A DNA stretch of 64,000 nt from Phycisphaerae bacterium (GCA_022072445.1 JAJVHV010000001.1:1-64000); one strand, 5' to 3'; counted from the stretch's first letter, positions 1-64,000 are shown. Notes: generated from the sequence alone by a model not told the origin. Program-made: numbers and translations.

Positions 1-442
1 TTACCAGGGATAGTCCAGTCGGATCAACGGCCCCTACGGGCTCGTTCAAGACGTAGGTGTGAACGTTTAGTCCGCCGAAGACTCCCGCCGGATCGCGCAT
101 CACGAAGCGCCCGATCGCCGGGTCGTAGTAGCGCGCCCCGACGTGCAGCAGGCCGATGTCGAGGCTGCCGTCCGCCAAGCCGTCGTTCTGATAGCCCCAC
201 GAGCCCGCGTAGCCGTAACGCGTTTGCGCGCCGCTCGGCTGCTCATACCCATACGGCGGCTCGCCCGTCACAAGCGGCAGCGGCTCGCCGAACGCCGTCC
301 AGCGCAGCCGGCGCTGGATCGCACCGCTGCTGTCGGTCATCAGCCGCGTCGTGCCGACCAGCTCGCCATCAAAGAAGCGCGTGTCGCTGCCGGACAGACC
401 GTACTGCGCGACCAGGCCTAGCAGTAGCAACCATGGGCTCAT
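1..442 (-). CDS. Orphan RHS core fragment, partial at left edge
   Basis: The reading frame opens at ATG 442-440 and stays open to the edge, so the 3' end is missing. After about nine unrelated residues (MSPWLLLL) it becomes nearly identical to the core of the RHS gene at 853-1896. It has the DTRFF segment, the YGYEQPSGA segment, and the hallmark ARYYDPAIGRFVMRDP that ends RHS cores, then a DPTG boundary. After DPTG the sequence diverges from the first copy, as expected where RHS proteins switch to a variable C-terminal tip. There is no signal peptide and no YD-repeat stretch, so this is an orphan core/tip cassette and not a full protein. The ATG has no good ribosome-binding site. It lies 13 nt downstream of the small gene at 456-851. 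It may be silent and serve only as a recombination donor. Confidence 0.7.
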   Translation of the reverse strand, partial: MSPWLLLLGLVAQYGLSGSDTRFFDGELVGTTRLMTDSSGAIQRRLRWTAFGEPLPLVTGEPPYGYEQPSGAQTRYGYAGSWGYQNDGLADGSLDIGLLHVGARYYDPAIGRFVMRDPAGVFGGLNVHTYVLNEPVGAVDPTGLSLV

Positions 443-455
443 GTGGCGCTCGCGG

Positions 456-851
456 CTACCCCAGTCGGTCTCTAAGTGTACACAACGCGCGCCGCTGGAA
501 CTCGTCCCGTGTTTCGCCGGCAAGCGGTTCGAGCGGCGCACCAATCGCAGAGGCACAATCGCGCAACATTTCAATGACACGCGATTCGTCTGCGCGCTCC
601 GAACCAATGGAGACAGTTAGCCAATCCCGCGCCAACACAGCGAGTCCTATGCGCTGCCACCAACGGCACCTTGCCGGTCTGCGATGCAGCGTGAGACCAT
701 GCCCGAGAGAGTCAACCGCTTCAAAGCAGTCGACGCTGTCCGCAAATTCGTCAAGCAACACACGAGCTTCGGATAGCGAGAGCGCACGCATCAAGGTCGC
801 TGGCTCGCCTCGCTTTCGAATGAAGACTGGCCACGCCAGATCGGCCGCCAC
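456..851 (-). CDS. Hypothetical small protein, possible immunity protein of the RHS gene
   Basis: 131 residues from a GTG start at 851-849, only 1 nt after the TAG of the RHS gene (855-853), which implies translational coupling. It looks soluble, with no signal peptide or membrane helix. It is rich in Glu, Asp and Arg, with a Trp pair (RWWQR) near the middle. I do not recognise a domain. The function is inferred from position alone: genes directly after a variable RHS tip usually encode the cognate immunity protein. The composition is coherent over the whole length and the frame is closed by the next core copy at 442. A non-functional leftover of the RHS locus is the alternative. Confidence 0.6.
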   Translation of the reverse strand: MAADLAWPVFIRKRGEPATLMRALSLSEARVLLDEFADSVDCFEAVDSLGHGLTLHRRPARCRWWQRIGLAVLARDWLTVSIGSERADESRVIEMLRDCASAIGAPLEPLAGETRDEFQRRALCTLRDRLG

Positions 852-852
852 G

Positions 853-1896
853 CTACCACCCGCCCTGCCATGGTCGATGGTTGTTCATCGAGCCGCAGGG
901 CGCAGTGACTCCGGGCAGCAGCTCGATCAACCTATGGTAGTGAGGTAGATACACCCAGCGTCCATTAAGCTTGAACCAATGGAGCCCTACTCGAAGCGTC
1001 GCTGTGATCGCCACTTCCACGCCGATCGCGTTCGGAAGCAAGTAGGTGTTCTGGACTAGCTGCCTGACTCCGCCGAGGGCGGTCGTGATCTCGATCATCG
1101 TGCATCGGCCGGACGGATCGACCGATGCGGCCGGGTTAACGGCGGCGTACGCGTACGTGTTCGTGCCACCCTCAATCCCAATCGGATCGCGCATCACAAA
1201 CCGCCCGATCGCCGGGTCGTAGTACCGCGCGCCGACGTGCAGCAGACCGATGTCCAGCGTCGCCCCCGACGGCGGATTGCCCGCCAGGCCGTCGTTCTGG
1301 TACCCCCACGAGCCGCCGTAGCCGTAGCGCGTCGCCGCCCCGCTCGGCTGCTCATACCCATACGGCGGCTCGCCCGTCACAAGCGGCAGCGGCTCGCCGA
1401 ACGCCGTCCAGCGCAGTCGAGTCTGGATCGCCCCGCTGCTGTCGGTCATCATGCGAGTGGTGCCGACCAGATCGGCATGGAAAAAGCGCGTGTCGCCACC
1501 CGAGACGCCGTACTGCGCGACGAGACCGTAGCCCAGCGACGGGTTGGAAACCCGTCCCACCCCAATGCCGGCGTGCACGTAGCGCTTCATGGTGCTGACG
1601 CTGCCGTCGCCCTTGTCGACCTCAAGATCGCGATGCACCAGGTCGTTCACGTACTCGGTCCAATGGTCATACGAGTCATCGTCAAGCACCGTGGACAGCG
1701 GCTCAAACGTCTCCGGATCGCGCGGCCGCGTCAGGTACCGCCCGCGATCGCCATCATAGCGATACTCGATCACCCACTCCGGCACGACGTATTCCGTGTC
1801 CGGCAGCGGATCGGGGCAACAGTCGTCGCACGTCCCGTCGCAATCCCCGTCGCAGTCCAGAATGTACCCGCGAGCCAGCCACAACTGCTGTCCCAT
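853..1896 (-). CDS. RHS repeat-associated core protein with variable C-terminal tip (5'-truncated)
   Basis: 347 residues from ATG 1896-1894. An in-frame extension to 2205 is low-complexity Gly/Ala and overlaps the signal region of the divergent GH2 gene, so I rejected it. Order of parts: a Cys/Asp-rich stretch (CDGDCDGTCDDCC) near residue 20, a degenerate YD-like region, then the RHS core with DTRFF, WTAFGEPLPL and ARYYDPAIGRFVMRDP, then DPSGR. The last 80 or so residues are unique to this copy and contain HYHR followed about 20 residues later by HRPW. That pattern recurs at the ends of RHS/YD proteins (from memory). Full RHS proteins usually exceed 1000 residues and are secreted; this one lacks a signal peptide and most repeats, so it is probably a 3' remnant. 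It is coupled to the gene at 456-851. The start is uncertain. Confidence 0.72.
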   Translation of the reverse strand: MGQQLWLARGYILDCDGDCDGTCDDCCPDPLPDTEYVVPEWVIEYRYDGDRGRYLTRPRDPETFEPLSTVLDDDSYDHWTEYVNDLVHRDLEVDKGDGSVSTMKRYVHAGIGVGRVSNPSLGYGLVAQYGVSGGDTRFFHADLVGTTRMMTDSSGAIQTRLRWTAFGEPLPLVTGEPPYGYEQPSGAATRYGYGGSWGYQNDGLAGNPPSGATLDIGLLHVGARYYDPAIGRFVMRDPIGIEGGTNTYAYAAVNPAASVDPSGRCTMIEITTALGGVRQLVQNTYLLPNAIGVEVAITATLRVGLHWFKLNGRWVYLPHYHRLIELLPGVTAPCGSMNNHRPWQGGW

Positions 1897-2250
1897 GTTG
1901 TATTGTAACACCCGCTCGTAGTAACGCGTCGGGTATCGGACGCTTCCGGCCCATCCGCGCCCCACAAAAAAACTTCGCCCCGCTCTTGCAGGTCTAGAAA
2001 TCCGTGTTACACTTTCAGCATGAAAAGTCTCAGCGCCATCGCCGCCCGCTATCGCTCCCGGCAGCACGCACCGTCGCGACTTCCGCGCCGCCCCGCCGCC
2101 CAGTGCCGCCCCGCCGCCCAGTGCCGCCCCGCCGCCCAGCCCCGCCCCTTCGGGCCCCGTTGCGCCGCCCAGCCCCGCGTTGAAAACCCCGCCCAAACGC
2201 CGCACAATCCGCTTTTCAGCGGGGGCGACACGTGGAATGCGAGGCGACTC
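1897..2250. other. Divergent intergenic region, RHS / GH2
   Basis: About 350 nt between the divergent RHS and GH2 genes. It must hold both promoters. The only clear structure is the 18-bp tandem repeat at 2087-2140. Frames are open here on both strands because of the C-rich repeat; neither looks like protein. Confidence 0.5.
2087..2140. repeat. Three tandem 18-bp repeats
   Basis: Unit GCCGCCCCGCCGCCCAGT, three copies at 2087-2104, 2105-2122 and 2123-2140; the last ends in C in place of T. It lies upstream of the GH2 gene and is not thought to be translated. Confidence 0.85.
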
Positions 2251-4524
2251 ATGCGGACCAGATCGAGGTACGCAACGGCGGTGGTGGGCATGGTCACCAG
2301 TGCGTCAATGGTTTTCGCGGACGATACAACCCCGCGGCCCGAGCATCCGCAGCCCCAGATGCAGCGGGCCGAGTGGCTTTGCCTCAACGGCTTGTGGGAC
2401 TTCGCCGAGACTGACGACAACAACGACGCCAGCTTCTTGACCGCGGCGCAATGGCCAGCGCGGATCAACGTCCCATTCTGCCGCGAGAGCCGCCTTTCCG
2501 GCGTCGCCAAGCGCGAATTCGTGAAAAACGTCTGGTATCGCCGGACGTTCGACGTACCGGCTGAGTGGCTGAATCGCCGCGTGCGGTTGCACATTGGGGC
2601 GTGCGACTGGCGCACGACTGTGTGGGTCAACGGCAAGCAGCTCGGCACGCACGAGGGCGGCAACACGCCGGTCACCGTTGAATTCACCGACGTCGTCCGG
2701 CCGACCGGTAATGTCGTGGTGGTGCACGCCTTCGACGACACGCGCAGCGGCTTGCAGCAGCTCGGCAAACAGTCCGACCGGCCCGAGAGCCACGGCATTT
2801 TCTACACGCGCACTACCGGCATCTGGCAGACCGTCTGGCTCGAAGCCGTCGGCTCGACGTTCATAACACGCCTACGGCTACATCCGGACCTCGACGCCGG
2901 CCGCGTGCGGATTGAATCCGATCTCGACGGCGACGCCGCCGGTCTGACCGTGACCGCGGAGGTTCGCGCCGGCGACAAGGTGGTTGGCGCCGCGCATCGT
3001 CCGGCCGGCTTTCGCGACAACATGCTCGACATCGCGCTGAGCGAGAAGCGACCCTGGTCGCTCGATTCGCCATTCCTTCATGACGTGCGGCTGGAGCTGC
3101 GTCGCGGCGACGCGGTTGTCGACCGCCTCGATTCGTATTTCGGCCTGCGCAAGATCGAAATCCGCGGTCCGCTCTTCCTGCTGAACGATAAACCCGTCTT
3201 TCAACGGCTCGTGCTCGACCAGGGTTTTTATCCCGACGGCGTCTGGACCGCGCCGACCGACGCGGCCCTGCGCGGCGACATCGAGCTGTCGAAAGCCGCC
3301 GGTTTCAACGGGGCGCGCCTGCACCAGAAGGTGTTCGAGCCGCGGTTTCATTATTGGGCCGACAAGCTCGGATATCTGACCTGGGGCGAGTCGCCCAGCT
3401 ATGGCGCGAATTACGCCAACCCGGCCGTGAACCGCGTTGTCATCCAGGAGTGGAACGAGATCATCCAGCGCGACCGCAACCACCCGTCGATCGTGGGCTG
3501 GTGCCCGTTCAACGAGACGCCGCCCGAGGCCGGCCCGCTCCAGAACACGATTCTCGAGTTGACGCACGCGCTCGATCCATCGCGGCCGGTCATCGAGACC
3601 AGCGGCTGGGTCAAGAGCCACCCGAACCCCGACGTCGACTGCCGGCACGACTACGACCAGAACCCCGCGTCGCTGGCGGCGCGCTGGGCGAACATCGGCG
3701 GCGCGATGGCTCTTCCGGCGAGGTACGGGCGGCCGCTCGCCTGCCGGCCGTTCTTCCTGAGTGAGTTTGGCGGCATCGGCTGGCTGCCGGAGGGTCACGA
3801 AGGCTGGGGCTACGGCAACACGCCCAAGACGCTCGACGAGTTCTACCAGCGCTATGCCGGCGTGATGGGCGCGCTGCAGCAGAATCGCTGGATGTTCGGC
3901 TTCTGCTACACGCAACTGACCGACGTCGAGCAGGAGCGTAACGGCGTGTACTACTTCGACCGTTCCGCGAAGTTCGACATGAGGCGGATACACGACGCGA
4001 CCGCCGCCGCGGCGCAGTACGAGCTGCACCCGCCGCCGGTCGAGCCAATGGCCGCCGATCGCTGGAGCGTGCTGCTGTCGTCAGCGGCGGATGCGGTGCC
4101 GGCCGAGTGGCGTTACACCGAAAGCGCGCCGCCGCAGGACTGGCAGCAACCGGCATTCGACGACGCCGGCTGGAAATCCGGGCGGGCCGGATTCGGCCAC
4201 AAGGAAGGGTGGGAATCTCGCACCAGCACGCCGTGGACCAGCCCCGACATCTGGCTGCGTACCAGCTTTGAATTCGACGGCGCCGCCGCCGAGAAGATCC
4301 TGCTGGTGCTTCACTACGATAACGCCACAAGCGTGTTTCTGAACGGAAAGCCGCTGGTCGCGCTCGAAGGTTGGAACGACAGCTATGCGGCGACCGACGT
4401 CACCGCCGCCGCGAAGCCGCTGCTGACCAAGGGGCGCAACACGCTGGCAGTGCACGTGCACCAGGACACAGGCGGCCAGTTCTTCGACGCGGCGATTCTC
4501 GTCAGCCGCGGCGGCGGTCGATGA
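2251..4524 (+). CDS. Secreted glycoside hydrolase family 2 protein
   Basis: 757 residues from ATG 2251, with GAGG six nt upstream and a signal peptide just after the start (basic MRTRSRY, hydrophobic stretch, FADD near residue 24). An upstream in-frame ATG at 2020 would bury the signal behind repeat-encoded sequence. The order is a sugar-binding jelly-roll domain (LCLNGLWDF near residue 45), an immunoglobulin-like domain, and a TIM barrel. The acid/base Glu is about residue 422 in NHPSIVGWCPFNETP, and the nucleophile Glu about residue 505 in FLSEFGG. A C-terminal beta-sandwich (about 610-757) resembles the galactose-binding-like domains attached to many GH2 enzymes. GH2 enzymes cleave beta-galactosides, beta-mannosides or beta-glucuronides; the substrate cannot be told here. 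A GH16 enzyme lies 0.7 kb downstream. Confidence 0.9.
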   Translation: MRTRSRYATAVVGMVTSASMVFADDTTPRPEHPQPQMQRAEWLCLNGLWDFAETDDNNDASFLTAAQWPARINVPFCRESRLSGVAKREFVKNVWYRRTFDVPAEWLNRRVRLHIGACDWRTTVWVNGKQLGTHEGGNTPVTVEFTDVVRPTGNVVVVHAFDDTRSGLQQLGKQSDRPESHGIFYTRTTGIWQTVWLEAVGSTFITRLRLHPDLDAGRVRIESDLDGDAAGLTVTAEVRAGDKVVGAAHRPAGFRDNMLDIALSEKRPWSLDSPFLHDVRLELRRGDAVVDRLDSYFGLRKIEIRGPLFLLNDKPVFQRLVLDQGFYPDGVWTAPTDAALRGDIELSKAAGFNGARLHQKVFEPRFHYWADKLGYLTWGESPSYGANYANPAVNRVVIQEWNEIIQRDRNHPSIVGWCPFNETPPEAGPLQNTILELTHALDPSRPVIETSGWVKSHPNPDVDCRHDYDQNPASLAARWANIGGAMALPARYGRPLACRPFFLSEFGGIGWLPEGHEGWGYGNTPKTLDEFYQRYAGVMGALQQNRWMFGFCYTQLTDVEQERNGVYYFDRSAKFDMRRIHDATAAAAQYELHPPPVEPMAADRWSVLLSSAADAVPAEWRYTESAPPQDWQQPAFDDAGWKSGRAGFGHKEGWESRTSTPWTSPDIWLRTSFEFDGAAAEKILLVLHYDNATSVFLNGKPLVALEGWNDSYAATDVTAAAKPLLTKGRNTLAVHVHQDTGGQFFDAAILVSRGGGR

Positions 4525-4587
4525 GCCGGCGCCGCTGGAAGCCACGTATCCCAGACAGTGCGTGAATCGGCGTCGCCGGCGATTTTC

Positions 4588-5145
4588 CTACGGCTTAGCC
4601 GCAGGCTGCACGAAGATGCCCGTCGCCGCGATGACCAGCAGATCGCTGCCCTGCTTCTTCGCGACGCGCCCGGCGACGACGACCAGGGCCATATTTTTGA
4701 GGCCCCGATAGTCTTTCAGACCCGACTTGAGCGGCCGGCCCTCCGCGTCAACGACTTGGATCGTGGCGGTGTGTTCGGTGATTTTCTCTTTGGGCTCGCA
4801 GCAGTAGTCCCAGGGCGTCGGGCAGGTGTCGCCGGGGCGGTCCGCGCACGTGGGCAGGCTGAAGTCGCCCAGTGTGAAGATGGCCCGGCCATCGACGAAC
4901 GGCTCTTTCCCGCCGGCGATGCGGCCGCGTACGACGACGCTGTCGCCCTCTTTGGCGTCGCGTTTCAGCTCGAGGACGTTCCGCGCCCCGACCGGCTCCG
5001 AGGGCAGCATCAGCCCGGCGGGGATCGCGCTCGCCTGGCCGTTCGTGGTCGTGGCGGGCGGCTTCGGCTCAGCAGGTGACGAGCAACCGCCGACAACGAG
5101 GGCGGCGACAAATACGACGGGAGAGAATCGTGTTGACAGCGTCAT
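4588..5145 (-). CDS. Small lipoprotein of unknown function
   Basis: 185 residues from ATG 5145-5143 with GGAG six nt upstream; an in-frame ATG four codons earlier has no such site. The signal ends in a lipobox (VVGGC, Cys about residue 20), so it is predicted to be lipid-anchored. A Pro/Thr-rich linker follows, then a compact domain with VVVRGRIAGG, a cysteine-rich loop (PTCADRPGDTC, DYCC) and VVVAGRVAKKQG near the end. The repeated VxGRI/VAGRV strands suggest an OB-like barrel, but I cannot name a family. It converges on the GH2 gene and is divergent from the GH16 lipoprotein, with only 77 nt between start codons for two promoters. Confidence 0.75.
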   Translation of the reverse strand: MTLSTRFSPVVFVAALVVGGCSSPAEPKPPATTTNGQASAIPAGLMLPSEPVGARNVLELKRDAKEGDSVVVRGRIAGGKEPFVDGRAIFTLGDFSLPTCADRPGDTCPTPWDYCCEPKEKITEHTATIQVVDAEGRPLKSGLKDYRGLKNMALVVVAGRVAKKQGSDLLVIAATGIFVQPAAKP

Positions 5146-5222
5146 GCCGTGCTCCAAGATAGCGATGCCCGATTGTAGCGTTTACCTCTCGCATCGGTGA
5201 ATCGCGCTTCTGGAGTTCAAAC

Positions 5223-6065
5223 ATGTCGCGTGCACTGCCGCTGCTGCTCGGCCTGGCGAGCTCGATGCTCGTTTCGTGTGCCGCGCCCGGGTGGGGCTCG
5301 CGCTCCGCCGGGTCGGCGGCACCGCCCGCGCCGCAGACGTCTGACGGACAGCGTCCCCCGCTGGCCGGCTACGTCCTGCGCTGGCACGACGAATTCGACG
5401 GTGAGCAGATCGATCCGGGCAAGTGGAAGCCGTGGGCGCTGGGCCCGCGCCGCGACGCCGTCAACACGGCCGACGCGGCACGCCTCGACGGCGACGGCCA
5501 CCTCGTTATCACCACCTCACGCGTTCGCCGCGCTGACGGCGCGACCGAGTATCAAACGGGCGGCGTCTGGACGCAGGGTCTGTTCGAGCCGTGCTTCGGC
5601 TACCTGGAAGCCCGAATCAAGGTTCACACGCAGCTCGGGCACTGGGGCGCGTTCTGGTTGAATTGCGGCGGAATGGGAACGCCGGTCGGCGACCCGGCCT
5701 CCGCGGGCGTCGAGATCGACATCATGGAGTTTCATCACCGGCTGGGCGGGCGTGTGCAGCAGACGCTGCATTGGGACGGCTATGGCACCGACCACAAGTC
5801 GCGCGGCCACACGCCGCTGGTGCAGCACATCGGCGACGGATTTCACACCTACGGCCTGCTCTGGACCGCGGACGAATACGTGTTCTTCGTCGACGGCGTC
5901 GAAACTTGGCGTGTCGCCAGCAAGGAGAAGGGGCCGATTTCGCGGCGGCCGGAGTATCTGATTCTGAGCCTGGAAGTCGGAAAGTGGGCTGGGGAAATCT
6001 CCGAGGCAACCCTCCCGGACTCGATGCTCGTCGACTGGGTCCGCGTCTGGCAGCTTCGCGAGTGA
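5223..6065 (+). CDS. Glycoside hydrolase family 16 lipoprotein
   Basis: 280 residues from ATG 5223 with GGAG seven nt upstream. The signal ends in LVSC (Cys about 19), so this is a lipid-anchored enzyme. The GH16 beta-jelly-roll starts at LRWHDEFDGEQID and carries the catalytic signature EIDIMEF: nucleophile Glu about 164, Asp 166, acid/base Glu about 169. Later GH16 landmarks are present (HWDGYGTDHK, FHTYGLLWT, FFVDGVETW) and it ends in the typical VDWVRVWQL strand. The family includes laminarinases, lichenases, agarases and carrageenases; specificity is not visible. With the GH2 enzyme it suggests use of extracellular polysaccharide. Confidence 0.92.
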   Translation: MSRALPLLLGLASSMLVSCAAPGWGSRSAGSAAPPAPQTSDGQRPPLAGYVLRWHDEFDGEQIDPGKWKPWALGPRRDAVNTADAARLDGDGHLVITTSRVRRADGATEYQTGGVWTQGLFEPCFGYLEARIKVHTQLGHWGAFWLNCGGMGTPVGDPASAGVEIDIMEFHHRLGGRVQQTLHWDGYGTDHKSRGHTPLVQHIGDGFHTYGLLWTADEYVFFVDGVETWRVASKEKGPISRRPEYLILSLEVGKWAGEISEATLPDSMLVDWVRVWQLRE

Positions 6066-6181
6066 GTTTCCGCTCGACGTGCACCGAACACTATGCTAAC
6101 ATAGCCTGCCAGATTCGACCCGAAACCCAACATCTTGTAGTAACGCCGCTCTGCCATTACCATATGCGGTGAGGTGCGCCG

Positions 6182-7186
6182 ATGATCGAGCTTGACCGCG
6201 TCCACAATCAGGACTGCATCGACGGAATGAGCCGGCTCGATGCCGGTTTCGTCGACCTGGCCTTCGCCGACCCGCCTTTCAACATCGGCTACGACTACGA
6301 CGTGTACGACGACCGAAAGGCCGCCGACGAATACTTCGACTGGTCGAAGCGCTGGATCAGCGGCGTGATGCGCGTGCTGAAACCCGACGGCACGTTCTGG
6401 CTGGCGATCGGCGACGAGTACGCCGCTGAGCTGAAGGTCATGTGCACGCGCGAACTCGGGCTGCATTGCCGGAGCTGGGTCGTGTGGTTCTACACGTTCG
6501 GCGTGCACTGCACCAAGAAGTTCACGCGCAGCCACGCGCATCTGTTTCAGTTCGTCAAGAACCCCAGGAGATTTACTTTCAACGTGAAAGATGTGCGTGT
6601 GCCCTCGGCGCGGCAGCTCGTCTATGGCGACAAACGCGCCGACCCCGACGGCCGCATGCCCGATGACACGTGGATGACCTCGCCGGAGCTGCCGAAGGAC
6701 ACTCCGATGTTCGGCGGCTTCGTGCTCCGCCCGCAGGACATTCCGGATCGCTTTCCGCCGCACAGCGACACGTGGTACTTCGCGCGTGTCGCCGGCACGT
6801 TCGGCGAGCGGCAGGGGTTCCACGGTTGCCAGATGCCCGAGCAGTTACTGGGCCGCATCATCCGCGCCTGCTCCAGCAAGGGCGACGTGGTGCTCGACCC
6901 GTTCGCCGGCAGCGGGACGACGCTCGCCGTTGCGAAGAAGCTTGAACGGCGATTCGTCGGGTTCGAATTGTCGAAGAGCTACGCCAAGAGCATCGCCGCG
7001 CGCCTGGATACCATCAAGCCCGGTGACGCGCTCGTCGGCCCGGATGACGCGGCCCGGAGCGCGCCGAATACGAATTCCGGCCGCAAGCGCGAAGAGGTTG
7101 TCGCGCGGCACACCGCGCGCAAGCGCCGAAGTGCGGCTGGTTCGCCGGAGGAATCCGGTCTGTTCAACATCCGCGAGTCGGCGTAG
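6182..7186 (+). CDS. Solitary DNA methyltransferase, N6-adenine or N4-cytosine, beta-class
   Basis: 334 residues from ATG 6182 with GAGG upstream. The catalytic motif IV is DPPF at about residues 30-33. The AdoMet-binding motif [10 protein letters not shown], comes near residue 239. Motif IV before motif I defines the beta group of amino-methyltransferases, which act on N6-adenine or N4-cytosine. The target-recognition region would be about residues 60-220. The last 50 residues are basic (GRKREE, ARKRRS). No restriction endonuclease or specificity gene is adjacent: the neighbours are a GH16 enzyme and a convergent ABC exporter. It is therefore an orphan methyltransferase, perhaps regulatory or anti-restriction. 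Confidence 0.9.
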
Positions 7187-7281
7187 ACCGCATTCCTGGA
7201 CGTTGGGGAGCCGCTCTCCAGATCGTTGCGCACCGTCGCTCACAGTCGCGCCTTGTCATGAAGCACAGTCGCCGTCGGGTG

Positions 7282-7362
7282 TGTGGCACAGCCGCCCCGA
7301 CTTGTGAATGTGGCACGGCCGCCCCGACTTGTGAATGTGGCACGGCCGCCCCGGCTGTGCGA
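7282..7362. repeat. Three tandem 27-bp repeats
   Basis: Units at 7282-7308, 7309-7335 and 7336-7362, each starting TGTGGCAC and continuing AGCCGCCCC or GGCCGCCCC. The first two end GACTTGTGAA and the third ends GGCTGTGCGA. A related sequence opens the repeat region at 26204. Confidence 0.85.
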
Positions 7363-7390
7363 ATCAGACCGACGGTCTGATCGCCAGTAG

Positions 7391-7420
7391 CCGGGGGTTG
7401 TCGCGCAGCAACACCCCCGG
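7391..7420. terminator. Hairpin between convergent genes, possible terminator
   Basis: CCGGGGGTTG at 7391-7400 pairs with CAACACCCCCGG at 7409-7420, with one bulged base and an 8-nt loop. A second perfect 7-bp hairpin, TCAGACC-GAC-GGTCTGA, is at 7364-7380. There is no T run, so Rho-independent function is uncertain. Confidence 0.4.
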
Positions 7421-7540
7421 GTAACGCACCCCCCGCGCCAACCGGCAGCCCGAACGGTCTGCACGCAATTCCCGAATCGGGTACGACCAGCCCTTCGGGA
7501 CGCGAAATCGGTGCGGCGCCTCCCACCGGAGTTGTCACCG

Positions 7541-8845
7541 CTACGCCAGCCTTCGATTAAGCCGCAGCACACCCAGCGCATAACCGACCGTCCCGACCGC
7601 CAGCAGAATGCCGCACGGCAGCAGCATTTCACCCGCCGAATAGTCGCGCCAGATCGCGCCTTCAAGCGAAATGACCGCCCATTTGACCGGGCTGATGCTG
7701 CTCATCGTCTGCATCCACCCGGGCATCGCGATCAGCGGCACCATCCCGCCGCCCAGCATCGCCATCACCGAGTTCACGCCCCAGCCGATGCCGGAGACGG
7801 CCTGCGGCGACCGGCCGATCGTGCAGAAGAGCATCATCAGGCCGACGAAGCAGAGCGCCGTGCACACCGCGCCGACCACGAACAACGGAAGATTGCTGAC
7901 GCGAACGCCAAAAAACAGGGCGGCGACGATCATCAGCAGCGTGAGCGAGCCGGTGCACGCCAGGAAGCAGGCCGTCGCCTTGCCGGCGAGAATCTGCCAG
8001 CCGACCAGCGGCGACGTCTGGAGTCGCAGCATGGTGCCTTCGATACGCTCGTTGACCAGCGACGTGGCAAAGCCCGCGACGCAGCCGAGCACGCCCCACA
8101 TCATCGCTGAGGGGAATGACACGTCGAACGACGAGCGCGGCTGGGCGCGCACTTCGCGCGCTATGCCCGCCGAGCGAATTGACAGCGGGTTGAATTCAAC
8201 GCCCGCGCTCTTGCTGTCGCCGGCGTCGGAGCCCGTAGCGCCAAACGCCGTCGGCATCGACGTCGCGAAGCTGCGCACCGAACCCAGGAACACGCCGAGA
8301 ATCTGCTTCTGCGCGAACGACAGCTCGGCCGACTGCTCGACCTGCCGCAGCGATTCTTCCGCCTGTTTCTGCATGGCGGCCGGGTCGGCGAAGACGCCCG
8401 ACATCAGCCGGAAGCTCTTCTCCATCAGCAGGCCCTGCAGGAAACCCTCCTCGGCACGCCTTGACGGATCGACGCCGACTTCCAGTTCGGCGCTCTCGCG
8501 GCGAAACAGCCCGAACTTGCCGCCGAATCCAGCCGGTATGGCGACGTAGGCGACGAACCGGCCGCGCCGGACGGCGTCGCGGGCGGCGTCGCGCGACGAC
8601 TCGTGAACCGTCAGTGACTCGGACGTGCGCAGTGCGTCGATCAGTTGGCGCGACGAGGGCGACTTGTCCTCGTCGACGACGGCGACGTCCATCCTTCCGG
8701 CGCCGCCACTGCCCGAGCGCGACGAGAAGATTGACCCGAAAAACAGGGCGTAGATCAGCGGAAATCCAAGAATGAAAAATGCCCCGGCCGGGTCACGCAG
8801 CAGCAGGCGCAGGTCCTTCACGGCGAGCGTCAGAATGGGGCGCAT
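7541..8845 (-). CDS. ABC-2 type exporter permease
   Basis: 434 residues from ATG 8845-8843, sharing one base with the stop of the ATPase gene (TGATG). N-terminal membrane helix 1 follows the cytoplasmic start MRPILTLAVKDLRLLLRDP, typical of ABC-2 permeases of the NatB/YhaP type. A large extracytoplasmic domain (about 40-225) and a helix bundle in the last 190 residues follow (MLFCTIGRSPQAVSGIGW is in this part). It should pair with the ATPase at 8845-9735 to export a drug, lipid or Na+; the substrate is unknown. It ends convergent with the methyltransferase. Confidence 0.88.
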   Translation of the reverse strand: MRPILTLAVKDLRLLLRDPAGAFFILGFPLIYALFFGSIFSSRSGSGGAGRMDVAVVDEDKSPSSRQLIDALRTSESLTVHESSRDAARDAVRRGRFVAYVAIPAGFGGKFGLFRRESAELEVGVDPSRRAEEGFLQGLLMEKSFRLMSGVFADPAAMQKQAEESLRQVEQSAELSFAQKQILGVFLGSVRSFATSMPTAFGATGSDAGDSKSAGVEFNPLSIRSAGIAREVRAQPRSSFDVSFPSAMMWGVLGCVAGFATSLVNERIEGTMLRLQTSPLVGWQILAGKATACFLACTGSLTLLMIVAALFFGVRVSNLPLFVVGAVCTALCFVGLMMLFCTIGRSPQAVSGIGWGVNSVMAMLGGGMVPLIAMPGWMQTMSSISPVKWAVISLEGAIWRDYSAGEMLLPCGILLAVGTVGYALGVLRLNRRLA

Positions 8846-9735
8846 CAGTCTCGCAGGCTCCGGCCGGTCAGGTTCAGGAAGACGTGCTCCAGATCGGGTT
8901 GCTTGACGCGCAGGGACCGCAGGCGGGCGCCGTCGTCGGCGAAGCGCGCCACGTCGTGCAGCGGCTCGTCCGACTCAAGCGTCACAGTCGTGCCTTCGAC
9001 GCGGGCCGCCACGCCACGCAGCGCGGGCACGGGCGGCTCAAACTCGGCCTCGATCAGCGACTTGCCCCCGTAGCGGCGGATGAGATTCTCCACGGTATCG
9101 GTCGCCAGCAGGCGGCCGTGGTCGATGATGGCCACGCGGTCGCAGAGCCGCTCGGCCTCCTCCATGTAGTGCGTCGTGTAGACGATGGTGCGCTGCTGTT
9201 GCTTGAGCGCGGCGATGTTCTCGAAGATGTGGTTGCGCGACTGCGGATCGACCCCCACGGTCGGCTCGTCGAGAAAGATCACCGCCGGATCGTGCACCAG
9301 CGCACACGCCAGATTCAGCCGGCGCTTCATGCCGCCTGAATAGGTCTTTGCGCGGCTGCCAGCCCGCGGTGTCAGGCCGGTGAAGTCCAGCGCAAAGCGT
9401 ACGCGTTCGCGAAGCACCGCTCCGCTCAGCCCGTAGATCGCGCCGAAAAAGTGCGCGTTTTCCGCGCCCGTCAGCTCCTCATAGATGGCCAGCGACTGCG
9501 GCGCCGCGCCGATCCGGCGGCGGGCGGCACGTTCGCTGGGCGGCCCGAGGCCCGCGATGTCCATCCGCCCCTCATCGGGGCGCAGCGCACCGGTCAGCAT
9601 GTGAATCGTCGTCGACTTCCCCGCGCCGTTGGGTCCCAATAGCCCAATCGTCTCGCCGGCCCGCACGTCGATCGACACGTCGTCGACGGCCGTGAGCGAC
9701 CCGAAGCGCTTCCGCAGATTCTCGGCCCGAATCAT
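8845..9735 (-). CDS. ABC exporter ATP-binding protein
   Basis: 296 residues starting MIRAENLRKRFGSL at ATG 9735-9733; a long in-frame extension upstream is shadow sequence. Walker A is GPNGAGKST (about residue 38), the signature is YSGGMKRRLNLA, and Walker B is VIFLDEPTVGVDP with the switch His in YTTHYMEEAE. The C-terminal 70 residues form the regulatory domain common in the DrrA/NatA/CcmA group. It is the first gene of a two-gene operon with the permease and is divergent from the sensor kinase operon across about 270 nt. Confidence 0.93.
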   Translation of the reverse strand: MIRAENLRKRFGSLTAVDDVSIDVRAGETIGLLGPNGAGKSTTIHMLTGALRPDEGRMDIAGLGPPSERAARRRIGAAPQSLAIYEELTGAENAHFFGAIYGLSGAVLRERVRFALDFTGLTPRAGSRAKTYSGGMKRRLNLACALVHDPAVIFLDEPTVGVDPQSRNHIFENIAALKQQQRTIVYTTHYMEEAERLCDRVAIIDHGRLLATDTVENLIRRYGGKSLIEAEFEPPVPALRGVAARVEGTTVTLESDEPLHDVARFADDGARLRSLRVKQPDLEHVFLNLTGRSLRD

Positions 9736-10003
9736 GCCGGCCGACGATACCCGACGGTGCACAGGCGGTGCAATCGTTGCGCCCCGCGTGCGTACCCCAT
9801 CCTCGCGTTGTCGGACGCTCACGCCGCCAGAGTCCTCAAAAATCACTTCGCGGCATGCCGCAGACGGGGCGCGGGATAGCCCGGCAAGATGCGGCGGCCG
9901 CGATTCGATAAGCAATCCGATGCCACGGGCAGATGCCGGCGGCACCACCGAAAACACGGGGGCGCGGTCGGACGACCGCTGCCTGAAATCAGTTTGGACG
10001 AAC

Positions 10004-11905
10004 ATGACCGTTGAGAAGACCGTGACGACCACGAACCCCGGTGCGACCACCACGGTCGCCTCGAGCTCACGCTTCAGCGATTCCCCCGGCGCCATCGCCT
10101 GGTTCGGCCTGGTGACGGTCGCCATCGTGCTGGCCGCCGCGATCGGCGCGTCGTTCGCCTCGCACGCGGTGATCCGGATGCGCGAGGCCGATCGCTCCGC
10201 GCAGTCCGCGCCGGCGCTGATGAACGTGCTCAGCGACGCCGTTCGCGCCCGGCTCGACGCCAGCCAGGTCGAGATTCAGCGCATGCTGGGCGATCTTTCG
10301 CGCGTTCCGGGGGTTGAGGCCTGCCGCCTGACGATCCGCGGCACCGGTGGCGAAGCGACGCACGGCGCCGCGGGGGCGCGCGGAGCAACCGGCCGCTACC
10401 TGCGTGCCGAGTTGGTCGGCGAATCCGGCGGTCGGACCGCGCTGCTGGAGGTCTGGTTTTCGGCGGACGGCGGAGTCTCGGCCATGGCGTCGACGCTCAG
10501 CGCCGGCGGGATGGTGGGTGCGGGCGCGCTGCTGGTGTTCGGGTTGAGCTTTGCCGCCTTCCGCCGAGCCGTGCGGCCGATCACGCTCATCCGGAAGAAT
10601 TTGCTGGACTACCAGCGCGGGCAGGAGACGACGCTCGGTCTGCTCGCGCTGCGCCAGGCTGACAACACCGCGGCCAGCGCCTGGAATGGCCTGCTCAGCT
10701 CGATTGAGGAGATGCAGCGCGAGCTCGACGTGGCCCGCTGCCGGCAGATCGTCTCCGACGTCGCTCGCACGCGGCAACTGTGCTCGTCGCAGGACATCCT
10801 CGACGCGTTGCCCATCGGCGTCGTCGAACTCCGCGGCGAGGCCGAGGTCAGTTACTGGAACTACTCCGCCGGACGGATGCTTGGACTCTCGGCCGAGAGC
10901 GGAAAGGACGGCAAGTCGGGGAGTGTGAGCCTGTCCGATCCCGGCCTGCTTTCCGCGATTGAGCGGCTCCGGGCGGCGTTCGCTCCGGACGGACAGCTCG
11001 CCGGAGACACGCTCAACCACGTGGACCACGAGATTCGCGCCCCGGGCACCGACGGCACGCCGGGCGAGCTGCTTTCGGTCATCCGCCTGACGCCGATTGC
11101 CGGCGGGGAGCAGCGCGGCGACTTCGTGCTGATGGTTCAGGACGTCAGCCAGTTGATCGACGCGGAGCGTTCGCGCGACTCGTTCATCGCGCACATCACG
11201 CACGAGCTGCGCACGCCGCTCACGAACATTCGTGCCTACGCCGAGACGCTGAACGAGGATCTGTTCGACGACGAGAAGACGCGGCGCGAGTGCTACAACG
11301 TGATCATGAGCGAAACGCAGCGCCTGACGCGGCTGGTCGAAGGCGTTCTGAGCGTCTCAGCGATCGAGGCCGGCGCCTCGAAGTTCGAGCGCGCCCCGGT
11401 CAAGCTGGACCACTCGCTGCGGCAGGCCGTTCAGGACGTGCAGGCCAATGCCGACGCGCGCTCGATCGACCTGGCCCTGCGCCTGCCCTCCAAGGTGCCG
11501 CTCGTCATGGGCGATCGGCATCGGCTGCACCAGGTCTGGATCAACCTGCTGGGCAACGCGATCAAGTACACGCCGGCGAAGGGCTCGGTCAGCGTCACGC
11601 TGCAATCCGACGAGCGCGTCGTGCGCGTGTGCGTCTGTGACACCGGGATCGGCATCGCGCCGGAGCACCACCGCAACATTTTCGAGAAGTTCTATCGCGT
11701 CGAGGACCCGACCGTCGAAGGCATCGAGGGAACGGGGCTGGGTCTGGCAATCACGAAAGACATCGTGCGTATGCACGGCGGAACGATCGGCGTAGAGAGT
11801 GAAATGGGCCGCGGTTCGACCTTCTTCGTCGAGCTGCCGCGGGCCCGCGAGTCCGTCGGCGCAGCCGCGGGGGAGGCCGTCCATGGCGCGAATCGTCATC
11901 GCTGA
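10004..11905 (+). CDS. Membrane sensor histidine kinase heading the pseudopilus operon
   Basis: 633 residues from ATG 10004; the frame upstream overlaps the divergent ABC gene and is not protein-like. Membrane helix 1 is about residues 30-52, a periplasmic sensor domain of about 110 residues follows, and helix 2 is near 166-185, then a HAMP-like linker (RAVRPITLI). A PAS-like domain (LDALPIGVVEL, about 265-380) precedes the HisKA dimerisation box FIAHITHELRTPLTN with phospho-acceptor His about 400. The ATPase domain has the N box (INLLGNAIKYTP, about 513-524), G1 (DTGIGIAPEH) and G2 (GTGLGLAI). All catalytic motifs are intact. It overlaps the receiver gene by 23 nt, which makes that receiver the likely partner. 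Confidence 0.92.
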   Translation: MTVEKTVTTTNPGATTTVASSSRFSDSPGAIAWFGLVTVAIVLAAAIGASFASHAVIRMREADRSAQSAPALMNVLSDAVRARLDASQVEIQRMLGDLSRVPGVEACRLTIRGTGGEATHGAAGARGATGRYLRAELVGESGGRTALLEVWFSADGGVSAMASTLSAGGMVGAGALLVFGLSFAAFRRAVRPITLIRKNLLDYQRGQETTLGLLALRQADNTAASAWNGLLSSIEEMQRELDVARCRQIVSDVARTRQLCSSQDILDALPIGVVELRGEAEVSYWNYSAGRMLGLSAESGKDGKSGSVSLSDPGLLSAIERLRAAFAPDGQLAGDTLNHVDHEIRAPGTDGTPGELLSVIRLTPIAGGEQRGDFVLMVQDVSQLIDAERSRDSFIAHITHELRTPLTNIRAYAETLNEDLFDDEKTRRECYNVIMSETQRLTRLVEGVLSVSAIEAGASKFERAPVKLDHSLRQAVQDVQANADARSIDLALRLPSKVPLVMGDRHRLHQVWINLLGNAIKYTPAKGSVSVTLQSDERVVRVCVCDTGIGIAPEHHRNIFEKFYRVEDPTVEGIEGTGLGLAITKDIVRMHGGTIGVESEMGRGSTFFVELPRARESVGAAAGEAVHGANRHR

Positions 11906-12311
11906 AGACCAGGCGCACATCCGCCGCGTCCTCTCCATGTGGCTGACGCGCCACCAGCACGAGGTGATCGAGGCGGGCAACGGCGTGGCGGCGCTCGACG
12001 CGCTGCGCAAGATGCCGGTCGATCTGCTGATCACCGACGTCAACATGCCGGTCATGGATGGGATCGAGCTGACGCGGCGTGCGTTCGAAGCCTGCCCGAC
12101 GTTGCGGGGCGTCTTCGTCGTCACGTCGCGCTGCGACCAGGCCGGCATTCTGGATCAACTGACCGATCCGCGCGTTCGGATCTACCCCAAGCCGTTCAGC
12201 CCGTCGCAACTGCTCCAGGAGGCGCAGGGCGTCCTCGAGCCCGCGGCACGCGACGCGCCCAGCGGCAACGGCCGCGTCGCCGCCGCCGCTTCGGGAGGTC
12301 CTTCGTCGTGA
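11883..12311 (+). CDS. Single-domain response regulator
   Basis: 142 residues from ATG 11883, inside the end of the kinase gene. It is a CheY-like receiver: acidic pair in VIAEDQAH, phospho-acceptor Asp in LLITDVNMP (about residue 54), switch Thr in VFVVTSR, and the conserved Lys in YPKPFSP. After about residue 120 only a short Ala/Gly/Ser-rich tail remains, with no DNA-binding output domain. It must act by protein contact. The next gene encodes an HD-GYP protein without its own receiver, a plausible target. Confidence 0.93.
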   Translation: MARIVIAEDQAHIRRVLSMWLTRHQHEVIEAGNGVAALDALRKMPVDLLITDVNMPVMDGIELTRRAFEACPTLRGVFVVTSRCDQAGILDQLTDPRVRIYPKPFSPSQLLQEAQGVLEPAARDAPSGNGRVAAAASGGPSS

Positions 12312-12325
12312 GGAGACACCGCGAC

Positions 12326-13681
12326 ATGCCGGATAAGTCTGCGCCCGTAGGCAAGGTCCGCCGGCCGTCGCCGCCGGGCCCGGCCGCCATCGCCAGCGAA
12401 TCGGCGGACGTGCCGCCGATGCCGATTCAGCGCGGTCTGAGCGACGCGCTGCGCCGGCTCGACGACCTGGCTCGCGAGAATGAAGCGCTCGGCCGCGAAC
12501 TGCTGCGCTGTTATGAACAGCTCAGCCTGGTGTTTGAGATCACCGAGCACATCGCCGATCTCCGGAACTCCGAGGAAATCGAGCGCACGCTGCTGGAGCG
12601 CTGCGCGACGATGCTCAACTCCCGTGCGCTGTTTCTCGAACTGAATAACGAACTCCGCCCGGTCGTCGCCGAGGCGGGCTGGTGCGATTCGCCGGAGTCG
12701 GTCCCGGAGCGTATTTCCCAGTTGCTCGACGCCGACCTGCAAGCGGTGCGCACCAGCAAGCACGCCGCCACAACCACGCTGCCCCTGGTCGACCCGCCGC
12801 TGCGCGGCTTTGTAGAGGAGCGCGGCGGCCGCGTCGTGGGCGAAGCGGCCAACGCGGCGCAGATTCTGCTGGCGCCGCTGCATCGCTTCGGTGCCCAGAC
12901 CGCCGTCGTCATCGCCGTCCGCAGGCCCAGCGATCCGCCGTTCGACTCCAGCGATCTGCTGGCCGCGGAATCGGTCCTGGGTTACGGCGGGCAGGTGCTG
13001 AGCAACATGCTGATGCTGCAGAACATGCAGACGATGGCGTTCGAGACGGTCTGCGCGCTGGTGCGGGCGATCGATCAGAAGGACCACTACACGTCCGGTC
13101 ACGCCGAACGGGTCGGTTGGCTGGCGCGGATGACCGGCCAGGCGCTGGGACTGGCGGAGCACGACCTCGAAATGCTGGAATGGGCGGGTCTGCTGCACGA
13201 TGTCGGCAAGATCGGGATCAGCGAGGAAATCCTCAACAAGCCCGGACGATTGACGCCCGAGGAGTTCGAGATCATGAAGCGCCACCCGCTCATGAGCTAC
13301 GAAGTTCTCCGCCCGGTCGCCTCGCTGGCACCGATCCTCGAGGGCGTCAAGTATCACCATGAAAACCACGACGGCTCGGGGTACCCGGATGGCCTGAGCG
13401 GCACGGCCATCCCGCTTTTCGCACGGATCATCCACGTGGTGGACATTTTCGACGCGCTCACGTCGACGCGTTCGTACCGCGCCGGCTTCACACTCGAAAA
13501 AGCCTACGCCATCCTCCGCGAAGGCGCCGGCACGGTCACCGATCCGCAGGTGACGCACACGTTTCTCGAAATGATCGACCGCTACCGGCGTGAGAACCAC
13601 GTCGAGTTCACGCGCCGCTTCCGGATACCGACCGCCAGCGATACCGCGCCGCCCGCGCTTGCCGCGGAGGTAAGCCCATGA
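12326..13681 (+). CDS. GAF-like plus HD-GYP protein, predicted c-di-GMP phosphodiesterase
   Basis: 451 residues from ATG 12326; an AGGAG lies about 10 nt upstream. A short coiled coil (LDDLARENEALGREL, about 45-75) leads into a GAF-like domain (about 70-230). The HD-GYP domain follows (about 240-440), with HD at about 291-292 in LLHDVGKIGI, HHENHDGSGYP with GYP at about 352-354, and DIFDALTSTR. All residues expected for the metal site and c-di-GMP hydrolysis are present. The stop overlaps the next start by 4 nt (ATGA). The family opens c-di-GMP to pGpG or GMP. Its place between a receiver and a GGDEF-like gene, upstream of an MshEN-type ATPase, suggests it sets local c-di-GMP for the pseudopilus. 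Confidence 0.93.
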   Translation: MPDKSAPVGKVRRPSPPGPAAIASESADVPPMPIQRGLSDALRRLDDLARENEALGRELLRCYEQLSLVFEITEHIADLRNSEEIERTLLERCATMLNSRALFLELNNELRPVVAEAGWCDSPESVPERISQLLDADLQAVRTSKHAATTTLPLVDPPLRGFVEERGGRVVGEAANAAQILLAPLHRFGAQTAVVIAVRRPSDPPFDSSDLLAAESVLGYGGQVLSNMLMLQNMQTMAFETVCALVRAIDQKDHYTSGHAERVGWLARMTGQALGLAEHDLEMLEWAGLLHDVGKIGISEEILNKPGRLTPEEFEIMKRHPLMSYEVLRPVASLAPILEGVKYHHENHDGSGYPDGLSGTAIPLFARIIHVVDIFDALTSTRSYRAGFTLEKAYAILREGAGTVTDPQVTHTFLEMIDRYRRENHVEFTRRFRIPTASDTAPPALAAEVSP

Positions 13682-15243
13682 CGCCCGCGCCCCCGCAGCT
13701 CTCGACCGCGCTCGAGGCGGCCGGCGGCGAGCGAGCCACCGCGGTTCCGCGTCCCGGCTGGCGGCACGTCGTCGCGCTGGTGATCGTCGTTGCGGGGCTT
13801 TTCGTCTGCTACGGCAGTGTTCTGCGCGAAGGCGCCGACTTCGCCATCCTGCTGGCCGTATGCGGCGCGATGGGTGTCGGAGTCTCCGGTCTGGGTGCCG
13901 CGCTGGGCGCCCGGCTGGGCAGCATCGTCGGCCTGAGCATCTCGATCGGCCTGTGCACGCACTCGCACGCGTCGCTCATGAATCAGATGCTCTTTTCCGC
14001 GATCGCGACGGCCGCGTGCAGCCTGATCGGCTGGTTGGCGGGATCGCGGCCGCCTGGCGGCGACACGGCAACCATGCCCAGCGACGCGCGCCGCCAGGAC
14101 GGAGCCGGCAGCCTCGGCAATGTCACGTCGCTGGCGTCGGCCTTTCAGCGCTGGGTGGCCGAGGGCCGCATCAACTGGCGATCGTTCGATCAGTTCGTCC
14201 GCACCGCGCTGCGCGAGACCTGCACGGCCACGCACGTGCGCAGTTTTCACGTCGGACGCGGGCTCACGATCCGGCCGCTCTCGAACAGCGCGCAAGAGGA
14301 TGCGATTGGACTTTCTGAGTCCGATCGCGAGCTGCTCAGCGCGCTGCTCACGGCCCGCGAACCGATTCACACCGGCCGTGCGCAAATACCCACCGAAAAA
14401 GAGAATGGCCGCGCCCCGCACGACGCCGCCGCGCACGGCGCCGCCGCGGCACCCCGTCTCAGCGACGCTGAGTGGCTGATTCCGGTGTCGGACAACAACG
14501 CCGTCGTCGGCATCGTCGCCATCGGCGCGCTCGGCCGCTCCATACCGGAGGCCGCGCGTCCGGCGCTGGTCGAAGCTCTGGCGCGCACGCTCTCGCTTTG
14601 CTGGGTTTGCGTCCGCGTCCGCCGCCGTCTCTCCGCCGCGCGTGGCATCGATCGGCCGAGCGGCGCGATGACGCGCGAACGCCTCCTGGCCGATTGCGAG
14701 CGCGTGGCGCGCGCCGCCGCCGACGACGGAGAACCGCTCACCGTCGTCATTCTGGGAATCGAGGGAGTGCGGCGTCTTGACGACGAGGGACTGTGGCAGC
14801 AGCGCGACCGGCTCATCGACCGGCTGGGCCGCGTCGTGCGCCGAACGCTCCGCACCGACGATCTTCTGGGCCGCTTCAGCGACGACCGGTTCGTGGTCGT
14901 GCTGCGGCGGGTCGACGCGACGCTGGGCGAGTTGATTTCGCGCAAGCTGCTCGAAGCCGCGCGCGGCGCGGTCGCGGGCCGGCCGCCGGGTGCGGCCCGC
15001 GGCGGCGAGCAGTCCCGGCAGGGCATGATCACCGTTCGAGCCGGCAGCGCGAGCTTCGCGAGCGTGACCTGCGACGCGAGCAGCCTGATCAGCGCGGCGA
15101 TGAGCTGCCTCGACGAGGCGCGTCAGCAGCAACGCGAGCTGGTCTGCCGCCGGGTTGAGCCGGCGCGATTCGTTCCCGTGACCGAGCCAGGCTGCGGGCC
15201 GGGCTGCGCCGAACGTGACGTGCCGATTCCGCATGAGGTGTAG
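13678..15243 (+). CDS. Membrane protein with degenerate GGDEF-like domain
   Basis: 521 residues from ATG 13678, overlapping the HD-GYP stop. Residues about 25-130 contain three or four membrane helices (LVIVVAGLFVCYGSVL is the first). A GAF-like region occupies about 150-315 and a GGDEF-fold region about 325-505 (TVVILGIEGVRRLDD, then TDDLLGRFSDDRFVVVL). The catalytic signature GG(D/E)EF is replaced by SDDRF (about 401-405): both glycines and the catalytic Glu are missing. Diguanylate cyclase activity is therefore unlikely; nucleotide binding or a purely structural role is possible. Fold assignment is by motif position and moderately confident. Confidence 0.75.
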   Translation: MTPAPPQLSTALEAAGGERATAVPRPGWRHVVALVIVVAGLFVCYGSVLREGADFAILLAVCGAMGVGVSGLGAALGARLGSIVGLSISIGLCTHSHASLMNQMLFSAIATAACSLIGWLAGSRPPGGDTATMPSDARRQDGAGSLGNVTSLASAFQRWVAEGRINWRSFDQFVRTALRETCTATHVRSFHVGRGLTIRPLSNSAQEDAIGLSESDRELLSALLTAREPIHTGRAQIPTEKENGRAPHDAAAHGAAAAPRLSDAEWLIPVSDNNAVVGIVAIGALGRSIPEAARPALVEALARTLSLCWVCVRVRRRLSAARGIDRPSGAMTRERLLADCERVARAAADDGEPLTVVILGIEGVRRLDDEGLWQQRDRLIDRLGRVVRRTLRTDDLLGRFSDDRFVVVLRRVDATLGELISRKLLEAARGAVAGRPPGAARGGEQSRQGMITVRAGSASFASVTCDASSLISAAMSCLDEARQQQRELVCRRVEPARFVPVTEPGCGPGCAERDVPIPHEV

Positions 15244-15246
15244 CCC

Positions 15247-15582
15247 GTGAAAGTCGACGTGCAGCAACACGGAAGCGTGACAGTGGTCGCCCCGCGCGGC
15301 CCGTTGACCGAGGCGGACGTGTCATCGGTCGAAGCCGCACTTCAAACCGAGCAGCAGAAGAGCCGCTCGCGGATCGTCGTCGACATGTCGGGCGTGCCGT
15401 ACCTCGACAGCGCCGGCATCGAGCTGCTGCTGCGGTTCGCGGCTTCGGCGCCCAGTCCAGGCATGCGGCCGCGGCTCGCCGCACTGAGCGACACGGTGCG
15501 CGAAGCGCTCGACCTGACCGAGACGCTCAAGCGCTTCTTCCGCTTCGACACGGTGGAAAGCGCCGTGCGCAGCTACATGTGA
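15247..15582 (+). CDS. STAS-domain anti-sigma factor antagonist-like protein
   Basis: 111 residues from GTG 15247, 3 nt after the previous stop. The whole protein is one STAS domain: strand VTVVAPRGPLTEADV, then VDMSGVPYLDSAGIELLL, where the Ser in DSAG is the usual phosphorylation site. SpoIIAA/RsbV-type proteins bind anti-sigma kinases or act as partner-switch scaffolds. No RsbW-type kinase or phosphatase gene is nearby. In this operon it could link the signalling module to the secretion motor, but that is inference. Confidence 0.88.
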   Translation: MKVDVQQHGSVTVVAPRGPLTEADVSSVEAALQTEQQKSRSRIVVDMSGVPYLDSAGIELLLRFAASAPSPGMRPRLAALSDTVREALDLTETLKRFFRFDTVESAVRSYM

Positions 15583-15607
15583 CGCCGTCCCGTCGCCGGA
15601 GAAGGGT

Positions 15608-17383
15608 ATGTTGAAGCGCGGTCAGAAACTCGGCAGCGTGCTCATCGAGCAGGGGTTGATCACCGAGCAGGACCTCGAGCGCGCCCTGCAGGCCCAGAAG
15701 ACCGGGAATCGGCGGCTGGGCGAGACGCTGATCGAGCTGGGCATCGTCACCTCCGACACGCTGGTGAACGCGGTCGGCCGGCAGCTCGGCGTGCGTGGCT
15801 GCACCATCCGCCACGGTCTGGTCGACCCGAAGGCGGTCGCACTGCTTGACGCCGACGAGGCCCGTCGTCTCAAGGTTCTGCCGCTCTTCAAAGTCGAGGA
15901 TCGGCTGACCGCCGCCATGGCTGAGCCGCAGTCGCTGCCGACGATCGACCGGCTGGCGAAGCTCACCGGCTGCAAGATCAACCCGGTGCTCGCGCTGGCC
16001 AGCAACATCGCCGAGTTCCAGGAGAAGTATCGCGGCACGCAGGTCAACGTTCAGTCGTTTCTGACCACGTTGACCGAGAGCAAGGTCGAAGTCGTCGAGA
16101 GCGACACCAGCGCCGACGAGTCATCCGACATCAACCGGCTGGTCGAAGGCAGCCCGATCGTCAACCTGGTCAACCTGGCCATCATGACCGCCATCCGCGA
16201 CAACGCCAGCGACATTCACGTCGAGCCGGAGCGCGGCGGGACGCGCATCCGCTATCGGGTCGACGGCGTGTTACAGGAGCTGATGTCGCCGCCGCACGGC
16301 ATGCACAGCGCGATCGTCTCGCGCATCAAGGTCATTGCCCGCATGGACATCGCCGAACGCCGCCTGCCGCAGGAAGGCCGCGTGCACGTGGTGGCCGAGA
16401 CCCGCAACATCGACCTGCGCATCTCGACGATACCGACGATCCTGGGCGAAAAGGTGGTGCTGCGCATTCTGGACCGTTCGCGCCTCGACGTGAGCCTCGA
16501 GCAGCTCGGACTCGAGGGCGAGCCGCTCGACCGCTTCATGTCCATGCTGCGCAAGCCGCACGGCCTGGTGCTGGTCACCGGCCCGACCGGCAGCGGCAAG
16601 ACCACCACGCTTTACTGCGCCCTCGAGCAGCTTTCCGAGTACGGCCGCAACGTGGTCACGGTCGAAGACCCGGTCGAATACCAGCTCGACGGCGTCAACC
16701 AGATCCAGATCAGCGACGCCATCGGGCTGAGCTTTCCGCGCGCGCTGCGCTCCATCCTGCGCCAGGACCCCGACATCATCCTCGTCGGCGAAATCCGCGA
16801 CCGCGAGACCGCGCAGATCGCCGTTCAGGCCGCCCTCACCGGGCACCTGGTGCTCTCGACGCTGCACACCAACACCAGCCCGGGAGCCGTCGCCCGCCTG
16901 CTCGACATGGGCGTCGAGCCGTACTTGCTGGCTTCGGCATTGAACGGCGTCATCGCGCAGCGGCTCGTCCGCAAGAACTGCCCGCATTGCATCGCTTCCT
17001 ACTACCCGTCGGCCGAGGCCCTGCTCGACGCCGGCCGCCAGGCCGACGCGCGGCGCGTCTATCAGCGCGGCGAGGGGTGCAGCAAGTGCCACGACACGGG
17101 CTTCGCCGGCCGCGTCGGCGTTTACGAAGTCATGCCGCTCGACGACGTCCTCCGGCAGCAGATTCACAACCGCGCCGGCGAGGACGACATCCGCCGTCAC
17201 CTGCTCACGACCAGCTGGCGGCCGCTCCGCGACGAGGGCGTCCGCCTCGCCGATCGCGGGCTCTCGCCGCTGGAGGAAGTGCTGCGCGTCACGCATACCG
17301 AGACCCAGTCACGCGTCCGCGCCGAGGCAGCCGCGGGCACGCCCGCCGCCGCGCGGCCTGAGCGGCAGGAGGTGGCGACGTGA
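15608..17383 (+). CDS. gspE: GspE/PilB-type assembly ATPase with N-terminal MshEN c-di-GMP-binding domain
   Basis: 591 residues from ATG 15608, with GGAG six nt upstream. Residues 7-30 and 36-59 are two 24-residue copies of the MshEN motif: K/R-L-G at the start, Gly at position 10 of each copy, Leu at 17, Gln at 24. They are separated by exactly five residues (KTGNR). This architecture is known to bind c-di-GMP in MshE. The ATPase core has Walker A GPTGSGKTTT (Lys about 331), the Asp box VEDPVEYQ, Walker B IILVGEIRDRETA and the His box HLVLSTLHTN. A zinc tetracysteine site is formed by C458/C461 and C491/C494. It powers pseudopilus or pilus assembly with GspF downstream. The first motif has Lys in place of the usual first Arg. 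Confidence 0.95.
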   Translation: MLKRGQKLGSVLIEQGLITEQDLERALQAQKTGNRRLGETLIELGIVTSDTLVNAVGRQLGVRGCTIRHGLVDPKAVALLDADEARRLKVLPLFKVEDRLTAAMAEPQSLPTIDRLAKLTGCKINPVLALASNIAEFQEKYRGTQVNVQSFLTTLTESKVEVVESDTSADESSDINRLVEGSPIVNLVNLAIMTAIRDNASDIHVEPERGGTRIRYRVDGVLQELMSPPHGMHSAIVSRIKVIARMDIAERRLPQEGRVHVVAETRNIDLRISTIPTILGEKVVLRILDRSRLDVSLEQLGLEGEPLDRFMSMLRKPHGLVLVTGPTGSGKTTTLYCALEQLSEYGRNVVTVEDPVEYQLDGVNQIQISDAIGLSFPRALRSILRQDPDIILVGEIRDRETAQIAVQAALTGHLVLSTLHTNTSPGAVARLLDMGVEPYLLASALNGVIAQRLVRKNCPHCIASYYPSAEALLDAGRQADARRVYQRGEGCSKCHDTGFAGRVGVYEVMPLDDVLRQQIHNRAGEDDIRRHLLTTSWRPLRDEGVRLADRGLSPLEEVLRVTHTETQSRVRAEAAAGTPAAARPERQEVAT

Positions 17384-18609
17384 ACTTCGTCTACAGCGCG
17401 ATGGACGCGCGCGGCCGCAGCGTCTGCGACGAAATCGAGTCGGCCAGCGCGGTCGAGGCGCAGCGCGCCCTGGCCGACCGCGGCCTCTTCATCCTCAGCC
17501 TCAACGAAGCGTCGCCGACGCGGAAGTCTCCGGCTCGCGGCCGGCGTTCGGGCAGGCGGGGCGGCTTCTGGTCCGCCGGCGCGCGCCAGGCCAGCGCGGC
17601 TGGTTTCGCCCGCATGATGAGCATGATGCTCGAGGCCGGTGCTCCGGTCGTCACCGCGATCGAAGCGGCCCTCAAGCAGATTCGCTCCGCTCAATGGCGC
17701 ACCGTGCTGACCGGCGTGCGCGACGACGTGGCCGGCGGAGCGTCGCTCGCTCAGGCCGTGGCGCGCCATCCCGCGCACTTCTCACCCATGGCCTGCTGCA
17801 TCATTGCCGCCGGCGAAACCACGGCAACCCTGACCGAAGCCTTCCGCCGCCTCACCACCATGCTCGAAGCCCGGGCCCGCACGCGCGCCAACATCATCAG
17901 CGCTCTGGCTTATCCCGTGATGCTTATGCTGCTGTCGGTCGGCGTGCTCGTGACGCTGAGCGTCTTCGTCCTGCCGAAATTCGCCGCGCTGTTCGCCTCC
18001 CTTAACGCCAAGTTGCCGACGCTCACCCGCGCGTTGCTCGGCGTCGCCGCGTCCTTTCAGTACTGGATCGCGCCGGTCGGCGGCGGGCTGGCCGCCGGCC
18101 TCACGATGCTGGTGCTTTGGGCGCGTTCGGCCTCGGGCCGGCGAACCATCGGCGAGACCGCCGTCCGTTTACCTGTCCTGGGCCGCGTCATCGCGAATTT
18201 CGAGCTGGCGCGCATCCTGCGCGTCTGGAGCACGATGCTCAAGAGCCGCGTGCCGATGCTCGACGCCATTCAGGAGCTCAACGGCGTGACGAGCAGCCCG
18301 GCGTTCGTCCGTCTGCTGCGGCAGATCGAAGAAGCCGTCACGCAGGGGCGGTTGGCCACGGCCGTCCTCGCCGCCTCGCCACTCATGCCGCCGACCATCG
18401 CCGCGGCGCTTACGACCGGCGAGGAGAGCGGCCGCCTGGCTGAATCGATGGAGTTCGTCGCCGGCTGGATGGAGGAGCAGAATCAGCAGACCATTGCGAC
18501 GATGGCGCGCCTGCTCGAGCCGTTGATCCTCGTTGTTCTCGGACTTGTCATCGGCGCGGTCTGCATCGCGCTGTTTCTGCCCCTTTTCGACATCGCGACG
18601 GCGGCCTGA
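17380..18609 (+). CDS. gspF: GspF/PilC-type inner-membrane platform protein
   Basis: 409 residues from GTG 17380, overlapping the gspE stop (GTGA). The N-terminus NFVYSAMDARGRSVCDEIE is the usual GspF opening. Two homologous T2SSF helical domains follow (about 70-190 and 270-390), each followed by membrane helices; the first repeat contains FARMMSMMLEAGAPV and the second ARILRVWSTMLKSRVPMLD. The last helix is VLGLVIGAVCIALFLPLF. It forms the platform rotated by the ATPase during pseudopilin insertion. Confidence 0.95.
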   Translation: MNFVYSAMDARGRSVCDEIESASAVEAQRALADRGLFILSLNEASPTRKSPARGRRSGRRGGFWSAGARQASAAGFARMMSMMLEAGAPVVTAIEAALKQIRSAQWRTVLTGVRDDVAGGASLAQAVARHPAHFSPMACCIIAAGETTATLTEAFRRLTTMLEARARTRANIISALAYPVMLMLLSVGVLVTLSVFVLPKFAALFASLNAKLPTLTRALLGVAASFQYWIAPVGGGLAAGLTMLVLWARSASGRRTIGETAVRLPVLGRVIANFELARILRVWSTMLKSRVPMLDAIQELNGVTSSPAFVRLLRQIEEAVTQGRLATAVLAASPLMPPTIAAALTTGEESGRLAESMEFVAGWMEEQNQQTIATMARLLEPLILVVLGLVIGAVCIALFLPLFDIATAA

Positions 18610-18611
18610 CC

Positions 18612-19685
18612 ATGGCATCCCATCGTCGATTCTCCGACATCGCACTCGACATCGGCCCGGCCAGCATCGCCTGGTGTCAATTTCGCCGAACCGCGGCCGG
18701 CCGCGTGCCGCATTGCTGCGGCGCTGTCTTCGACGGCTTGCGGCAGCGGCCGGAGGCTGACCTGACCAGCGGCCGGCTGCTGGGACGCGTCGCCCGGGTG
18801 GCTGAGCAGTCGCGGTTTCGCGGCCGCTCGGTCGCGATCGCGCTGAAGCCGCCCGACGTGGCGTTCATCCCCATGACCGTTCCGGCCGCGCTGCTCGAAG
18901 GGCCGGCCGCGCAGCGCCTGACCGCGATGCGCTTCGAGGCGGCCCGTGAGATGCAGACCGATGCGAACAGCCTGCTGCTGGACACGCTGCCGCTTCCGCC
19001 CGGTAACCGCAATGGTCAAAACACCATGATCGTCGCCGCGCCGCGGGACGTCGTCGCGCGCTGGTCGGGCCTGCTGGAGTCCGTCGACCTCGATCTTGCC
19101 ACCGTCGATACGGCACCGCTCGCCATGCTGCGCGCCGCGGCGGTCGGCAAGACGATCGAGCCCAACGCCTTGTGGGGCGTGGTCGACATCGGATTCTCGA
19201 GCTCTGTCGTCGCCCTGGCGATCGGCCACGCGATGGTCTACGTCCGACTGATGGCCGAGGCCGGCGACGCCGCGACCAGCGCCATCGCCCAGACGCTGAA
19301 CGTCGACTATGGTCCCGCCGAAATCGTCAAGACGCGCTTCGCCGCGGCGGACCGCTTGCCCGAGCCCGCCGGCGATTCCGTCGCGCCGCACGAAGACCCA
19401 CGCGCCGCCGCGATGATCCGCACGCACTTCGAGCTGATCGCCAGCGAGGTCTCGCGGGCCTTTGCCTACGCCCTGGAAAGCTACGACAACGTCGTCGCCA
19501 CGGCGCTGTACCTCACGGGCGGCGGGTCCGAAGCACGCGAGGCCTGCGAGGTGTTTGCGCATACGCTCGGCATCCCTGTCAGTCGCATCGAGCCGCCGCG
19601 CTCCAGCGCCGACCGCGCTTTGTCCGACGCCGAGCTTCGCCGCGCCGCGGTCGCCTACGGTCTGGCTCTTGGAGATCGGGCATGA
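18612..19685 (+). CDS. pilM: PilM/GspL-type actin-like assembly protein
   Basis: 357 residues from ATG 18612, 2 nt after gspF. It begins with an actin-fold phosphate-1-like segment (IALDIGPASIAW). A second phosphate loop-like segment, GVVDIGFSSSVVAL, lies near residue 190, and the adenosine motif is LYLTGGGSEA near 300. In type IV pilus systems PilM is a cytoplasmic ring protein binding the N-terminal tail of PilN. Its stop overlaps the start of the PilN-like gene (ATGA). Sequence match is to the general family, so GspL-like naming is equally valid. Confidence 0.85.
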   Translation: MASHRRFSDIALDIGPASIAWCQFRRTAAGRVPHCCGAVFDGLRQRPEADLTSGRLLGRVARVAEQSRFRGRSVAIALKPPDVAFIPMTVPAALLEGPAAQRLTAMRFEAAREMQTDANSLLLDTLPLPPGNRNGQNTMIVAAPRDVVARWSGLLESVDLDLATVDTAPLAMLRAAAVGKTIEPNALWGVVDIGFSSSVVALAIGHAMVYVRLMAEAGDAATSAIAQTLNVDYGPAEIVKTRFAAADRLPEPAGDSVAPHEDPRAAAMIRTHFELIASEVSRAFAYALESYDNVVATALYLTGGGSEAREACEVFAHTLGIPVSRIEPPRSSADRALSDAELRRAAVAYGLALGDRA

Positions 19686-20350
19686 GCGCGATCGCCAACC
19701 TGAACCTGATGCCCAGCGAGCTGCGTGCGGGCCGGATTCAGCGCGCCCGCCGGCAGCGCTGGGCCGTCGTCATCGTGCTGACGATGCTGGTCGCATTGCT
19801 GTCGATGCAGTGGTCCGCCCAGCAGGGCGAAGCCGTCCGCCAGGCGCGCGCCGTGCTCGACCACGTCGCCGGCCGGCAGCGCACCGAATACACCCTCCGC
19901 CGCGAACTTGACCACCGCGCCGCGCAGCTCGCAAGCGACTCGGCCGCGCTGCTGGAGATTTGCGCCGGCGAAGCGTGGGCCGAACGCCTGGCGCGCCTCG
20001 CCCGTATGACGCCAGTCACCATCAGCCTGACGCGTCTGGCCCTCACCAACCCGACGCCCGCTGCCGCCGGCGCCGTGCCGCCGCCTTCGCAGGCCGCCAA
20101 GCGTGCCGCCGAGCCCCGCGCCACCACCGCCGCGCCGTCGCCGCAGGAGCGCGTGATCGAGATCGAGGGCGACGCGGCCGATTACCGCGACATCGCACTC
20201 TTTGCCCGCCGGCTCGAAGACAGCGGCCTGTTCAGCGCCGTCAGTCTCACGCGTTCGACGCGCAGCCGCGACGATCAGACACACCTCTACAGTTTCTCGT
20301 TTCAGTGCCGCCTCGCCGCGGACAAACAGCCAGCAGAAGAGGGCACCTGA
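19682..20350 (+). CDS. pilN: PilN-like alignment-complex protein
   Basis: 222 residues from ATG 19682. The N-terminus SAIANLNLMPSELR matches the short cytoplasmic peptide (NLLP-like) by which PilN binds PilM. One membrane helix follows (WAVVIVLTMLVALLSMQW, about 22-40), then a periplasmic coiled coil and a small alpha/beta domain. An Ala/Pro-rich linker lies at about 118-150. It is single-pass and likely dimerises with the PilO-like product. It overlaps both neighbours by 1-4 nt. Confidence 0.82.
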   Translation: MSAIANLNLMPSELRAGRIQRARRQRWAVVIVLTMLVALLSMQWSAQQGEAVRQARAVLDHVAGRQRTEYTLRRELDHRAAQLASDSAALLEICAGEAWAERLARLARMTPVTISLTRLALTNPTPAAAGAVPPPSQAAKRAAEPRATTAAPSPQERVIEIEGDAADYRDIALFARRLEDSGLFSAVSLTRSTRSRDDQTHLYSFSFQCRLAADKQPAEEGT

Positions 20351-20913
20351 TGTTGCGCCGCGCGCTCGTGACTCCGACCGACCTGCTTGGCGGCACCATC
20401 GTCGCCGGCCTGATGGCCCTGACCGGCGCCGTCCTCGCCGCACCGCTGATCGGCATTTCCGGCGAGTTGGCCGCCGTCGTCCGTGACGTCGGCGAAACCC
20501 ATCGCGATCTGGAACACCTCGCCGCGCAGAACGCTTCCACCCGCACGGCGATCGCGCAGTCCGCCGAGCTCCTGTCGCACGAATATCAGCGCTCGCAGCT
20601 CAACATCGGCCAGTATCTCGCGGAAGTGTCCGAGGCCTGCCGGGCGCGCGGCGTGAACATCGTCGACTTCCAGCCCGTTGAGCGCCCCGCCGATGGTGCC
20701 CACCGCTCGTGGGACATCCACATCACGGCGACCGGCGCGTTTCCGGCGTTCGTCGAGGCACTGGCGGCGATCGAGGTTATCAGCCCGTACGCGGCCCTGC
20801 GCGAGCTGGCCGTCACGGCCACGCCCGATCAACCCAGTCCGACGCGCATCAGTTGGACCATCCGTGTGACGTGGGCTGCCGCGCCCAGCGCGAAAACGGA
20901 GACCAGGCCATGA
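20350..20913 (+). CDS. pilO: PilO-like alignment-complex protein
   Basis: 187 residues from ATG 20350, sharing one base with the previous stop. One membrane helix (about 12-35), a coiled coil (about 36-75) and a ferredoxin-like periplasmic domain (about 85-180) match the PilO/GspM layout. Sequence identity to named members is not obvious by eye, so the call leans on position between PilN-like and PilP-like genes. Confidence 0.78.
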   Translation: MLRRALVTPTDLLGGTIVAGLMALTGAVLAAPLIGISGELAAVVRDVGETHRDLEHLAAQNASTRTAIAQSAELLSHEYQRSQLNIGQYLAEVSEACRARGVNIVDFQPVERPADGAHRSWDIHITATGAFPAFVEALAAIEVISPYAALRELAVTATPDQPSPTRISWTIRVTWAAAPSAKTETRP

Positions 20914-21425
20914 AGCTGACCCGCCGGCAGCGCTGGTGGCTTTGCGGCCTGGTCGTCGCGCTGATCGCGATGGCGATGGACCGCCTGCTGCTGCCGCGCC
21001 CCGCGGCCGCCACCGCCCGCCCGGCGCCATCGCCCACTTCGCGCCCCAGCGCCGCCACACCCAACATCGCCGCGCTAGACGCCGCTATCGCCGAGCTGGG
21101 CCGGGTGCTTTCCGCTGATCCGACCCGCGTTGAGCCCTCGCCGCCCGACGTCTTCGCCCGCACGCGTGCCGCCGCCGCCGTCCTGGCCGACGCGCCGCCG
21201 CCGCAGCCCGCGCCGACCCGCGCCGACGAGTTCGCCGCGCGCTATCGGCTGGCCGCGACCATCACGGGCGCCGCCCCGGCCGCCGTGATCGGACGCCGCG
21301 TTATCCGCATCGGCGAGACTATTGAGACTTTCACGCTCCGGGCCGTCGGCGACGGCTGGGCCGAATTTGTATCAGACGATGGCTCCGTGCGGCTCGAAGT
21401 CCCGCGCCGCACGTCGCAAAACTGA
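20910..21425 (+). CDS. PilP/GspC-like single-pass protein
   Basis: 171 residues from ATG 20910, overlapping the previous stop (ATGA). A basic start (MKLTRRQRW) and one membrane helix (about 10-27) are followed by a long Ala/Pro linker and a small C-terminal beta domain (YRLAATITGAAPAAVIGRR, then VRLEVPRR). That small beta domain after a disordered linker is the layout of PilP and of the HR domain of GspC, which contact the secretin. No secretin gene is in the window, so its partner is elsewhere. Confidence 0.65.
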   Translation: MKLTRRQRWWLCGLVVALIAMAMDRLLLPRPAAATARPAPSPTSRPSAATPNIAALDAAIAELGRVLSADPTRVEPSPPDVFARTRAAAAVLADAPPPQPAPTRADEFAARYRLAATITGAAPAAVIGRRVIRIGETIETFTLRAVGDGWAEFVSDDGSVRLEVPRRTSQN

Positions 21426-21525
21426 CTTGGCAAAGTCGCGGGAAGAATCAAACGATACTACTGGTGCCGAGTGTCGGCTGTGCTCGCCGCGCTTACACCG
21501 TCGGCAACTTGGGGAGACAGGGACC

Positions 21526-22059
21526 ATGACGGTTTCTCGGACGCGACATCGCAGTGGCTTTACGCTGGTCGAAATGATCATCGTTGTGGTGATCGTCGGC
21601 ATCCTGGCCGCGATCGCCATCCCGCGGCTCAGCCGCGGCGCATCGGGTGCGAGCGACTCCGGCGTCCGCGGCAACCTGGCCGTGCTCCGGAACGCGATCG
21701 AACTCTACTACTACGAGCACGGCGAGTATCCCGGAAAGAACGGCGACGGCACGAACGCCGCCGGCACCCAGGCGGCGCTCGTCGCGCAGTTGACGAAGTA
21801 CACTGACGCCGACGGCGTCGTGAGCGACACGCGCACGGACGTGTACCGCTATGGTCCGTATCTGCGCAAGGGCGTACCGCCCTGCCCGGTCTCGCCGCGG
21901 CTCGGCAAGAATGGCGTGGAGATGGTCACGGGTGCGACGGTGCCGGCGTACACGGCGTCGGCCGCGGATGCGGGCTGGGTCTATAACAGCGACACGGGCG
22001 ACATCTGTGTGAATTCGAGCGAGACCGACTCCGACAGCGTGCAGTACGACGCATACTAA
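21526..22059 (+). CDS. gspG: Major pseudopilin, GspG-type
   Basis: 177 residues from ATG 21526 with GGAG upstream. The prepilin leader ends HRSG and the mature chain starts FTLVEMIIVVVIVGILAAIA, with Glu at +5 intact. The globular part has the GspG-type segment IELYYYEHGEYPGK and ends GWVYNSDTGDICVN, the place where GspG proteins bind calcium. It is preceded by a 100-nt spacer, the longest gap in the operon, and followed by a terminator-like hairpin. Both fit separate, high-level expression of the major subunit. Confidence 0.92.
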   Translation: MTVSRTRHRSGFTLVEMIIVVVIVGILAAIAIPRLSRGASGASDSGVRGNLAVLRNAIELYYYEHGEYPGKNGDGTNAAGTQAALVAQLTKYTDADGVVSDTRTDVYRYGPYLRKGVPPCPVSPRLGKNGVEMVTGATVPAYTASAADAGWVYNSDTGDICVNSSETDSDSVQYDAY

Positions 22060-22104
22060 TTGCCCCGGACCTGCCGGGGTCGTCAACAGAACGACGTTTC
22101 GAGC

Positions 22105-22141
22105 TGGCCTGGTGCGCGGTATTCCCGCACCAGGCCATTTT
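22105..22141 (+). terminator. Intrinsic-terminator-like hairpin after the major pseudopilin
   Basis: TGGCCTGGTGCG at 22105-22116 pairs perfectly with CGCACCAGGCCA at 22126-22137 across a 9-nt loop, followed at once by TTTT (22138-22141). A smaller stem CCCCGG-acctg-CCGGGG is just upstream (22064-22080). A GAGG for the next gene starts at 22142, so readthrough is compatible with translation. Confidence 0.6.
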
Positions 22142-22152
22142 GAGGTCTGGGT

Positions 22153-22764
22153 GTGATCGCTTTTCGGTCAGCTCGGCAAAACGCGCGACGCCGCAGCCAT
22201 CAGCGGCGAGCATTCTCGTTGTTCGAGATGGTCGTCGCCGTCATGATTATCGGCATTCTGTCGTCGATCGCGATTCCGCGCTTGTCGCGCGGCGGCTACG
22301 ACGCCAACGCCGCCGCCATGCGCCAGAATCTCGCCATTCTGAGCAGTGCCATGGAGCTGTACTCGGTCGAGCATGCCGGCCGGTATCCGGCGGCGCGCGG
22401 CGACGGGGTGTTTCCGGCGCACACGGAGGGGGCGTTTCTGGCGCAACTGACGCAGTACTCGGACGTGGGCGGTGCGACCGCCGCGGCGCGCAGCTCGGCC
22501 AAGCGATTCGGACCCTATCTGCTCAACGGTGTTCCGCCGCTGACGGTTGGCGACAAGGCGGGGAGCGACGAGGTGAAAGTGGTGACCGGCGCGACGCCGG
22601 TGGCTTACGACGGCGCGAGCCCGGCGGGGTGGGTCTACAGCGACGTGAGCGGCGAGATCATTCCGAACATCCCGAACGGCCAGGACAACGCGGTAATTCA
22701 GCAGGACGCCATCAGCGCGGACTGGGCCAACGGCAAGGGTGTCGGAAAGCTGGTGAGCCAGTGA
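22153..22764 (+). CDS. Second GspG-like pseudopilin
   Basis: 203 residues from GTG 22153, with GAGG seven nt upstream. The prepilin segment is RRAFSLFEMVVAVMIIGILS; Glu +5 is present, but the residue before the cut is Ala, not Gly. The rest parallels the first pseudopilin (MELYSVEHAGRYP, FGPYLLNGVPP, GWVYSDVSGEI), so the two arose by duplication. It lies downstream of the hairpin and overlaps the next gene by 4 nt (GTGA). Confidence 0.88.
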   Translation: MIAFRSARQNARRRSHQRRAFSLFEMVVAVMIIGILSSIAIPRLSRGGYDANAAAMRQNLAILSSAMELYSVEHAGRYPAARGDGVFPAHTEGAFLAQLTQYSDVGGATAAARSSAKRFGPYLLNGVPPLTVGDKAGSDEVKVVTGATPVAYDGASPAGWVYSDVSGEIIPNIPNGQDNAVIQQDAISADWANGKGVGKLVSQ

Positions 22765-23315
22765 GCCGCATTGACGAGCGGCGTGGGAGCGAGGTCGGGC
22801 GCGCCGCGCGGGCGCGGCGCGGGCGTTGTCGCCAGCACTGGACCAAGCGGGCGGGGTTCACGCTGTTCGAGCTGATCGTGGTGGTCGTGGTGGTGGCGAT
22901 TATCAGTGCGTTGGCGCTGCCGCAGTTCGGCGGCGCGTCGGACCGGCAGCGCACGGCGGGCGCGGCGCAGCGCGTCGCCGCCGACATTGCGCTGGCGGCG
23001 CGACACGCGCGCGTGACCGGCACCACTGTCAGCGTCGTGTTCTCGGGCGGCGGCTCGTACAAGATTCCGGGCCTGCCGCACCTCGACCGCTCGGCGGCCG
23101 AGTATGCCGTGTCGCTTTCGGCCGAGCCGCATGTCGTCACGTTCAAGACGGTCGACTTCGGCGGCGACACGACGCTGAAATTCGACGGATACGGCTCGCC
23201 CGACAGCGGCGGGCTGCTGGTGCTGGCGGCGGGCAACAGCGTTCACTCGGTGACGGTTGACGCGTCGAGCGGGGTGGCGACGGTGGTGGAAGGTCTGGTG
23301 GCGCTGGAGAAGTGA
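22761..23315 (+). CDS. Minor pseudopilin, GspH-like
   Basis: 184 residues from GTG 22761. A long basic leader (about 33 residues, Arg-rich) precedes G|FTLFELIVVVVVVAIISALA with Glu +5. The C-terminal beta-rich domain (VVFSGGGSYKIPGL, KFDGYGSPDSGG) resembles GspH/FimT minor pseudopilins. The next start follows directly after its stop. Confidence 0.82.
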   Translation: MSRIDERRGSEVGRAARARRGRCRQHWTKRAGFTLFELIVVVVVVAIISALALPQFGGASDRQRTAGAAQRVAADIALAARHARVTGTTVSVVFSGGGSYKIPGLPHLDRSAAEYAVSLSAEPHVVTFKTVDFGGDTTLKFDGYGSPDSGGLLVLAAGNSVHSVTVDASSGVATVVEGLVALEK

Positions 23316-24383
23316 ATGCGGGCGGCGGAACGGGCCAACGGCTTCACGCTAATCGAGGTGGTGCTGAGCGTCGCGGCCAGCACGATCCTGGTCGGCGCGC
23401 TGCTCTCGGCGATGGTGCTGGTGAGCCGGGCGGTGCCGGCGACGCGCCCGGAGCAGGAGGAGATGGTGCGGGCGGCCGAGTTGGTCGAACAGATGTGCGC
23501 CGAGCTGCAAACGGCCGACGCGATCATCGACCGCCAGTCGGCGTCGATCGAGTTCACCGTGCCCGATCGCGACGCCGACGGCACGTCGGAGCGAATTCGC
23601 TACGCCTGGTCGGGCGTGGCGGGCGAACCTCTGCTGCGCCGCTTCAACGGCGTGGCCGACGCGGTGGCGCTGGAGCGGGTGAAGTCGCTGGCGCTGTCGT
23701 TCAGCACGTCCACCGCGCAGTCGACGAGCAAGGGCAACGCTGTCGCCAGTGCCGAGTCGCTGCTGTTCGGCCACAACTCGAGCAGCAATCTGGCCGACGC
23801 GTCCATCACCAGCACCGACTGGGTCGCCGAGTCTTTCACGCCCGTGCTGCCCGGAGACGCGACGAGCTGGTCGGTGAAGAAAGTTCGGCTGCGGCTGCGC
23901 CGTGTCCCGCCTCACGAGGGAAGTTTTCGCGTGCAGTTGCGCACGCTGAACAACGGAGACTTTCCGAGTGACACAGTTCTGGAAGAGGTGATCGTCGCAG
24001 AGTCGGCGCTGGGAGCTTCCTACGCGTGGTATACGGTCTCATTTGCGACCGTGACCGGTCTGGCGCCGGGGACGGGGCTGAGTCTCGTCATCGCACACCA
24101 GAGCGGGGTAGCGGCCTGCGACGTCGAGTATTGCAGTCAGAACACCTACACCGCTTTCGGAAAATTCGCGACGACGCCGGTCTACGCGACGACCTGGATC
24201 GTCAGCCACGACGCCGCCCTGAACTGTGAAGTGTGGGGGCAGGTGTGGACGGCCCCGGCCAGCGCCGTCGACGTCTATTACCTGAACGAGGTGCGCGTGG
24301 CGCTGACGCCCGTTGGCACCAACGCCAGCAGCATCAGCAGCGGCGTGCGGCTGCTGAACCTGCCCACGGTGAGCGGACCATGA
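23316..24383 (+). CDS. Minor pseudopilin, GspJ-like, with an extra beta-sandwich insert
   Basis: 355 residues from ATG 23316. The prepilin segment is ANG|FTLIEVVLSVAAS with Glu +5. GspJ proteins are near 200 residues; here an extra domain of about 140 residues (about 169-310) is inserted before the last strands (VDVYYLNEVRVALTP). The insert (AESFTP, VRLRLRRVPPHEGSFRV, NGDFPSDTVLEE) resembles the choice-of-anchor beta-sandwich domain found on secreted planctomycete proteins. It contains the only cysteines of the extracellular part apart from one at about residue 50. Confidence 0.78.
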   Translation: MRAAERANGFTLIEVVLSVAASTILVGALLSAMVLVSRAVPATRPEQEEMVRAAELVEQMCAELQTADAIIDRQSASIEFTVPDRDADGTSERIRYAWSGVAGEPLLRRFNGVADAVALERVKSLALSFSTSTAQSTSKGNAVASAESLLFGHNSSSNLADASITSTDWVAESFTPVLPGDATSWSVKKVRLRLRRVPPHEGSFRVQLRTLNNGDFPSDTVLEEVIVAESALGASYAWYTVSFATVTGLAPGTGLSLVIAHQSGVAACDVEYCSQNTYTAFGKFATTPVYATTWIVSHDAALNCEVWGQVWTAPASAVDVYYLNEVRVALTPVGTNASSISSGVRLLNLPTVSGP

Positions 24384-24937
24384 CGACCGCCCGCCGCGTT
24401 CGATTCGGCTTCAGCCTGGTGGAGACCGTGATTTCGGCGCTCATCGTGGGCGTTGCGCTGGTTGCGGCGCTCAACACGCTGGGCGGAGTCGAGGCGGCCC
24501 GCGTGCGCAGCGTCGACCGAGTTCGCGCCGGGTTGCTGGCCGACGGGTTGATCGCCGAGATTTGCGGTCAGGCGTATGAGGAGTCCGGCACCACGACGCT
24601 GGTTCTCGGACCGGAAGCGGGCGAGAAGATCGGCACGAGCCGCGCGGCGTTCGACGACGTGGACGATTACAACGGCCTGAACGACAAGCCGCCCTGCGGG
24701 CGCGACGGCAGCGCCATGGGTGATTATTCCGGCTGGCGGATTCAAGCGGCGGCGGCGTGGGTCAATCCCGTGTCGCTGAATAACTCGCTGACGGAAACGG
24801 GCTACAAGCTCATCACGGTGACCGTCACCACGCCGGCCGGCGAGAGCGTCAGCCGGCTGACGTTGAGCGCCAAGGGGGCGTCTGGGCTTATCAAGATTGA
24901 CCTGGGTGGCGGGAAGCTTGTCATCAGCGCGCTGTGA
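24380..24937 (+). CDS. Minor pseudopilin, GspI/PulI-like
   Basis: 185 residues from ATG 24380, overlapping the previous stop (ATGA). The prepilin segment is RFG|FSLVETVISALIVGVALV with Glu +5. The rest is a short helix and beta domain (LADGLIAEICGQAYEES). The order after the GspH- and GspJ-like genes and before a GspK-like gene supports the minor pseudopilin call; assignment to GspI over GspV/PilV is by position. Confidence 0.8.
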   Translation: MTTARRVRFGFSLVETVISALIVGVALVAALNTLGGVEAARVRSVDRVRAGLLADGLIAEICGQAYEESGTTTLVLGPEAGEKIGTSRAAFDDVDDYNGLNDKPPCGRDGSAMGDYSGWRIQAAAAWVNPVSLNNSLTETGYKLITVTVTTPAGESVSRLTLSAKGASGLIKIDLGGGKLVISAL

Positions 24938-24954
24938 GCGGCAGAGGAAACTGG

Positions 24955-26193
24955 ATGATTCGCAGAACGCCATTGTCATCGCGTCGCGGCAGCACGTATG
25001 CCATTGTGCTGATGGTCTCGACCATGGTCACGCTGATCGGGCTGACGGCTCTGACGTTGGCACGGATCAGCCGCCGCTCTGTCGAGCTGAGTTCTTCGGC
25101 GGCCGAATCGCGGCAACTGGCGGAGGCGGGAGTTGCGTACGGGCGCGGGCTGATCGCCGGCGACGCCGGCTGGCGCACGGCGCATGCCAATGGGGACTGG
25201 GTGAGCGATCTGAAGCTGGGAGACGGTGCCATGACCGTCAGCGGCGTCGACCCGGATGATGCCGACCTGGACGATTGGAACCGCGATCCGCTGACCCTCA
25301 CGGCCCGCGGGCAGGCGGGCAATGCGGCGCATCTGCTCCAGGTTCGGCTGGAATCCGTGACCACGCCGCTCGACGTGCTGCGGACCGCGCTGCACGCCGG
25401 AACGTCTGTTTCCGTGCCGCTGCTGCAGCGATTCGCGGCGACCGGAGGGCCAGTTTCGTCGAACGGGACGATCCTCAGCCTGGGCAAAATCTATGGCGAC
25501 GCGGAGGCGACGCTGACCATCACCGGGACGGTGACGGGCACGTCGTCGTCCCTGTCACCGCTCAAGGTCATGCCGCCCACCAGCGTGATCGACCGGTACA
25601 TCTCGCTGGGGTCGGCGCTGTCCTACGCGAGCCTCGATAAAGTCGTCATGGCGCCGGGGCAGTCGTCACTGGGCGTCAATAACGCGTTGGGCGTGTATTA
25701 CATGGACACGGGCAATCGCGACGTGAGCATCAGGCGGACGAGGCTGAACGGTTCGCTGATCGTCCGCTGTGTCGGAAAGACGCTCACGATTGATACGGGG
25801 GTGTTCTTCCAGTCCAACGATCCGCTGATGGCGACGTTGCTGGTCGACGGAAACCTGGTGCTGGATTATCCGAGCAATTCGACGCCGCTGATGGAGGGCG
25901 GCGTGCGGAATTTCAACCCGGCGTGGGCGCCCTACCAGGGCGTCGGCGACACGGACAGTTCCGATTATTACCCCAACGAGATTCAGGGCCTGATCTACGT
26001 CACCGGCAACGTCACGTTCAGCAATGGAGCGCGCGTCCGCGGGACGGTGATCTGCGGCGGGACCGCCACGTGCAACGGTTTCAGCGAAGTGATTTACAAT
26101 CCGAGCGCCTACACGAACCCACCGCTGGGCTTCGAAGCTTCGATCAGCATGATGCCCAAGAGCGGCACCTGGCGGAGGGTGCTGCCGCCGTAG
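24955..26193 (+). CDS. GspK/PilX-like minor pseudopilin
   Basis: 412 residues from ATG 24955, with GAGGA six nt upstream; a GTG at 24934 overlapping the previous stop is the alternative. After RRG the helix STYAIVLMVSTMVTLIG lacks Glu +5, as in GspK, the tip pseudopilin. Residues about 100-400 are a beta-rich domain with repeated short strands (IVRCVGKTLTIDTG, LLVDGNLVLDYPS, GLIYVTGNVTFSNG) suggestive of a beta-helix. This is the last gene of the operon; a repeat field begins 10 nt after its stop. Confidence 0.8.
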   Translation: MIRRTPLSSRRGSTYAIVLMVSTMVTLIGLTALTLARISRRSVELSSSAAESRQLAEAGVAYGRGLIAGDAGWRTAHANGDWVSDLKLGDGAMTVSGVDPDDADLDDWNRDPLTLTARGQAGNAAHLLQVRLESVTTPLDVLRTALHAGTSVSVPLLQRFAATGGPVSSNGTILSLGKIYGDAEATLTITGTVTGTSSSLSPLKVMPPTSVIDRYISLGSALSYASLDKVVMAPGQSSLGVNNALGVYYMDTGNRDVSIRRTRLNGSLIVRCVGKTLTIDTGVFFQSNDPLMATLLVDGNLVLDYPSNSTPLMEGGVRNFNPAWAPYQGVGDTDSSDYYPNEIQGLIYVTGNVTFSNGARVRGTVICGGTATCNGFSEVIYNPSAYTNPPLGFEASISMMPKSGTWRRVLPP

Positions 26194-26232
26194 TCCACGT
26201 ATGTGGCACAGACGCCCCCGGCTGTGTGCCGG

Positions 26233-26922
26233 GGCCGAAGGCACACTCAGGTCGGACCCCTCGCTGACGGTCGGGGCTCGGCTGGGGGCGCGATACTCCG
26301 AGGCCGAAGGCACACTCAGGTCGAACCCCTCCCTTACGGTCGGGGCTCGGCTGGGGGCGCGATACTCCGAGGCCGAAGGCACACTCAGGTCGGGCCCCTC
26401 GCTAACGCTCGGGGCTCGGCTGGGGGCGCGATGTGCCGAGGTCGATGACGCACTCAGGTCGAACCCCTCCCTTACGGTCGGGGCTCGGCTGGGGGCGCGA
26501 TACTCCGAGGCCGAAGGCACACTCAGGTCGAACCCCTCCCTTACGGTCGGGGCTCGGCTGGGGGCGCGATACTCCGAGGCCGAACGCACACTCAGGTCGA
26601 ACCCCTCGCTGACGCTCGGGGCTCGGCTGGGGGCGCGATGTGCCGAGGTCGATGACGCACTCAGGTCGAACCCCTCCCTTACGGTCGGGGCTCGGCTGGG
26701 GACGCGATACTCCGAGGCCGAAGGCACACTCAGGTCGGGCCCCTCGCTGACGCTCGGGGCTCGGCTGGGGGCGCGATACTCCGAGGCCGAAGGCACACTC
26801 AGGTCGGGCCCCTCGCTGACGCTCGGGGCTCGGCTGGGGGCGCGATACTCCGAGGCCGAAGGCACACTCAGGTCGGGCCCCTCGCTGACGCTCGGGGCTC
26901 GGCTGGGGGCGCCGTCGGCGAG
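26233..26922. repeat. Ten tandem 69-bp repeats
   Basis: Units start at 26233, 26302, 26371, 26440, 26509, 26578, 26647, 26716, 26785 and 26854. Each begins GGCCGAAGGCACACTCAGGT or the variant GGTCGATGACGCACTCAGGT, and ends near GGGGGCGCGATACTCCGA or GATGTGCCGA. The two opening types are interspersed, and the middle alternates between TCGCTGACG and TCCCTTACG versions. Two further diverged units run from 26971 to about 27095. Confidence 0.92.
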
Positions 26923-26974
26923 TTCGGAGGGCGCCGTCGGCGAGTTCGGAGGGCGCCGTCGGCGAGTTCGGAGG
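26910..26974. repeat. Three tandem 22-bp repeats
   Basis: Unit CGCCGTCGGCGAGTTCGGAG plus GG at 26910-26931 and 26932-26953, with a third copy one base shorter at 26954-26974. The array interrupts the 69-bp series. Confidence 0.88.
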
Positions 26975-27144
26975 CACGTTCAGGTCGGACCCCTCCCTCA
27001 CGGTCGGGGCTCGGTTGGGGACGCGATGTGCCGAGGTCGATGACGCACTCAGGTCGAACCCCTCCCTTACGGTCGGGGCTCGGCTGGGGGCGCCATCTGG
27101 GGGCGCGACTCGTGGATTGCGGGTTTTCAGGGAGCGTGGCCACG

Positions 27145-27228
27145 GAGGGCCTACGCTACATGCTGGAGGGCCTACGCTACATGCTGGAGGGCCTACGCTA
27201 CATGCGGGGGGCCTACACTACATGCCGG
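27145..27228. repeat. Four tandem 21-bp repeats
   Basis: Unit GAGGGCCTACGCTACATGCT plus G at 27145-27165, 27166-27186, 27187-27207 and 27208-27228; the last two are slightly diverged. The array ends 7 nt from the stop codon of the GPP34 gene. Confidence 0.9.
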
Positions 27229-27235
27229 CGGGACG

Positions 27236-28021
27236 TCACGACGAACAGGCCGCGATCACCGGGATGACGCAGGCGATGGTCATCGCCGCCTGCACGGCCT
27301 GAATCGCGGAGCGCACCGCGCCGCCCAGCTCGTTGCCCTTCACCAGCGCTTCGATGCGGCGCTTGTGGGCCCGCAGTTCGCGGCGTGAGAAGACGGGGTC
27401 GAGCAGGCCGCCGCCCTTGGCCAGCGACAGCAGGAGCACGGTGCGGACGTCGGGCTCGATCGAGCCAGCAACCACCGTGCGAATCCGGTGGACCAGCGCA
27501 TCTTCCGGGGCCTGGTCGCGTTGCGGGTAGCGACGGCGCGGGAAGATCAGCAGGACCTTGTCGTCGACTTCCGCGAGGATGCCCCGCGCGCACAACCCGC
27601 GCGCGATGCGATGCCGCAGCTCGCGCGTGGCTGCGATCGACTGTACCCAGGTTGAGGCGTTCTTGCGGCGCGTGGCCGTGTGAATGCGTTGCGCGGTTTC
27701 GTCCAGCAGCGGGTCGCCGATCGGGCGGCTTCCGAGCGACGTGACAATGTGTTTTCCGGAGGGCTCGATGCTGATCCGACCGGCGAGAACGAGCTCGGCC
27801 AGAACGCCCCCGGCCAGCGCGAACGGTAGCCCGCCGCTGGCGGAAAACTCGACGGTGCCCTCCTCGTCCTTGAGGGCCAGGAGCAGCAGCTCTTCGTGGA
27901 GATACAGCCCAGCCGCGGAGGCGGCCTGTTTGCGGGTCAAGTCCATCGCGGCGCCGCAGCGGCCGCAGAATCGCGCCTCGCTTCGATTGACGGTGTGGCA
28001 CTGCCGGCATTGATGGCTCAT
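27236..28021 (-). CDS. Zinc-ribbon plus GPP34 (GOLPH3/Vps74-like) protein
   Basis: 261 residues from ATG 28021-28019 with GGAG six nt upstream. Residues 5-22 form a zinc ribbon (C5, C8, C19, C22). From about residue 37 a GPP34-type helical domain starts (LYLHEELLLLALKDEEGTVE, GGVLAELVLAGRI). GOLPH3/Vps74 bind phosphatidylinositol-4-phosphate and retain glycosyltransferases in the Golgi; the role in bacteria is unknown. The C-terminus is hydrophobic (MTIACVIPVIAACSS) and might touch membrane. The neighbour on the same strand is an ABC permease at 28137, but that gene ends before this one begins, with a 115-nt gap. Confidence 0.82.
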   Translation of the reverse strand: MSHQCRQCHTVNRSEARFCGRCGAAMDLTRKQAASAAGLYLHEELLLLALKDEEGTVEFSASGGLPFALAGGVLAELVLAGRISIEPSGKHIVTSLGSRPIGDPLLDETAQRIHTATRRKNASTWVQSIAATRELRHRIARGLCARGILAEVDDKVLLIFPRRRYPQRDQAPEDALVHRIRTVVAGSIEPDVRTVLLLSLAKGGGLLDPVFSRRELRAHKRRIEALVKGNELGGAVRSAIQAVQAAMTIACVIPVIAACSS

Positions 28022-28136
28022 CGCGTTCTCCCGGCGGAGCGCAGCGCGGCGCGACGCCTCAGTTGAAGTGTACCTCAGGCCGTGGGCGGTGGAGAATCGA
28101 GAAGCGGGCGAAGTTTGGAATCGAAGCGATCAGGGC

Positions 28137-29453
28137 TCACGAAAGCGGTGCCAGATTGGTCGCCACGTCGGTCGCGTAAGCCTTCCACGCCGGCAGCAGC
28201 CCGGCCAGGGCACCGATCGCGATCATGCCGGCGGGCACCAGCACCAGCGCCGCGTCATACGGCCCGAGGGCCAGCACCACGCCCGTCTGGCGGCGGATGA
28301 TGCCCGCGGCGGCGGCGAAGATGCCGACGTAGACCGCCAGTCCGGCCAGACTGCCGATCGTCGCGATGGTGGCCGACTCCAGCACGACGGCCGAGAACAC
28401 CGTCCGGCGGCGGGCGCCGAGAGATCGCAGGATGGCGAACTCGCGGCGGCGCTCGTTGATGGTGTTGTAGACGCTGGCGGTGATCGACGCGGCGGCCACG
28501 ACGATCACGAGGTAGGCCACCAGCGTCAGGACCTTGGTTACCCAGCCGATGCGGTCGAAGAGCTCGGCCATCGACTTGCCGATCGGCCAGGCCAGCGTCG
28601 CGACCTTGCCCTGCTTGTTGATCTGCTGCTCGAGCTGCATGCCGAGCTGCGGGCTGCGCAGCTTGATCATCACCGCGTTGACTTCCTTGTGCTCGTCGGC
28701 GATCTCGCGGCCGGCCTCGGCCGCGAATTCCCGGCCGGTGCCGCGCAGCACGTGGCCCGACATGCGGAAGACGCCTTCGATCGGAATCCAGATCACGCGG
28801 TCCGAGGGACTGTTCGTCGGCTCGAGCACGCCCACTACGACGTATTTCTCGGCGTGTTTTTCGCCCTCCGAAAAGACGGTCCCGTGATAGGGATTGAACG
28901 TGTCGCCGAACTTCAAACCGGACTGCTGGGCGACGAAGCTGCCGATGACGGCCTCGGCGCGGCGCGCGTCGAAGAAGCGCGGGCCGCGCGACGGCGCCGT
29001 GGTCGGCGACGGCCCCGCCGCATCCGAGCGTGCCGCCTGCACGGCGAACCGCCGCCCGGCCTGGTACTCGAATCGCGTGAAAACCTCCTCGGTCGTGCCG
29101 ACGATGCGGAAACCGCGGTAGTTGTCGCCCACGCAATAGGGAATCGCCAGCTCCACCCGCGGATCGCGGCGGATCTCCTCGTACATCGTCCAAGGGATCA
29201 GCCCCGGCGAGGCGTCGAGATGGAAGATTGTGTTGAGCACAAGCTGCAACTGGCTGCCGCGCGCCCCCAGGACGGCGTCGAAGCCGACCGGCCCGCCGGT
29301 GAACGCGTCGCGGGTCTGCCGCGTGATGCTGAAGACCGAGATCGTCAGCCCGGTCGCCAGGGAGATCGAGACGCAGGTGATCGCGGTGGACATGGCGTGC
29401 TGGCGCAGGCTGCGGCGGACCATGAGCCAGATGCCGCCCAGTCCGCCAGTCAC
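28137..29453 (-). CDS. FtsX/MacB-type ABC transporter permease
   Basis: 438 residues from GTG 29453-29451, overlapping the stop of the ATPase gene (GTGA). Topology is typical of FtsX-like permeases: one N-terminal helix (about 18-40), a large periplasmic domain (about 45-290) and three C-terminal helices, the first around VAYLVIVVAAASITASVYN. The cytoplasmic loop EFAILRSLGARRRTVFS is the conserved coupling segment of MacB/LolC. Together with the ATPase it could export or extract lipoproteins, peptides or antibiotics. Confidence 0.9.
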   Translation of the reverse strand: MTGGLGGIWLMVRRSLRQHAMSTAITCVSISLATGLTISVFSITRQTRDAFTGGPVGFDAVLGARGSQLQLVLNTIFHLDASPGLIPWTMYEEIRRDPRVELAIPYCVGDNYRGFRIVGTTEEVFTRFEYQAGRRFAVQAARSDAAGPSPTTAPSRGPRFFDARRAEAVIGSFVAQQSGLKFGDTFNPYHGTVFSEGEKHAEKYVVVGVLEPTNSPSDRVIWIPIEGVFRMSGHVLRGTGREFAAEAGREIADEHKEVNAVMIKLRSPQLGMQLEQQINKQGKVATLAWPIGKSMAELFDRIGWVTKVLTLVAYLVIVVAAASITASVYNTINERRREFAILRSLGARRRTVFSAVVLESATIATIGSLAGLAVYVGIFAAAAGIIRRQTGVVLALGPYDAALVLVPAGMIAIGALAGLLPAWKAYATDVATNLAPLS

Positions 29454-30151
29454 GCGACACCTCCGGCGGACTGGGCGGCGAGCGTCAAGGCGGCGAGGTT
29501 GACGCTGTTCATCTTGCGGACGACTTCGAATTCGGCCAGGACGGAGCGGTCGTGACTGACGAGGAGCAGGGCGGCGCGCTGCTCGCGGCAGATGTCGCGG
29601 ATCAGGCCGAGGGCTTCATGTGCGTGCCGCAGGTCGAGATTGCCGGTCGGCTCGTCGGCCAGCACGAGCGTGGGGTGGTTGGCGAGGGCGCGGGCGACGG
29701 CGACGCGCTGCTGCTGGCCGATCGAGAGCTGCCGCGGGCGGTAGTGCACGCGGTGACCAAGTCCGACGCGCTCGAGCAAGTGCCCGGCGTAAGCCCGGTC
29801 GACGCCCCGTCCGAACGCCATCGCCAGCAGGACGTTTTCAAGGGCGGTGTAGCCCTGAAGCAGGTTGAACGTTTGGAAGACGTATCCGACGTGCCGGGCG
29901 CGCAGCCGATCGCGCTGGGGCTCGGAGGAGCCGGTCAGGTCAATCCCCGCGACCAGCACGCGGCCGCTGTCGGGCGAGAGAATGCCGGCGATCAGGTTGA
30001 GCAGCGTCGTCTTGCCCGAGCCGCTGCTGCCCTCCAGCGCGAGCTGCTGGGCGGCGTCGATGCGAAATTCGGGCACGTCGACGACCGGCACGCGCTGCCC
30101 GTCGGGCGCGACGAAAGTCTTCCGCAGGTTGGTCAACTCCAGCGCGAGCAT
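29450..30151 (-). CDS. LolD/MacB-type ABC transporter ATPase
   Basis: 233 residues from ATG 30151-30149. Walker A is GSSGSGKTT (about residue 42), the Q loop is in GYVFQTFNLLQGYTALENV, the signature is LSIGQQQRVAVARAL, and Walker B is LVLADEPTGNLD with the switch His in VSHD. The signature has Ile-Gly in place of the usual Gly-Gly of LSGGQ, a common LolD-group change. It precedes the permease in a two-gene operon. Upstream lies a 276-nt repeat-rich stretch. Confidence 0.93.
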   Translation of the reverse strand: MLALELTNLRKTFVAPDGQRVPVVDVPEFRIDAAQQLALEGSSGSGKTTLLNLIAGILSPDSGRVLVAGIDLTGSSEPQRDRLRARHVGYVFQTFNLLQGYTALENVLLAMAFGRGVDRAYAGHLLERVGLGHRVHYRPRQLSIGQQQRVAVARALANHPTLVLADEPTGNLDLRHAHEALGLIRDICREQRAALLLVSHDRSVLAEFEVVRKMNSVNLAALTLAAQSAGGVA

Positions 30152-30229
30152 GCCGATTCCGCGCCCGTGGGTCGGTGGGGCTGGCGGCGATTGTCGCGGC
30201 TGGCTTGGGTGGCGTAAAGGCGGTTGCGG

Positions 30230-30290
30230 GTTCGGAGTTCGGGGTTTGGGGTTTGGGGTTCAGGGTTCAGGGTTCAGGGTTCAGGGTTCT
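30230..30290. repeat. Heptamer repeat GGTTCAG / GGTTTGG
   Basis: Starts with TTCGGGG and two GTTTGGG units, then at least four GGTTCAG heptamers in a row. Looks like a telomere-style slippage tract. It lies between the ABC ATPase start and the 28-bp repeats. Confidence 0.8.
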
Positions 30291-30374
30291 ACTCGCTGGC
30301 GCTTCGTGCTCGGATGTTACTCGCCGGCGCTTCGTGCTCGGATGCGACTCGCTGGCGCTTCGTGCTCGGATGCG
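30291..30374. repeat. Three tandem 28-bp repeats
   Basis: Unit ACTCGCTGGCGCTTCGTGCT plus CGGATGCG at 30291-30318, 30319-30346 and 30347-30374, with two or three changes between copies. A second heptamer run, GTTCCCT repeated four times (one GTTCCCC), follows at 30389-30416. Confidence 0.88.
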
Positions 30375-30427
30375 ACTCGCGGCGCTCCGTTCCCTGTTCC
30401 CCGTTCCCTGTTCCCTACGCTTTTCAC

Positions 30428-31537
30428 TCAATCCCCCATGCAAGTCTCGACGCTGCGAGCCATCGCGATGAGCGGATCGTCGATCGGCACCAGCCGCTGC
30501 TGACCGGCGACCGACGTGATCGGGACGAACGTCGTCTCGCCGCCCTGCATGACGACGATGTTGTTCCACTCGTGCATCGCGACGAGTTGAATGGCTTTGT
30601 GGCCGAAGCGCATCGCCAGGACGCGGTCGGTCGCGACCGGTGCTCCGCCGCGCTGCACGTGCCCCAGGATGGTGGCCCGCGTCTCCAGGTGGGTCTTCTG
30701 GGCGATCTCGCGCGAGAGCACGGCGCTGATGCCGCCCAGGCGGATCGGATCGGGGCTCTCGTGCACGACGCGGTCGACCACTTGCTTGCCGCCCTTGGGC
30801 ATGGCGCCTTCGGAGACGGCGATGAGCGTGAAGCGCTTGCCGCGCTTGGACCGTTCGAGGCACTTTTCGCACACGACGTCGACGTCGTAGGGAATCTCGG
30901 GGATCAGCACCACGTCGGCGCCCGCTGCCAGGCCCGCGTGCAGCGTCAGCCAGCCGGCGTTGCGGCCCATCAGCTCGACGATCATGACGCGATGATGGCT
31001 CGACGCGGTCGTGTGAATCCGGTCCAGGCACTCGACGGCGGTCTGCACGGCGGTGGAGAAGCCGAACGTGATGTCGGTGTGCATCAGGTCGTTGTCGATC
31101 GTCTTGGGCACGCCCACGACGGCGATACCGCGCTCGATCAGATTCGCCGCCCCGGTCATCGTCCCGTCGCCGCCCACCGCAACGATCGCGTCGAGGCCGC
31201 GGTCGGCGACGTGCTCGACGACCCGGTCCGTCACGTTTTCAAAGAGCGGCTTGCCGTGCTCGTCGCGGCCGACGGCGAATCGAATCGGATCGGCGTCGTT
31301 GCTGGTTCCGAGAATCGTCCCGCCTACGGTCAGGATGTTCGAAACGTCGTCAAGTCCGAGCGGGTGCATGCGGTTGCGAATCAGACCGAGAAAACCGTCT
31401 TCGATGCCGATAACCTCGAGCCCGAGCTGGGTGATCGCGGCTTTTGTCACCACGCGTATGACGGCGTTGAGGCCGGGACAATCGCCGCCGCCGGTCAGTA
31501 TTCCGATCTTTCGAATCTGCTTTCGCTTGACGGACAT
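30428..31537 (-). CDS. pfkA: 6-phosphofructokinase
   Basis: 369 residues from ATG 31537-31535 (MSVKRKQIRKIGILTGGGD); a longer in-frame start would run into the tRNA region and is rejected. The glycine-rich loop is GILTGGGDCPGLN. The diphosphate site is VAVGGDGTMTGA, with Gly where PPi-dependent enzymes have Asp. The catalytic loop is PKTIDNDL, with Lys where classical ATP enzymes have Gly, and the hexose-binding segment is VELMGRNAGW. The Gly/Lys pair is that of actinobacterial-type group III ATP-PFKs. It phosphorylates fructose-6-phosphate in glycolysis. It is monocistronic, with tRNA-Asp 141 nt upstream on the same strand. Confidence 0.93.
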   Translation of the reverse strand: MSVKRKQIRKIGILTGGGDCPGLNAVIRVVTKAAITQLGLEVIGIEDGFLGLIRNRMHPLGLDDVSNILTVGGTILGTSNDADPIRFAVGRDEHGKPLFENVTDRVVEHVADRGLDAIVAVGGDGTMTGAANLIERGIAVVGVPKTIDNDLMHTDITFGFSTAVQTAVECLDRIHTTASSHHRVMIVELMGRNAGWLTLHAGLAAGADVVLIPEIPYDVDVVCEKCLERSKRGKRFTLIAVSEGAMPKGGKQVVDRVVHESPDPIRLGGISAVLSREIAQKTHLETRATILGHVQRGGAPVATDRVLAMRFGHKAIQLVAMHEWNNIVVMQGGETTFVPITSVAGQQRLVPIDDPLIAMARSVETCMGD

Positions 31538-31678
31538 GGAAGTCTCGTGAGCCGCGTGGGTTGGCGCAGGGCACCGTGTCGAACATTCCGAGATCGAGAT
31601 CATAGCGTGGCATCCGAATCGGGTGTCAGTTACTGCTGATGGGTATCGGACGGCGGCAGTGCGAAGTGAGATAAGAAA

Positions 31679-31752
31679 CGAGGCCGACGGGGCTCGAACC
31701 CGCAACCTCCGCCGTGACAGGGCGGCGCTCTAACCAATTGAGCTACGGCCCC
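31679..31752 (-). tRNA. tRNA-Asp (GUC)
   Basis: 74 nt. Acceptor stem GGGGCCG pairs with CGGCCTC (one G-U). The D arm is AGCTCAATTGGTTAGAGC. The anticodon arm is GCCGCCCTGTCACGGCGG-like with anticodon GTC in CCTGTCACG. The T arm is GCGGGTTCGAGCCCCGT. The discriminator is G and CCA is not encoded. Confidence 0.96.
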
Positions 31753-31857
31753 GGGGGTATCGGACGTTTCTGGTGCGTCACGATCACCGGAGTCGGGTGA
31801 TTGTACCCCGGCGGGGTGGGCAGTCAACGGCCCGGGGCGGCCGGCGCGGGGGCGAAA

Positions 31858-32295
31858 ATGTACGTCGGCGGCATGGAAATTGCGGTGCCGTGCGATATGC
31901 AAGTCCGGTGCGGCCGATTTGAGCGTGAATTTCGCGTGCTGACGCTCGCGCTGGCGATCGCGGTGTTGCACGCCGGCGACCTGACGCTGACACTGGCTGA
32001 ATCGGAGACGCGGCTTTTCGCCGAAAGCAATCCGCTGGCGGCGGCACTGGTCGGCGGGCCGGCGTGGGGGCTGGTGGCGTTCAAGCTGGGACTGCTGGGC
32101 GCGGGCGTGGCGACGCTTCTGACGTTTCGGCGGCGTGCGGAGGCCGAAACGGCTGCGTGGGTGATTCTGGCGGTGACCGTCGCGCTGATGCTCTGGTGGC
32201 AGCAGTATTACCACTACTCGGAGCACTGTCTGGTTGACTTCGTGTCAGACATGCACCCGCCGCCGACGCTTGAGACATCGACGACGCTGCCGTGA
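31858..32295 (+). CDS. Small membrane protein, DUF5658-like
   Basis: About 145 residues from ATG 31858; TTG 31801 or the internal ATG near 31873 are alternatives and no ribosome-binding site decides. Three or four membrane helices are visible: LTLALAIAVLHAGDLTLTLA, LVAFKLGLLGAGVATLL and WVILAVTVALMLWWQQYYHY. The Asp in the first helix followed by FAESNPLAAAL resembles DUF5658 proteins, where a D and an ENP motif are conserved. The tail after the last helix is short and Thr-rich. It converges on the lipoprotein gene with a 9-nt gap. Function unknown. Confidence 0.7.
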   Translation: MYVGGMEIAVPCDMQVRCGRFEREFRVLTLALAIAVLHAGDLTLTLAESETRLFAESNPLAAALVGGPAWGLVAFKLGLLGAGVATLLTFRRRAEAETAAWVILAVTVALMLWWQQYYHYSEHCLVDFVSDMHPPPTLETSTTLP

Positions 32296-32304
32296 TCTTG
32301 GCGG

Positions 32305-33531
32305 CTACTCGGCGAAGACAGCGGTGCGCGTGATCACGCCGGTGCGCAGGTCGTAGGCGATCAGCACGTTGTTGCGGGAGTCCATCACGGCGGCGAAATC
32401 GTCGGTTAAGACCGCGCCGCCAGGTCCCGTCGTGTCGAAGGGCGTCTCGAAGGCTTGCTCGAAAAGCGTCACTTCGTCGCCGTCAAACACGCGCAGCACG
32501 TAAGTGACGGACTGTTCGAACGAGGAGAAGTCGATGGACTCGAAGTCGGCCGGGCCAGCGTAGCGCGCCAGCAGCGCAGCGCGGCCGTTGAGTGCGATCA
32601 GCGAGACGTAATCGCCGGAATCGGCGGAGTCGACGAATTCCGCGAGCGTGCGGCGGGATGCGTCGGCGAACACATAGGACTCGATTCTGAGGCTGGAGCC
32701 GCTATCCGAGTATTCCTCATCCACCCAGATCAGCTTCCCGTCGCCGAAAACCGGGCCCCAGGCCGAGAAGCCGGTGAGGTCGTCGGTGATGACACTGCGC
32801 TGGCCGGTGCTGAGGTCGACCAGCTCGATGCGATCACCGGCAAAGAACTCGTCCAGCGACTGTGTTTGAGCGTCGAACGGGGCGTCGGCACGGAAAGCGA
32901 GGAGATCGCCACTGAGCGCCGGGCTCCCGCCGAAATCGCTGACGCGATCGAAGACCTGTTGACGGCCCGTGAGCAAGTCGATGGCGACAATCAGCGACGA
33001 GCTGCCCGTGTCGCTGTGGAGCTGGACGATGAGGCGGTCTGATTCCAGGGCGGCGAGCGAGAGGTTGGAGGTGTGCGTGCCCAGCTCGGTCAGATAGACC
33101 TGTTCGGCGCCGGCTGCGAGATTCGCGACACTCACGCCGGTGTCGCTAAGGCTGGCGCGCCAATGCTCGTTAGCGAGTTCCGGCTGCCGCGCGCGGCCAC
33201 TGGCATCGATGCTGGAAACGTAGATGTCCTCGCTTCCGGCAGCGTCGTCGACCAGAACCTGTTCGTTGGTATCGAGGTTGAGTTCGAGGACGCGATATGT
33301 GGCGTCAGGCGGTTCGGAGGCGGCGCCGCTGAGCAGGTCGTTGAACGCCGACGACGGAAAGTCGGCCTTGGCGAGCACGACCGTGTTTCCGTTGCTGCGG
33401 AGCAGCAGCGTGCTCTCGGCGATGGACTCGAGCTGAGCCGGCGACGGCAGTCCGCCGCAGCCGACGTTCAACAGGCCGAGGAACAGGCCGCCGGCGACGA
33501 GATTGAGACCGCGTGACGAGAATCGCTTCAT
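32305..33531 (-). CDS. Lipoprotein with TolB-like beta-propeller
   Basis: 408 residues from ATG 33531-33529, with GGAGG seven nt upstream. The signal ends in LNVGC (Cys about 25), so it is lipid-anchored. The mature part is built of repeated blades of the kind VYLTELGTHTSNLSLAALESDRLIVQ, each about 45-50 residues, with recurrent DLxTGxxxxxxD turns (IDLLTGRQQVFD, VDLSTGQRSVITD, YDLRTGVITRTA). That suggests a seven-bladed propeller of the TolB/WD40-like class. No catalytic residues are seen; a scaffold or periplasmic binding role is likely. Confidence 0.78.
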   Translation of the reverse strand: MKRFSSRGLNLVAGGLFLGLLNVGCGGLPSPAQLESIAESTLLLRSNGNTVVLAKADFPSSAFNDLLSGAASEPPDATYRVLELNLDTNEQVLVDDAAGSEDIYVSSIDASGRARQPELANEHWRASLSDTGVSVANLAAGAEQVYLTELGTHTSNLSLAALESDRLIVQLHSDTGSSSLIVAIDLLTGRQQVFDRVSDFGGSPALSGDLLAFRADAPFDAQTQSLDEFFAGDRIELVDLSTGQRSVITDDLTGFSAWGPVFGDGKLIWVDEEYSDSGSSLRIESYVFADASRRTLAEFVDSADSGDYVSLIALNGRAALLARYAGPADFESIDFSSFEQSVTYVLRVFDGDEVTLFEQAFETPFDTTGPGGAVLTDDFAAVMDSRNNVLIAYDLRTGVITRTAVFAE

Positions 33532-33636
33532 GGCAGGTCCTCCGGACGAGATTCCGCGATTGTGTGTTTTTTGACCCGACAGGACTTCAACACGCGCGAC
33601 CGGTAATTTTCTCAGGCACCAACTGTCAGCCTGGCG

Positions 33637-36429
33637 CTACTCGGCGTCCTTGGCGCCGATAACGCTCACGGTGCCGAACTGCTCGATCTGTGACTTCACT
33701 TTCTGCGCGCTGCCGACGACGACGATGACCATTCGCGACGGATCGACGACGCCGTGAATCAGGCGCATACAGTCGTCGGCGGTGGTGGCAGCGACGGTCT
33801 TGAGCATCTGCTCGTAGTAGTCGGCGGGCAGGCGGTTGTATTCGATGTTCCAGAGGCTGTCGACGACCTGCTGCGGCGTCTCGCGGTCGCCGGCGAAGCT
33901 GCCCAGGATGTAGGCTCGCGTGTCGTTCAGCTCCTTTTCGCTCGGCGGTTCCTGCGTCAGCCGGTTGATCTCGCCGACGACGGCGTCGAGCGCCTCGCCG
34001 GTAGACTCGGTTTTGCTGAAGGTGCTGGCGCGGAACTGTCCGGCGAAGCGCTGCGTGCTGAATCCGCCGCCGGCGCCATACGTCAGACCCTTCTTGACGC
34101 GGATAGTGTCGTTCAACCGGCTGTTGAACGCGCCGCCGAAATAGCCGCTGACGACGGACTGATAGAAATAGTCGGGGTGGTCGCGCATCAGTCCGGGGAA
34201 CCCGACACGAATCTGGCTCTGCACGCCGGGATAGTCGACCAGAAACACCTGGTTGGATTCGATCTTCGGAATCGGCGGCAGCGTGTATTGCGGCGGCGTG
34301 CGTTCGGCTTTCCAATCGCCGAAGGTCTTTTCGGCCAGTGTGTAGGCGCTGGCTGGGTCGATGTCGCCGGCGAAATAGAGCGTGGCTGTGTCGGGCCGGG
34401 CGTTTTCCTGCCAGAAGGACTTGACGTCGTCGGCCTTGAGCTTATCGATGTCCTCGGGCTCGCCGGTCGCGGTGCGGGCGTAGGGGTGCTCGCCGTAGAG
34501 CCGGCGGCGCAGCTCGCGTTCGGCGATGTAGCCGGGTTCGGCGGCGGAGACGGCCAGGCCGGAGCGGACCTGCTTACGCAGTTTCTCGAATTCGTCGGCC
34601 GGAAAGGTGGGCCGCAGGACGACGTCGCCCATCAGCGTCATGGCACGATCAATGTGCTCGGGCAGGCAGCTCAGTTCGACCGAGGCGGTGTCGAGGCTGG
34701 CCGAGCCGCCGAGCGAGATTCCGTAGGTCTCCATTTCGTCGGCGAGCTGAGCTTCGGTCAGGTCGCCGGCGCCTTTCGTGAGCATGCCGGTCGCCAGCGA
34801 GGCGGAGCCGGGCAAGGACTCGATCCAGGCGCCGGACTGAAGGCCGAGCGTGGCGGTGACGAAGGGCACCTCGTGGTTCTGCACGACGACGACTTTCAGA
34901 CCGTTGCCGAGAGTTTTGGACTCGAAGCGCGGCGTGGGGTCGGCGGCGAGCGGCGCGGCGATCGGGGGCTTTTCGGCATATTGACCCGGGCGAGACAGAC
35001 CCGCCCGGCCGGGCGCGGGCGGCTCGGTCTCGGGCTTGGCGGTGATCGGGGCGTCGTCCTCCTGATTGCGCTTCCGGCCGAACAGGCTTTTCAGCAGGTT
35101 GCGCTCGATCGTGATCTTCAAGCCGCGCTCGTCGGCCAGATACGTTTGAGCGACACGCTGCACGTCGGCCGTGGTGACGGCGCGGATGCGCTCGATGCGG
35201 CGATTGACGGCGCTGGTGTCGCCCTCGATGAGGGCGGCGTTGCCGAGCAGGCTGGCCTTGCTGGCGACGGTCAGGTTGCCGGCGACGATCTGCGTGAGCA
35301 TCTGGTTGCGGGCCTTGGTCAACTCGCGTTCGGTCACGGGCTCGGAGCGGATGCGTTGCAGATGTTCGTCGATGACGCCGAGGACCTTCTTCGTGTCGCC
35401 GCCCAGGAGATTCAGCGCGGCGCCCGCCGCGAAGATGCCGTCCTGCTCGAACGAGAAAGCGATCGACGCGGCCGCCATGGCAAGCTGCTGGTCGGCGACG
35501 ATCTCGCGATAGAGGCGGCTGCTGGTGCCGCCGCCGAGGATCAGCGCGAGCATCTGGAGCGGCACGTAGTCGGGATGGGCGACGCCGACGGTGCGGAAGA
35601 TGTAGCCGACGGCCGGCAGAGGGGCGTTATCTTCCTTGATCGTGATGGCGCGGGCCTCGGCCGGCAGCGGGTCGCGGATCGAAACGCGCGGCGGGTCGGG
35701 ATAGCGCGGAATCCAGCCGAAGCACCGGCGCGCGAGAGCCTGCGCGTCGTCGTGCTTGACGGCGCCGACGATCACGAGCACGGCGTTATTCGGGACGTAG
35801 TAGCGCGTCCAGAATTCGCGCAGCTCCTGCACTTCGGAGGCCCGCAGGTGCGGGATGCGGCCGATCGGCGACCAGCGGTAAGGGTGCGTCTTGAAGACTT
35901 CGGGCAACACTTTTTCGGGTACCGTGCCGTAGGGGCGGTTCAGGCCGAGGCGGCGCTCCTCCTCGACCACCTTGCGCTCGGTGTCGAATGCGGTCTGGTC
36001 GATTTTCAGAAACGCCATCCGCTCGGCTTCGAGCCACAGCGCGAGTTCGAGCTGGTTGGCCGGCAGCGTCTGCACGTAGGTCGTGTTGTCGAACGACGTG
36101 TACGCGTTGCAGTCGCCGCCGGTGCGGCGGATGAGGTCGAAGTGGTCGGTGGGGCCGAGGCGATCGGTGCCACGGAACATCATGTGCTCGAACATGTGGG
36201 CGAAGCCCTGCCGCTCGGGATTCTCATCCTTGGAGCCGACGTGATACCAGAGCTGGACGGCGACGACCGGGCAGGAGAAGTCTTCCAGCGTGACGACGCG
36301 CAACCCGTTGTCGAGCGTGACTTCGCGATAATCGAAAAGCTGGGCGTCATCGGCGATCGCGGAGCGCGCGAATGCGACGACGAGGGCGGAAACCAGAGTG
36401 ACGAAGCAGGTGTGACGACGGGCGGGCAT
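33637..36429 (-). CDS. Double M16 (insulinase-type) metallopeptidase, secreted
   Basis: 930 residues from ATG 36429-36427 with GGAG six nt upstream; a GTG four codons earlier lacks a site. A signal peptide (about 1-26) ends SAIADD. The N-half is an active M16 domain with inverted zinc motif HMFEH (H78, E81, H82) in GFAHMFEHMMF and the third ligand expected in FDTERKVVEEERRLG. The C-half (from about 480, LGNGLKVVVVQNHEVPF) is a second M16 domain whose equivalent site reads SLATGMLTKG, so it is inactive. This active/inactive pairing is the normal clamshell of PqqL/YmxG-type enzymes, which degrade short peptides. Confidence 0.93.
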   Translation of the reverse strand: MPARRHTCFVTLVSALVVAFARSAIADDAQLFDYREVTLDNGLRVVTLEDFSCPVVAVQLWYHVGSKDENPERQGFAHMFEHMMFRGTDRLGPTDHFDLIRRTGGDCNAYTSFDNTTYVQTLPANQLELALWLEAERMAFLKIDQTAFDTERKVVEEERRLGLNRPYGTVPEKVLPEVFKTHPYRWSPIGRIPHLRASEVQELREFWTRYYVPNNAVLVIVGAVKHDDAQALARRCFGWIPRYPDPPRVSIRDPLPAEARAITIKEDNAPLPAVGYIFRTVGVAHPDYVPLQMLALILGGGTSSRLYREIVADQQLAMAAASIAFSFEQDGIFAAGAALNLLGGDTKKVLGVIDEHLQRIRSEPVTERELTKARNQMLTQIVAGNLTVASKASLLGNAALIEGDTSAVNRRIERIRAVTTADVQRVAQTYLADERGLKITIERNLLKSLFGRKRNQEDDAPITAKPETEPPAPGRAGLSRPGQYAEKPPIAAPLAADPTPRFESKTLGNGLKVVVVQNHEVPFVTATLGLQSGAWIESLPGSASLATGMLTKGAGDLTEAQLADEMETYGISLGGSASLDTASVELSCLPEHIDRAMTLMGDVVLRPTFPADEFEKLRKQVRSGLAVSAAEPGYIAERELRRRLYGEHPYARTATGEPEDIDKLKADDVKSFWQENARPDTATLYFAGDIDPASAYTLAEKTFGDWKAERTPPQYTLPPIPKIESNQVFLVDYPGVQSQIRVGFPGLMRDHPDYFYQSVVSGYFGGAFNSRLNDTIRVKKGLTYGAGGGFSTQRFAGQFRASTFSKTESTGEALDAVVGEINRLTQEPPSEKELNDTRAYILGSFAGDRETPQQVVDSLWNIEYNRLPADYYEQMLKTVAATTADDCMRLIHGVVDPSRMVIVVVGSAQKVKSQIEQFGTVSVIGAKDAE

Positions 36430-36583
36430 GGGTGTCTCCACAAATGAGCGGTCAACGGCGTTGGCTCGGGTGTGAATGATACAGCAACGGCGCGGCCGGG
36501 GGCAGGCGGGGACGCGATCAACCCGCGTGAGGACACGCCGGATCGGATGGAGTGCAGCCGGCGGCGGCGGCTCTCCGACGGCA

Positions 36584-36733
36584 ATGCAGAATGAAGAATG
36601 CAGAGTGCAGAACGCAGGCGCATCAAACGCAGCCGAGGGCGTGGGGAGCGCAGCCGAGGGCGTGGGGAGCGCAGCCGAGGGCGTGGGGAGCGCAGCCGAG
36701 GGCGTGGGGAGTCCAGCCGAGGGCGACTCGCGC
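36584..36733. repeat. Tandem 21-bp repeats with a GCAGAA-type run upstream
   Basis: Unit CGCAGCCGAGGGCGTGGGGA plus G, four copies from 36629 to 36712, then one diverged copy to about 36733. Before it, 36584-36621 is a low-complexity run of GCAGAATG/GCAGAGTG steps. The repeat ends at the stop codon of the propeller gene at 36737. Confidence 0.88.
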
Positions 36734-36736
36734 GCT

Positions 36737-37816
36737 TCAGGGCGCGCGGGCGGTGAGTTCCCCCGTAGGCGACAGGCCGATCCAGTCGGCGACGAAGACC
36801 TGCGACTCCTTGGCAGGGCCGCGCTGCGACGTCCACATCATCTGCCGGCCGTCAGCCGAGAAAACGGGCAGGCCGTCGAAGCGCGGCGACGTCGTGACGC
36901 GGGTCATGTCGCTGCCGTCGTCGCGCAGCAGATAGAGGTCGTAGTTCGGCCGTTCGTTCGGGCGGTGCTCGGCGCGGGTGAAGATCAGCCACTTGCCCGA
37001 GGGGTGCCAGAACGGGCACCAGTGCAGCACGTTCGGATCGTGCGTGATCTGGCGCTCTTCCGTGCCCTCCAGGTTGTTGATGAAAATCTGCATGTTGCCG
37101 TCGCCGGTGCGGTCGGAGCGGTAGACGATGCGTTTGCCGTCCGGGCTGAAGAACGGGCCGCCGTCGTAGCCCTTGGCGCGGGTGATGCGACGGGAGTTCT
37201 TGCCGTCGGCGTCGCAGATGTAGATCTCCTGGTCGCCGTCGCGCATCGACGAAAAGACGATCTGTTTGCCGTCCGGGGAGAACGAGCACTCGGCGTCGTA
37301 GCCGTCAGCTTCGATCAGACGGCGCTGCTGGCCGCTGCGAAAATCGTGCTCGAATACGTCCATGCCGGGAAAGAACGACCAGGCGTAGTTGCGCTGCCCG
37401 GCCTGCGAGGCTTTTTCGGCCACCTCCGGCGGCAGCACCGCGGGCCGCAGGTCCAGGTGGTTCGAAGCGAAGATCAGCCGATCGCCGGACGGGTGGAAAA
37501 ACGCGCAGGTTGTGGCACCCGTGCCGCTGCTGATGAGTTTCAAGCCGGTCGCGTCGGCGTTGATGACGTAAATCTGGTAGTTGGTCTGCCCCTTCGGATA
37601 GGCCTGAAAGCAGATGCGCCGGCCGTCGGGGCTGAAATACGCCTCGCCGGAACGGTCGAGGCCCATGTCGGCGCGCGTGATTTGGCGCGCATTGCGGAAC
37701 CAGCGTTCCTCGCCTTCGACCGTGAGCGTGTCCTGAGCCAGAGCCGCGGTGGGTCCGGCGCTCATGACGAGGGCGGCGAAAAGCGCGGTTTTCTGACGTG
37801 GGGTGAGACGGCGCAT
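36737..37816 (-). CDS. Secreted TolB-like beta-propeller protein
   Basis: 359 residues from ATG 37816-37814 with GAGGAG six nt upstream; a TTG two codons earlier is less likely. A signal peptide ends AALAQD near residue 28. At least five WD40-like PD40 repeats follow, with the FSPDGxxIxF(Q/S) signature (AYFSPDGRRICFQ, CSFSPDGKQIVFSS, FFSPDGKRIVYRSD, VFSADGRQMMW), each about 45-50 residues. TolB-type propellers are periplasmic scaffolds. Its upstream region is divergent with the giant kinase. Confidence 0.85.
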   Translation of the reverse strand: MRRLTPRQKTALFAALVMSAGPTAALAQDTLTVEGEERWFRNARQITRADMGLDRSGEAYFSPDGRRICFQAYPKGQTNYQIYVINADATGLKLISSGTGATTCAFFHPSGDRLIFASNHLDLRPAVLPPEVAEKASQAGQRNYAWSFFPGMDVFEHDFRSGQQRRLIEADGYDAECSFSPDGKQIVFSSMRDGDQEIYICDADGKNSRRITRAKGYDGGPFFSPDGKRIVYRSDRTGDGNMQIFINNLEGTEERQITHDPNVLHWCPFWHPSGKWLIFTRAEHRPNERPNYDLYLLRDDGSDMTRVTTSPRFDGLPVFSADGRQMMWTSQRGPAKESQVFVADWIGLSPTGELTARAP

Positions 37817-37997
37817 CGTCAACTCCTCATGTGGGCGGTCGGGGCGCGACGATTCGACGCCCGCCGTGCGACATCCGACGACCGGGATCGTACAATCACA
37901 TGTCGGTATCTGTCACGCGCCCCGCGGCTCCGGGCCGGCGGCACGGGTGAGTTTGCGCGGTCAGTCAGCACGTCGCGCCAAGGGTTGAAGTGGGTTC

Positions 37998-40900
37998 ATG
38001 ACGCCGCCGTCCAGCCACGATCCGCTCCGCCCCGAGCAGGCCGTCTCGCTCGGCAGTTCCGGCCGCGCGCCGTCCGGGGCGGGCTATTCCGGCGTGCGCG
38101 TTTCGCCGGCGGACAAGACGGGTCCGGACGACGTGACGCGCGTGGCGCCGTCGCGCGGGGGCGGCCCGCCGCCGGGCAACGACATCGAAGCGCCGCTGAT
38201 CGACGGGTACGCGATTCACGAGGAGATCTACCGGGGCGGGCAGGGGATTGTCTATCGTGCGACGCAACTTGGCACGAAGCGCGAGGTGGCGCTGAAGGTG
38301 ATCCTGGAGGGGCCGTACGCCGGAGACGACGCGCGGCGGCGGTTCGAGCGTGAAGTGGAGCTGGCGGCGTCGCTGAAGCACCCGAACATCGTGACGATCC
38401 TGGATTCGGGCGTCAGCCACGAGCGCTACTACTTCGCGATGGACTTCATTCGCGGGCAGCGGCTCGATCGCCATTTCCAGTCGGCGCATCCGTCGCTGGT
38501 TGAGACGCTGAAGCTGTGCGAGAAGATCGCGCATGGGGTGAATTTCGCGCACCAGCGCGGCGTGATCCACCGCGACCTGAAGCCGTCGAACATCATGATC
38601 GACGCTGACGGCGAGCCGCAGATTCTGGATTTCGGCCTGGCCAAGCACGCGCGGCAGGGGGCGGCGCACCAGACGACGGTGCAACTGCTTTCGGTGACCG
38701 GGCAGATTCTGGGCACGGTGGCCTACATGTCGCCCGAGCAGGCCGCGTCGCCGCAGGACATCGACGTCCGCAGCGACGTTTACTCGCTGGGCGTGATCTT
38801 CTACGAAATCCTGCTCGGCCAGCCGCCGTATCCGATCAGCGGTCCGTTGGGCGAAGTGTTGACGAACATCGCGCGGGTGGAGCCGAGTTCGCCGCGCTCG
38901 ATCCGCATGCAATCGCGGTTTGGCCGCGAGATCGACGACGAGCTGAGCACGATTCTGCTCAAGGCGCTGGAGAAAGAGCCGGACCGGCGTTACCAGACGG
39001 CCGGCGACCTGGCCAGCGACATCGGGCGCTATTTGCGGGGCGAACCGATCGAGGCGAAGCGCGCCAGCGGCCTGTACATGCTGCGCAAGACGCTGCGGCG
39101 CTATCGCGTGCAGACGGCGGCGGCCGGGCTGATGCTGGCGATGGTGCTGGGCTTTCTGATCGTGTTCGCCGTGCTCTACCAGCGCGAGCGGGCGTCCCGC
39201 GCCCTGGCGGCGGACAAGGCCCAAAAGGCCGAGACGGCGCGCCTTGCCGCCGAAGAGGCCGAGCAGCGTGAGCGCACGGCGCGGCGTGACGCGGAGCAAC
39301 TGGCGGGGAGCCTGCACAAGTCGGTGTTGCGGCAGAAGATTCAGCGCGGCGACGTGGCCCGTGCGCAGGGCGACCTGGCGGGAGCGCGCGACAGCTACTG
39401 GGAGGCGTTCGCCGACACGGACGACGCGCTGACGCACTGGAATCTGCGGCAGTACTACATGGAGACGGGCGAGGTCAGCTCGCACCAACTCGCGATGGTC
39501 GAGACCGAGTTGGCGGCGGTATCGCCGGACGGACGCCTGGCCGCCGTGTGCGACACGCGCACGTCCCTGTGCGTCCGCGACGTGCTGACCGATGAGATTC
39601 TGCTCTGGGCGCCGCTGCCTGGCGCGGCGACGTGCCTGGGGGTCGACGCGCTGGGCCGCACGACGGTCGCCGGGCGCGGCTGGTTGCGCGTTTTCGAACG
39701 CGGCGTGCTCAAGCCGCGCCACGTCGTAGAGCTTCCCGACGGCTTCGTCGCCGAGGGGATCACCACGGCGGCGGGCGGCCGCCTGGTGTATCTGGCGGAC
39801 GCGGAGCGGCTGATGTGCATCGACCTGAAGCGAGGCGAGGCCGCCGCCGAGCAGCGTTTCAACGGCCGCCGCACCGGCCCACTCGCCGGATCGACCACCA
39901 GCAATCGCTGCGCGGTGCCAACCGACGCGGGCGTCGAGCTTTTCGGACTTCGCGGAGACGGCGTCCTTTCGGCCGAGCTGATCGCGGCGACGCAGGGCCT
40001 CTATCCGCGCGGCGTGCGGTTTCTCGACGACGACCGATTGGTGGTGCTGACGAACGTGGTGACGCTGGTTCACCTGGGTGGGGTGGGCCGCGGCCGCAGC
40101 GAGCTGCTGATGGCGCCGGCGGGCACGTGGGACTTGCTCGACGTCGCGCCGGGCGCGTCGGTCGTGGCCCTCGCGGCCGAGGACGGGCGCGTGGCGGTCT
40201 TTCGTCTGGATGAAACCGGGCGCGATGCGTCGTTCGCCGGTCCACCGAACCGAAGAGTGCCGCGTCTCCCGGGCGAAGCGCTGGCTGCCACGCAGGAGTG
40301 GCGCGTAACGCACCTCGGGCTGCGTCAGGTGCTGCTCTCGCCGGACGGCGAAGCTCTGCTGACCGTCGACTCGCGCGGCACGCTGACGCGTTGGGATGTC
40401 GAAAGTCCGCAACGGCGACGCGTGTTGCCGCGGGCGGTGTTCGACATCGGCGCGGCGCGCGACGGTTCGACGGCGGCGTTGCTGGATACGGATGGTCGCG
40501 TGACGATCATCGACCGCGAGCGCGTCGACCAGCCGCGGGCGATCCCTGGGAGCCGGCTGATCATGCGGATCGCGGGCCTCAAGCCCTCGGACGTGTCGAT
40601 GTCCTTCGATGCGACCGGGAAACGCCTGCTGCTGCGTTTCGGCGGGATGGTCCAACTGGTCGACGTGGCGAACGAGCGTTCGATCTTCGGCGTGTCGTGG
40701 GCCCACGCCGACGTGCCGACGCTGCGGCAGTCGGCGCTTTCGGACGATGGCGCGGTCATCGCGTTCTGTGCCGAGTCGCTGGCCGGCGATCAGCAGCAGA
40801 TCTTTCTGTGTCGCACCGACGCGGCCCGTCCGGCGGTCGGCCGGCGACGCCTGACGGCGCCCGAGCTGCTCGCCCCCGCCGCTGAGCCCGTCAGTCTGAT

Positions 40901-42215
40901 CGGGAGCGCTGTTCGGAGCATCCAGTTCTTTCCGGACTCCCGCGAGCTGCTGCTGGTCCGGTCCAACGGGGTGCTGGCGACGTTCCGGGCCGAGGCCGGC
41001 GTTCAGACCTGGGCGACGCTGGAGTCGCCGGCGGCGGCGGTCGCGTTCGACGCGCGCGGACGGCGGGTCGCGGCTGCCTGCGACGATGGCGCCATCCGCG
41101 TCCTGAGCCGGACCGATGGTGCAACGATTGGCCGTATCAACGTCGGGCAGCGCGTCGCGTCGCTGTGCTATGACCCGCGCGGCGAGGTGCTGCTGGTTCG
41201 GCTGGCGAGCGGCGACATGCGGCTCTACGACGCGCTCAGTTTCGAGGCGATCGCCCAGAGCCGGCTGTCCGACAGCGGGGCGCACCCGGTGGCGCAGTGG
41301 TTCGCGGGAGGGGCGTCGATTCTGGCGTCGATGAATACCGGCGTCTGGGAGCTGCGCTTCGAACGAACCGATGCCGTCATCGAAGAGAACAAGCGCTACG
41401 CGCGGCAGCGCGACATCGTGCGCCACATGAACGATGGCGAGCTGGCCGCCGCCTGGGCCGCGGCGACCGGCTTCGAGACGCGCGAGGTCAAGGCCGCCGA
41501 GGCCGCGCAGCAGGAGGTGCTGTGCGCGATCCTGCGGCGGCGCGGGGCGGCGATTCCGTCGGACGCGAGCCGGCGCGTGAGCGAGACCGACAACCCGGTT
41601 GTGTTGGCGCGGCTGGGGAACGCGGCGTACGAGGGCGGGCGCTTTGCAATGGCGCGCGGCTGGCTGCGGGCCGCGGTGGAGAATTCGAGCGAGCTGCCCG
41701 ACGCATTGAGCCTGCGGCGGCTGGCGGAGTGCGACTATCTGATCGCGGACGACGCGGCGGCGGCGTTTGAGCTGGTGCTGTCGCAGCCCGACCTCGACCT
41801 GGCGGCGATTCCGACGGTGCAACTGGAGTGGACCGCGGCGCTCTATCGGCAGCAGCAGATGGCGCGCGTCCGCAGCGCCGCCGACCAGATTGGCCGGCAT
41901 CCGCGGATTCGCGATCGGTCCGACCTGGTGGCTACGACCGCGGCACGCTCGATCGGGGCGTACATCGCAGGAGGCGGCGTGCAGAGCCTGCTGTCGGCGG
42001 CGGTGACGCAGGTGGTCGCGAACTTCGCCGAGGGTTCGGCCGATTATCAGGACGATCCATACTTCTTCTCGGGGGAAATGGCGCTGGCGCGCGGCGACCG
42101 GGACGAGGCCCTGGCGCAATACCGCCGCTGCCTGGACGCGGCGCGTGATGATTGGCCGTCGAACTGGGCGCGCTACCGGATCGAGCGGCTGCTGGCGCCG
42201 GACGCACCGCCATAG
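37998..42215 (+). CDS. Giant Ser/Thr protein kinase with beta-propeller and helical repeats
   Basis: 1405 residues from ATG 37998. A Pro/Ser/Gly-rich head (1-65) is followed by an intact kinase domain (about 70-350): glycine loop RGGQGIVY, Lys 100 in VALK, HRDLKPSN with Asp about 193, DFG about 211 and the APE-equivalent MSPEQA. A coiled coil after the single membrane helix (about 376-396) is rich in Ala, Glu and Arg. Residues about 500-1150 are propeller-like repeats (VSPDGRLAAVCDTRTS, LSPDGEALLTVDSRG, AFDARGRRVAAACDDG), and the last 230 residues are helical, TPR-like (LARLGNAAYEGGRFAMARGW). Such kinase-WD40 fusions are typical of Planctomycetota. The extracytoplasmic part is probably the sensor; the ligand is unknown. 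Confidence 0.93.
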   Translation: MTPPSSHDPLRPEQAVSLGSSGRAPSGAGYSGVRVSPADKTGPDDVTRVAPSRGGGPPPGNDIEAPLIDGYAIHEEIYRGGQGIVYRATQLGTKREVALKVILEGPYAGDDARRRFEREVELAASLKHPNIVTILDSGVSHERYYFAMDFIRGQRLDRHFQSAHPSLVETLKLCEKIAHGVNFAHQRGVIHRDLKPSNIMIDADGEPQILDFGLAKHARQGAAHQTTVQLLSVTGQILGTVAYMSPEQAASPQDIDVRSDVYSLGVIFYEILLGQPPYPISGPLGEVLTNIARVEPSSPRSIRMQSRFGREIDDELSTILLKALEKEPDRRYQTAGDLASDIGRYLRGEPIEAKRASGLYMLRKTLRRYRVQTAAAGLMLAMVLGFLIVFAVLYQRERASRALAADKAQKAETARLAAEEAEQRERTARRDAEQLAGSLHKSVLRQKIQRGDVARAQGDLAGARDSYWEAFADTDDALTHWNLRQYYMETGEVSSHQLAMVETELAAVSPDGRLAAVCDTRTSLCVRDVLTDEILLWAPLPGAATCLGVDALGRTTVAGRGWLRVFERGVLKPRHVVELPDGFVAEGITTAAGGRLVYLADAERLMCIDLKRGEAAAEQRFNGRRTGPLAGSTTSNRCAVPTDAGVELFGLRGDGVLSAELIAATQGLYPRGVRFLDDDRLVVLTNVVTLVHLGGVGRGRSELLMAPAGTWDLLDVAPGASVVALAAEDGRVAVFRLDETGRDASFAGPPNRRVPRLPGEALAATQEWRVTHLGLRQVLLSPDGEALLTVDSRGTLTRWDVESPQRRRVLPRAVFDIGAARDGSTAALLDTDGRVTIIDRERVDQPRAIPGSRLIMRIAGLKPSDVSMSFDATGKRLLLRFGGMVQLVDVANERSIFGVSWAHADVPTLRQSALSDDGAVIAFCAESLAGDQQQIFLCRTDAARPAVGRRRLTAPELLAPAAEPVSLIGSAVRSIQFFPDSRELLLVRSNGVLATFRAEAGVQTWATLESPAAAVAFDARGRRVAAACDDGAIRVLSRTDGATIGRINVGQRVASLCYDPRGEVLLVRLASGDMRLYDALSFEAIAQSRLSDSGAHPVAQWFAGGASILASMNTGVWELRFERTDAVIEENKRYARQRDIVRHMNDGELAAAWAAATGFETREVKAAEAAQQEVLCAILRRRGAAIPSDASRRVSETDNPVVLARLGNAAYEGGRFAMARGWLRAAVENSSELPDALSLRRLAECDYLIADDAAAAFELVLSQPDLDLAAIPTVQLEWTAALYRQQQMARVRSAADQIGRHPRIRDRSDLVATTAARSIGAYIAGGGVQSLLSAAVTQVVANFAEGSADYQDDPYFFSGEMALARGDRDEALAQYRRCLDAARDDWPSNWARYRIERLLAPDAPP

Positions 42216-42353
42216 CGGCCGCAGCCTGTCATCTCACGGGTCGCGTGCGGGGTATTCGGACATCTCGTCAGATTCTGCAATCCGCATCGGGCGAAAAGAC
42301 ATCCGATTCATACACGCACGTGCGCGTGCGAATTGGATGAAGGGAGGAAAGAC

Positions 42354-43217
42354 GTGCGGTTCGCCATATCCGTGGCAACTCTTGTTGCCTGCGCCGGTTT
42401 CGCCGCCGGAGACGTAGTGACGCTTCCGGCGATGAAGGACAACACGATTTTTTCGGAGGGTGCGCTGAGCAACGGCGCCGGGCAGCACATGTTCGCCGGG
42501 CTGACGGCGTTTGGCGACAGCCGCCGGGCGCTGATCGCGTTCGACGTCGCCGGCGCGCTGCCGGCGGGGGCGACGGTTACCTCGGTGCAGCTCACGCTCC
42601 ATCTGTCGAAAACGGTCAGTGGTCCGGTACCGGTGGAGCTGCACCGGGCGTTGCAGGATTGGGGCGAAGGGGCCAGCGACGCGGCGGGAGAGGAGGGGCG
42701 CGGCATCGCCGCCGAGCCCGGCGACGCGACCTGGGACTTCCGCTTCTACGACACGGATGCGTGGTCTGCCGGCGGCGGAGACTTCGCCGCGGCGGCCAGC
42801 GCCATGGCCTTGGTTGGCGATCTGACCGAGGTCGGCCCGCACACCTGGGGTTCCACGCCCGCCATGGTCGCCGACGTGCAAGGGTGGCTCGACAATCCGG
42901 CGTCGAACGCGGGCTGGCTGATCCTCGGCGACGAGAGCACGGCCTCCACCGCCAAGCGCTTCGACACGCGCGAGTTTCCGACGTCGCCCGAGCGGCCGGC
43001 GCTGGTCGTCGAGTTCACGCCGCCGCCGCCCTGCGTGCCGTGCGACGCGAATTGTGATGGTTCGATCAATGGCTTTGACGTCGATCCATTCGTCGGACTG
43101 CTGACGGGCGGCGCCAATCCGTGCTCGAGCTGCGCGGGCGACGTGAACGGCGACGGATCGGTCGACGGGTTTGACATTGACGGATTCGTCGACGCCCTGC
43201 TGGGCGCGGGGTGCTGA
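42354..43217 (+). CDS. Secreted DNRLRE-like protein with C-terminal dockerin-like EF-hands
   Basis: 287 residues from GTG 42354 with GGAGG six nt upstream; a TTG further upstream is rejected. A signal peptide ends FAAGD near residue 20. Residues about 22-220 resemble the DNRLRE/CBM96 beta-sandwich (MKDNTIFSEGALSNGAGQHM, RRALIAFDVAG, VTSVQLTLHLSK, WLDNPASNAGWLILGDE). The last 60 residues carry two EF-hand-like loops, DANCDGSINGFDVDPF and DVNGDGSVDGFDIDGF, with Cys pairs around them. It may attach to a cell-surface partner, though no cohesin is in the window. Confidence 0.85.
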   Translation: MRFAISVATLVACAGFAAGDVVTLPAMKDNTIFSEGALSNGAGQHMFAGLTAFGDSRRALIAFDVAGALPAGATVTSVQLTLHLSKTVSGPVPVELHRALQDWGEGASDAAGEEGRGIAAEPGDATWDFRFYDTDAWSAGGGDFAAAASAMALVGDLTEVGPHTWGSTPAMVADVQGWLDNPASNAGWLILGDESTASTAKRFDTREFPTSPERPALVVEFTPPPPCVPCDANCDGSINGFDVDPFVGLLTGGANPCSSCAGDVNGDGSVDGFDIDGFVDALLGAGC

Positions 43218-43379
43218 ACCGTTTTGGTTCATCCGGCGCAGAACGACACACGCGACGAAACGCCACTACGCGTGGCCACAGAGGGCCGGCGCCACGGTGC
43301 GTGCTTGCGGGGGGCCGGCGCTGCGACGCGGGCCAACGGCCGGCACCCCAAACGTGGGGTTGACCCTCATCAACAGAAA

Positions 43380-43403
43380 CGGGCAGGCGTCTCTGCCTGC
43401 CCG
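43380..43403. terminator. Perfect 9-bp hairpin between convergent genes
   Basis: CGGGCAGGC (43380-43388) pairs with GCCTGCCCG (43395-43403) across a 6-nt loop GTCTCT. It lies between the DNRLRE-like gene and the convergent coiled-coil gene and could serve both. No T run follows. Confidence 0.55.
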
Positions 43404-43445
43404 TAGCTACTCCTGATTGGTGCGCCCGACCGCCGCCGGGTCAGC

Positions 43446-43745
43446 TCACTCCGAGTTTCCCCCGCCATTCCCGTTGCCGTTCCCGCCGTTGGGATCCTGC
43501 TCCAGCATCTTCCGCAGATACTCGTTCTCGCGCCGGGTCGCCTCCAGATCGAACATCAGATACTTGATCGACAGCCGCAGCGAGTCGATGCTGTCCTGAA
43601 GGCTGCTGACCGTCCGCTTGATGTCGTCGTGCCGCTTCTTGGTCTCCGCCGCGAGCGACCGCAGCTTGTCGCGCTCGCTGGCGGGCAGCGTCTCGATCTC
43701 CGCGATCAACTCCGATAGCCGCTTCTGAAATGTTGCCTCATCCAT
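43446..43745 (-). CDS. Small coiled-coil protein
   Basis: 99 residues from ATG 43745-43743, with GGAGG eight nt upstream. The protein is almost all helical and charged (LSELIAEIETLPASERDKL, LRSLAAETKKRHDDIKR, SLQDSIDSLRLSIKYLMFDL), then EATRRENEYLRKMLEQ, and ends in a Gly/Asn tail. No signal peptide or enzyme motif. It appears to be a cytoplasmic coiled-coil protein, perhaps an oligomeric structural factor. I do not recognise a family. Confidence 0.8.
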   Translation of the reverse strand: MDEATFQKRLSELIAEIETLPASERDKLRSLAAETKKRHDDIKRTVSSLQDSIDSLRLSIKYLMFDLEATRRENEYLRKMLEQDPNGGNGNGNGGGNSE

Positions 43746-44200
43746 CGCTTCTTCCTCCGGAGAAATTGCGGAGTGGACGCGTCCGTTCCCAGGCGTCCGC
43801 GGCCGTGCGACTTTGCCGCGACCCTCCCTCCGGATCGCAGCGGCGTCGCCCCCTGACGTTGCATTCTACGGCACGCCGCGCGCGACATTCCACCGCACCC
43901 GCCGCGATCGCGACGTGCGGGCCGAGGTCGCATTTGTTATGGGAATCCGATCCCGCTTCCGACAGAAGCTCACCCGCCGAAGGTCCGCAATTCGCAGCAG
44001 CGGCGAGTGGTGATGTCAGGAAACGGAACACCACAGCCTCTCAACGTGCCTCCGGCATTATATCAATTACACGCTCCGCTCCGCACAGAATCTGGTTTTC
44101 CGCCCGGCGCAATCCAAGAACGTTGGTCGCTACCGCGTTCGGCCGCACAATCCCCTCGTCGCTGCGTCGCTGCGTCGCTTATACTCCCTCCGAGCGATCA
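43746..44200. other. Gene-free stretch between divergent genes
   Basis: 455 nt between the start of the coiled-coil gene and the hydrolase. An open frame continues through it in the hydrolase frame but its sequence is not protein-like. I see no clear promoter, repeat or RNA gene. Confidence 0.4.
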
Positions 44201-45367
44201 ATGTCCGCCGACGCCGCCCAGGTCGAGTTCACCGCCCGCGATGGCGCGCTGCTTCGCTGCAAGCGCCGCCACGCCGCCGGCCCGCCCGTCATCCTGCTAC
44301 ACGGCCTGGCCGCCAACGCCGAAATCTGGGACCTGCCCGAACTCCAATCGGCCGATTTCCACTACGTCCCGCTCGGCCTCTTCCTGCACCGCGCCGGCTA
44401 CGACGTCTGGATGCCCAGCTTTCGCGGCCACGGCGTGGGACCATTGGCCAGCCAGGCGGCCGCGGGCCAGACGGACTGGTGCGTCGACGATTTCGTCGCG
44501 TTCGACCTGCCCGCGATCGTCGCCCACGTGCGCGAAGCGCGCCGCGCCAACCCGTTCGTCCTCGGCTCCAGCATGGGCGCCATGGTCCTGGCCGGATATC
44601 TCCAGGGCGCCGGCCTCACGTCCGAGCCCGCGGCCCGCGTGGTCGCCGATCCGTCGCTCGCCGCCGCGCGGCAGCTGGAGCTCCGCGGCGCGATCTTCAT
44701 GCAATTCCCGCCCGCCCTCCGCTGGCCGACCAGCTTCTACGGGCAGGACGGCCGCCTCCGCTGGCAGGAGTTCACACGCTGGGACCCGCGCGACAATGCC
44801 GCCAATCTCCCGTTCGAACTGCTGGCCCGCTCGCGCTGGCTCGACGGGCTCATCGGCATGATCGGCGAAATCCCGCTCGACTGGCTGCGCGGCCCCTTGA
44901 ATTGGCCCGACCTGCCCGCGCCGATCGGCCCGATCGCCGACCGCGTCGAGCAGCTCGTCGCCAGCGCCGCCGCCGAATTCGTCAAACGCTTCAGCGGCGG
45001 GTCGAATCACCGCGCGGAAATCTGGCGCGGTGGACGCCTGAGTGCGCTGGAGAGCATGAAAGCCGGCGTGCTCCGGCAGATGGCGCAGTCCGTCCGCGCG
45101 CGGGCCTTCGTCAGCCTGCGCGGCAAGGCGCCGCACGTCTATTCCGAGCATTATGAGTCCATCGTCCTGCCGCTGTTCGTGCTCGCCGGCGGCCGCGACC
45201 GCATCGCCCATCCCGACATCACGCGGGCCGCGTTTTTCGAGCGTGTCCGCTCCGCCGATCGCGAGATGACGGTCTTTCCCGAGCTGGCCCACGGCGAATT
45301 CGAAGCGGCGCCGGTCGCCTGTCAGCGCGCCTACCCCCCCATCGCCGACTGGCTCGCGCGACACTGA
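44201..45367 (+). CDS. Alpha/beta hydrolase
   Basis: 388 residues from ATG 44201 (MSADAAQVEFTARDG). Oxyanion-hole strand is PPVILLHGLAANAEIWD. The nucleophile elbow is LGSSMGAM (Ser about 127), and the acid/His region is LPLFVLAGGRDRIAH and ELAHGEF near residue 365. The lid region (about 155-290) is longer than in small esterases. There is no signal peptide, so it is probably cytoplasmic. The class covers esterases, thioesterases and dehalogenases, and the substrate cannot be told. No convincing ribosome-binding site is seen. Confidence 0.88.
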   Translation: MSADAAQVEFTARDGALLRCKRRHAAGPPVILLHGLAANAEIWDLPELQSADFHYVPLGLFLHRAGYDVWMPSFRGHGVGPLASQAAAGQTDWCVDDFVAFDLPAIVAHVREARRANPFVLGSSMGAMVLAGYLQGAGLTSEPAARVVADPSLAAARQLELRGAIFMQFPPALRWPTSFYGQDGRLRWQEFTRWDPRDNAANLPFELLARSRWLDGLIGMIGEIPLDWLRGPLNWPDLPAPIGPIADRVEQLVASAAAEFVKRFSGGSNHRAEIWRGGRLSALESMKAGVLRQMAQSVRARAFVSLRGKAPHVYSEHYESIVLPLFVLAGGRDRIAHPDITRAAFFERVRSADREMTVFPELAHGEFEAAPVACQRAYPPIADWLARH

Positions 45368-45704
45368 ATGCTCAACCGTTGAAACTGTCCGATCGGAGTG
45401 TGGGTGGCTTGGATGGCGTGCTCTCGCCCGGTGGCGTGCTCTCGCCCGGCGGGCCGTCAGGCGTGAGCATGCCGTGGTCGAACGAGATCGGCGTTGCGCG
45501 CCGATAGCAGCATGCTTACGCCTGGCGGCGAAAGCACGCCACACGGGCGAGAGTATGCCACGCGTTCGACCGCGCCGGGCATCAGAGACGCGGGCGGATA
45601 TAATTCGCTGGCGTCAGCGACGGCTGGTCGGCGTCTGCACCGGCGGTCGTCGTTCGAAGGGCGCATCGCCGGAGTTTCGGATTCGTGTCGAGCGGAGGAA
45701 GCGC
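45368..45704. other. Intergenic region dominated by a long inverted repeat
   Basis: 337 nt between the hydrolase and the glycosyltransferase; structure described at 45414-45560. No gene is seen. Confidence 0.6.
45414..45560. repeat. Long imperfect inverted repeat with an inner hairpin
   Basis: Left arm 45414-45472 contains two direct copies of GGCGTGCTCTCGCCCGG-type sequence and ends GGCGTGAGCATGC. Right arm 45510-45560 begins GCATGCTTACGCC and ends GGGCGAGAGTATGCCA, its imperfect complement. Inside, ATCGGCG (45487-45493) and CGCCGAT (45499-45505) form a perfect hairpin. A 9-bp inverted pair, GGTCGAACG (45476-45484) and CGTTCGACC (45563-45571), overlaps the arms. Confidence 0.8.
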
Positions 45705-46451
45705 ATGAGACATCTGATTGCGATGCCGGTCTACAACGAAGCGCGGCACCTGGAGCGCGTGCTGCGGAAGGTGAAGGAGGTGGCGCGTGACGTGCTCGTC
45801 GTGGACGACGGCTCGACCGACGCGACACCGGCGATTCTGGCACAGTTCCCGGGTCTGCGGGTGATCCGTCATGGCGAGAACCTGGGCTACGGGCAGAGCG
45901 TGATCGACGCGCTGCGATTCGCCGACCGGAAGCGGTACGAGTGGGTCGTGACGATCGACTGCGACGAGCAGCACGAGCCGGAGCAGATTCCGGAATTCGT
46001 GCGGGCCATGCTGCGCAACGACGCCGACGTGATCAGCGGCTCGCGCTATTGCCTGGAGTATCCGGAGGACGACGCACCGCCCGAAGACCGCCGCCGCATC
46101 AACCGCGCCATCACCGACCTGCTGAACCAGCTCCTGGGGCTGCGGCTGACCGACTCGTTCTGCGGCTTCAAGGCGCACCGGCTGTCGGCGATGCGGCGGC
46201 TGGCGCTGGATGAGGCGGGCTATGCCTTTCCGCTGCAGTTCTGGGTGCAGGCGGCCCGCGGCGGTGCTCGCATCTGCGAGATTCCGGTGCGCCGAATCTA
46301 CCGTGACGCCGACCGGCAGTTCGGCGACGGGCTGGATGAGCCCGCGCGGCGGCTGGAGCACTATCTGGAGGTGCTGCTGAGGGAGCTGCGGCGTCCCGCC
46401 GCCGCCCCGGCACAGGACAACGCCGCCGTCGCGGGTTGCTGTCGCTGCTGA
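45705..46451 (+). CDS. Family 2 glycosyltransferase
   Basis: 248 residues from ATG 45705 with GGAGG six nt upstream. GT-A fold: start HLIAMPVYNEARHLERVL, nucleotide-binding VLVVDDGSTDATP, and the metal-binding motif in the VTIDCDEQHEP segment (Asp-x-Asp-like DCD). The acceptor-side region RLTDSFCGFKAHRLSAM is typical of dolichyl-phosphate mannosyltransferase-like GT2 enzymes. No C-terminal membrane helices, so it is the DPM1/short type. The Cys-rich tail (AVAGCCRC) is odd. Its stop overlaps the start of the next gene by one base. Confidence 0.92.
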   Translation: MRHLIAMPVYNEARHLERVLRKVKEVARDVLVVDDGSTDATPAILAQFPGLRVIRHGENLGYGQSVIDALRFADRKRYEWVVTIDCDEQHEPEQIPEFVRAMLRNDADVISGSRYCLEYPEDDAPPEDRRRINRAITDLLNQLLGLRLTDSFCGFKAHRLSAMRRLALDEAGYAFPLQFWVQAARGGARICEIPVRRIYRDADRQFGDGLDEPARRLEHYLEVLLRELRRPAAAPAQDNAAVAGCCRC

Positions 46452-47986
46452 TGAGCGTGTCATCCGTCTACTCGGCGCCGCGCGAGCACATGGGTGTGCT
46501 GCTGGAGCCGGCCGACGCTGGCCGGCGGCTGGCGGCGCGCGGCGCGCCACCCGGTTTCACCATCCTGAACGCCGACAGCCGACTGCTGAGCGCGTCGTTG
46601 CGCGGCCGGCTCGAGCTGCGCGGTCCGGTGGTTGTCACCGGACATCAGGCCGAGTTTTTTCACGCCGGCGTGTTCGCCAAAGTCATCGCAGCGGAGCGAG
46701 TGGCGGCGCTGAGCGGCGGCTCGCACGTGTTTCTGACGGTCGACTTCGACCGGCTGCGCTCGGCGGACATCGCCGTGCCGCAGCGCACGCCGGCCGGTGC
46801 CCGGCAGGTGGCCGTGACCTACGCCGAGCGTACCGACGATGAGGCGTGCGAGCGGCTTCCGCGCCTCGCGCGCGAGCACTGGCTCGACGTGTTCGCGCGC
46901 GTCGGCGCGTGCCTGGAGGACTACGCGGCCAGCGCCCTGGGGGCCTACGCCGACGCGTTTCTTGAAACGCCGGACGGCACGATCGACTTCTGCGAGGCGA
47001 CGGCGCGCGGACGAGGAGGCGTCGAGCGAAGCCTGGGTCTGCGGCCGGCGCGCGAGCTGCGGGCGTCGCGCTTGGCGGAGACGCCCGAGTTTCTGGCTTT
47101 TGCGGCGCACATTGTGCGCGACGCGCGCGACTTTGCGACAGCCTACAATCGGGCACAGGCCGACTATCGCCGCCGATGGCACGAGCGTCATCCGGGCCGG
47201 CCGGTGCCGCCCCTGACGATCGAGACCGGTCGCGTGGAGTGCCCGTTCTGGCTGGTGGGCAGGTCGGGCCAGCGACGGCGGATGTACGCGGCGGAGCGTG
47301 GCGAACAAATCGAGCTCTTCGCCGGCGATGAGACGATCGGCAGCCTGCGGCGCGGTGCGCTGGGCGACGTGGCGGGCGTCGCGGCGGTCTGGTCGACGGC
47401 GCTGCCGACGTGGAGCCTTCGACCGCGGGCGCTGACGCTGTCGGCTTTTGCACGGTTGCTGCTCGCCGACCTGTTCGTTCACGGCATCGGCGGCGCCCGG
47501 TACGACGAGATGACGGAGTCGTTCGTGGAGGCGTATTTCGGGACACAGGCTGCTCCGATGGCGTGCGTGACAGCGACGCTGGAGCTGTTCCCCGAGGCGG
47601 CCCGCGACGGCGTCGTCGAGTTGCGGCGGGCGCGAGCGCGGAGCCGCGACCTGCGCTTCAATCCGCAACGGCACTTGCGCGAGATTCCCGCGGAGCTGCG
47701 CCGCAGCCGCGAAGAGCTCGTGGCGCGCGGCGAGCAGCTTCGAGCCGAGCGGCCCCGGGATCGCGCTGCGCGGCGCGAGGTGTACCAGTCGCTGCGGCGC
47801 GTCAACGAACAGATTCTGCGCGGCGACGCGTGGCGGCCGGCGGAGTATGACCGGATCGCGGCGCAGGCCGAGGAGGCGCTGCTCGAGGCGCGCGTCCAGC
47901 ACGAGCGCGAGTATTTCTTCGCGCTGCACGCGCGCGAGGCGCTGTCGGCGCTGGTTCGCGCGATCGGCGCGCGGATCGAGGCGTGA
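46451..47986 (+). CDS. Conserved hypothetical protein, distantly BshC-like
   Basis: 511 residues from ATG 46451, sharing one base with the glycosyltransferase stop. The segment VVTGHQAEFFHAGVFAKVIA resembles the conserved GQQxGLFGGPxYTxxK region of bacillithiol synthase BshC. Later, ALTLSAFARLLLADLFVHGI and GGARYDEMTESF are strong landmarks, and the C-terminal 110 residues are a charged coiled coil (LRRSREELVARGEQLRAERP), also a BshC trait. BshC adds cysteine to glucosaminyl-malate. No BshA or BshB gene is in the window, and the first motif has His in place of the first Gln, so function is uncertain. Confidence 0.6.
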   Translation: MSVSSVYSAPREHMGVLLEPADAGRRLAARGAPPGFTILNADSRLLSASLRGRLELRGPVVVTGHQAEFFHAGVFAKVIAAERVAALSGGSHVFLTVDFDRLRSADIAVPQRTPAGARQVAVTYAERTDDEACERLPRLAREHWLDVFARVGACLEDYAASALGAYADAFLETPDGTIDFCEATARGRGGVERSLGLRPARELRASRLAETPEFLAFAAHIVRDARDFATAYNRAQADYRRRWHERHPGRPVPPLTIETGRVECPFWLVGRSGQRRRMYAAERGEQIELFAGDETIGSLRRGALGDVAGVAAVWSTALPTWSLRPRALTLSAFARLLLADLFVHGIGGARYDEMTESFVEAYFGTQAAPMACVTATLELFPEAARDGVVELRRARARSRDLRFNPQRHLREIPAELRRSREELVARGEQLRAERPRDRAARREVYQSLRRVNEQILRGDAWRPAEYDRIAAQAEEALLEARVQHEREYFFALHAREALSALVRAIGARIEA

Positions 47987-48197
47987 CGGTGCCCGACGCG
48001 AGCGCGCGCCCGCGGCGATTTCCCGCCGGTTTCGCGGTTGGGTTCTATAATGGTGCTACCTGCGGCGCGGGCGGCAGGACGAGCCGCGAAACAGAACGCC
48101 GGCGCGGCGGCGACGTGCGGTGAAATCACGGAACGGAGCGAGCGCGGGCCGACGGCAGGACCGCGAGCAAACAGACGGCCGACACAAGGAGCGAACG

Positions 48198-48731
48198 ATG
48201 CCAAGATTGACGGTGGTCGACCCATCGACGGCGACAGGAAAGGTGAAGGAGATCTTCGACGGCCCGCTCAAGGGCAAGCACCTGAACATTTTCCGCGGGC
48301 TGGCGAATTCGCCGGCGGCGCTGCAGGGGTATCTCGGAATCTCCGGAGCGCTGAAGGAGGGGCTGCTGAGCGCCAAGGAGCGCGAAGTGATCGCCCTGAC
48401 GCTGGCGGAGATGAACCAGTGCGCGTATTGCCTGGCGGCACACACCGCGATCGGCAAGGGCGCCGGAATGAGCGAGCAGGACACGATCGACGCCCGCAAG
48501 GGCAAGCTCGGCGACCCGAAGACCGCCGCCCTGCGGCAATTCGTCATCACGCTGCACGAGAAGAAGGGATTCGTGGGCGACGACGCGCTGAAGACATTTC
48601 GCGCGGCCGGCTTCAGCGACGGCCACGTCGCCGAGGTGATCGCCAACTACGCCCTGAACATCTACACAAACTACTTCAATCACGTGAACGACACGACCGT
48701 CGATTTCCCGGCGGCGCCAAAGCTGAGCTGA
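48198..48731 (+). CDS. AhpD-like carboxymuconolactone decarboxylase-family protein
   Basis: 177 residues from ATG 48198, with AAGGAG six nt upstream. The AhpD-fold redox motif is EMNQCAYCLAAH: Glu 71, Cys 75, Cys 78, His 82, all the residues used by alkylhydroperoxidase AhpD. The C-terminal half (VAEVIANYALNIYTNYFNHV) matches the uncharacterised peroxidase-related branch. It probably reduces peroxides or acts as a redox adaptor. It stands alone, followed by a strong hairpin. Confidence 0.93.
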   Translation: MPRLTVVDPSTATGKVKEIFDGPLKGKHLNIFRGLANSPAALQGYLGISGALKEGLLSAKEREVIALTLAEMNQCAYCLAAHTAIGKGAGMSEQDTIDARKGKLGDPKTAALRQFVITLHEKKGFVGDDALKTFRAAGFSDGHVAEVIANYALNIYTNYFNHVNDTTVDFPAAPKLS

Positions 48732-48762
48732 CGCGCGGCGGATTGTGTTACAGATAAGAGAC

Positions 48763-48797
48763 GGCCCGGCGAGCTTTCGAATGCCTCGCCGGGCCGC
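48763..48797. terminator. Perfect 12-bp hairpin between convergent genes
   Basis: CGGCCCGGCGAG (48763-48774) pairs with CTCGCCGGGCCG (48786-48797) across an 11-nt loop. On the minus strand it is followed by a pyrimidine-rich TCTCTTATCT. Likely a bidirectional terminator for the AhpD-like and dockerin genes. Confidence 0.7.
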
Positions 48798-48834
48798 GAT
48801 GCTTTGACCGAACTTCTACAGCACCGGCACGCTG

Positions 48835-51612
48835 CTACGGGCACGAAATCCCGCCGTTGGCGGCGATGATGGCGCGGTCGGCGGCGTTGACGATGCCGTC
48901 GCAATTCACGTCGCCATCCGCCCAACCGGCCGGCGTCAGGCCGTTGTTCGCGGTCGCGATGGCGCAGTCGGCGGCGTTGACCGCACCGTCGAGGTTCACG
49001 TCGCCGAACTGTGTGCCGAGGATCGTCACGACCAGCTCGGTGAGGTCGGCGGCGTTGACCTTCAGGTCGCCGTTCATGTCCGCGGATAGATCGAACTGCA
49101 CCGCCTCATCGAGGTCGGCCCAGTCGGCCGTTCCGTCGCTGTTGAGGTCGCCAGCTTCGATCTGAGCGCAGACGTAGTCGATGTCATCGGCGTCGACTTT
49201 TCCGTCCCAACCCGTGGGCGAAGCGCCCCGCGTGACGTAGGTGTTCCCGGCCACGTCGCCGCGCGCGTCGCCGGCGACATAAGCCTTCGGCGTCGCCAGC
49301 GTGGTGTTGAAGTAGTTGATGTCGCCACCGGCGATGGCGGCCCAGTTCGTGTCGACGTCGGTGAAGCCGGTCTTGCGGTTCAGCGCGCCGCTGACGAGCG
49401 CGCAGCCGTCGGCGAAATAGCGCACGTCTTCGGCGTCGAAGTTGCCGTCGCCGTTGAGGTCGCCCATCACCCACAGGACGATGACGTCGACGGTCTGATT
49501 TCCGACTGATCCGGCCGTGTAGCTGGCATCCACGTAGAGATTCTCGTTGTCGTCGATGCCGTCGGTGCAGAGCTTGACGGCGCTCATGAGCTTGGGAATG
49601 TCGGCCGTGCTGCGCGCGCCGTCGGCGTTGAAGTCGCCCTGGCAACGATTGCGGTTCGACAGGTTCTGACCGCCGTTGATCGTGCGCTTGGTCGCGCCTT
49701 CCCAGTATTCATACGACGAGCCGCTCAGGCTGCCGTCGTTATAGCCGTCAATCGTGCCGTCGCCGTTGAAGTCCGGATTCGGGTTGCGAACCGGGACCTT
49801 GCCGGCCGGGACGATGGAGCCGAAGTTGGGCGTGTCGTTGGTGGCAAGCACGTTGTTCGCCAGAATGAAAGCCTGAACGCTGCCGTCGACGTCGGCGTTC
49901 GGCAGGTAGCTGCACGGCTCGTCCGAATCCGGCAGGCCGTCAACGCCCGTGGTCGCGAAGAAGGTCTTGGCGAACAGCTCAGCGGGCATCTTGTCGGAGG
50001 TGGCCAGCGAGGGGTTGTCCTCGAAGTTGTGGAGGCTGCTGATGATGTTGTTGATCAGCGCCGCGGCGTGCTCGTTGTCGACGAGCGGACCGGTCTGGTG
50101 GAGCGGGTCGCCCGGGTCGCGATTGGCGTTCGGATTGCCGACCGTGGCGATGGTCTGCACGCCGCCGATCTGATAACCCGTGTCGGGGTCGCTGTTGTGC
50201 ACGACGGTCGTCAGCTTGGGACGGACGGCCGAAGCGCCGTCGATCGTGCCGTCGCCGTCGCAATCGACGTTCTTGACGACGTCGACGATCTCATAGCGGC
50301 CGGCGCGGGCATCCTCGACCGCGCGGCTCGAGCCGACCAGACCGGTGTAGCCGATCGCCAGACGCCGCTGCTGCACCGCGTTCTCCATCACGCTGGAGCC
50401 GCCGCAGTTGCTGACCTGGTGTCCGACGCCGAGGTTGGTGAGCGTGGTGCTGTTGATGCGCTTGCCGACGTGATCGCCGACGCCCCAGGAGGGGTCGATG
50501 CCGAGCGAGTTGTCGTGCGCGTTGCGCGTGCCGGAACCGACGTCGCGGGCGGCGACAGCGAGGTTTTCGCCGGTCTCACCGCGGCCGGTGACCCACAGGT
50601 GCTGCATGTTGCTGTAGGTCAGCGAAGTATAGTTGACGCCGCGGTTGCTGAGGATCGCGACGGGGCTGAAGGCGAAGTAGGTGTCAAAGACGGTCCGCGA
50701 ATTCGGGCTGCCGACGTTGGTGTTCAAAGTGCTGGTGTCGCAGTCGAAGCTGCCGGTGAGCGCGCCGACCAGCCCGTCAATGTCAAAGCCGTTGACGCTG
50801 CCGTCGCCGTTCACGTCGCCCGCGCACGGCGAGCAGGGCGAACCGCCGCCCGTCAGCAGGGCGACAAACGGGTCGACGTCAAAGCCGTTGATCGAACCGT
50901 CGCAGTTCGTGTCGCAGGGCACACACGGGCAATTGCGCGAGAGGCTGGCGAGCAAGTTGTCCTGACCGCTCTGACTGGCGGTGCCGTTCGAAACGGCCGC
51001 GTTCAGACCGTAGCCGGCGATGCGCGGCTTGCGGTCCCACGCACCGTCGTCGCCGCTGCCGCCGCCACTCTGCGTGGCCCAGGCCGTCTCGACGTCGGTG
51101 TTGGCGAAGTCGATCGTCTCCGGGCAAACCGGCGTGCCGCTGCCATTCGGCGTTCCGTCGCCGTCGGTATCGTCGGTGCAGCTCGGCGGCGGAGCGACCC
51201 AGGTGACCACACCGGTGACGGCGAAGTCATTGGTGTTGATCAGGCCGCGCTCCGAGGGAATGCTCTCGGGCAGGTTCCCGCACAGCTGATAATCGACGAA
51301 CTCGTTGTACCCTTCGATCGAGCCGACGCTGCGATACTGGAAAATCCACCACGTGTCGCCGCTGAGCTTCGGATAGTCGGGATTGGCGAGCTGGTCGGCG
51401 TCGTCCGGCGTGCCGTCACTGTCGGTGTCGATCGGCCCGAAGGTTCCGTCGCCGTCGCAGTCGATGAAGTCATTCGTCGCGGCCGGCTGGCGGAAGAAGT
51501 CGACAAAGAGCGTGGCGCCGGCCCCGTTCACCTGGTGAAGCTGGGCCCGAGCGGGCGCGGCCAGCGCGGCGATGGCCACGGCGCCGAGCATGAGGCGATT
51601 CAAGCGGGTCAT
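48835..51612 (-). CDS. Secreted PstS-like binding protein with dockerin-type EF-hand repeats
   Basis: 925 residues from ATG 51612-51610; GGAGG lies 11 nt upstream, and a start 13 codons earlier is less likely given the signal peptide (LMLGAVAIAALAAPARA, cut about 23/24). The mature start HQVNGAGATLFVDFF matches the opening of PstS-type phosphate-binding proteins (GAGATF), and VAARDVGSGTRNAHDNSL matches the SGT loop of that fold. Between them (about residues 235-295) sits an EF-hand cassette, DTNCDGSINGFDVDPF and DVNGDGSVNGFDIDGL, almost the same as in the DNRLRE-like gene. The C-terminal 350 residues contain more dockerin-type loops (MGDLNGDGNFDAEDV, GDVNLDGAVNAADCAIA, GDVNCDGIVNAADRAI). Confidence 0.85.
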   Translation of the reverse strand: MTRLNRLMLGAVAIAALAAPARAQLHQVNGAGATLFVDFFRQPAATNDFIDCDGDGTFGPIDTDSDGTPDDADQLANPDYPKLSGDTWWIFQYRSVGSIEGYNEFVDYQLCGNLPESIPSERGLINTNDFAVTGVVTWVAPPPSCTDDTDGDGTPNGSGTPVCPETIDFANTDVETAWATQSGGGSGDDGAWDRKPRIAGYGLNAAVSNGTASQSGQDNLLASLSRNCPCVPCDTNCDGSINGFDVDPFVALLTGGGSPCSPCAGDVNGDGSVNGFDIDGLVGALTGSFDCDTSTLNTNVGSPNSRTVFDTYFAFSPVAILSNRGVNYTSLTYSNMQHLWVTGRGETGENLAVAARDVGSGTRNAHDNSLGIDPSWGVGDHVGKRINSTTLTNLGVGHQVSNCGGSSVMENAVQQRRLAIGYTGLVGSSRAVEDARAGRYEIVDVVKNVDCDGDGTIDGASAVRPKLTTVVHNSDPDTGYQIGGVQTIATVGNPNANRDPGDPLHQTGPLVDNEHAAALINNIISSLHNFEDNPSLATSDKMPAELFAKTFFATTGVDGLPDSDEPCSYLPNADVDGSVQAFILANNVLATNDTPNFGSIVPAGKVPVRNPNPDFNGDGTIDGYNDGSLSGSSYEYWEGATKRTINGGQNLSNRNRCQGDFNADGARSTADIPKLMSAVKLCTDGIDDNENLYVDASYTAGSVGNQTVDVIVLWVMGDLNGDGNFDAEDVRYFADGCALVSGALNRKTGFTDVDTNWAAIAGGDINYFNTTLATPKAYVAGDARGDVAGNTYVTRGASPTGWDGKVDADDIDYVCAQIEAGDLNSDGTADWADLDEAVQFDLSADMNGDLKVNAADLTELVVTILGTQFGDVNLDGAVNAADCAIATANNGLTPAGWADGDVNCDGIVNAADRAIIAANGGISCP

Positions 51613-51763
51613 GTCTGATAGTCCCTCCTGTTGGAGTACGCGAAACTGCAAACTCGATTGACCGGGTGCGCGGGTCGAGCGGCGCGCACCATCCCAGTGG
51701 AAGCTGATGGCTTCGTTTCCTCCTCCTTTCGTCGTTCGCCGCGCGAGCGGCTATGTCAACGCG

Positions 51764-52825
51764 TTAATCCACGTCGCCGAAGCGGTCGACAACCTTGTTG
51801 TCATCCGTGACGGCGTAGTATTTGTCGCCCCACTCGCGGTCTTTCATGGTCGCGAGGAGTTCCTTGCGCTGTACGTGTCCGTCGCAGTACAGGAAGTTCG
51901 TCGTGCCGCCCATCCGCGCGTCGCTGCCGCCGGGGTGATGGCGGCCGACGGCGTTCAGCTCCGAGCCGGCCGCGCCATCGATCAGACCCACCGCGTCGGG
52001 GTTGTCGATCGACTCCCACGGCGAGAGGCCGTAGGTGCTGCTGCCGCTCTTGCGATAGCGGAAGCCCTGCGACGTGGCGCCATACTCGTTGTAGCCCGAG
52101 CTGGTGTGATAAAACGGGTTCACCGGCCGATGGCTCTTGCTCTTGATGCCGCCGTCCTGCACCGCGGCCGCTTTCCAGTTGCGGTTGAGCTCGGTCGCCA
52201 TGATGACCTTGCCGGGCATCTGCAGCTCGTTGTCCTTGACGAAGCGGTTAAAGCGCGGCCCCGGAAACGCCGGGGCGAACTTGTTGCGCGGCATCACCGC
52301 CGCGTTGGCGGTGAACGCCATACGCCGCGCCTGCCGATCCGTCAGCAAACCGCTGGTGTAGGTCGAAGGGGCGTCGGTCTGATCGCCCTGCTGTCCCGGC
52401 TCCCAGTCGCCCGGGTCGGGGCCGGGGTTGGTGCGCGGCGCGCCGCCCTTGGGAAATTCGGGGCAGGTGAACGATTTGTCGTCCACTTTGCCGCCGGCAT
52501 ACAGGTAGTGCGACCAGTGAATGTAGCCGTAGCTCTTGCTGTCGTTCTGAGCGGCAAGATCGTAGCCTTCGTTGTAGTCGCTCCCATAGACATACGAAAC
52601 CGGAAAGCCGCCGTTGCTCTCGGTCTGGTAGCCAGCGACCGCCAGCCCGACCTGCCGCAGATTGCTGCCGCAGTACGTGGCCTTGGCCTGGGCGCGGGCC
52701 TTGTTGAGGCTGGGCAGCAGAATCGAGATGAGAACTGCGATGATGGCGACGACGACGAGCAGCTCGATCAGCGTGAAAGCCGCCTGTGATCGGCTGCCTG
52801 CCCCGGACGACTGTGAATTTGTCAT
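51764..52825 (-). CDS. Prepilin-type N-terminal domain protein with H-X9-DG-like tail
   Basis: 353 residues from ATG 52825-52823 with AGGA seven nt upstream. After a short leader the prepilin segment is [21 protein letters not shown] with Glu +5 and Ala before the cut. The globular part contains [19 protein letters not shown] and ends with [12 protein letters not shown] and [10 protein letters not shown], the H-X9-DG-type signature of the large DUF1559-like planctomycete family. These proteins are numerous in Planctomycetota and probably are pseudopilins or surface proteins. It lies 151 nt upstream of the PstS-like gene on the same strand, perhaps one operon. Confidence 0.88.
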
Positions 52826-53190
52826 GGCGTGTTCCTGGTCCTTTCTGCCTGGCTGAACGACTCTGACTGACATCGAAAGAGCAACCGCGCTATACCCACA
52901 CGTTCATCCGGGCGCCATTCGGCCCTCAGGGACAGGCACTCAATCTCCTCCCCGAGCCGGAAAGGTAGCCGGACGATGTGAACGAAGTGTGCGGCGAATG
53001 AGAAATGCACGAGTGGACCGTAGCAGCGCAGCGCAATCAGATGATGAAAGTGGCGCTAAGGGCGCGGCGCGTCCGGGATGTGCGCGCTAACGGGATGAAT
53101 CGTCGCGCAGATTGAGCGCTTCGCTAACAGAAGGGTCACATGGCGCGGGGGTACCGGCGCAACGCGCCGCCCCGGACGCCCGGCGGCGAA
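52826..53190. other. Gene-free stretch
   Basis: 365 nt between the small peptide gene and the prepilin-type gene. It should hold the promoter of the latter. A weak hairpin (CGGCGC-aac-GCGCCG near 53154-53168) could end transcription of the small gene. Nothing else is seen. Confidence 0.4.
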
Positions 53191-53400
53191 TCAGCCGATG
53201 GCCTGGAGCGCCGCGCCGAAGATCTGCACGACAATGCTCCGCAGGCCGTTGGCGAACTGATACTGATACGACGGGTCGGACGGATCGAGGCAGCCGATCG
53301 TCTGGAACAGGTATCCGCTGGGGGTAACCAGCAGCGCGACACGGAGCCAGCGAGCGCGGCGTCGAGCGGAAATTGCTGGTGCGGACAAGTTGGCGCGCAT
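53191..53400 (-). CDS. Small protein with an N-terminal signal-like helix and Cys
   Basis: 69 residues from ATG 53400-53398 with AGGA nine nt upstream. A basic start (ISARRRARWLRVALLV) leads into a hydrophobic stretch ending GYLFQTIGCLDP, like a lipobox, then a short mature part (YQFANGLRSIVVQIFGAALQ). Small proteins with this layout, a TAT- or Sec-like start then Gly-Cys and an amphipathic tail, are common in planctomycetes but have no known role. Confidence 0.6.
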   Translation of the reverse strand: MRANLSAPAISARRRARWLRVALLVTPSGYLFQTIGCLDPSDPSYQYQFANGLRSIVVQIFGAALQAIG

Positions 53401-53515
53401 GATGTTAATTCCTGGTGGACAGCGTTCCAGCGAGATTATCGGCAGGATGGCGGTGCGAATTAAGCGGTCGGGTCGCGCGTCGCCATGAGTAGCCCGGCCA
53501 AACGCCTGATCGAAA

Positions 53516-54883
53516 TCACGTAGGGCCAGACGCGGCGACCTGCCGGGCCACTTCGTCGAGGATGCGCACGCCTTCGTCGAGCACCGGGCGCTCCACGTCC
53601 AGCACCGGGCGGAAGCGGATCGAACGCTCGCCGCTCGCCAGCACGATCATCCCCTGATCCCAGCACGCTTTCTTCACCGAGTCCCGAATCGCTGGCGTCG
53701 GCAGGTCGAACGCACACATCAGTCCGCGGCCGCGCGGGGCCGTGATCAGCGACGCGTGCCGCCGGGAAAGATCGGCCAGCTTCTCCTGCAAGTAGCGGCC
53801 TGATTCCGCGGCCCGCTCGACCAGCTTCTCGTCCTCGATGATGTTCAGATACTGCACGGCGCGGACCATGTCGGCCAGGTTGCCGCCGAAGGTCGAGTTA
53901 ATGCGGCTGGAAATCTTGAAAACGCTGTCGACCTCGTCGACGCGGCGATTGGCCATGAGGCCGCAGATCTGCATTTTCTTGCCGAAGCACAGGATGTCGG
54001 GCAGGACGTCGAAATGCTGGCAGCACCACGTGCGGCCCGTCAGCCCAACGCCGCACTGCACCTCGTCGAAGATCAGCAGAAAGTCGTGTCGATCGGCCAG
54101 CTCGCGCAGTTTGTGGAAGAACTCGCCGCGGAAGTGGTTGTCGCCGCCCTCGCCCTGGATGGGCTCGATGATCAGCGCGGCGATCTCGTGCGGATGCTGC
54201 GCGAGGGCGCGTTCGATCTGGAGGACCGCGCCGCGCTCGCGTTTCTCGACGTCGGCGACGCGGGCCGCGGCGTCGAGCGTGAAATCGAGCTTCGGGTTGT
54301 CGACGCGCGGCCAGTCGAATTTCGGGAAGTACTGCGTCTTGCGCGGGTCCGACGTGTTGGTCAGGCTGAGCGTATAGCCGCTGCGGCCGTGAAAGGCCTG
54401 GCGGAAGTGAATCACGCTGTGGCCGATCTCGCCGCGGCCGGCGGCGACGTTCTTGCGGACCTTCCAGTCGAAGGCGGCCTTCAGCGCGTTCTCGACGGCC
54501 AGCGTCCCGCCGTCGATGAAGAAGTAATGATCAAAACCGGGCAGCCCGACGACGCGCGACATGGTGGCGACCAGGTCGGCGTAATAGGACGTGCAGATGT
54601 CGGGGTTGGTGACTTTGGTGGTGGCGGCGAGCAGGAGCCGCTCCTGAAACTCGGGCTCGCTCATGCGCGGGTGATTCAGGCCGATCGGCTGCGAGGCGAA
54701 GAAGCTGTAGAAATCGAGGTAGTCGCGGCCGGTCTTCGCGTCGTGCAGATAGCTGCCGCGGCTGCGCTGCAGGTCGAGCACGATCGGATAACCGTCGACC
54801 AGCACTTTGGAACGGAGCGTCTCAAGGGCGGCGATCGCCGCTTCGCGGGCGCGGGGCACTCCGGTTGAGCAGGATGAGAGCAT
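53516..54883 (-). CDS. lat: L-lysine 6-transaminase (class III aminotransferase)
   Basis: 455 residues from ATG 54883-54881, with GAGG seven nt upstream. A PLP fold-type I enzyme of the LAT group: FYSFFASQPIGLNHPRM near residue 68, FIDGGTLAVENALKAAFDWK, AFHGRSGYTLSLTNT, IIEPIQGEGGDNHF and FDEVQCGVGLTGR with the PLP-binding Asp. The catalytic Lys is in LCFGKKMQICG. The C-terminal part has RFRPVLDVERPVLDEGV. The enzyme moves the epsilon-amino group of lysine to 2-oxoglutarate, giving piperideine-6-carboxylate. No partner dehydrogenase is near, so catabolic or biosynthetic use cannot be told. Confidence 0.92.
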   Translation of the reverse strand: MLSSCSTGVPRAREAAIAALETLRSKVLVDGYPIVLDLQRSRGSYLHDAKTGRDYLDFYSFFASQPIGLNHPRMSEPEFQERLLLAATTKVTNPDICTSYYADLVATMSRVVGLPGFDHYFFIDGGTLAVENALKAAFDWKVRKNVAAGRGEIGHSVIHFRQAFHGRSGYTLSLTNTSDPRKTQYFPKFDWPRVDNPKLDFTLDAAARVADVEKRERGAVLQIERALAQHPHEIAALIIEPIQGEGGDNHFRGEFFHKLRELADRHDFLLIFDEVQCGVGLTGRTWCCQHFDVLPDILCFGKKMQICGLMANRRVDEVDSVFKISSRINSTFGGNLADMVRAVQYLNIIEDEKLVERAAESGRYLQEKLADLSRRHASLITAPRGRGLMCAFDLPTPAIRDSVKKACWDQGMIVLASGERSIRFRPVLDVERPVLDEGVRILDEVARQVAASGPT

Positions 54884-55102
54884 GGAACCACCTCGTGCGA
54901 ATCTCGCAGTTTACTATCGGCAGCGTAACCGCTTCACGGCAGATTCGAAAGCGCGGAGCCGCGTCGGCAACGTCCGAATTCGTCGCCCGCCACCGTGTTT
55001 GCGGTCTCATCCACGAACGCTCGAAAGGGAGGCAACGCAATTTCGTCCGGGAGCGTTTCCACCGGCGTCCGCGCCGCACGCGATCACTCCCTCACCGTCC
55101 CG

Positions 55103-56311
55103 TCAGCGCCGGGGCTCGGCGGCGCAAGTCTTCGCGCGGGCCGCGGCCTTGCGTTGCGCTCGGCGCCGGTCGCGCGCGCTGCGCAGCGCCCGCAGCAGTC
55201 CGCCCGTCAGCGGGTTCTCCCGGAGCATGCGCCGCAGTCCGACGCCGCAGGCGTACGCCGCACGGCCGCGCGCATGTCGGAAGTAGATCGCCAGGCGGAG
55301 CATAGGCTCGACGCGCTGCGTCCAGCGCGACTTCCACTCCGACTCGATGCCGAAGTTATAGGTGTGCGCGTCGCGCGTCTCGACCGCGTGCCGCAGGAGC
55401 AGCATGCGCAGCACGTTGCCGGGCGAGTACTTGCCGTATTGCGGATCGAAGCTGAGTTTCAGCAGGTAAACGACGCCGCCGCCCGCGAGACAATATTCGA
55501 ACGCGATCAGCGTGCCGTTCAGCCGCAGGAGGTAGATGCGCAGCGCCCCGTGCGCCGCGGCGGCGTGCGCGAGTGACTGGTAGAACGCCAGCGTCTGGGG
55601 CCGCGAGCTGATGGCGGACTGATTGGCACCCTTCCACGACGCGGCCTCGATCTGGAAGCATGCGTCCAGCAGGCGGTCGAGGTCGGCGTGCTGGGTGACG
55701 ACTTCGAATTCGAGCGTGCCCAGGTTGCGCAGTTGCCGCTCGCGCCGTCCGTTGAGCTGCGCCAGCGATTTGGGCAGCGCTTCGCCGCAGCCCGCCCAGT
55801 CCTCTCCCAGCGGCAACACCGCGTCGCCAAGCTGCGGCTCGACCACCAGCGGCATTCCGCGGCGCTGCGCCGCGCGTTGCAGGGCAACCGCCCACGAACC
55901 GTCCGCCGAAATCTTGGGAATCTCGACCCGGTCGGCGGTGCCGCTCAGATGATCCAGCAGCGCGGCGGCGGCGATCTCGGCGTCGCCGCGCAGCGGAAAG
56001 TCGACGAACGGCACGTGCGGGTTGTAGAGCGGGCGCCAGGTGCGGATGAGCCGGCCGCAGAGCCGCAGCGGGGCGACGGCCATGGCCTCATCGCCCGCGG
56101 AGACTTCGTGCACGCGCAGCGCGGCGGTCGCGCCCTCCAAGGCGCGCCACAGCGGCACATACCAGTAGCTGGCGCCGAACGGCGTGTGTGGCGTCGATTG
56201 GCACAGGCGGTCCCAATCGGCCACGTCGGCGAATGCAGCCGCGGCGGACCGCGACGTGCATCGCGTCGTCGGACGAGCGGCCAGGTGCGGCGTCAGCGTC
56301 GCAACGGTCAT
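55103..56311 (-). CDS. FemAB/BioF2-like acyltransferase (CelD/BcsL type)
   Basis: 402 residues from ATG 56311-56309, with GGAG five nt upstream. N-terminal half (FADVADWDRLCQSTPHTPFG) and C-terminal GNAT half (YQSLAHAAAAHGALRIYLLR, FEYCLAGGGVVYLLKLSFD, PGNVLRMLLLRHAVE) match the acetyltransferase-6 family. Those proteins transfer acyl groups to polysaccharide or peptidoglycan precursors. The tail after about 350 is very basic (ARDRRRAQRKAAARAK). Neighbours (TPR protein, MotAB) do not reveal a pathway. Confidence 0.85.
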   Translation of the reverse strand: MTVATLTPHLAARPTTRCTSRSAAAAFADVADWDRLCQSTPHTPFGASYWYVPLWRALEGATAALRVHEVSAGDEAMAVAPLRLCGRLIRTWRPLYNPHVPFVDFPLRGDAEIAAAALLDHLSGTADRVEIPKISADGSWAVALQRAAQRRGMPLVVEPQLGDAVLPLGEDWAGCGEALPKSLAQLNGRRERQLRNLGTLEFEVVTQHADLDRLLDACFQIEAASWKGANQSAISSRPQTLAFYQSLAHAAAAHGALRIYLLRLNGTLIAFEYCLAGGGVVYLLKLSFDPQYGKYSPGNVLRMLLLRHAVETRDAHTYNFGIESEWKSRWTQRVEPMLRLAIYFRHARGRAAYACGVGLRRMLRENPLTGGLLRALRSARDRRRAQRKAAARAKTCAAEPRR

Positions 56312-56384
56312 CGTGGCTCCAGCAAGTCCTTGACCGGGCCGGCGTCGTCAATCGCGCGACGCCCTCAGACAAATCCCATTCACG

Positions 56385-59300
56385 TCAGTCGCGCCGCGCC
56401 TGGAGGCCGAGCGACTCGCGCAGACGCCGAATCTCGCTGCGCTGCTCCTCGCTGAAGACGCCCAGCACCTGGTCGATGCGGAGCGCTTCATCGAAGCTGC
56501 GCTGGGCGCGCTCCGAGTCGCCCTGCTTGGCGTACAGCCGGCCGATCTGAAGCAGCGCCATGGCTCGTTCGCGCGTCTCGGGCTTGGTCAGCCGCACCGC
56601 ACGCTCAAAGTCGAGACGCGCGTCGCCCAGCCGGCCGGGCAGGTTCGACAGGATCACCCCGCGCGTGTCGCGCAGGTGCACGTGGTCCGGGTCGAGCTGA
56701 ATCCCGCGGTCGGCCAGCACCAGCGCGGCGGCATAGTCACGCCGAACCTCGCACAGCAGCCACGCCAGATCGTTGAGCGCCCGCACGTTGTTCGGCTCGG
56801 CGTCCAGCACCTTGCGATACGCCTCCTCGGAACGGTCATACTGGCCCAGGCGGTAGCACACGGCGGCCAGCTCGAGCCGCGCGGCGACGTTGGCGGGCGT
56901 GGCCGCCACGAGCTTCTCCAGGATCGCCGCCGCCTCGTTGACGTGCGCGGCGTTCGGCGAGCCCGAGAGAATGACGGCCGCTGAGAAACGCAGCTCGGCC
57001 GAGTCTGGTTCGCTGCCGGCCTCGGCGACGATGCGGCGCACTTCGTCGTATTGCCCCTTGCGCCCGAGAAGCGCCATGCGGATGCGGATGGAGTTCGGGC
57101 CGGCCGCTGGTCCGGCCTGCTGCGCGAATTGCTCGCAAGCGGCCAGGTCGTCGGCGTCGAGCGCCAGGCGGGCCAGCTCCAGCAGGCAGAAGTCGACGAA
57201 CTTGTCGCCGGCCGGAGGCGGCAGCGCGCGGTACTTTGCCAGCAGCGTCTCGCCCACTTCCCGCGCGCCCGAGGCGAGCGCGGCGCGCAGCGCCAGGCGC
57301 AGCGCCCCGACGTGCTGCGGTTCGCGCGCCAACACGGCGGAGGCTTTTTCGCGCGCCACGGCGTGGTTTCCGAGCAATTGCTCGGTCTCGCCGCGCGCCA
57401 GCACGACGCGCAGGTCGTCGGGGTAGGTGGCTTCGGCTCGCGCCGCCAGGTCGCGGGCCGCGTTGAGTTCGCCCTTCGCGGCACTGAGCGGAATCAGCGC
57501 CAGATAGGCCTCGACCGGCACGCCGCGGGCCTCGGTCAGCCGTGCCAACGTGGCCTGTGCCTCCTGACGCGAGGCGGGCGAACCATTCTGCAACGCCAGC
57601 AGCGCCGCGATCGTGTCAAGTTCCGCGTCGGCCGGCAGCTCCCGGCGCAACTGCGCCAGCATGTCCAACGCCCGCCGCTGCTGGGCCGGATCGTCGTCTC
57701 CGAGCAGCGATTTCATCAGCTTGCGGCGGCACTCGGAGTTTTTCGGGAATTTCTCGGCACCCTGCTGCCAGACGGAAACGGCGTCGGCCTTGCGGTCGGC
57801 GTCCCAGTAGGCCGCTCCGACCGCGACGTGCGCGTCGCCCGTCGTGTCCAGCACCAGCAGTTGCTGGTAGTCGCGCAGCGCGCCTTCCCAATCGTTGCTG
57901 TCGCGCAGGAACGCGGCCCGCAGCGCCAGGGAATCAAGCCCCGGTGCCGCCGCCACCAGCGCGTCGAGCACTTTCGTCGCCTCGGCGGTCTGCCCCTGGT
58001 CTTTCAGGATGGCGACGCGCGTCAGCGCCGCGGCCGGCGAGTTCGGCGTCAGGCGGTCCACTTCGTCGAGCAGTTCGAAGGCCCGCTTCGCGTCTTTCGA
58101 GTCGCGGTACGTCAGCCCGGCCAGCATGGTCAGCGACGCGGCGTCGTCGGGTTTCTCGCCCAGCCGGCGGCGCAGCTCCTCGATCGCCTCGCCGGTGTCG
58201 CCGGTCTGCACCGCGTAACGCAGGCGATGCACGCTCATGTTCTTTTCGCTGCGGCCGAAGCGTGAGAGGATGTCGGGAATCTCCTTGAACCGGCCCTGAC
58301 GCTCCAGCAGCGTCAGCAGCCGGGCCGCGATCGCCGTCGAACCGCTGTTCTGCACGGCGCCGCGGCGGTAGACCTCTTCGGCGGCCTCGGTTTTGCCGAG
58401 GCGTTCGTACAGCCCGCCCAGCGCCAGGACGGCCGCCGGCCAGCGCGGATCGGCGGCGAGGCAGGCGGTCAGAGACGCTTCGGCGTCGGCGCTGCGCGTG
58501 CGCCAGTCGTCGGCGGCGAGCCAGCAGAGCGCCTGCTGAAGCCGGTAGAGCTGCCCCTGTTCGCCGACCGCCGACTTGATCTCGTCGAGCAGGCGGCGGG
58601 CCAGCGTGGCGTCCTTTCGCACTTCGGGCAGATCGAGCAGCAGCGAGCGAAGCTGCGCGTCGCGCGGGGACTCGCCCGCCAACGCCTTGAGCCGCTCAAT
58701 GCCGCTTTCACGCTGGCCGTTTCGCAGGTCTTGCCCGGCCAGCAGCACGCCGATCTGCCGTTTCTCGGTCGGCGCCGTCGCCGTGGACAGCGCCGATTCC
58801 AGCGCGCTGCGTGCGGCGGGCAGATCGCCGCCGTGCTCGTGAACCCGCGCCAGCGAAATCCACAGTGCTGCGCCAGGCTGACGTGCGGCCTGCTGCGTGA
58901 GCAGCGCGATCGCGTCCGCGTCGCGCCCGGTCGTCACGTAGACGTCGGCCAGGTCGATGATGCATGCCAACACGTCCTTGCATTCTGCAATGGCGGCTTG
59001 CAGCGTCTTCTCGGCGTCGGCGATCCGCCCGCGCTTCAGTTGCAGCACTGCCGCCAGCCGGCGGAGTTCGGCACTGGCCGGCTCACTTTCGCGCAGCGCG
59101 CTTACCTCCGCCTCGAGCCGTGCCATCGTCTCGGCCTGCGTCGGTGAAACGCGCTCGACCTCGACACCCAGCCGCAGCAGCGTGGCCGCCAGCCGGCTCG
59201 TCCCTGCCTTTTCGGCGGTGCGGGCCGCCTCGATGGCACCATCGCTGTCGCCGTCGGCGCGCAGCGACGCCGCCAGCCGCAACGCCGCTTCCGTGTCGTT

Positions 59301-60677
59301 AGGCGCCAGCTTGACGTATTCGCCCAGCTCGCGGCTGGCGAGGTACGACTGGCCGTTGCTCGAGTAGGCCGCAGCCAACAGCCTCCGCGGCGTCGAGGCC
59401 GCCGGATCGCGGGCCACGATCGGTTTGAGGACTTCGATGGCGCGCGTGAAGCTGCCCTCCGCGCTGCACACCGTCGCTTCCATGATGGCCAGCTCCTGTT
59501 CCACCGCGGGCGTCTGCGCGCCGGGTGGGAGCAGGCCGCGGAACTGCTCGAGTGCCTGGCGTGCGGCGTCGACGCGGCCGGCCAGAATGTACAGATCGAC
59601 GGCCGGTCCCAGGACGTTGCGCAGCGAAAGCTGGTCCTTCAGTTCAGATCGAATCCGGTCGGCGAGCTCGGCCGCGCCTTCGCTGCGCCGCGTTTGCAGC
59701 GCAAATCGCGCCCGCTGCTCGAACAACAGTGCGGTCCACTCCGACAGGTCGAAGAAGTAATCTTCAAGCGTGCGCGGATCGACCTGCGACGCCCGCGCCA
59801 GCGCCGCCTCCGCGCGGCTGAGATTCCCCAAGTCGAACCACTCCGCGGCCACGGCAAGGTGTGTGCGCGGATCGAGGCAGGGCAACTTCTCGGCGGATTC
59901 CAGGTCCTGCCGCGCCAGGGCCGCGTCGTCGCCCTTCGATCCGTTCGCGTCGGGCGGGCGGACGCGGTAGAAGTGCGCGCGGTGCACGTACGCATCGGCC
60001 ACGTCGGGGTGCCCGTCGACGGCCCGATCGAGCCAGGCGAGTGCTTTGGGCTTGCGCGCGTCGATCTCACGCTGACTGACCAGCGCACTGAGGATGACAC
60101 AGGCCTCGACGTGCCGCGGGTCCTTCTGAGCCGCAGCCTCAAGGGTCGTGATCAGGCCGGCAAGCTCCGATTCCGCCTCGCCGCTCTTCTTCTGCGTGAA
60201 GTAGGCCTTTGCCAGCCAGAGGCGCGGCTCGACGGCTTCGGCGTCGCTGTCCTTCCAGCGCTGCGCCGCGAACGCCAGCTCGTCCTGGTTCCCGATGTTG
60301 AAGAACAGCTTGCACAGCCGGGCGTGTGCTTCGGCGTCGGCCGGGACGCTGCGCAGGATGCGGCGGTAGGCCTCGACAGCTTTCAGCACGCGAGTGGGAT
60401 CGACCGGGCGGACGCGCAGTGTCGCGTCGGCAAATTGTTTCAGGACCGGTATGTCGTTCGGGTTCTTCTTCTTGAGATATCGGAACAGACAGGCGGACGC
60501 CCGTTCCCAATCACCGGCGGCGTAGGCCGCGTTTCCCTCGCTGAGTGCGGCGCGGGCGGTAGATTCCTTCTGAAAACGGTGCCAGCCGTACGCCGCACCG
60601 GCGATGGCCGCGGCCGACGTGAGCAGCACGATAATCAACCGGATGTTGACGGCGGCAGGACGCACGCGCGGGTTCAT
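56385..60677 (-). CDS. Giant TPR protein, single membrane anchor
   Basis: 1430 residues from ATG 60677-60675, with GGAG nine nt upstream. One membrane helix (LIIVLLTSAAAIAGAAYGW, about 15-33) precedes about 1390 residues made of TPR-type helix pairs. Clear units include AALSEGNAAYAAGDWERASA, AKAYFTQKKSGEAESELAGL, LAGLTYRDSKDAKRAFELLD, LELAAVCYRLGQYDRSEEAY and NDLAWLLCEVRRDYAAALVL, roughly 30 in all by spacing. The protein must be a periplasmic scaffold. It lies 126 nt downstream of motB in the same orientation, and 73 nt before the acyltransferase. It recalls the PEP-CTERM and exopolysaccharide TPR proteins, but no such locus is present. Confidence 0.88.
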   Translation of the reverse strand: MNPRVRPAAVNIRLIIVLLTSAAAIAGAAYGWHRFQKESTARAALSEGNAAYAAGDWERASACLFRYLKKKNPNDIPVLKQFADATLRVRPVDPTRVLKAVEAYRRILRSVPADAEAHARLCKLFFNIGNQDELAFAAQRWKDSDAEAVEPRLWLAKAYFTQKKSGEAESELAGLITTLEAAAQKDPRHVEACVILSALVSQREIDARKPKALAWLDRAVDGHPDVADAYVHRAHFYRVRPPDANGSKGDDAALARQDLESAEKLPCLDPRTHLAVAAEWFDLGNLSRAEAALARASQVDPRTLEDYFFDLSEWTALLFEQRARFALQTRRSEGAAELADRIRSELKDQLSLRNVLGPAVDLYILAGRVDAARQALEQFRGLLPPGAQTPAVEQELAIMEATVCSAEGSFTRAIEVLKPIVARDPAASTPRRLLAAAYSSNGQSYLASRELGEYVKLAPNDTEAALRLAASLRADGDSDGAIEAARTAEKAGTSRLAATLLRLGVEVERVSPTQAETMARLEAEVSALRESEPASAELRRLAAVLQLKRGRIADAEKTLQAAIAECKDVLACIIDLADVYVTTGRDADAIALLTQQAARQPGAALWISLARVHEHGGDLPAARSALESALSTATAPTEKRQIGVLLAGQDLRNGQRESGIERLKALAGESPRDAQLRSLLLDLPEVRKDATLARRLLDEIKSAVGEQGQLYRLQQALCWLAADDWRTRSADAEASLTACLAADPRWPAAVLALGGLYERLGKTEAAEEVYRRGAVQNSGSTAIAARLLTLLERQGRFKEIPDILSRFGRSEKNMSVHRLRYAVQTGDTGEAIEELRRRLGEKPDDAASLTMLAGLTYRDSKDAKRAFELLDEVDRLTPNSPAAALTRVAILKDQGQTAEATKVLDALVAAAPGLDSLALRAAFLRDSNDWEGALRDYQQLLVLDTTGDAHVAVGAAYWDADRKADAVSVWQQGAEKFPKNSECRRKLMKSLLGDDDPAQQRRALDMLAQLRRELPADAELDTIAALLALQNGSPASRQEAQATLARLTEARGVPVEAYLALIPLSAAKGELNAARDLAARAEATYPDDLRVVLARGETEQLLGNHAVAREKASAVLAREPQHVGALRLALRAALASGAREVGETLLAKYRALPPPAGDKFVDFCLLELARLALDADDLAACEQFAQQAGPAAGPNSIRIRMALLGRKGQYDEVRRIVAEAGSEPDSAELRFSAAVILSGSPNAAHVNEAAAILEKLVAATPANVAARLELAAVCYRLGQYDRSEEAYRKVLDAEPNNVRALNDLAWLLCEVRRDYAAALVLADRGIQLDPDHVHLRDTRGVILSNLPGRLGDARLDFERAVRLTKPETRERAMALLQIGRLYAKQGDSERAQRSFDEALRIDQVLGVFSEEQRSEIRRLRESLGLQARRD

Positions 60678-60803
60678 GGTAACCGGCTCCGAAGGTGAGG
60701 CGCAGCGTTATCGGTCGGCCGGCGCGCACTCCGCGCGCCCGGCTGCCGCATGGATCAAGTATCGGAAAGCCGACGATGGGCGGAGAATTAGGCGGCGTGG
60801 GCC

Positions 60804-61595
60804 TCAGCCGCCGGCGGTCTGCCCGGTCTCGACGATTTCGACGCGCTGCCGCGCCTGGTGCTGATGCTCGCTGAACTCGGACGAATCGGCGCCCGCGTCG
60901 CCGGGATACGCGACCACGCGGAGAAACTGCCAGTCGAGCCCGTTTTCCGCGAGGGCGGCGGCGACGGCCGCGGCGCGGGCCTGACCGAGCGACATCCCGC
61001 GGTCTGGGCGCCCGAACGCCTCGCGACGGCTGCAGAAGCCGCGCACTTCCAGCGCGATTCGCAGGCCGCGGAGTTTGGCCGCCATTTCGGCGACTTCACC
61101 ACGTCCGGATTCGCTCAGCGCCGTCTCCTCGTGGCCGAAGAGCAGCACCCCTTGCAGGGCGGCGTGCCGGGGCGGACCGATCGGCTCGATAGGCGTCTGG
61201 TTGGAATTTCCGACCCCGGTCTCGACTTTCTTGCCGCTGCCGCGCGGACGCGTGCCCTGACGCTCGCGGATGCGCTCGACGAGCTGTGCTTCGGCTGGGT
61301 TATTGGACTCGGGATCGACCGGGTTGTTGAACGCTTCGCGAATGGCAATGGCCCAGTCGAGCATCTCGTCGGTGGGCTGACCGCCTTCCCCGCTGCCGGA
61401 GGCCGTGGCGGGCTTCATGTTCATAGCCAGAAGGACGACGAAGAATCCCATCATCAGGGCGACGTTGTCGGCGAAGGAAATAAGCCACTCCGGCGCGCCT
61501 TCGTGCTCCTCGTGCGCGCCGCCGCCGTGACCGCCATGGCCGCCGCCGTGGCCGCCGCCGTGGCTGGCATGTCCCTTTTCCTCGTGCTCCGACAT
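60804..61595 (-). CDS. motB: MotB/OmpA-family stator protein with His-rich N-terminus
   Basis: 263 residues from ATG 61595-61593 with GAGG seven nt upstream. Residues 9-32 are a cytoplasmic tail with seven His and many Gly (HGGGHGGGHGGHGGG). One membrane helix follows (about 37-60) with the proton-conducting Asp 43 in ISFADNVALMM. The periplasmic OmpA domain has LSESGRGEVAEMAAKL and LGQARAAAVAAALAENGLD, the peptidoglycan-binding region. MotB is 30 nt downstream of motA. No other motility gene is nearby, so it may drive a flagellum encoded elsewhere or another process. Confidence 0.9.
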   Translation of the reverse strand: MSEHEEKGHASHGGGHGGGHGGHGGGAHEEHEGAPEWLISFADNVALMMGFFVVLLAMNMKPATASGSGEGGQPTDEMLDWAIAIREAFNNPVDPESNNPAEAQLVERIRERQGTRPRGSGKKVETGVGNSNQTPIEPIGPPRHAALQGVLLFGHEETALSESGRGEVAEMAAKLRGLRIALEVRGFCSRREAFGRPDRGMSLGQARAAAVAAALAENGLDWQFLRVVAYPGDAGADSSEFSEHQHQARQRVEIVETGQTAGG

Positions 61596-61625
61596 TGAGT
61601 CACCTCGGCGCCACGGCGTCGCGGA

Positions 61626-62414
61626 TCAGCCGTTGACGGATGCCTTCAGCTTCTCGCGTCGCGGGAACGGCAGGAACGCGGCCATTTTCTCAAGCGTGAT
61701 GCGCGGGCTGTCGCCGGCCTGAATCGAGAGCAGACCCTGAAGCATCATCTCGCGGTTCACGATTTCCTCGCCCGAGCGCAGCGCCAGCTTGTCGCCGATC
61801 GGACCGGCAATCGCGTTGGCGACGATGGCGCCGTACATGGTGGCGACGACGGCCACGGCCAGCGCGTGTCCCATTTTTCCGATGTCGGCCTCGGCCAACT
61901 GGCCGAACATACCCACCTGGCCGACCAGCGTGCCGACCAGGCCGTATCCGGGGCCGTAGAGCTTGATCAGGTCGAAGAACTTCTTGCCGGCCTTGTGCCG
62001 CTCCTGCATGGCGAGGATCTCGAGCCGCAGCGTCGACTCGATCGTGTCGGACGTCTGGCCGTCGATCGCCATGCGCATGCCGGAAACCAGGAATGGGTCC
62101 TTGATGTTGGCCAGCTCGCTTTCGAGCGTCAGGATGCCGTCGCGGCGGGCCTTCTCGGCCAGGCCGGTCATGAGCTTGATCACGTCGGTCGCGGCCGAGG
62201 CCTTGCTGAACATGAAGCGCTTGATGTAGCCCGGAACCGAGAGCACCTTGTCCAGCGGCATCGCCATGAAGCAGACGCTGACGCTGCCGCCGAAGACCAT
62301 CAGCACGCCTTCCTGCGAGTAGAACATCGAGAAATGGCCGTGGGAGACCTCGTAGAACACGAAGCCGAGGCAACCCAGCCCGACGGCCAATCCCAGCAGA
62401 CTCGCAATGTCCAT
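61626..62414 (-). CDS. motA: MotA-type proton channel protein
   Basis: 262 residues from ATG 62414-62412. Helix 1 (IASLLGLAVGLGCLGFVFY) and helix 2 (GVLMVFGGSVSVCFMAMP) are followed by a cytoplasmic domain with RRDGILTLESELANIKDPFL and then the helix-3/4 pair (GYGLVGTLVGQVGMFGQL, HALAVAVVATMYGAIVANAI). The charged cytoplasmic segment ending in ALRSGEEIVNREMMLQGLLS is typical of MotA/PomA. It is upstream of motB by 30 nt and likely cotranscribed. Confidence 0.92.
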   Translation of the reverse strand: MDIASLLGLAVGLGCLGFVFYEVSHGHFSMFYSQEGVLMVFGGSVSVCFMAMPLDKVLSVPGYIKRFMFSKASAATDVIKLMTGLAEKARRDGILTLESELANIKDPFLVSGMRMAIDGQTSDTIESTLRLEILAMQERHKAGKKFFDLIKLYGPGYGLVGTLVGQVGMFGQLAEADIGKMGHALAVAVVATMYGAIVANAIAGPIGDKLALRSGEEIVNREMMLQGLLSIQAGDSPRITLEKMAAFLPFPRREKLKASVNG

Positions 62415-62556
62415 AGAATCCCCGCGCGGCGGCAGTTGCAGCGCATCTGCCTCGTGAATCGGCCGATGGAGCGGACGAGTCCAGCACGCCGGAGCGCGGC
62501 GTTGCGACGACCGAGAAAGTAACGGGGGCCGCGCCCGGATGCAGTCCGGATAAGCA

Positions 62557-62594
62557 CGCGGGCCGGACCATTCTCACAAACGGTCCGGCCCGCG
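62557..62594. terminator. Perfect 13-bp hairpin after glnN
   Basis: CGCGGGCCGGACC (62557-62569) pairs with GGTCCGGCCCGCG (62582-62594), loop of 12 nt. It lies 23 nt past the glnN stop on the minus strand and separates it from motA. There is no T run. Confidence 0.65.
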
Positions 62595-62617
62595 ATCGAT
62601 TCGGCGCCGCCGCGGCG

Positions 62618-64000
62618 CTACTTGATGAAGAGCAGCTCGCGATAGGTCGGCAGCGGCCACAAGTCGGCCGCGATCTGATTCTCCAGCTCGTCGCCGAGCG
62701 TCCGCAGCGCGGCCATCTGCGGGATGGTCTTGTCGCGCAGATATCGGGCGTGCGTCAGCGGCTCGTCGCCCGTGGCGTGGTTGAGCGTGGCGGCGAGCGC
62801 GGCGGTGGCGTCGCCGAAGCGGCTGGCGAGCTGCACGAACTCGCCCAGACACTTCTGCTGCGCGGCCACTTCGACGCCGGCAGACTTGGCGGCGGCGACG
62901 GCTTCGGCCGTGCGGCGCTGATGCTGCATGGCGGCGGGCAGAATCATCTGCCGCGCGATGGTGACCATCGACTCGGCCTCGATGAGGACCTGCTTCACGT
63001 AGCGCTCGGTGTAGGCGACGAAGCGGCTTTCGAGCTCGGCCTTGTCCAGCACCTGGTATTTCCTGAAGATCTGGACCGACTTGTCGGCCATCAGCACGGG
63101 CATGGCGTCGACCGTGTTACGCAGGTGCGGCAGGCCGCGCGCGTCCGCCTCGCGGTGCCACTCCGCCGAATAGTTGTCGCCGTTGAAAATCACGCGCTTG
63201 TGCTGCTTGATGATGCCTTTGAGCAGGGCGAGCACGGCGGACTGGAGTTTGTCCGGGGCCGGTTCGGTGCCGACGGCCTTTTCGATTTCGGTGGCGACGT
63301 AATCGAGCGATTCGGCCACGATCGTGTTGAGCACGGTGTTGGGCCAGGCGGCGGCGGAGGACGAGCCGACGGCGCGGAACTCGAACTTGTTGCCGGTGAA
63401 GGCGAATGGGCTGGTGCGGTTTCGGTCGCCGGCGTGGCGTGGAATCTGCGGCAGTGTGCGTGCACCGAGGTCGATGCGGCCGCCCTTGAGCGTGCGTTCG
63501 GGCAAGCCCTGTTCGAGCTGCTCGACGATGTCGGTCAGCATGTCGCCCAGGAAGATGGAGATGATCGCGGGCGGGGCCTCGTTGGCGCCGAGCCGGTGGT
63601 CATTGTTGGCCGAGGCGATCGAGGCGCGCAGCAGGTCGGCGTGCAGGTCGACGGCGCGGATGACGGCGCACATGAACGTCATGAACTGGAGATTGGTGTG
63701 CGTGTCGTCGCGCGGGTCGAGCAGGTTGACGCCCGTGTCGGTGGACATCGACCAGTTGTTGTGCTTGCCGGAGCCGTTGATGCCGGCGAAGGGCTTTTCG
63801 TGCAGAATGGCCTGCAGGCCGTAGCGCGGCGCGACGCGCTTGAGCGTCTCCATGATGAGCATCTGGTGATCGCAGGCCACGTTGGAGTTCTCAAAGAGCG
63901 GCGCGAGTTCGTACTGCCCGGGCGCGACCTCGTTGTGACGGGTCTTGACCGGGACGCCGACGCGATAGAGCTCCTTCTCAGACTCGGCCATGAAGGCCAG
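62618..64000 (-). CDS. glnN: Type III glutamine synthetase, C-terminal part, partial at right edge
   Basis: The frame is open to the right edge, so the N-terminal part (about 260 residues in full-length GSIII, near 700-730 total) is missing; 460 residues are present. Landmarks: [30 protein letters not shown] (catalytic loop), [16 protein letters not shown], and [19 protein letters not shown], the substrate-binding arginine segment. The long helical tail ([20 protein letters not shown]) is specific to GlnN, and the protein ends [13 protein letters not shown]. It makes glutamine from glutamate and ammonia with ATP. No regulator is visible here. Confidence 0.95.

What the first reader, a model, noticed from the sequence alone, without database searches (positions are those of the whole stretch)
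12326..17383. Pseudopilus operon carries both c-di-GMP turnover genes and an MshEN-type c-di-GMP-reading ATPase
GspE (15608-17383) opens with two 24-residue MshEN motifs, residues 7-30 and 36-59, spaced by exactly five residues. In MshE this arrangement binds c-di-GMP. The same polycistronic run holds an intact HD-GYP protein and a GGDEF-like membrane protein, both fed by a sensor kinase and a lone receiver. Genes overlap or touch from 10004 to 17383, so kinase, receiver, phosphodiesterase and motor would be made together. A self-contained signal-to-secretion circuit in one operon seems little described, though parts may be known in other Planctomycetota.
Basis: partly seen in the sequence, partly recalled or inferred. 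Interest (0 to 1): 0.78.

Follow-up and report, generated by a model that had tools for sequence, protein, structure and literature searches.

The report
c-di-GMP control cassette beside pilus motor
In one group of Planctomycetota, the genes for a surface-filament motor that probably reads the messenger c-di-GMP sit in a long-conserved row with a sensor kinase, a receiver, an enzyme that probably destroys that messenger, a dead relative of the enzyme that makes it and a small STAS protein, which suggests the motor carries its own on-site control circuit.

Summary
GspE residues 7-30 and 36-59 match the curated MshE-type c-di-GMP-motif model (63.9 bits, cut-off 38), and the predicted fold matches c-di-GMP-bound MshE best. 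The upstream run, kinase–receiver–HD-GYP–GGDEF-like–STAS–GspE, is complete in 31 of 40 loci fetched from relatives; a profile of the GGDEF-like protein finds it in 77 of 114 genomes of the order. HD-GYP catalytic residues are essentially invariant in 38 sequences. Three corrections. (1) The GGDEF-like protein is not a turnover enzyme: the catalytic Glu is missing in all 40 sequences that cover it (Arg in 37) while the RxxD site is largely kept, so a reader role is likelier. (2) Each MshEN domain binds one c-di-GMP, not two. Parts are known; the conserved combination was not found described in the searched literature. Best reading: a local two-component/c-di-GMP checkpoint on a type IV-filament motor. 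New variant of a known kind, interest about 0.5. No binding or activity was shown.

The parts
10004..11905 (+). sensor histidine kinase (two membrane helices, PAS-like, HisKA, HATPase)
   Evidence: Pfam HisKA/HATPase_c; PhoR/PnpS-like; two hydrophobic helices; orthologs in 38 loci
11883..12311 (+). lone receiver domain
   Evidence: PF00072 62 bits; phospho-acceptor Asp conserved in the orthologs
12326..13681 (+). HD-GYP protein, probable c-di-GMP phosphodiesterase, weak N-terminal GAF-like match
   Evidence: PF13487 141 bits; all listed metal/signature residues invariant in 38 sequences except D/N at one HHExxDG position
13678..15243 (+). membrane protein with degenerate GGDEF domain (SDDRF), RxxD site kept (RTDD)
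   Evidence: PF00990 34 bits; residue counts in 41 sequences; GGDEF fold in model
15247..15582 (+). STAS domain protein
   Evidence: PF01740 60 bits; Asp-Ser pair in 36 of 36
15608..17383 (+). GspE/PilB-type motor ATPase with N-terminal MshEN domain (residues 1-145)
   Evidence: T2SSE 454 bits; NF053729 63.9 bits at residues 7-59; model matches 5htl best
15626..15784 (+). codons of the 53-residue c-di-GMP motif pair, GspE residues 7-59
17380..18609 (+). GspF/PilC platform protein
   Evidence: PF00482
18612..19685 (+). PilM-like protein
   Evidence: PF11104
19682..20350 (+). PilN-like protein
   Evidence: PF05137
20347..20913 (+). PilO/GspM-like protein
   Evidence: PF10741 just below cut-off; position in the run
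20910..21425 (+). small protein at the PilP/GspC position
   Evidence: position only; no family match
21526..22059 (+). GspG-like major pilin
   Evidence: N_methyl, GspG profile below cut-off
22153..22764 (+). second GspG-like pilin
   Evidence: FSLFEMVVAVMIIGILSSIAIPRL leader
22863..23315 (+). GspH-like minor pilin (true start slightly upstream)
   Evidence: PF12019
23316..26193 (+). three further genes, minor-pilin type or so placed (23316-24383, 24380-24937, 24934-26193)
   Evidence: N_methyl matches just below cut-off in the first two; the third by position and leader-like N-terminus only

Best explanation
A conserved signalling cassette sits directly upstream of, and is probably made together with, a type IV-filament motor in Phycisphaerae. 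Proposed working: an envelope signal acts on the membrane kinase; the kinase phosphorylates the lone receiver; the receiver switches the HD-GYP phosphodiesterase (a split version of RpfG-type REC-HD-GYP proteins); this sets c-di-GMP near the motor; the MshEN domain of the ATPase binds one c-di-GMP and thereby permits filament assembly, while the membrane-anchored dead GGDEF protein acts as a second reader or anchor and the STAS protein as a phospho-switch on the motor. Shown here by computation: gene order and its conservation, intact HD-GYP motifs, dead GGDEF with largely kept RxxD site, complete MshEN motif pair and fold. Inferred: every arrow between the proteins, the direction of the effect, and all ligand binding.
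For: Order HK-REC-HDGYP-GGD-STAS-GspE found complete in 31 of 40 fetched loci, with GGDEF-like identities down to about 25-35%; the GGDEF-like profile hits 77 of 114 genomes of the order. HD-GYP motif residues essentially invariant. MshEN motif pair scored by a curated model; best fold matches are 5htl (MshE with c-di-GMP) and c-di-GMP-bound PilF GSPII-B. Lys at motif I position 1, as here, is found in the tighter binders PilF GSPII-B, Dg-PilB2 and Ct-PilB. Six other GGDEF domains in the genome keep GG(D/E)EF, so a c-di-GMP source exists. ATPase tree: all STAS-linked ATPases lie apart from the genome's other MshEN ATPases; the loci with the full cassette form one group (99/91). Near-zero gaps between genes, no promoter-like match in the run.
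Against: Motif II's final Gln, which hydrogen-bonds c-di-GMP in MshE, is kept in this genome but replaced by Arg, His or Lys in 23 of 37 sequences of the order, so binding may not be the conserved function everywhere. HK-STAS-ATPase without receiver, HD-GYP or GGDEF exists in about a dozen loci of other orders, and the two such ATPases tested still score as c-di-GMP-motif proteins, so the HD-GYP is not needed for the system in general. Family f2 keeps the GGDEF-like gene but lacks the HD-GYP. No expression, binding or activity data. The promoter scan covers only the sigma-70 consensus.
Confidence: 0.58

Rival explanations
1. Scaffold model: HD-GYP and dead GGDEF act on the motor mainly by protein contacts, as reported for RpfG with GGDEF and PilZ proteins acting on PilT/PilU in Xanthomonas, and phosphodiesterase chemistry is secondary.
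For: Precedent in which GGDEF cyclase activity is not needed (PMC3749722); GGDEF catalytic Glu lost in all 40 sequences and replaced by a conserved Arg in 37; best-scoring solved relative in one profile search is the degenerate GGDEF of FimX, a PilB regulator.
Against: HD-GYP motif residues are strictly conserved, which a pure scaffold would not need. The DxD motif reported as the GGDEF-side interface in Xanthomonas is absent here (first Asp in 0 of 41). FimX is not the top hit with the second profile.
Confidence: 0.2
2. The functional core is kinase plus STAS acting on the ATPase; c-di-GMP is an old extra layer that some lineages dropped, and the GspE MshEN domain serves mostly as a structural or docking domain.
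For: STAS next to the ATPase is kept where HD-GYP and GGDEF genes are gone; STAS Asp-Ser pair 36 of 36; motif II Gln drifts.
Against: The window's own motif pair is complete, and Lys or Arg at motif II position 1 is kept in all 37 order members.
Confidence: 0.17
3. Plain co-expression: the genes share an operon but the HD-GYP serves the whole-cell c-di-GMP pool and there is no local circuit.
For: The genome has five other HD-GYP matches and six intact GGDEF domains; local pools cannot be inferred from sequence.
Against: Fixed gene order across families at low identity, and no such genes at the three other MshEN ATPase loci.
Confidence: 0.05

Closest known systems
MshE / MshEN domain of Vibrio cholerae (PMC5013675, PMC4624772)
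   Same: Two 24-residue motifs with 5-residue spacer at the N-terminus of a filament motor ATPase; predicted fold matches best
   Different: Lys instead of Arg at motif I position 1; motor gene lies in one run with kinase, receiver, HD-GYP, dead GGDEF and STAS genes
PilF GSPII-B of Thermus, PilB2 of Deinococcus geothermalis, PilB of Chloracidobacterium (PMC11731258)
   Same: Lys at motif I position 1, reported with nanomolar binding
   Different: PilF carries three GSPII domains; here one domain
RpfC/RpfG two-component HD-GYP system acting on PilT/PilU through GGDEF and PilZ proteins (PMC3749722)
   Same: Kinase, receiver, HD-GYP and GGDEF protein linked to a pilus motor
   Different: Receiver and HD-GYP are separate genes; no PilZ gene recognised in the run; DxD interface motif absent; the motor itself carries the c-di-GMP motif
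PelD (PMC7112168)
   Same: Membrane helices, GAF-like region and degenerate GGDEF with RxxD, next to the machine it would control
   Different: Not found among solved relatives by sequence; controls a polysaccharide synthase, not a motor
FimX
   Same: Degenerate GGDEF protein tied to PilB-type ATPase control (PMC11656802)
   Different: FimX also has PAS and EAL domains; this protein has no EAL match and is membrane-anchored

Membership tests
MshEN c-di-GMP receptor domain | tandem 24-residue motifs with 5-residue spacer | tested here: met
   NF053729 63.9 bits vs cut-off 38, residues 7-59
MshEN c-di-GMP receptor domain | key positions R/K, L, G, G, L, L, Q in both motifs | tested here: met
   7 of 7 in both motifs, counting Lys7 and Val56 as allowed (Lys supported)
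MshEN c-di-GMP receptor domain | binds c-di-GMP | not testable with these tools
   needs ITC or DRaCALA
HD-GYP c-di-GMP phosphodiesterase | HDxGK and HHExxDGxGYP plus further metal ligands | tested here: met
   present and invariant in 38 sequences apart from D/N at one position
HD-GYP c-di-GMP phosphodiesterase | hydrolyses c-di-GMP | not testable with these tools
   no assay
Diguanylate cyclase (GGDEF) | GG(D/E)EF with catalytic Glu and first metal Asp | tested here: not met
   SDDRF; Glu in 0 of 40, first Asp in 0 of 41
I-site c-di-GMP receptor with degenerate GGDEF (PelD-like) | RxxD five residues before the GGDEF position | tested here: met
   RTDD here; R in 36 of 41, D in 39 of 41
PelD family | sequence relation to PelD | tested here: inconclusive
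   PelD not listed among matches; the paper notes that a PelD homolog was missed by sequence methods
Type IV-A pilus PilB | TIGR02538 equivalog cut-off | tested here: not met
   579 vs 676 bits
Type II secretion GspE | TIGR02533 equivalog cut-off | tested here: not met
   572 vs 630 bits
RpfG-type REC-HD-GYP response regulator | REC fused to HD-GYP | tested here: not met
   separate adjacent genes 11883-12311 and 12326-13681
RpfG-GGDEF contact | DxD motif in the GGDEF partner | tested here: not met
   position 360 is A/V/S/G/C/E/T/N, never D

The most novel reading that the evidence does not exclude
A dedicated two-reader checkpoint on a filament motor: two c-di-GMP readers (MshEN on the motor and a membrane-anchored dead GGDEF with a conserved Arg replacing the catalytic Glu), one phosphodiesterase under its own two-component control, and a STAS phospho-switch, inherited as a unit since early in Phycisphaerae evolution, with a kinase-STAS-motor core that works even without c-di-GMP genes beside it. 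The STAS protein as a direct partner of a type IV-filament ATPase would be a new kind of motor control.
Probability: 0.3. Interest if true: 0.72.

Novelty: new variant of a known kind. Interest (0 to 1): 0.52.

Why it matters
How a cell directs c-di-GMP to one machine out of many is an open question. A cassette that places kinase, receiver, phosphodiesterase, dead GGDEF, STAS and a motor with a c-di-GMP motif in one conserved gene run offers a compact, testable case. Lineages that lack different pieces (no HD-GYP; neither HD-GYP nor GGDEF; added PilT) give a natural series for testing which part does what. It also points to STAS proteins as overlooked neighbours of filament motors.

Tried and rejected
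A reading that other orders lost c-di-GMP binding because motif II starts with Leu or Met was dropped: PilF GSPII-B binds tightly with Leu at that position. The GGDEF protein as a cyclase was rejected. A special tie to PelD by fold was not obtained: the model returns generic GGDEF domains and PelD is not listed; this does not exclude it. FimX as closest relative holds with one profile but not with the other, so no membership is claimed. A first collection search with the broad alignment failed for lack of conserved stretches; a narrower one gave named Phycisphaerae records. Paper searches for Planctomycetota with c-di-GMP and pili, HD-GYP with type II secretion, Phycisphaerae with type IV pili, and the STAS/HD-GYP/pseudopilus combination turned up no description in titles and abstracts listed; most subscription papers and preprints are not covered. 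Sigma-70 promoter scan found nothing, which says little for this phylum.

Full report
Observation. The ORF 15608-17383 encodes a 591-residue motor ATPase (T2SSE 454 bits). Pfam's MshEN model covers residues 67-145, the C-terminal subdomain. Motif I starts with Lys; work on PilF GSPII-B reports that Lys there favours binding and is shared with two other tight binders (PMC11731258). The predicted structure of residues 1-154 (mean pLDDT 83.5) matches MshE with c-di-GMP (5htl) best, then c-di-GMP-bound PilF GSPII-B. In the crystal structure the two motifs together hold one c-di-GMP, each half a molecule (PMC5013675), so 'two c-di-GMP' per domain is not expected.

The gene run. Gaps are -23, 14, -4, 3 and 25 bases, and the run continues closely through GspF, PilM, PilN and PilO-like genes and, with gaps near 100 bases in part, about six pilin-type genes to about 26193. 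No secretin is in the run; four above-cut-off secretin matches lie elsewhere in the genome.

Conservation. Searching relatives with the GGDEF-like protein and mapping neighbours, 31 of 40 fetched loci hold kinase, receiver, HD-GYP, GGDEF-like, STAS and GspE in this order and orientation, in several families of the order, with identities of the GGDEF-like protein to the window's near 25-35%. Several of the rest are cut by contig ends; two (family f2) lack the HD-GYP, and three are a second, partial copy without STAS and GspE (L073-L075). A profile finds the GGDEF-like protein in 77 of 114 genomes of the order, while a draw of 294 genomes over the phylum gives, apart from this genome, only far weaker matches, which I take to be ordinary GGDEF domains. 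Named records from the public collection are Phycisphaerae or Planctomycetota metagenome genomes.

Wider history. ATPases mostly 50-59% identical occur in other orders of the class; there the neighbours are mostly kinase-STAS-ATPase-GspF-PilM without receiver, HD-GYP or GGDEF matches between them (L105-L116, L118; L130, L131; in a few of these loci the kinase or STAS match is missing or the contig ends). A more distant ATPase group (44-46% identical) has kinase-receiver-HD-GYP-STAS-ATPase, in two of three followed by a second ATPase (L120, L124), which in L120 passes the PilT-family cut-off. In a tree of 58 ATPases, all STAS-linked ones separate from the three other MshEN ATPases of this genome, the full-cassette loci form one group (99/91, with the two f2 rows inside it) and the kinase-STAS-ATPase loci another (100/99). 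Since the deepest branch has receiver and HD-GYP, loss in the other orders is a reasonable reading, but the root is by midpoint only. Outside the class, one locus with receiver-kinase-STAS-ATPase was found (L129). Within this genome none of the three other MshEN ATPase loci has kinase, receiver, HD-GYP, GGDEF or STAS matches nearby.

What the signalling parts can do. In the HD-GYP protein every listed metal and signature residue is invariant in 38 sequences, except D/N at one position: a probable active phosphodiesterase. In the GGDEF-like protein the catalytic Glu is absent from all 40 sequences that cover it (Arg in 37), the first metal Asp is absent from all 41, yet RxxD is kept (Arg 36, Asp 39 of 41). 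So it is not a cyclase; a c-di-GMP-reading role like that shown for PelD through RxxD (PMC7112168) is likelier. Four hydrophobic helices precede a weakly GAF-like region. The STAS protein keeps the Asp-Ser pair in 36 of 36; that the Ser is the phospho-acceptor is from general knowledge of SpoIIAA-type proteins. Six other GGDEF domains with intact GG(D/E)EF exist in the genome, so c-di-GMP has a source outside the run.

Mechanism and doubts. The best-supported account is a local checkpoint: kinase to receiver to HD-GYP, setting c-di-GMP near the motor, read by MshEN and probably by the dead GGDEF protein, with STAS as a further switch. All links between proteins are inferred. The main doubt is that the Gln closing motif II is present in only 14 of 37 sequences of the order, this genome included, the rest having Arg, His or Lys; in the engineered PilF GSPII-A domain, Gln at both positions was among the changes needed for measurable binding (PMC12002112). 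A scaffold account after the Xanthomonas RpfG-GGDEF-PilZ-PilT example (PMC3749722) is the main rival, but the DxD motif named there as the GGDEF-side contact is missing.

Known or new. Each part has close known relatives; MshEN in motor ATPases is widespread (PMC5013675). I found no description of this conserved combination, or of STAS as a filament-motor neighbour, in the searched open literature. I rate it a new variant of a known kind.

Noticed in passing
26229-26912: Tandem array of about ten 69-base units, in frame within ORF 26201-27043 just after the pilin genes; neighbouring shorter arrays at 26907-26974 and 27144-27232.
   Followed up: no
23316-24383: Minor-pilin-type protein of 355 residues, unusually long, with no family match beyond the leader.
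   Followed up: no
L073, L074, L075: Second partial copies of the cassette in three genomes: HD-GYP and GGDEF-like genes (with kinase in two) next to a GspG-like pilin but without STAS and GspE.
   Followed up: partly
L117 10619-12058: In another order (G117) a divergent GGDEF-like gene precedes STAS-ATPase, with receiver and HD-GYP on the opposite strand upstream of the kinase.
   Followed up: partly
L126 (G000:C17:8000-27500): Separate locus of the same genome with a MshEN ATPase and a second, shorter ATPase about 2 kb downstream, possibly a conventional PilB/PilT pair.
   Followed up: no
7541-10125 minus strand: ABC-2 type exporter (permease and ATPase) divergent from the kinase gene.
   Followed up: no
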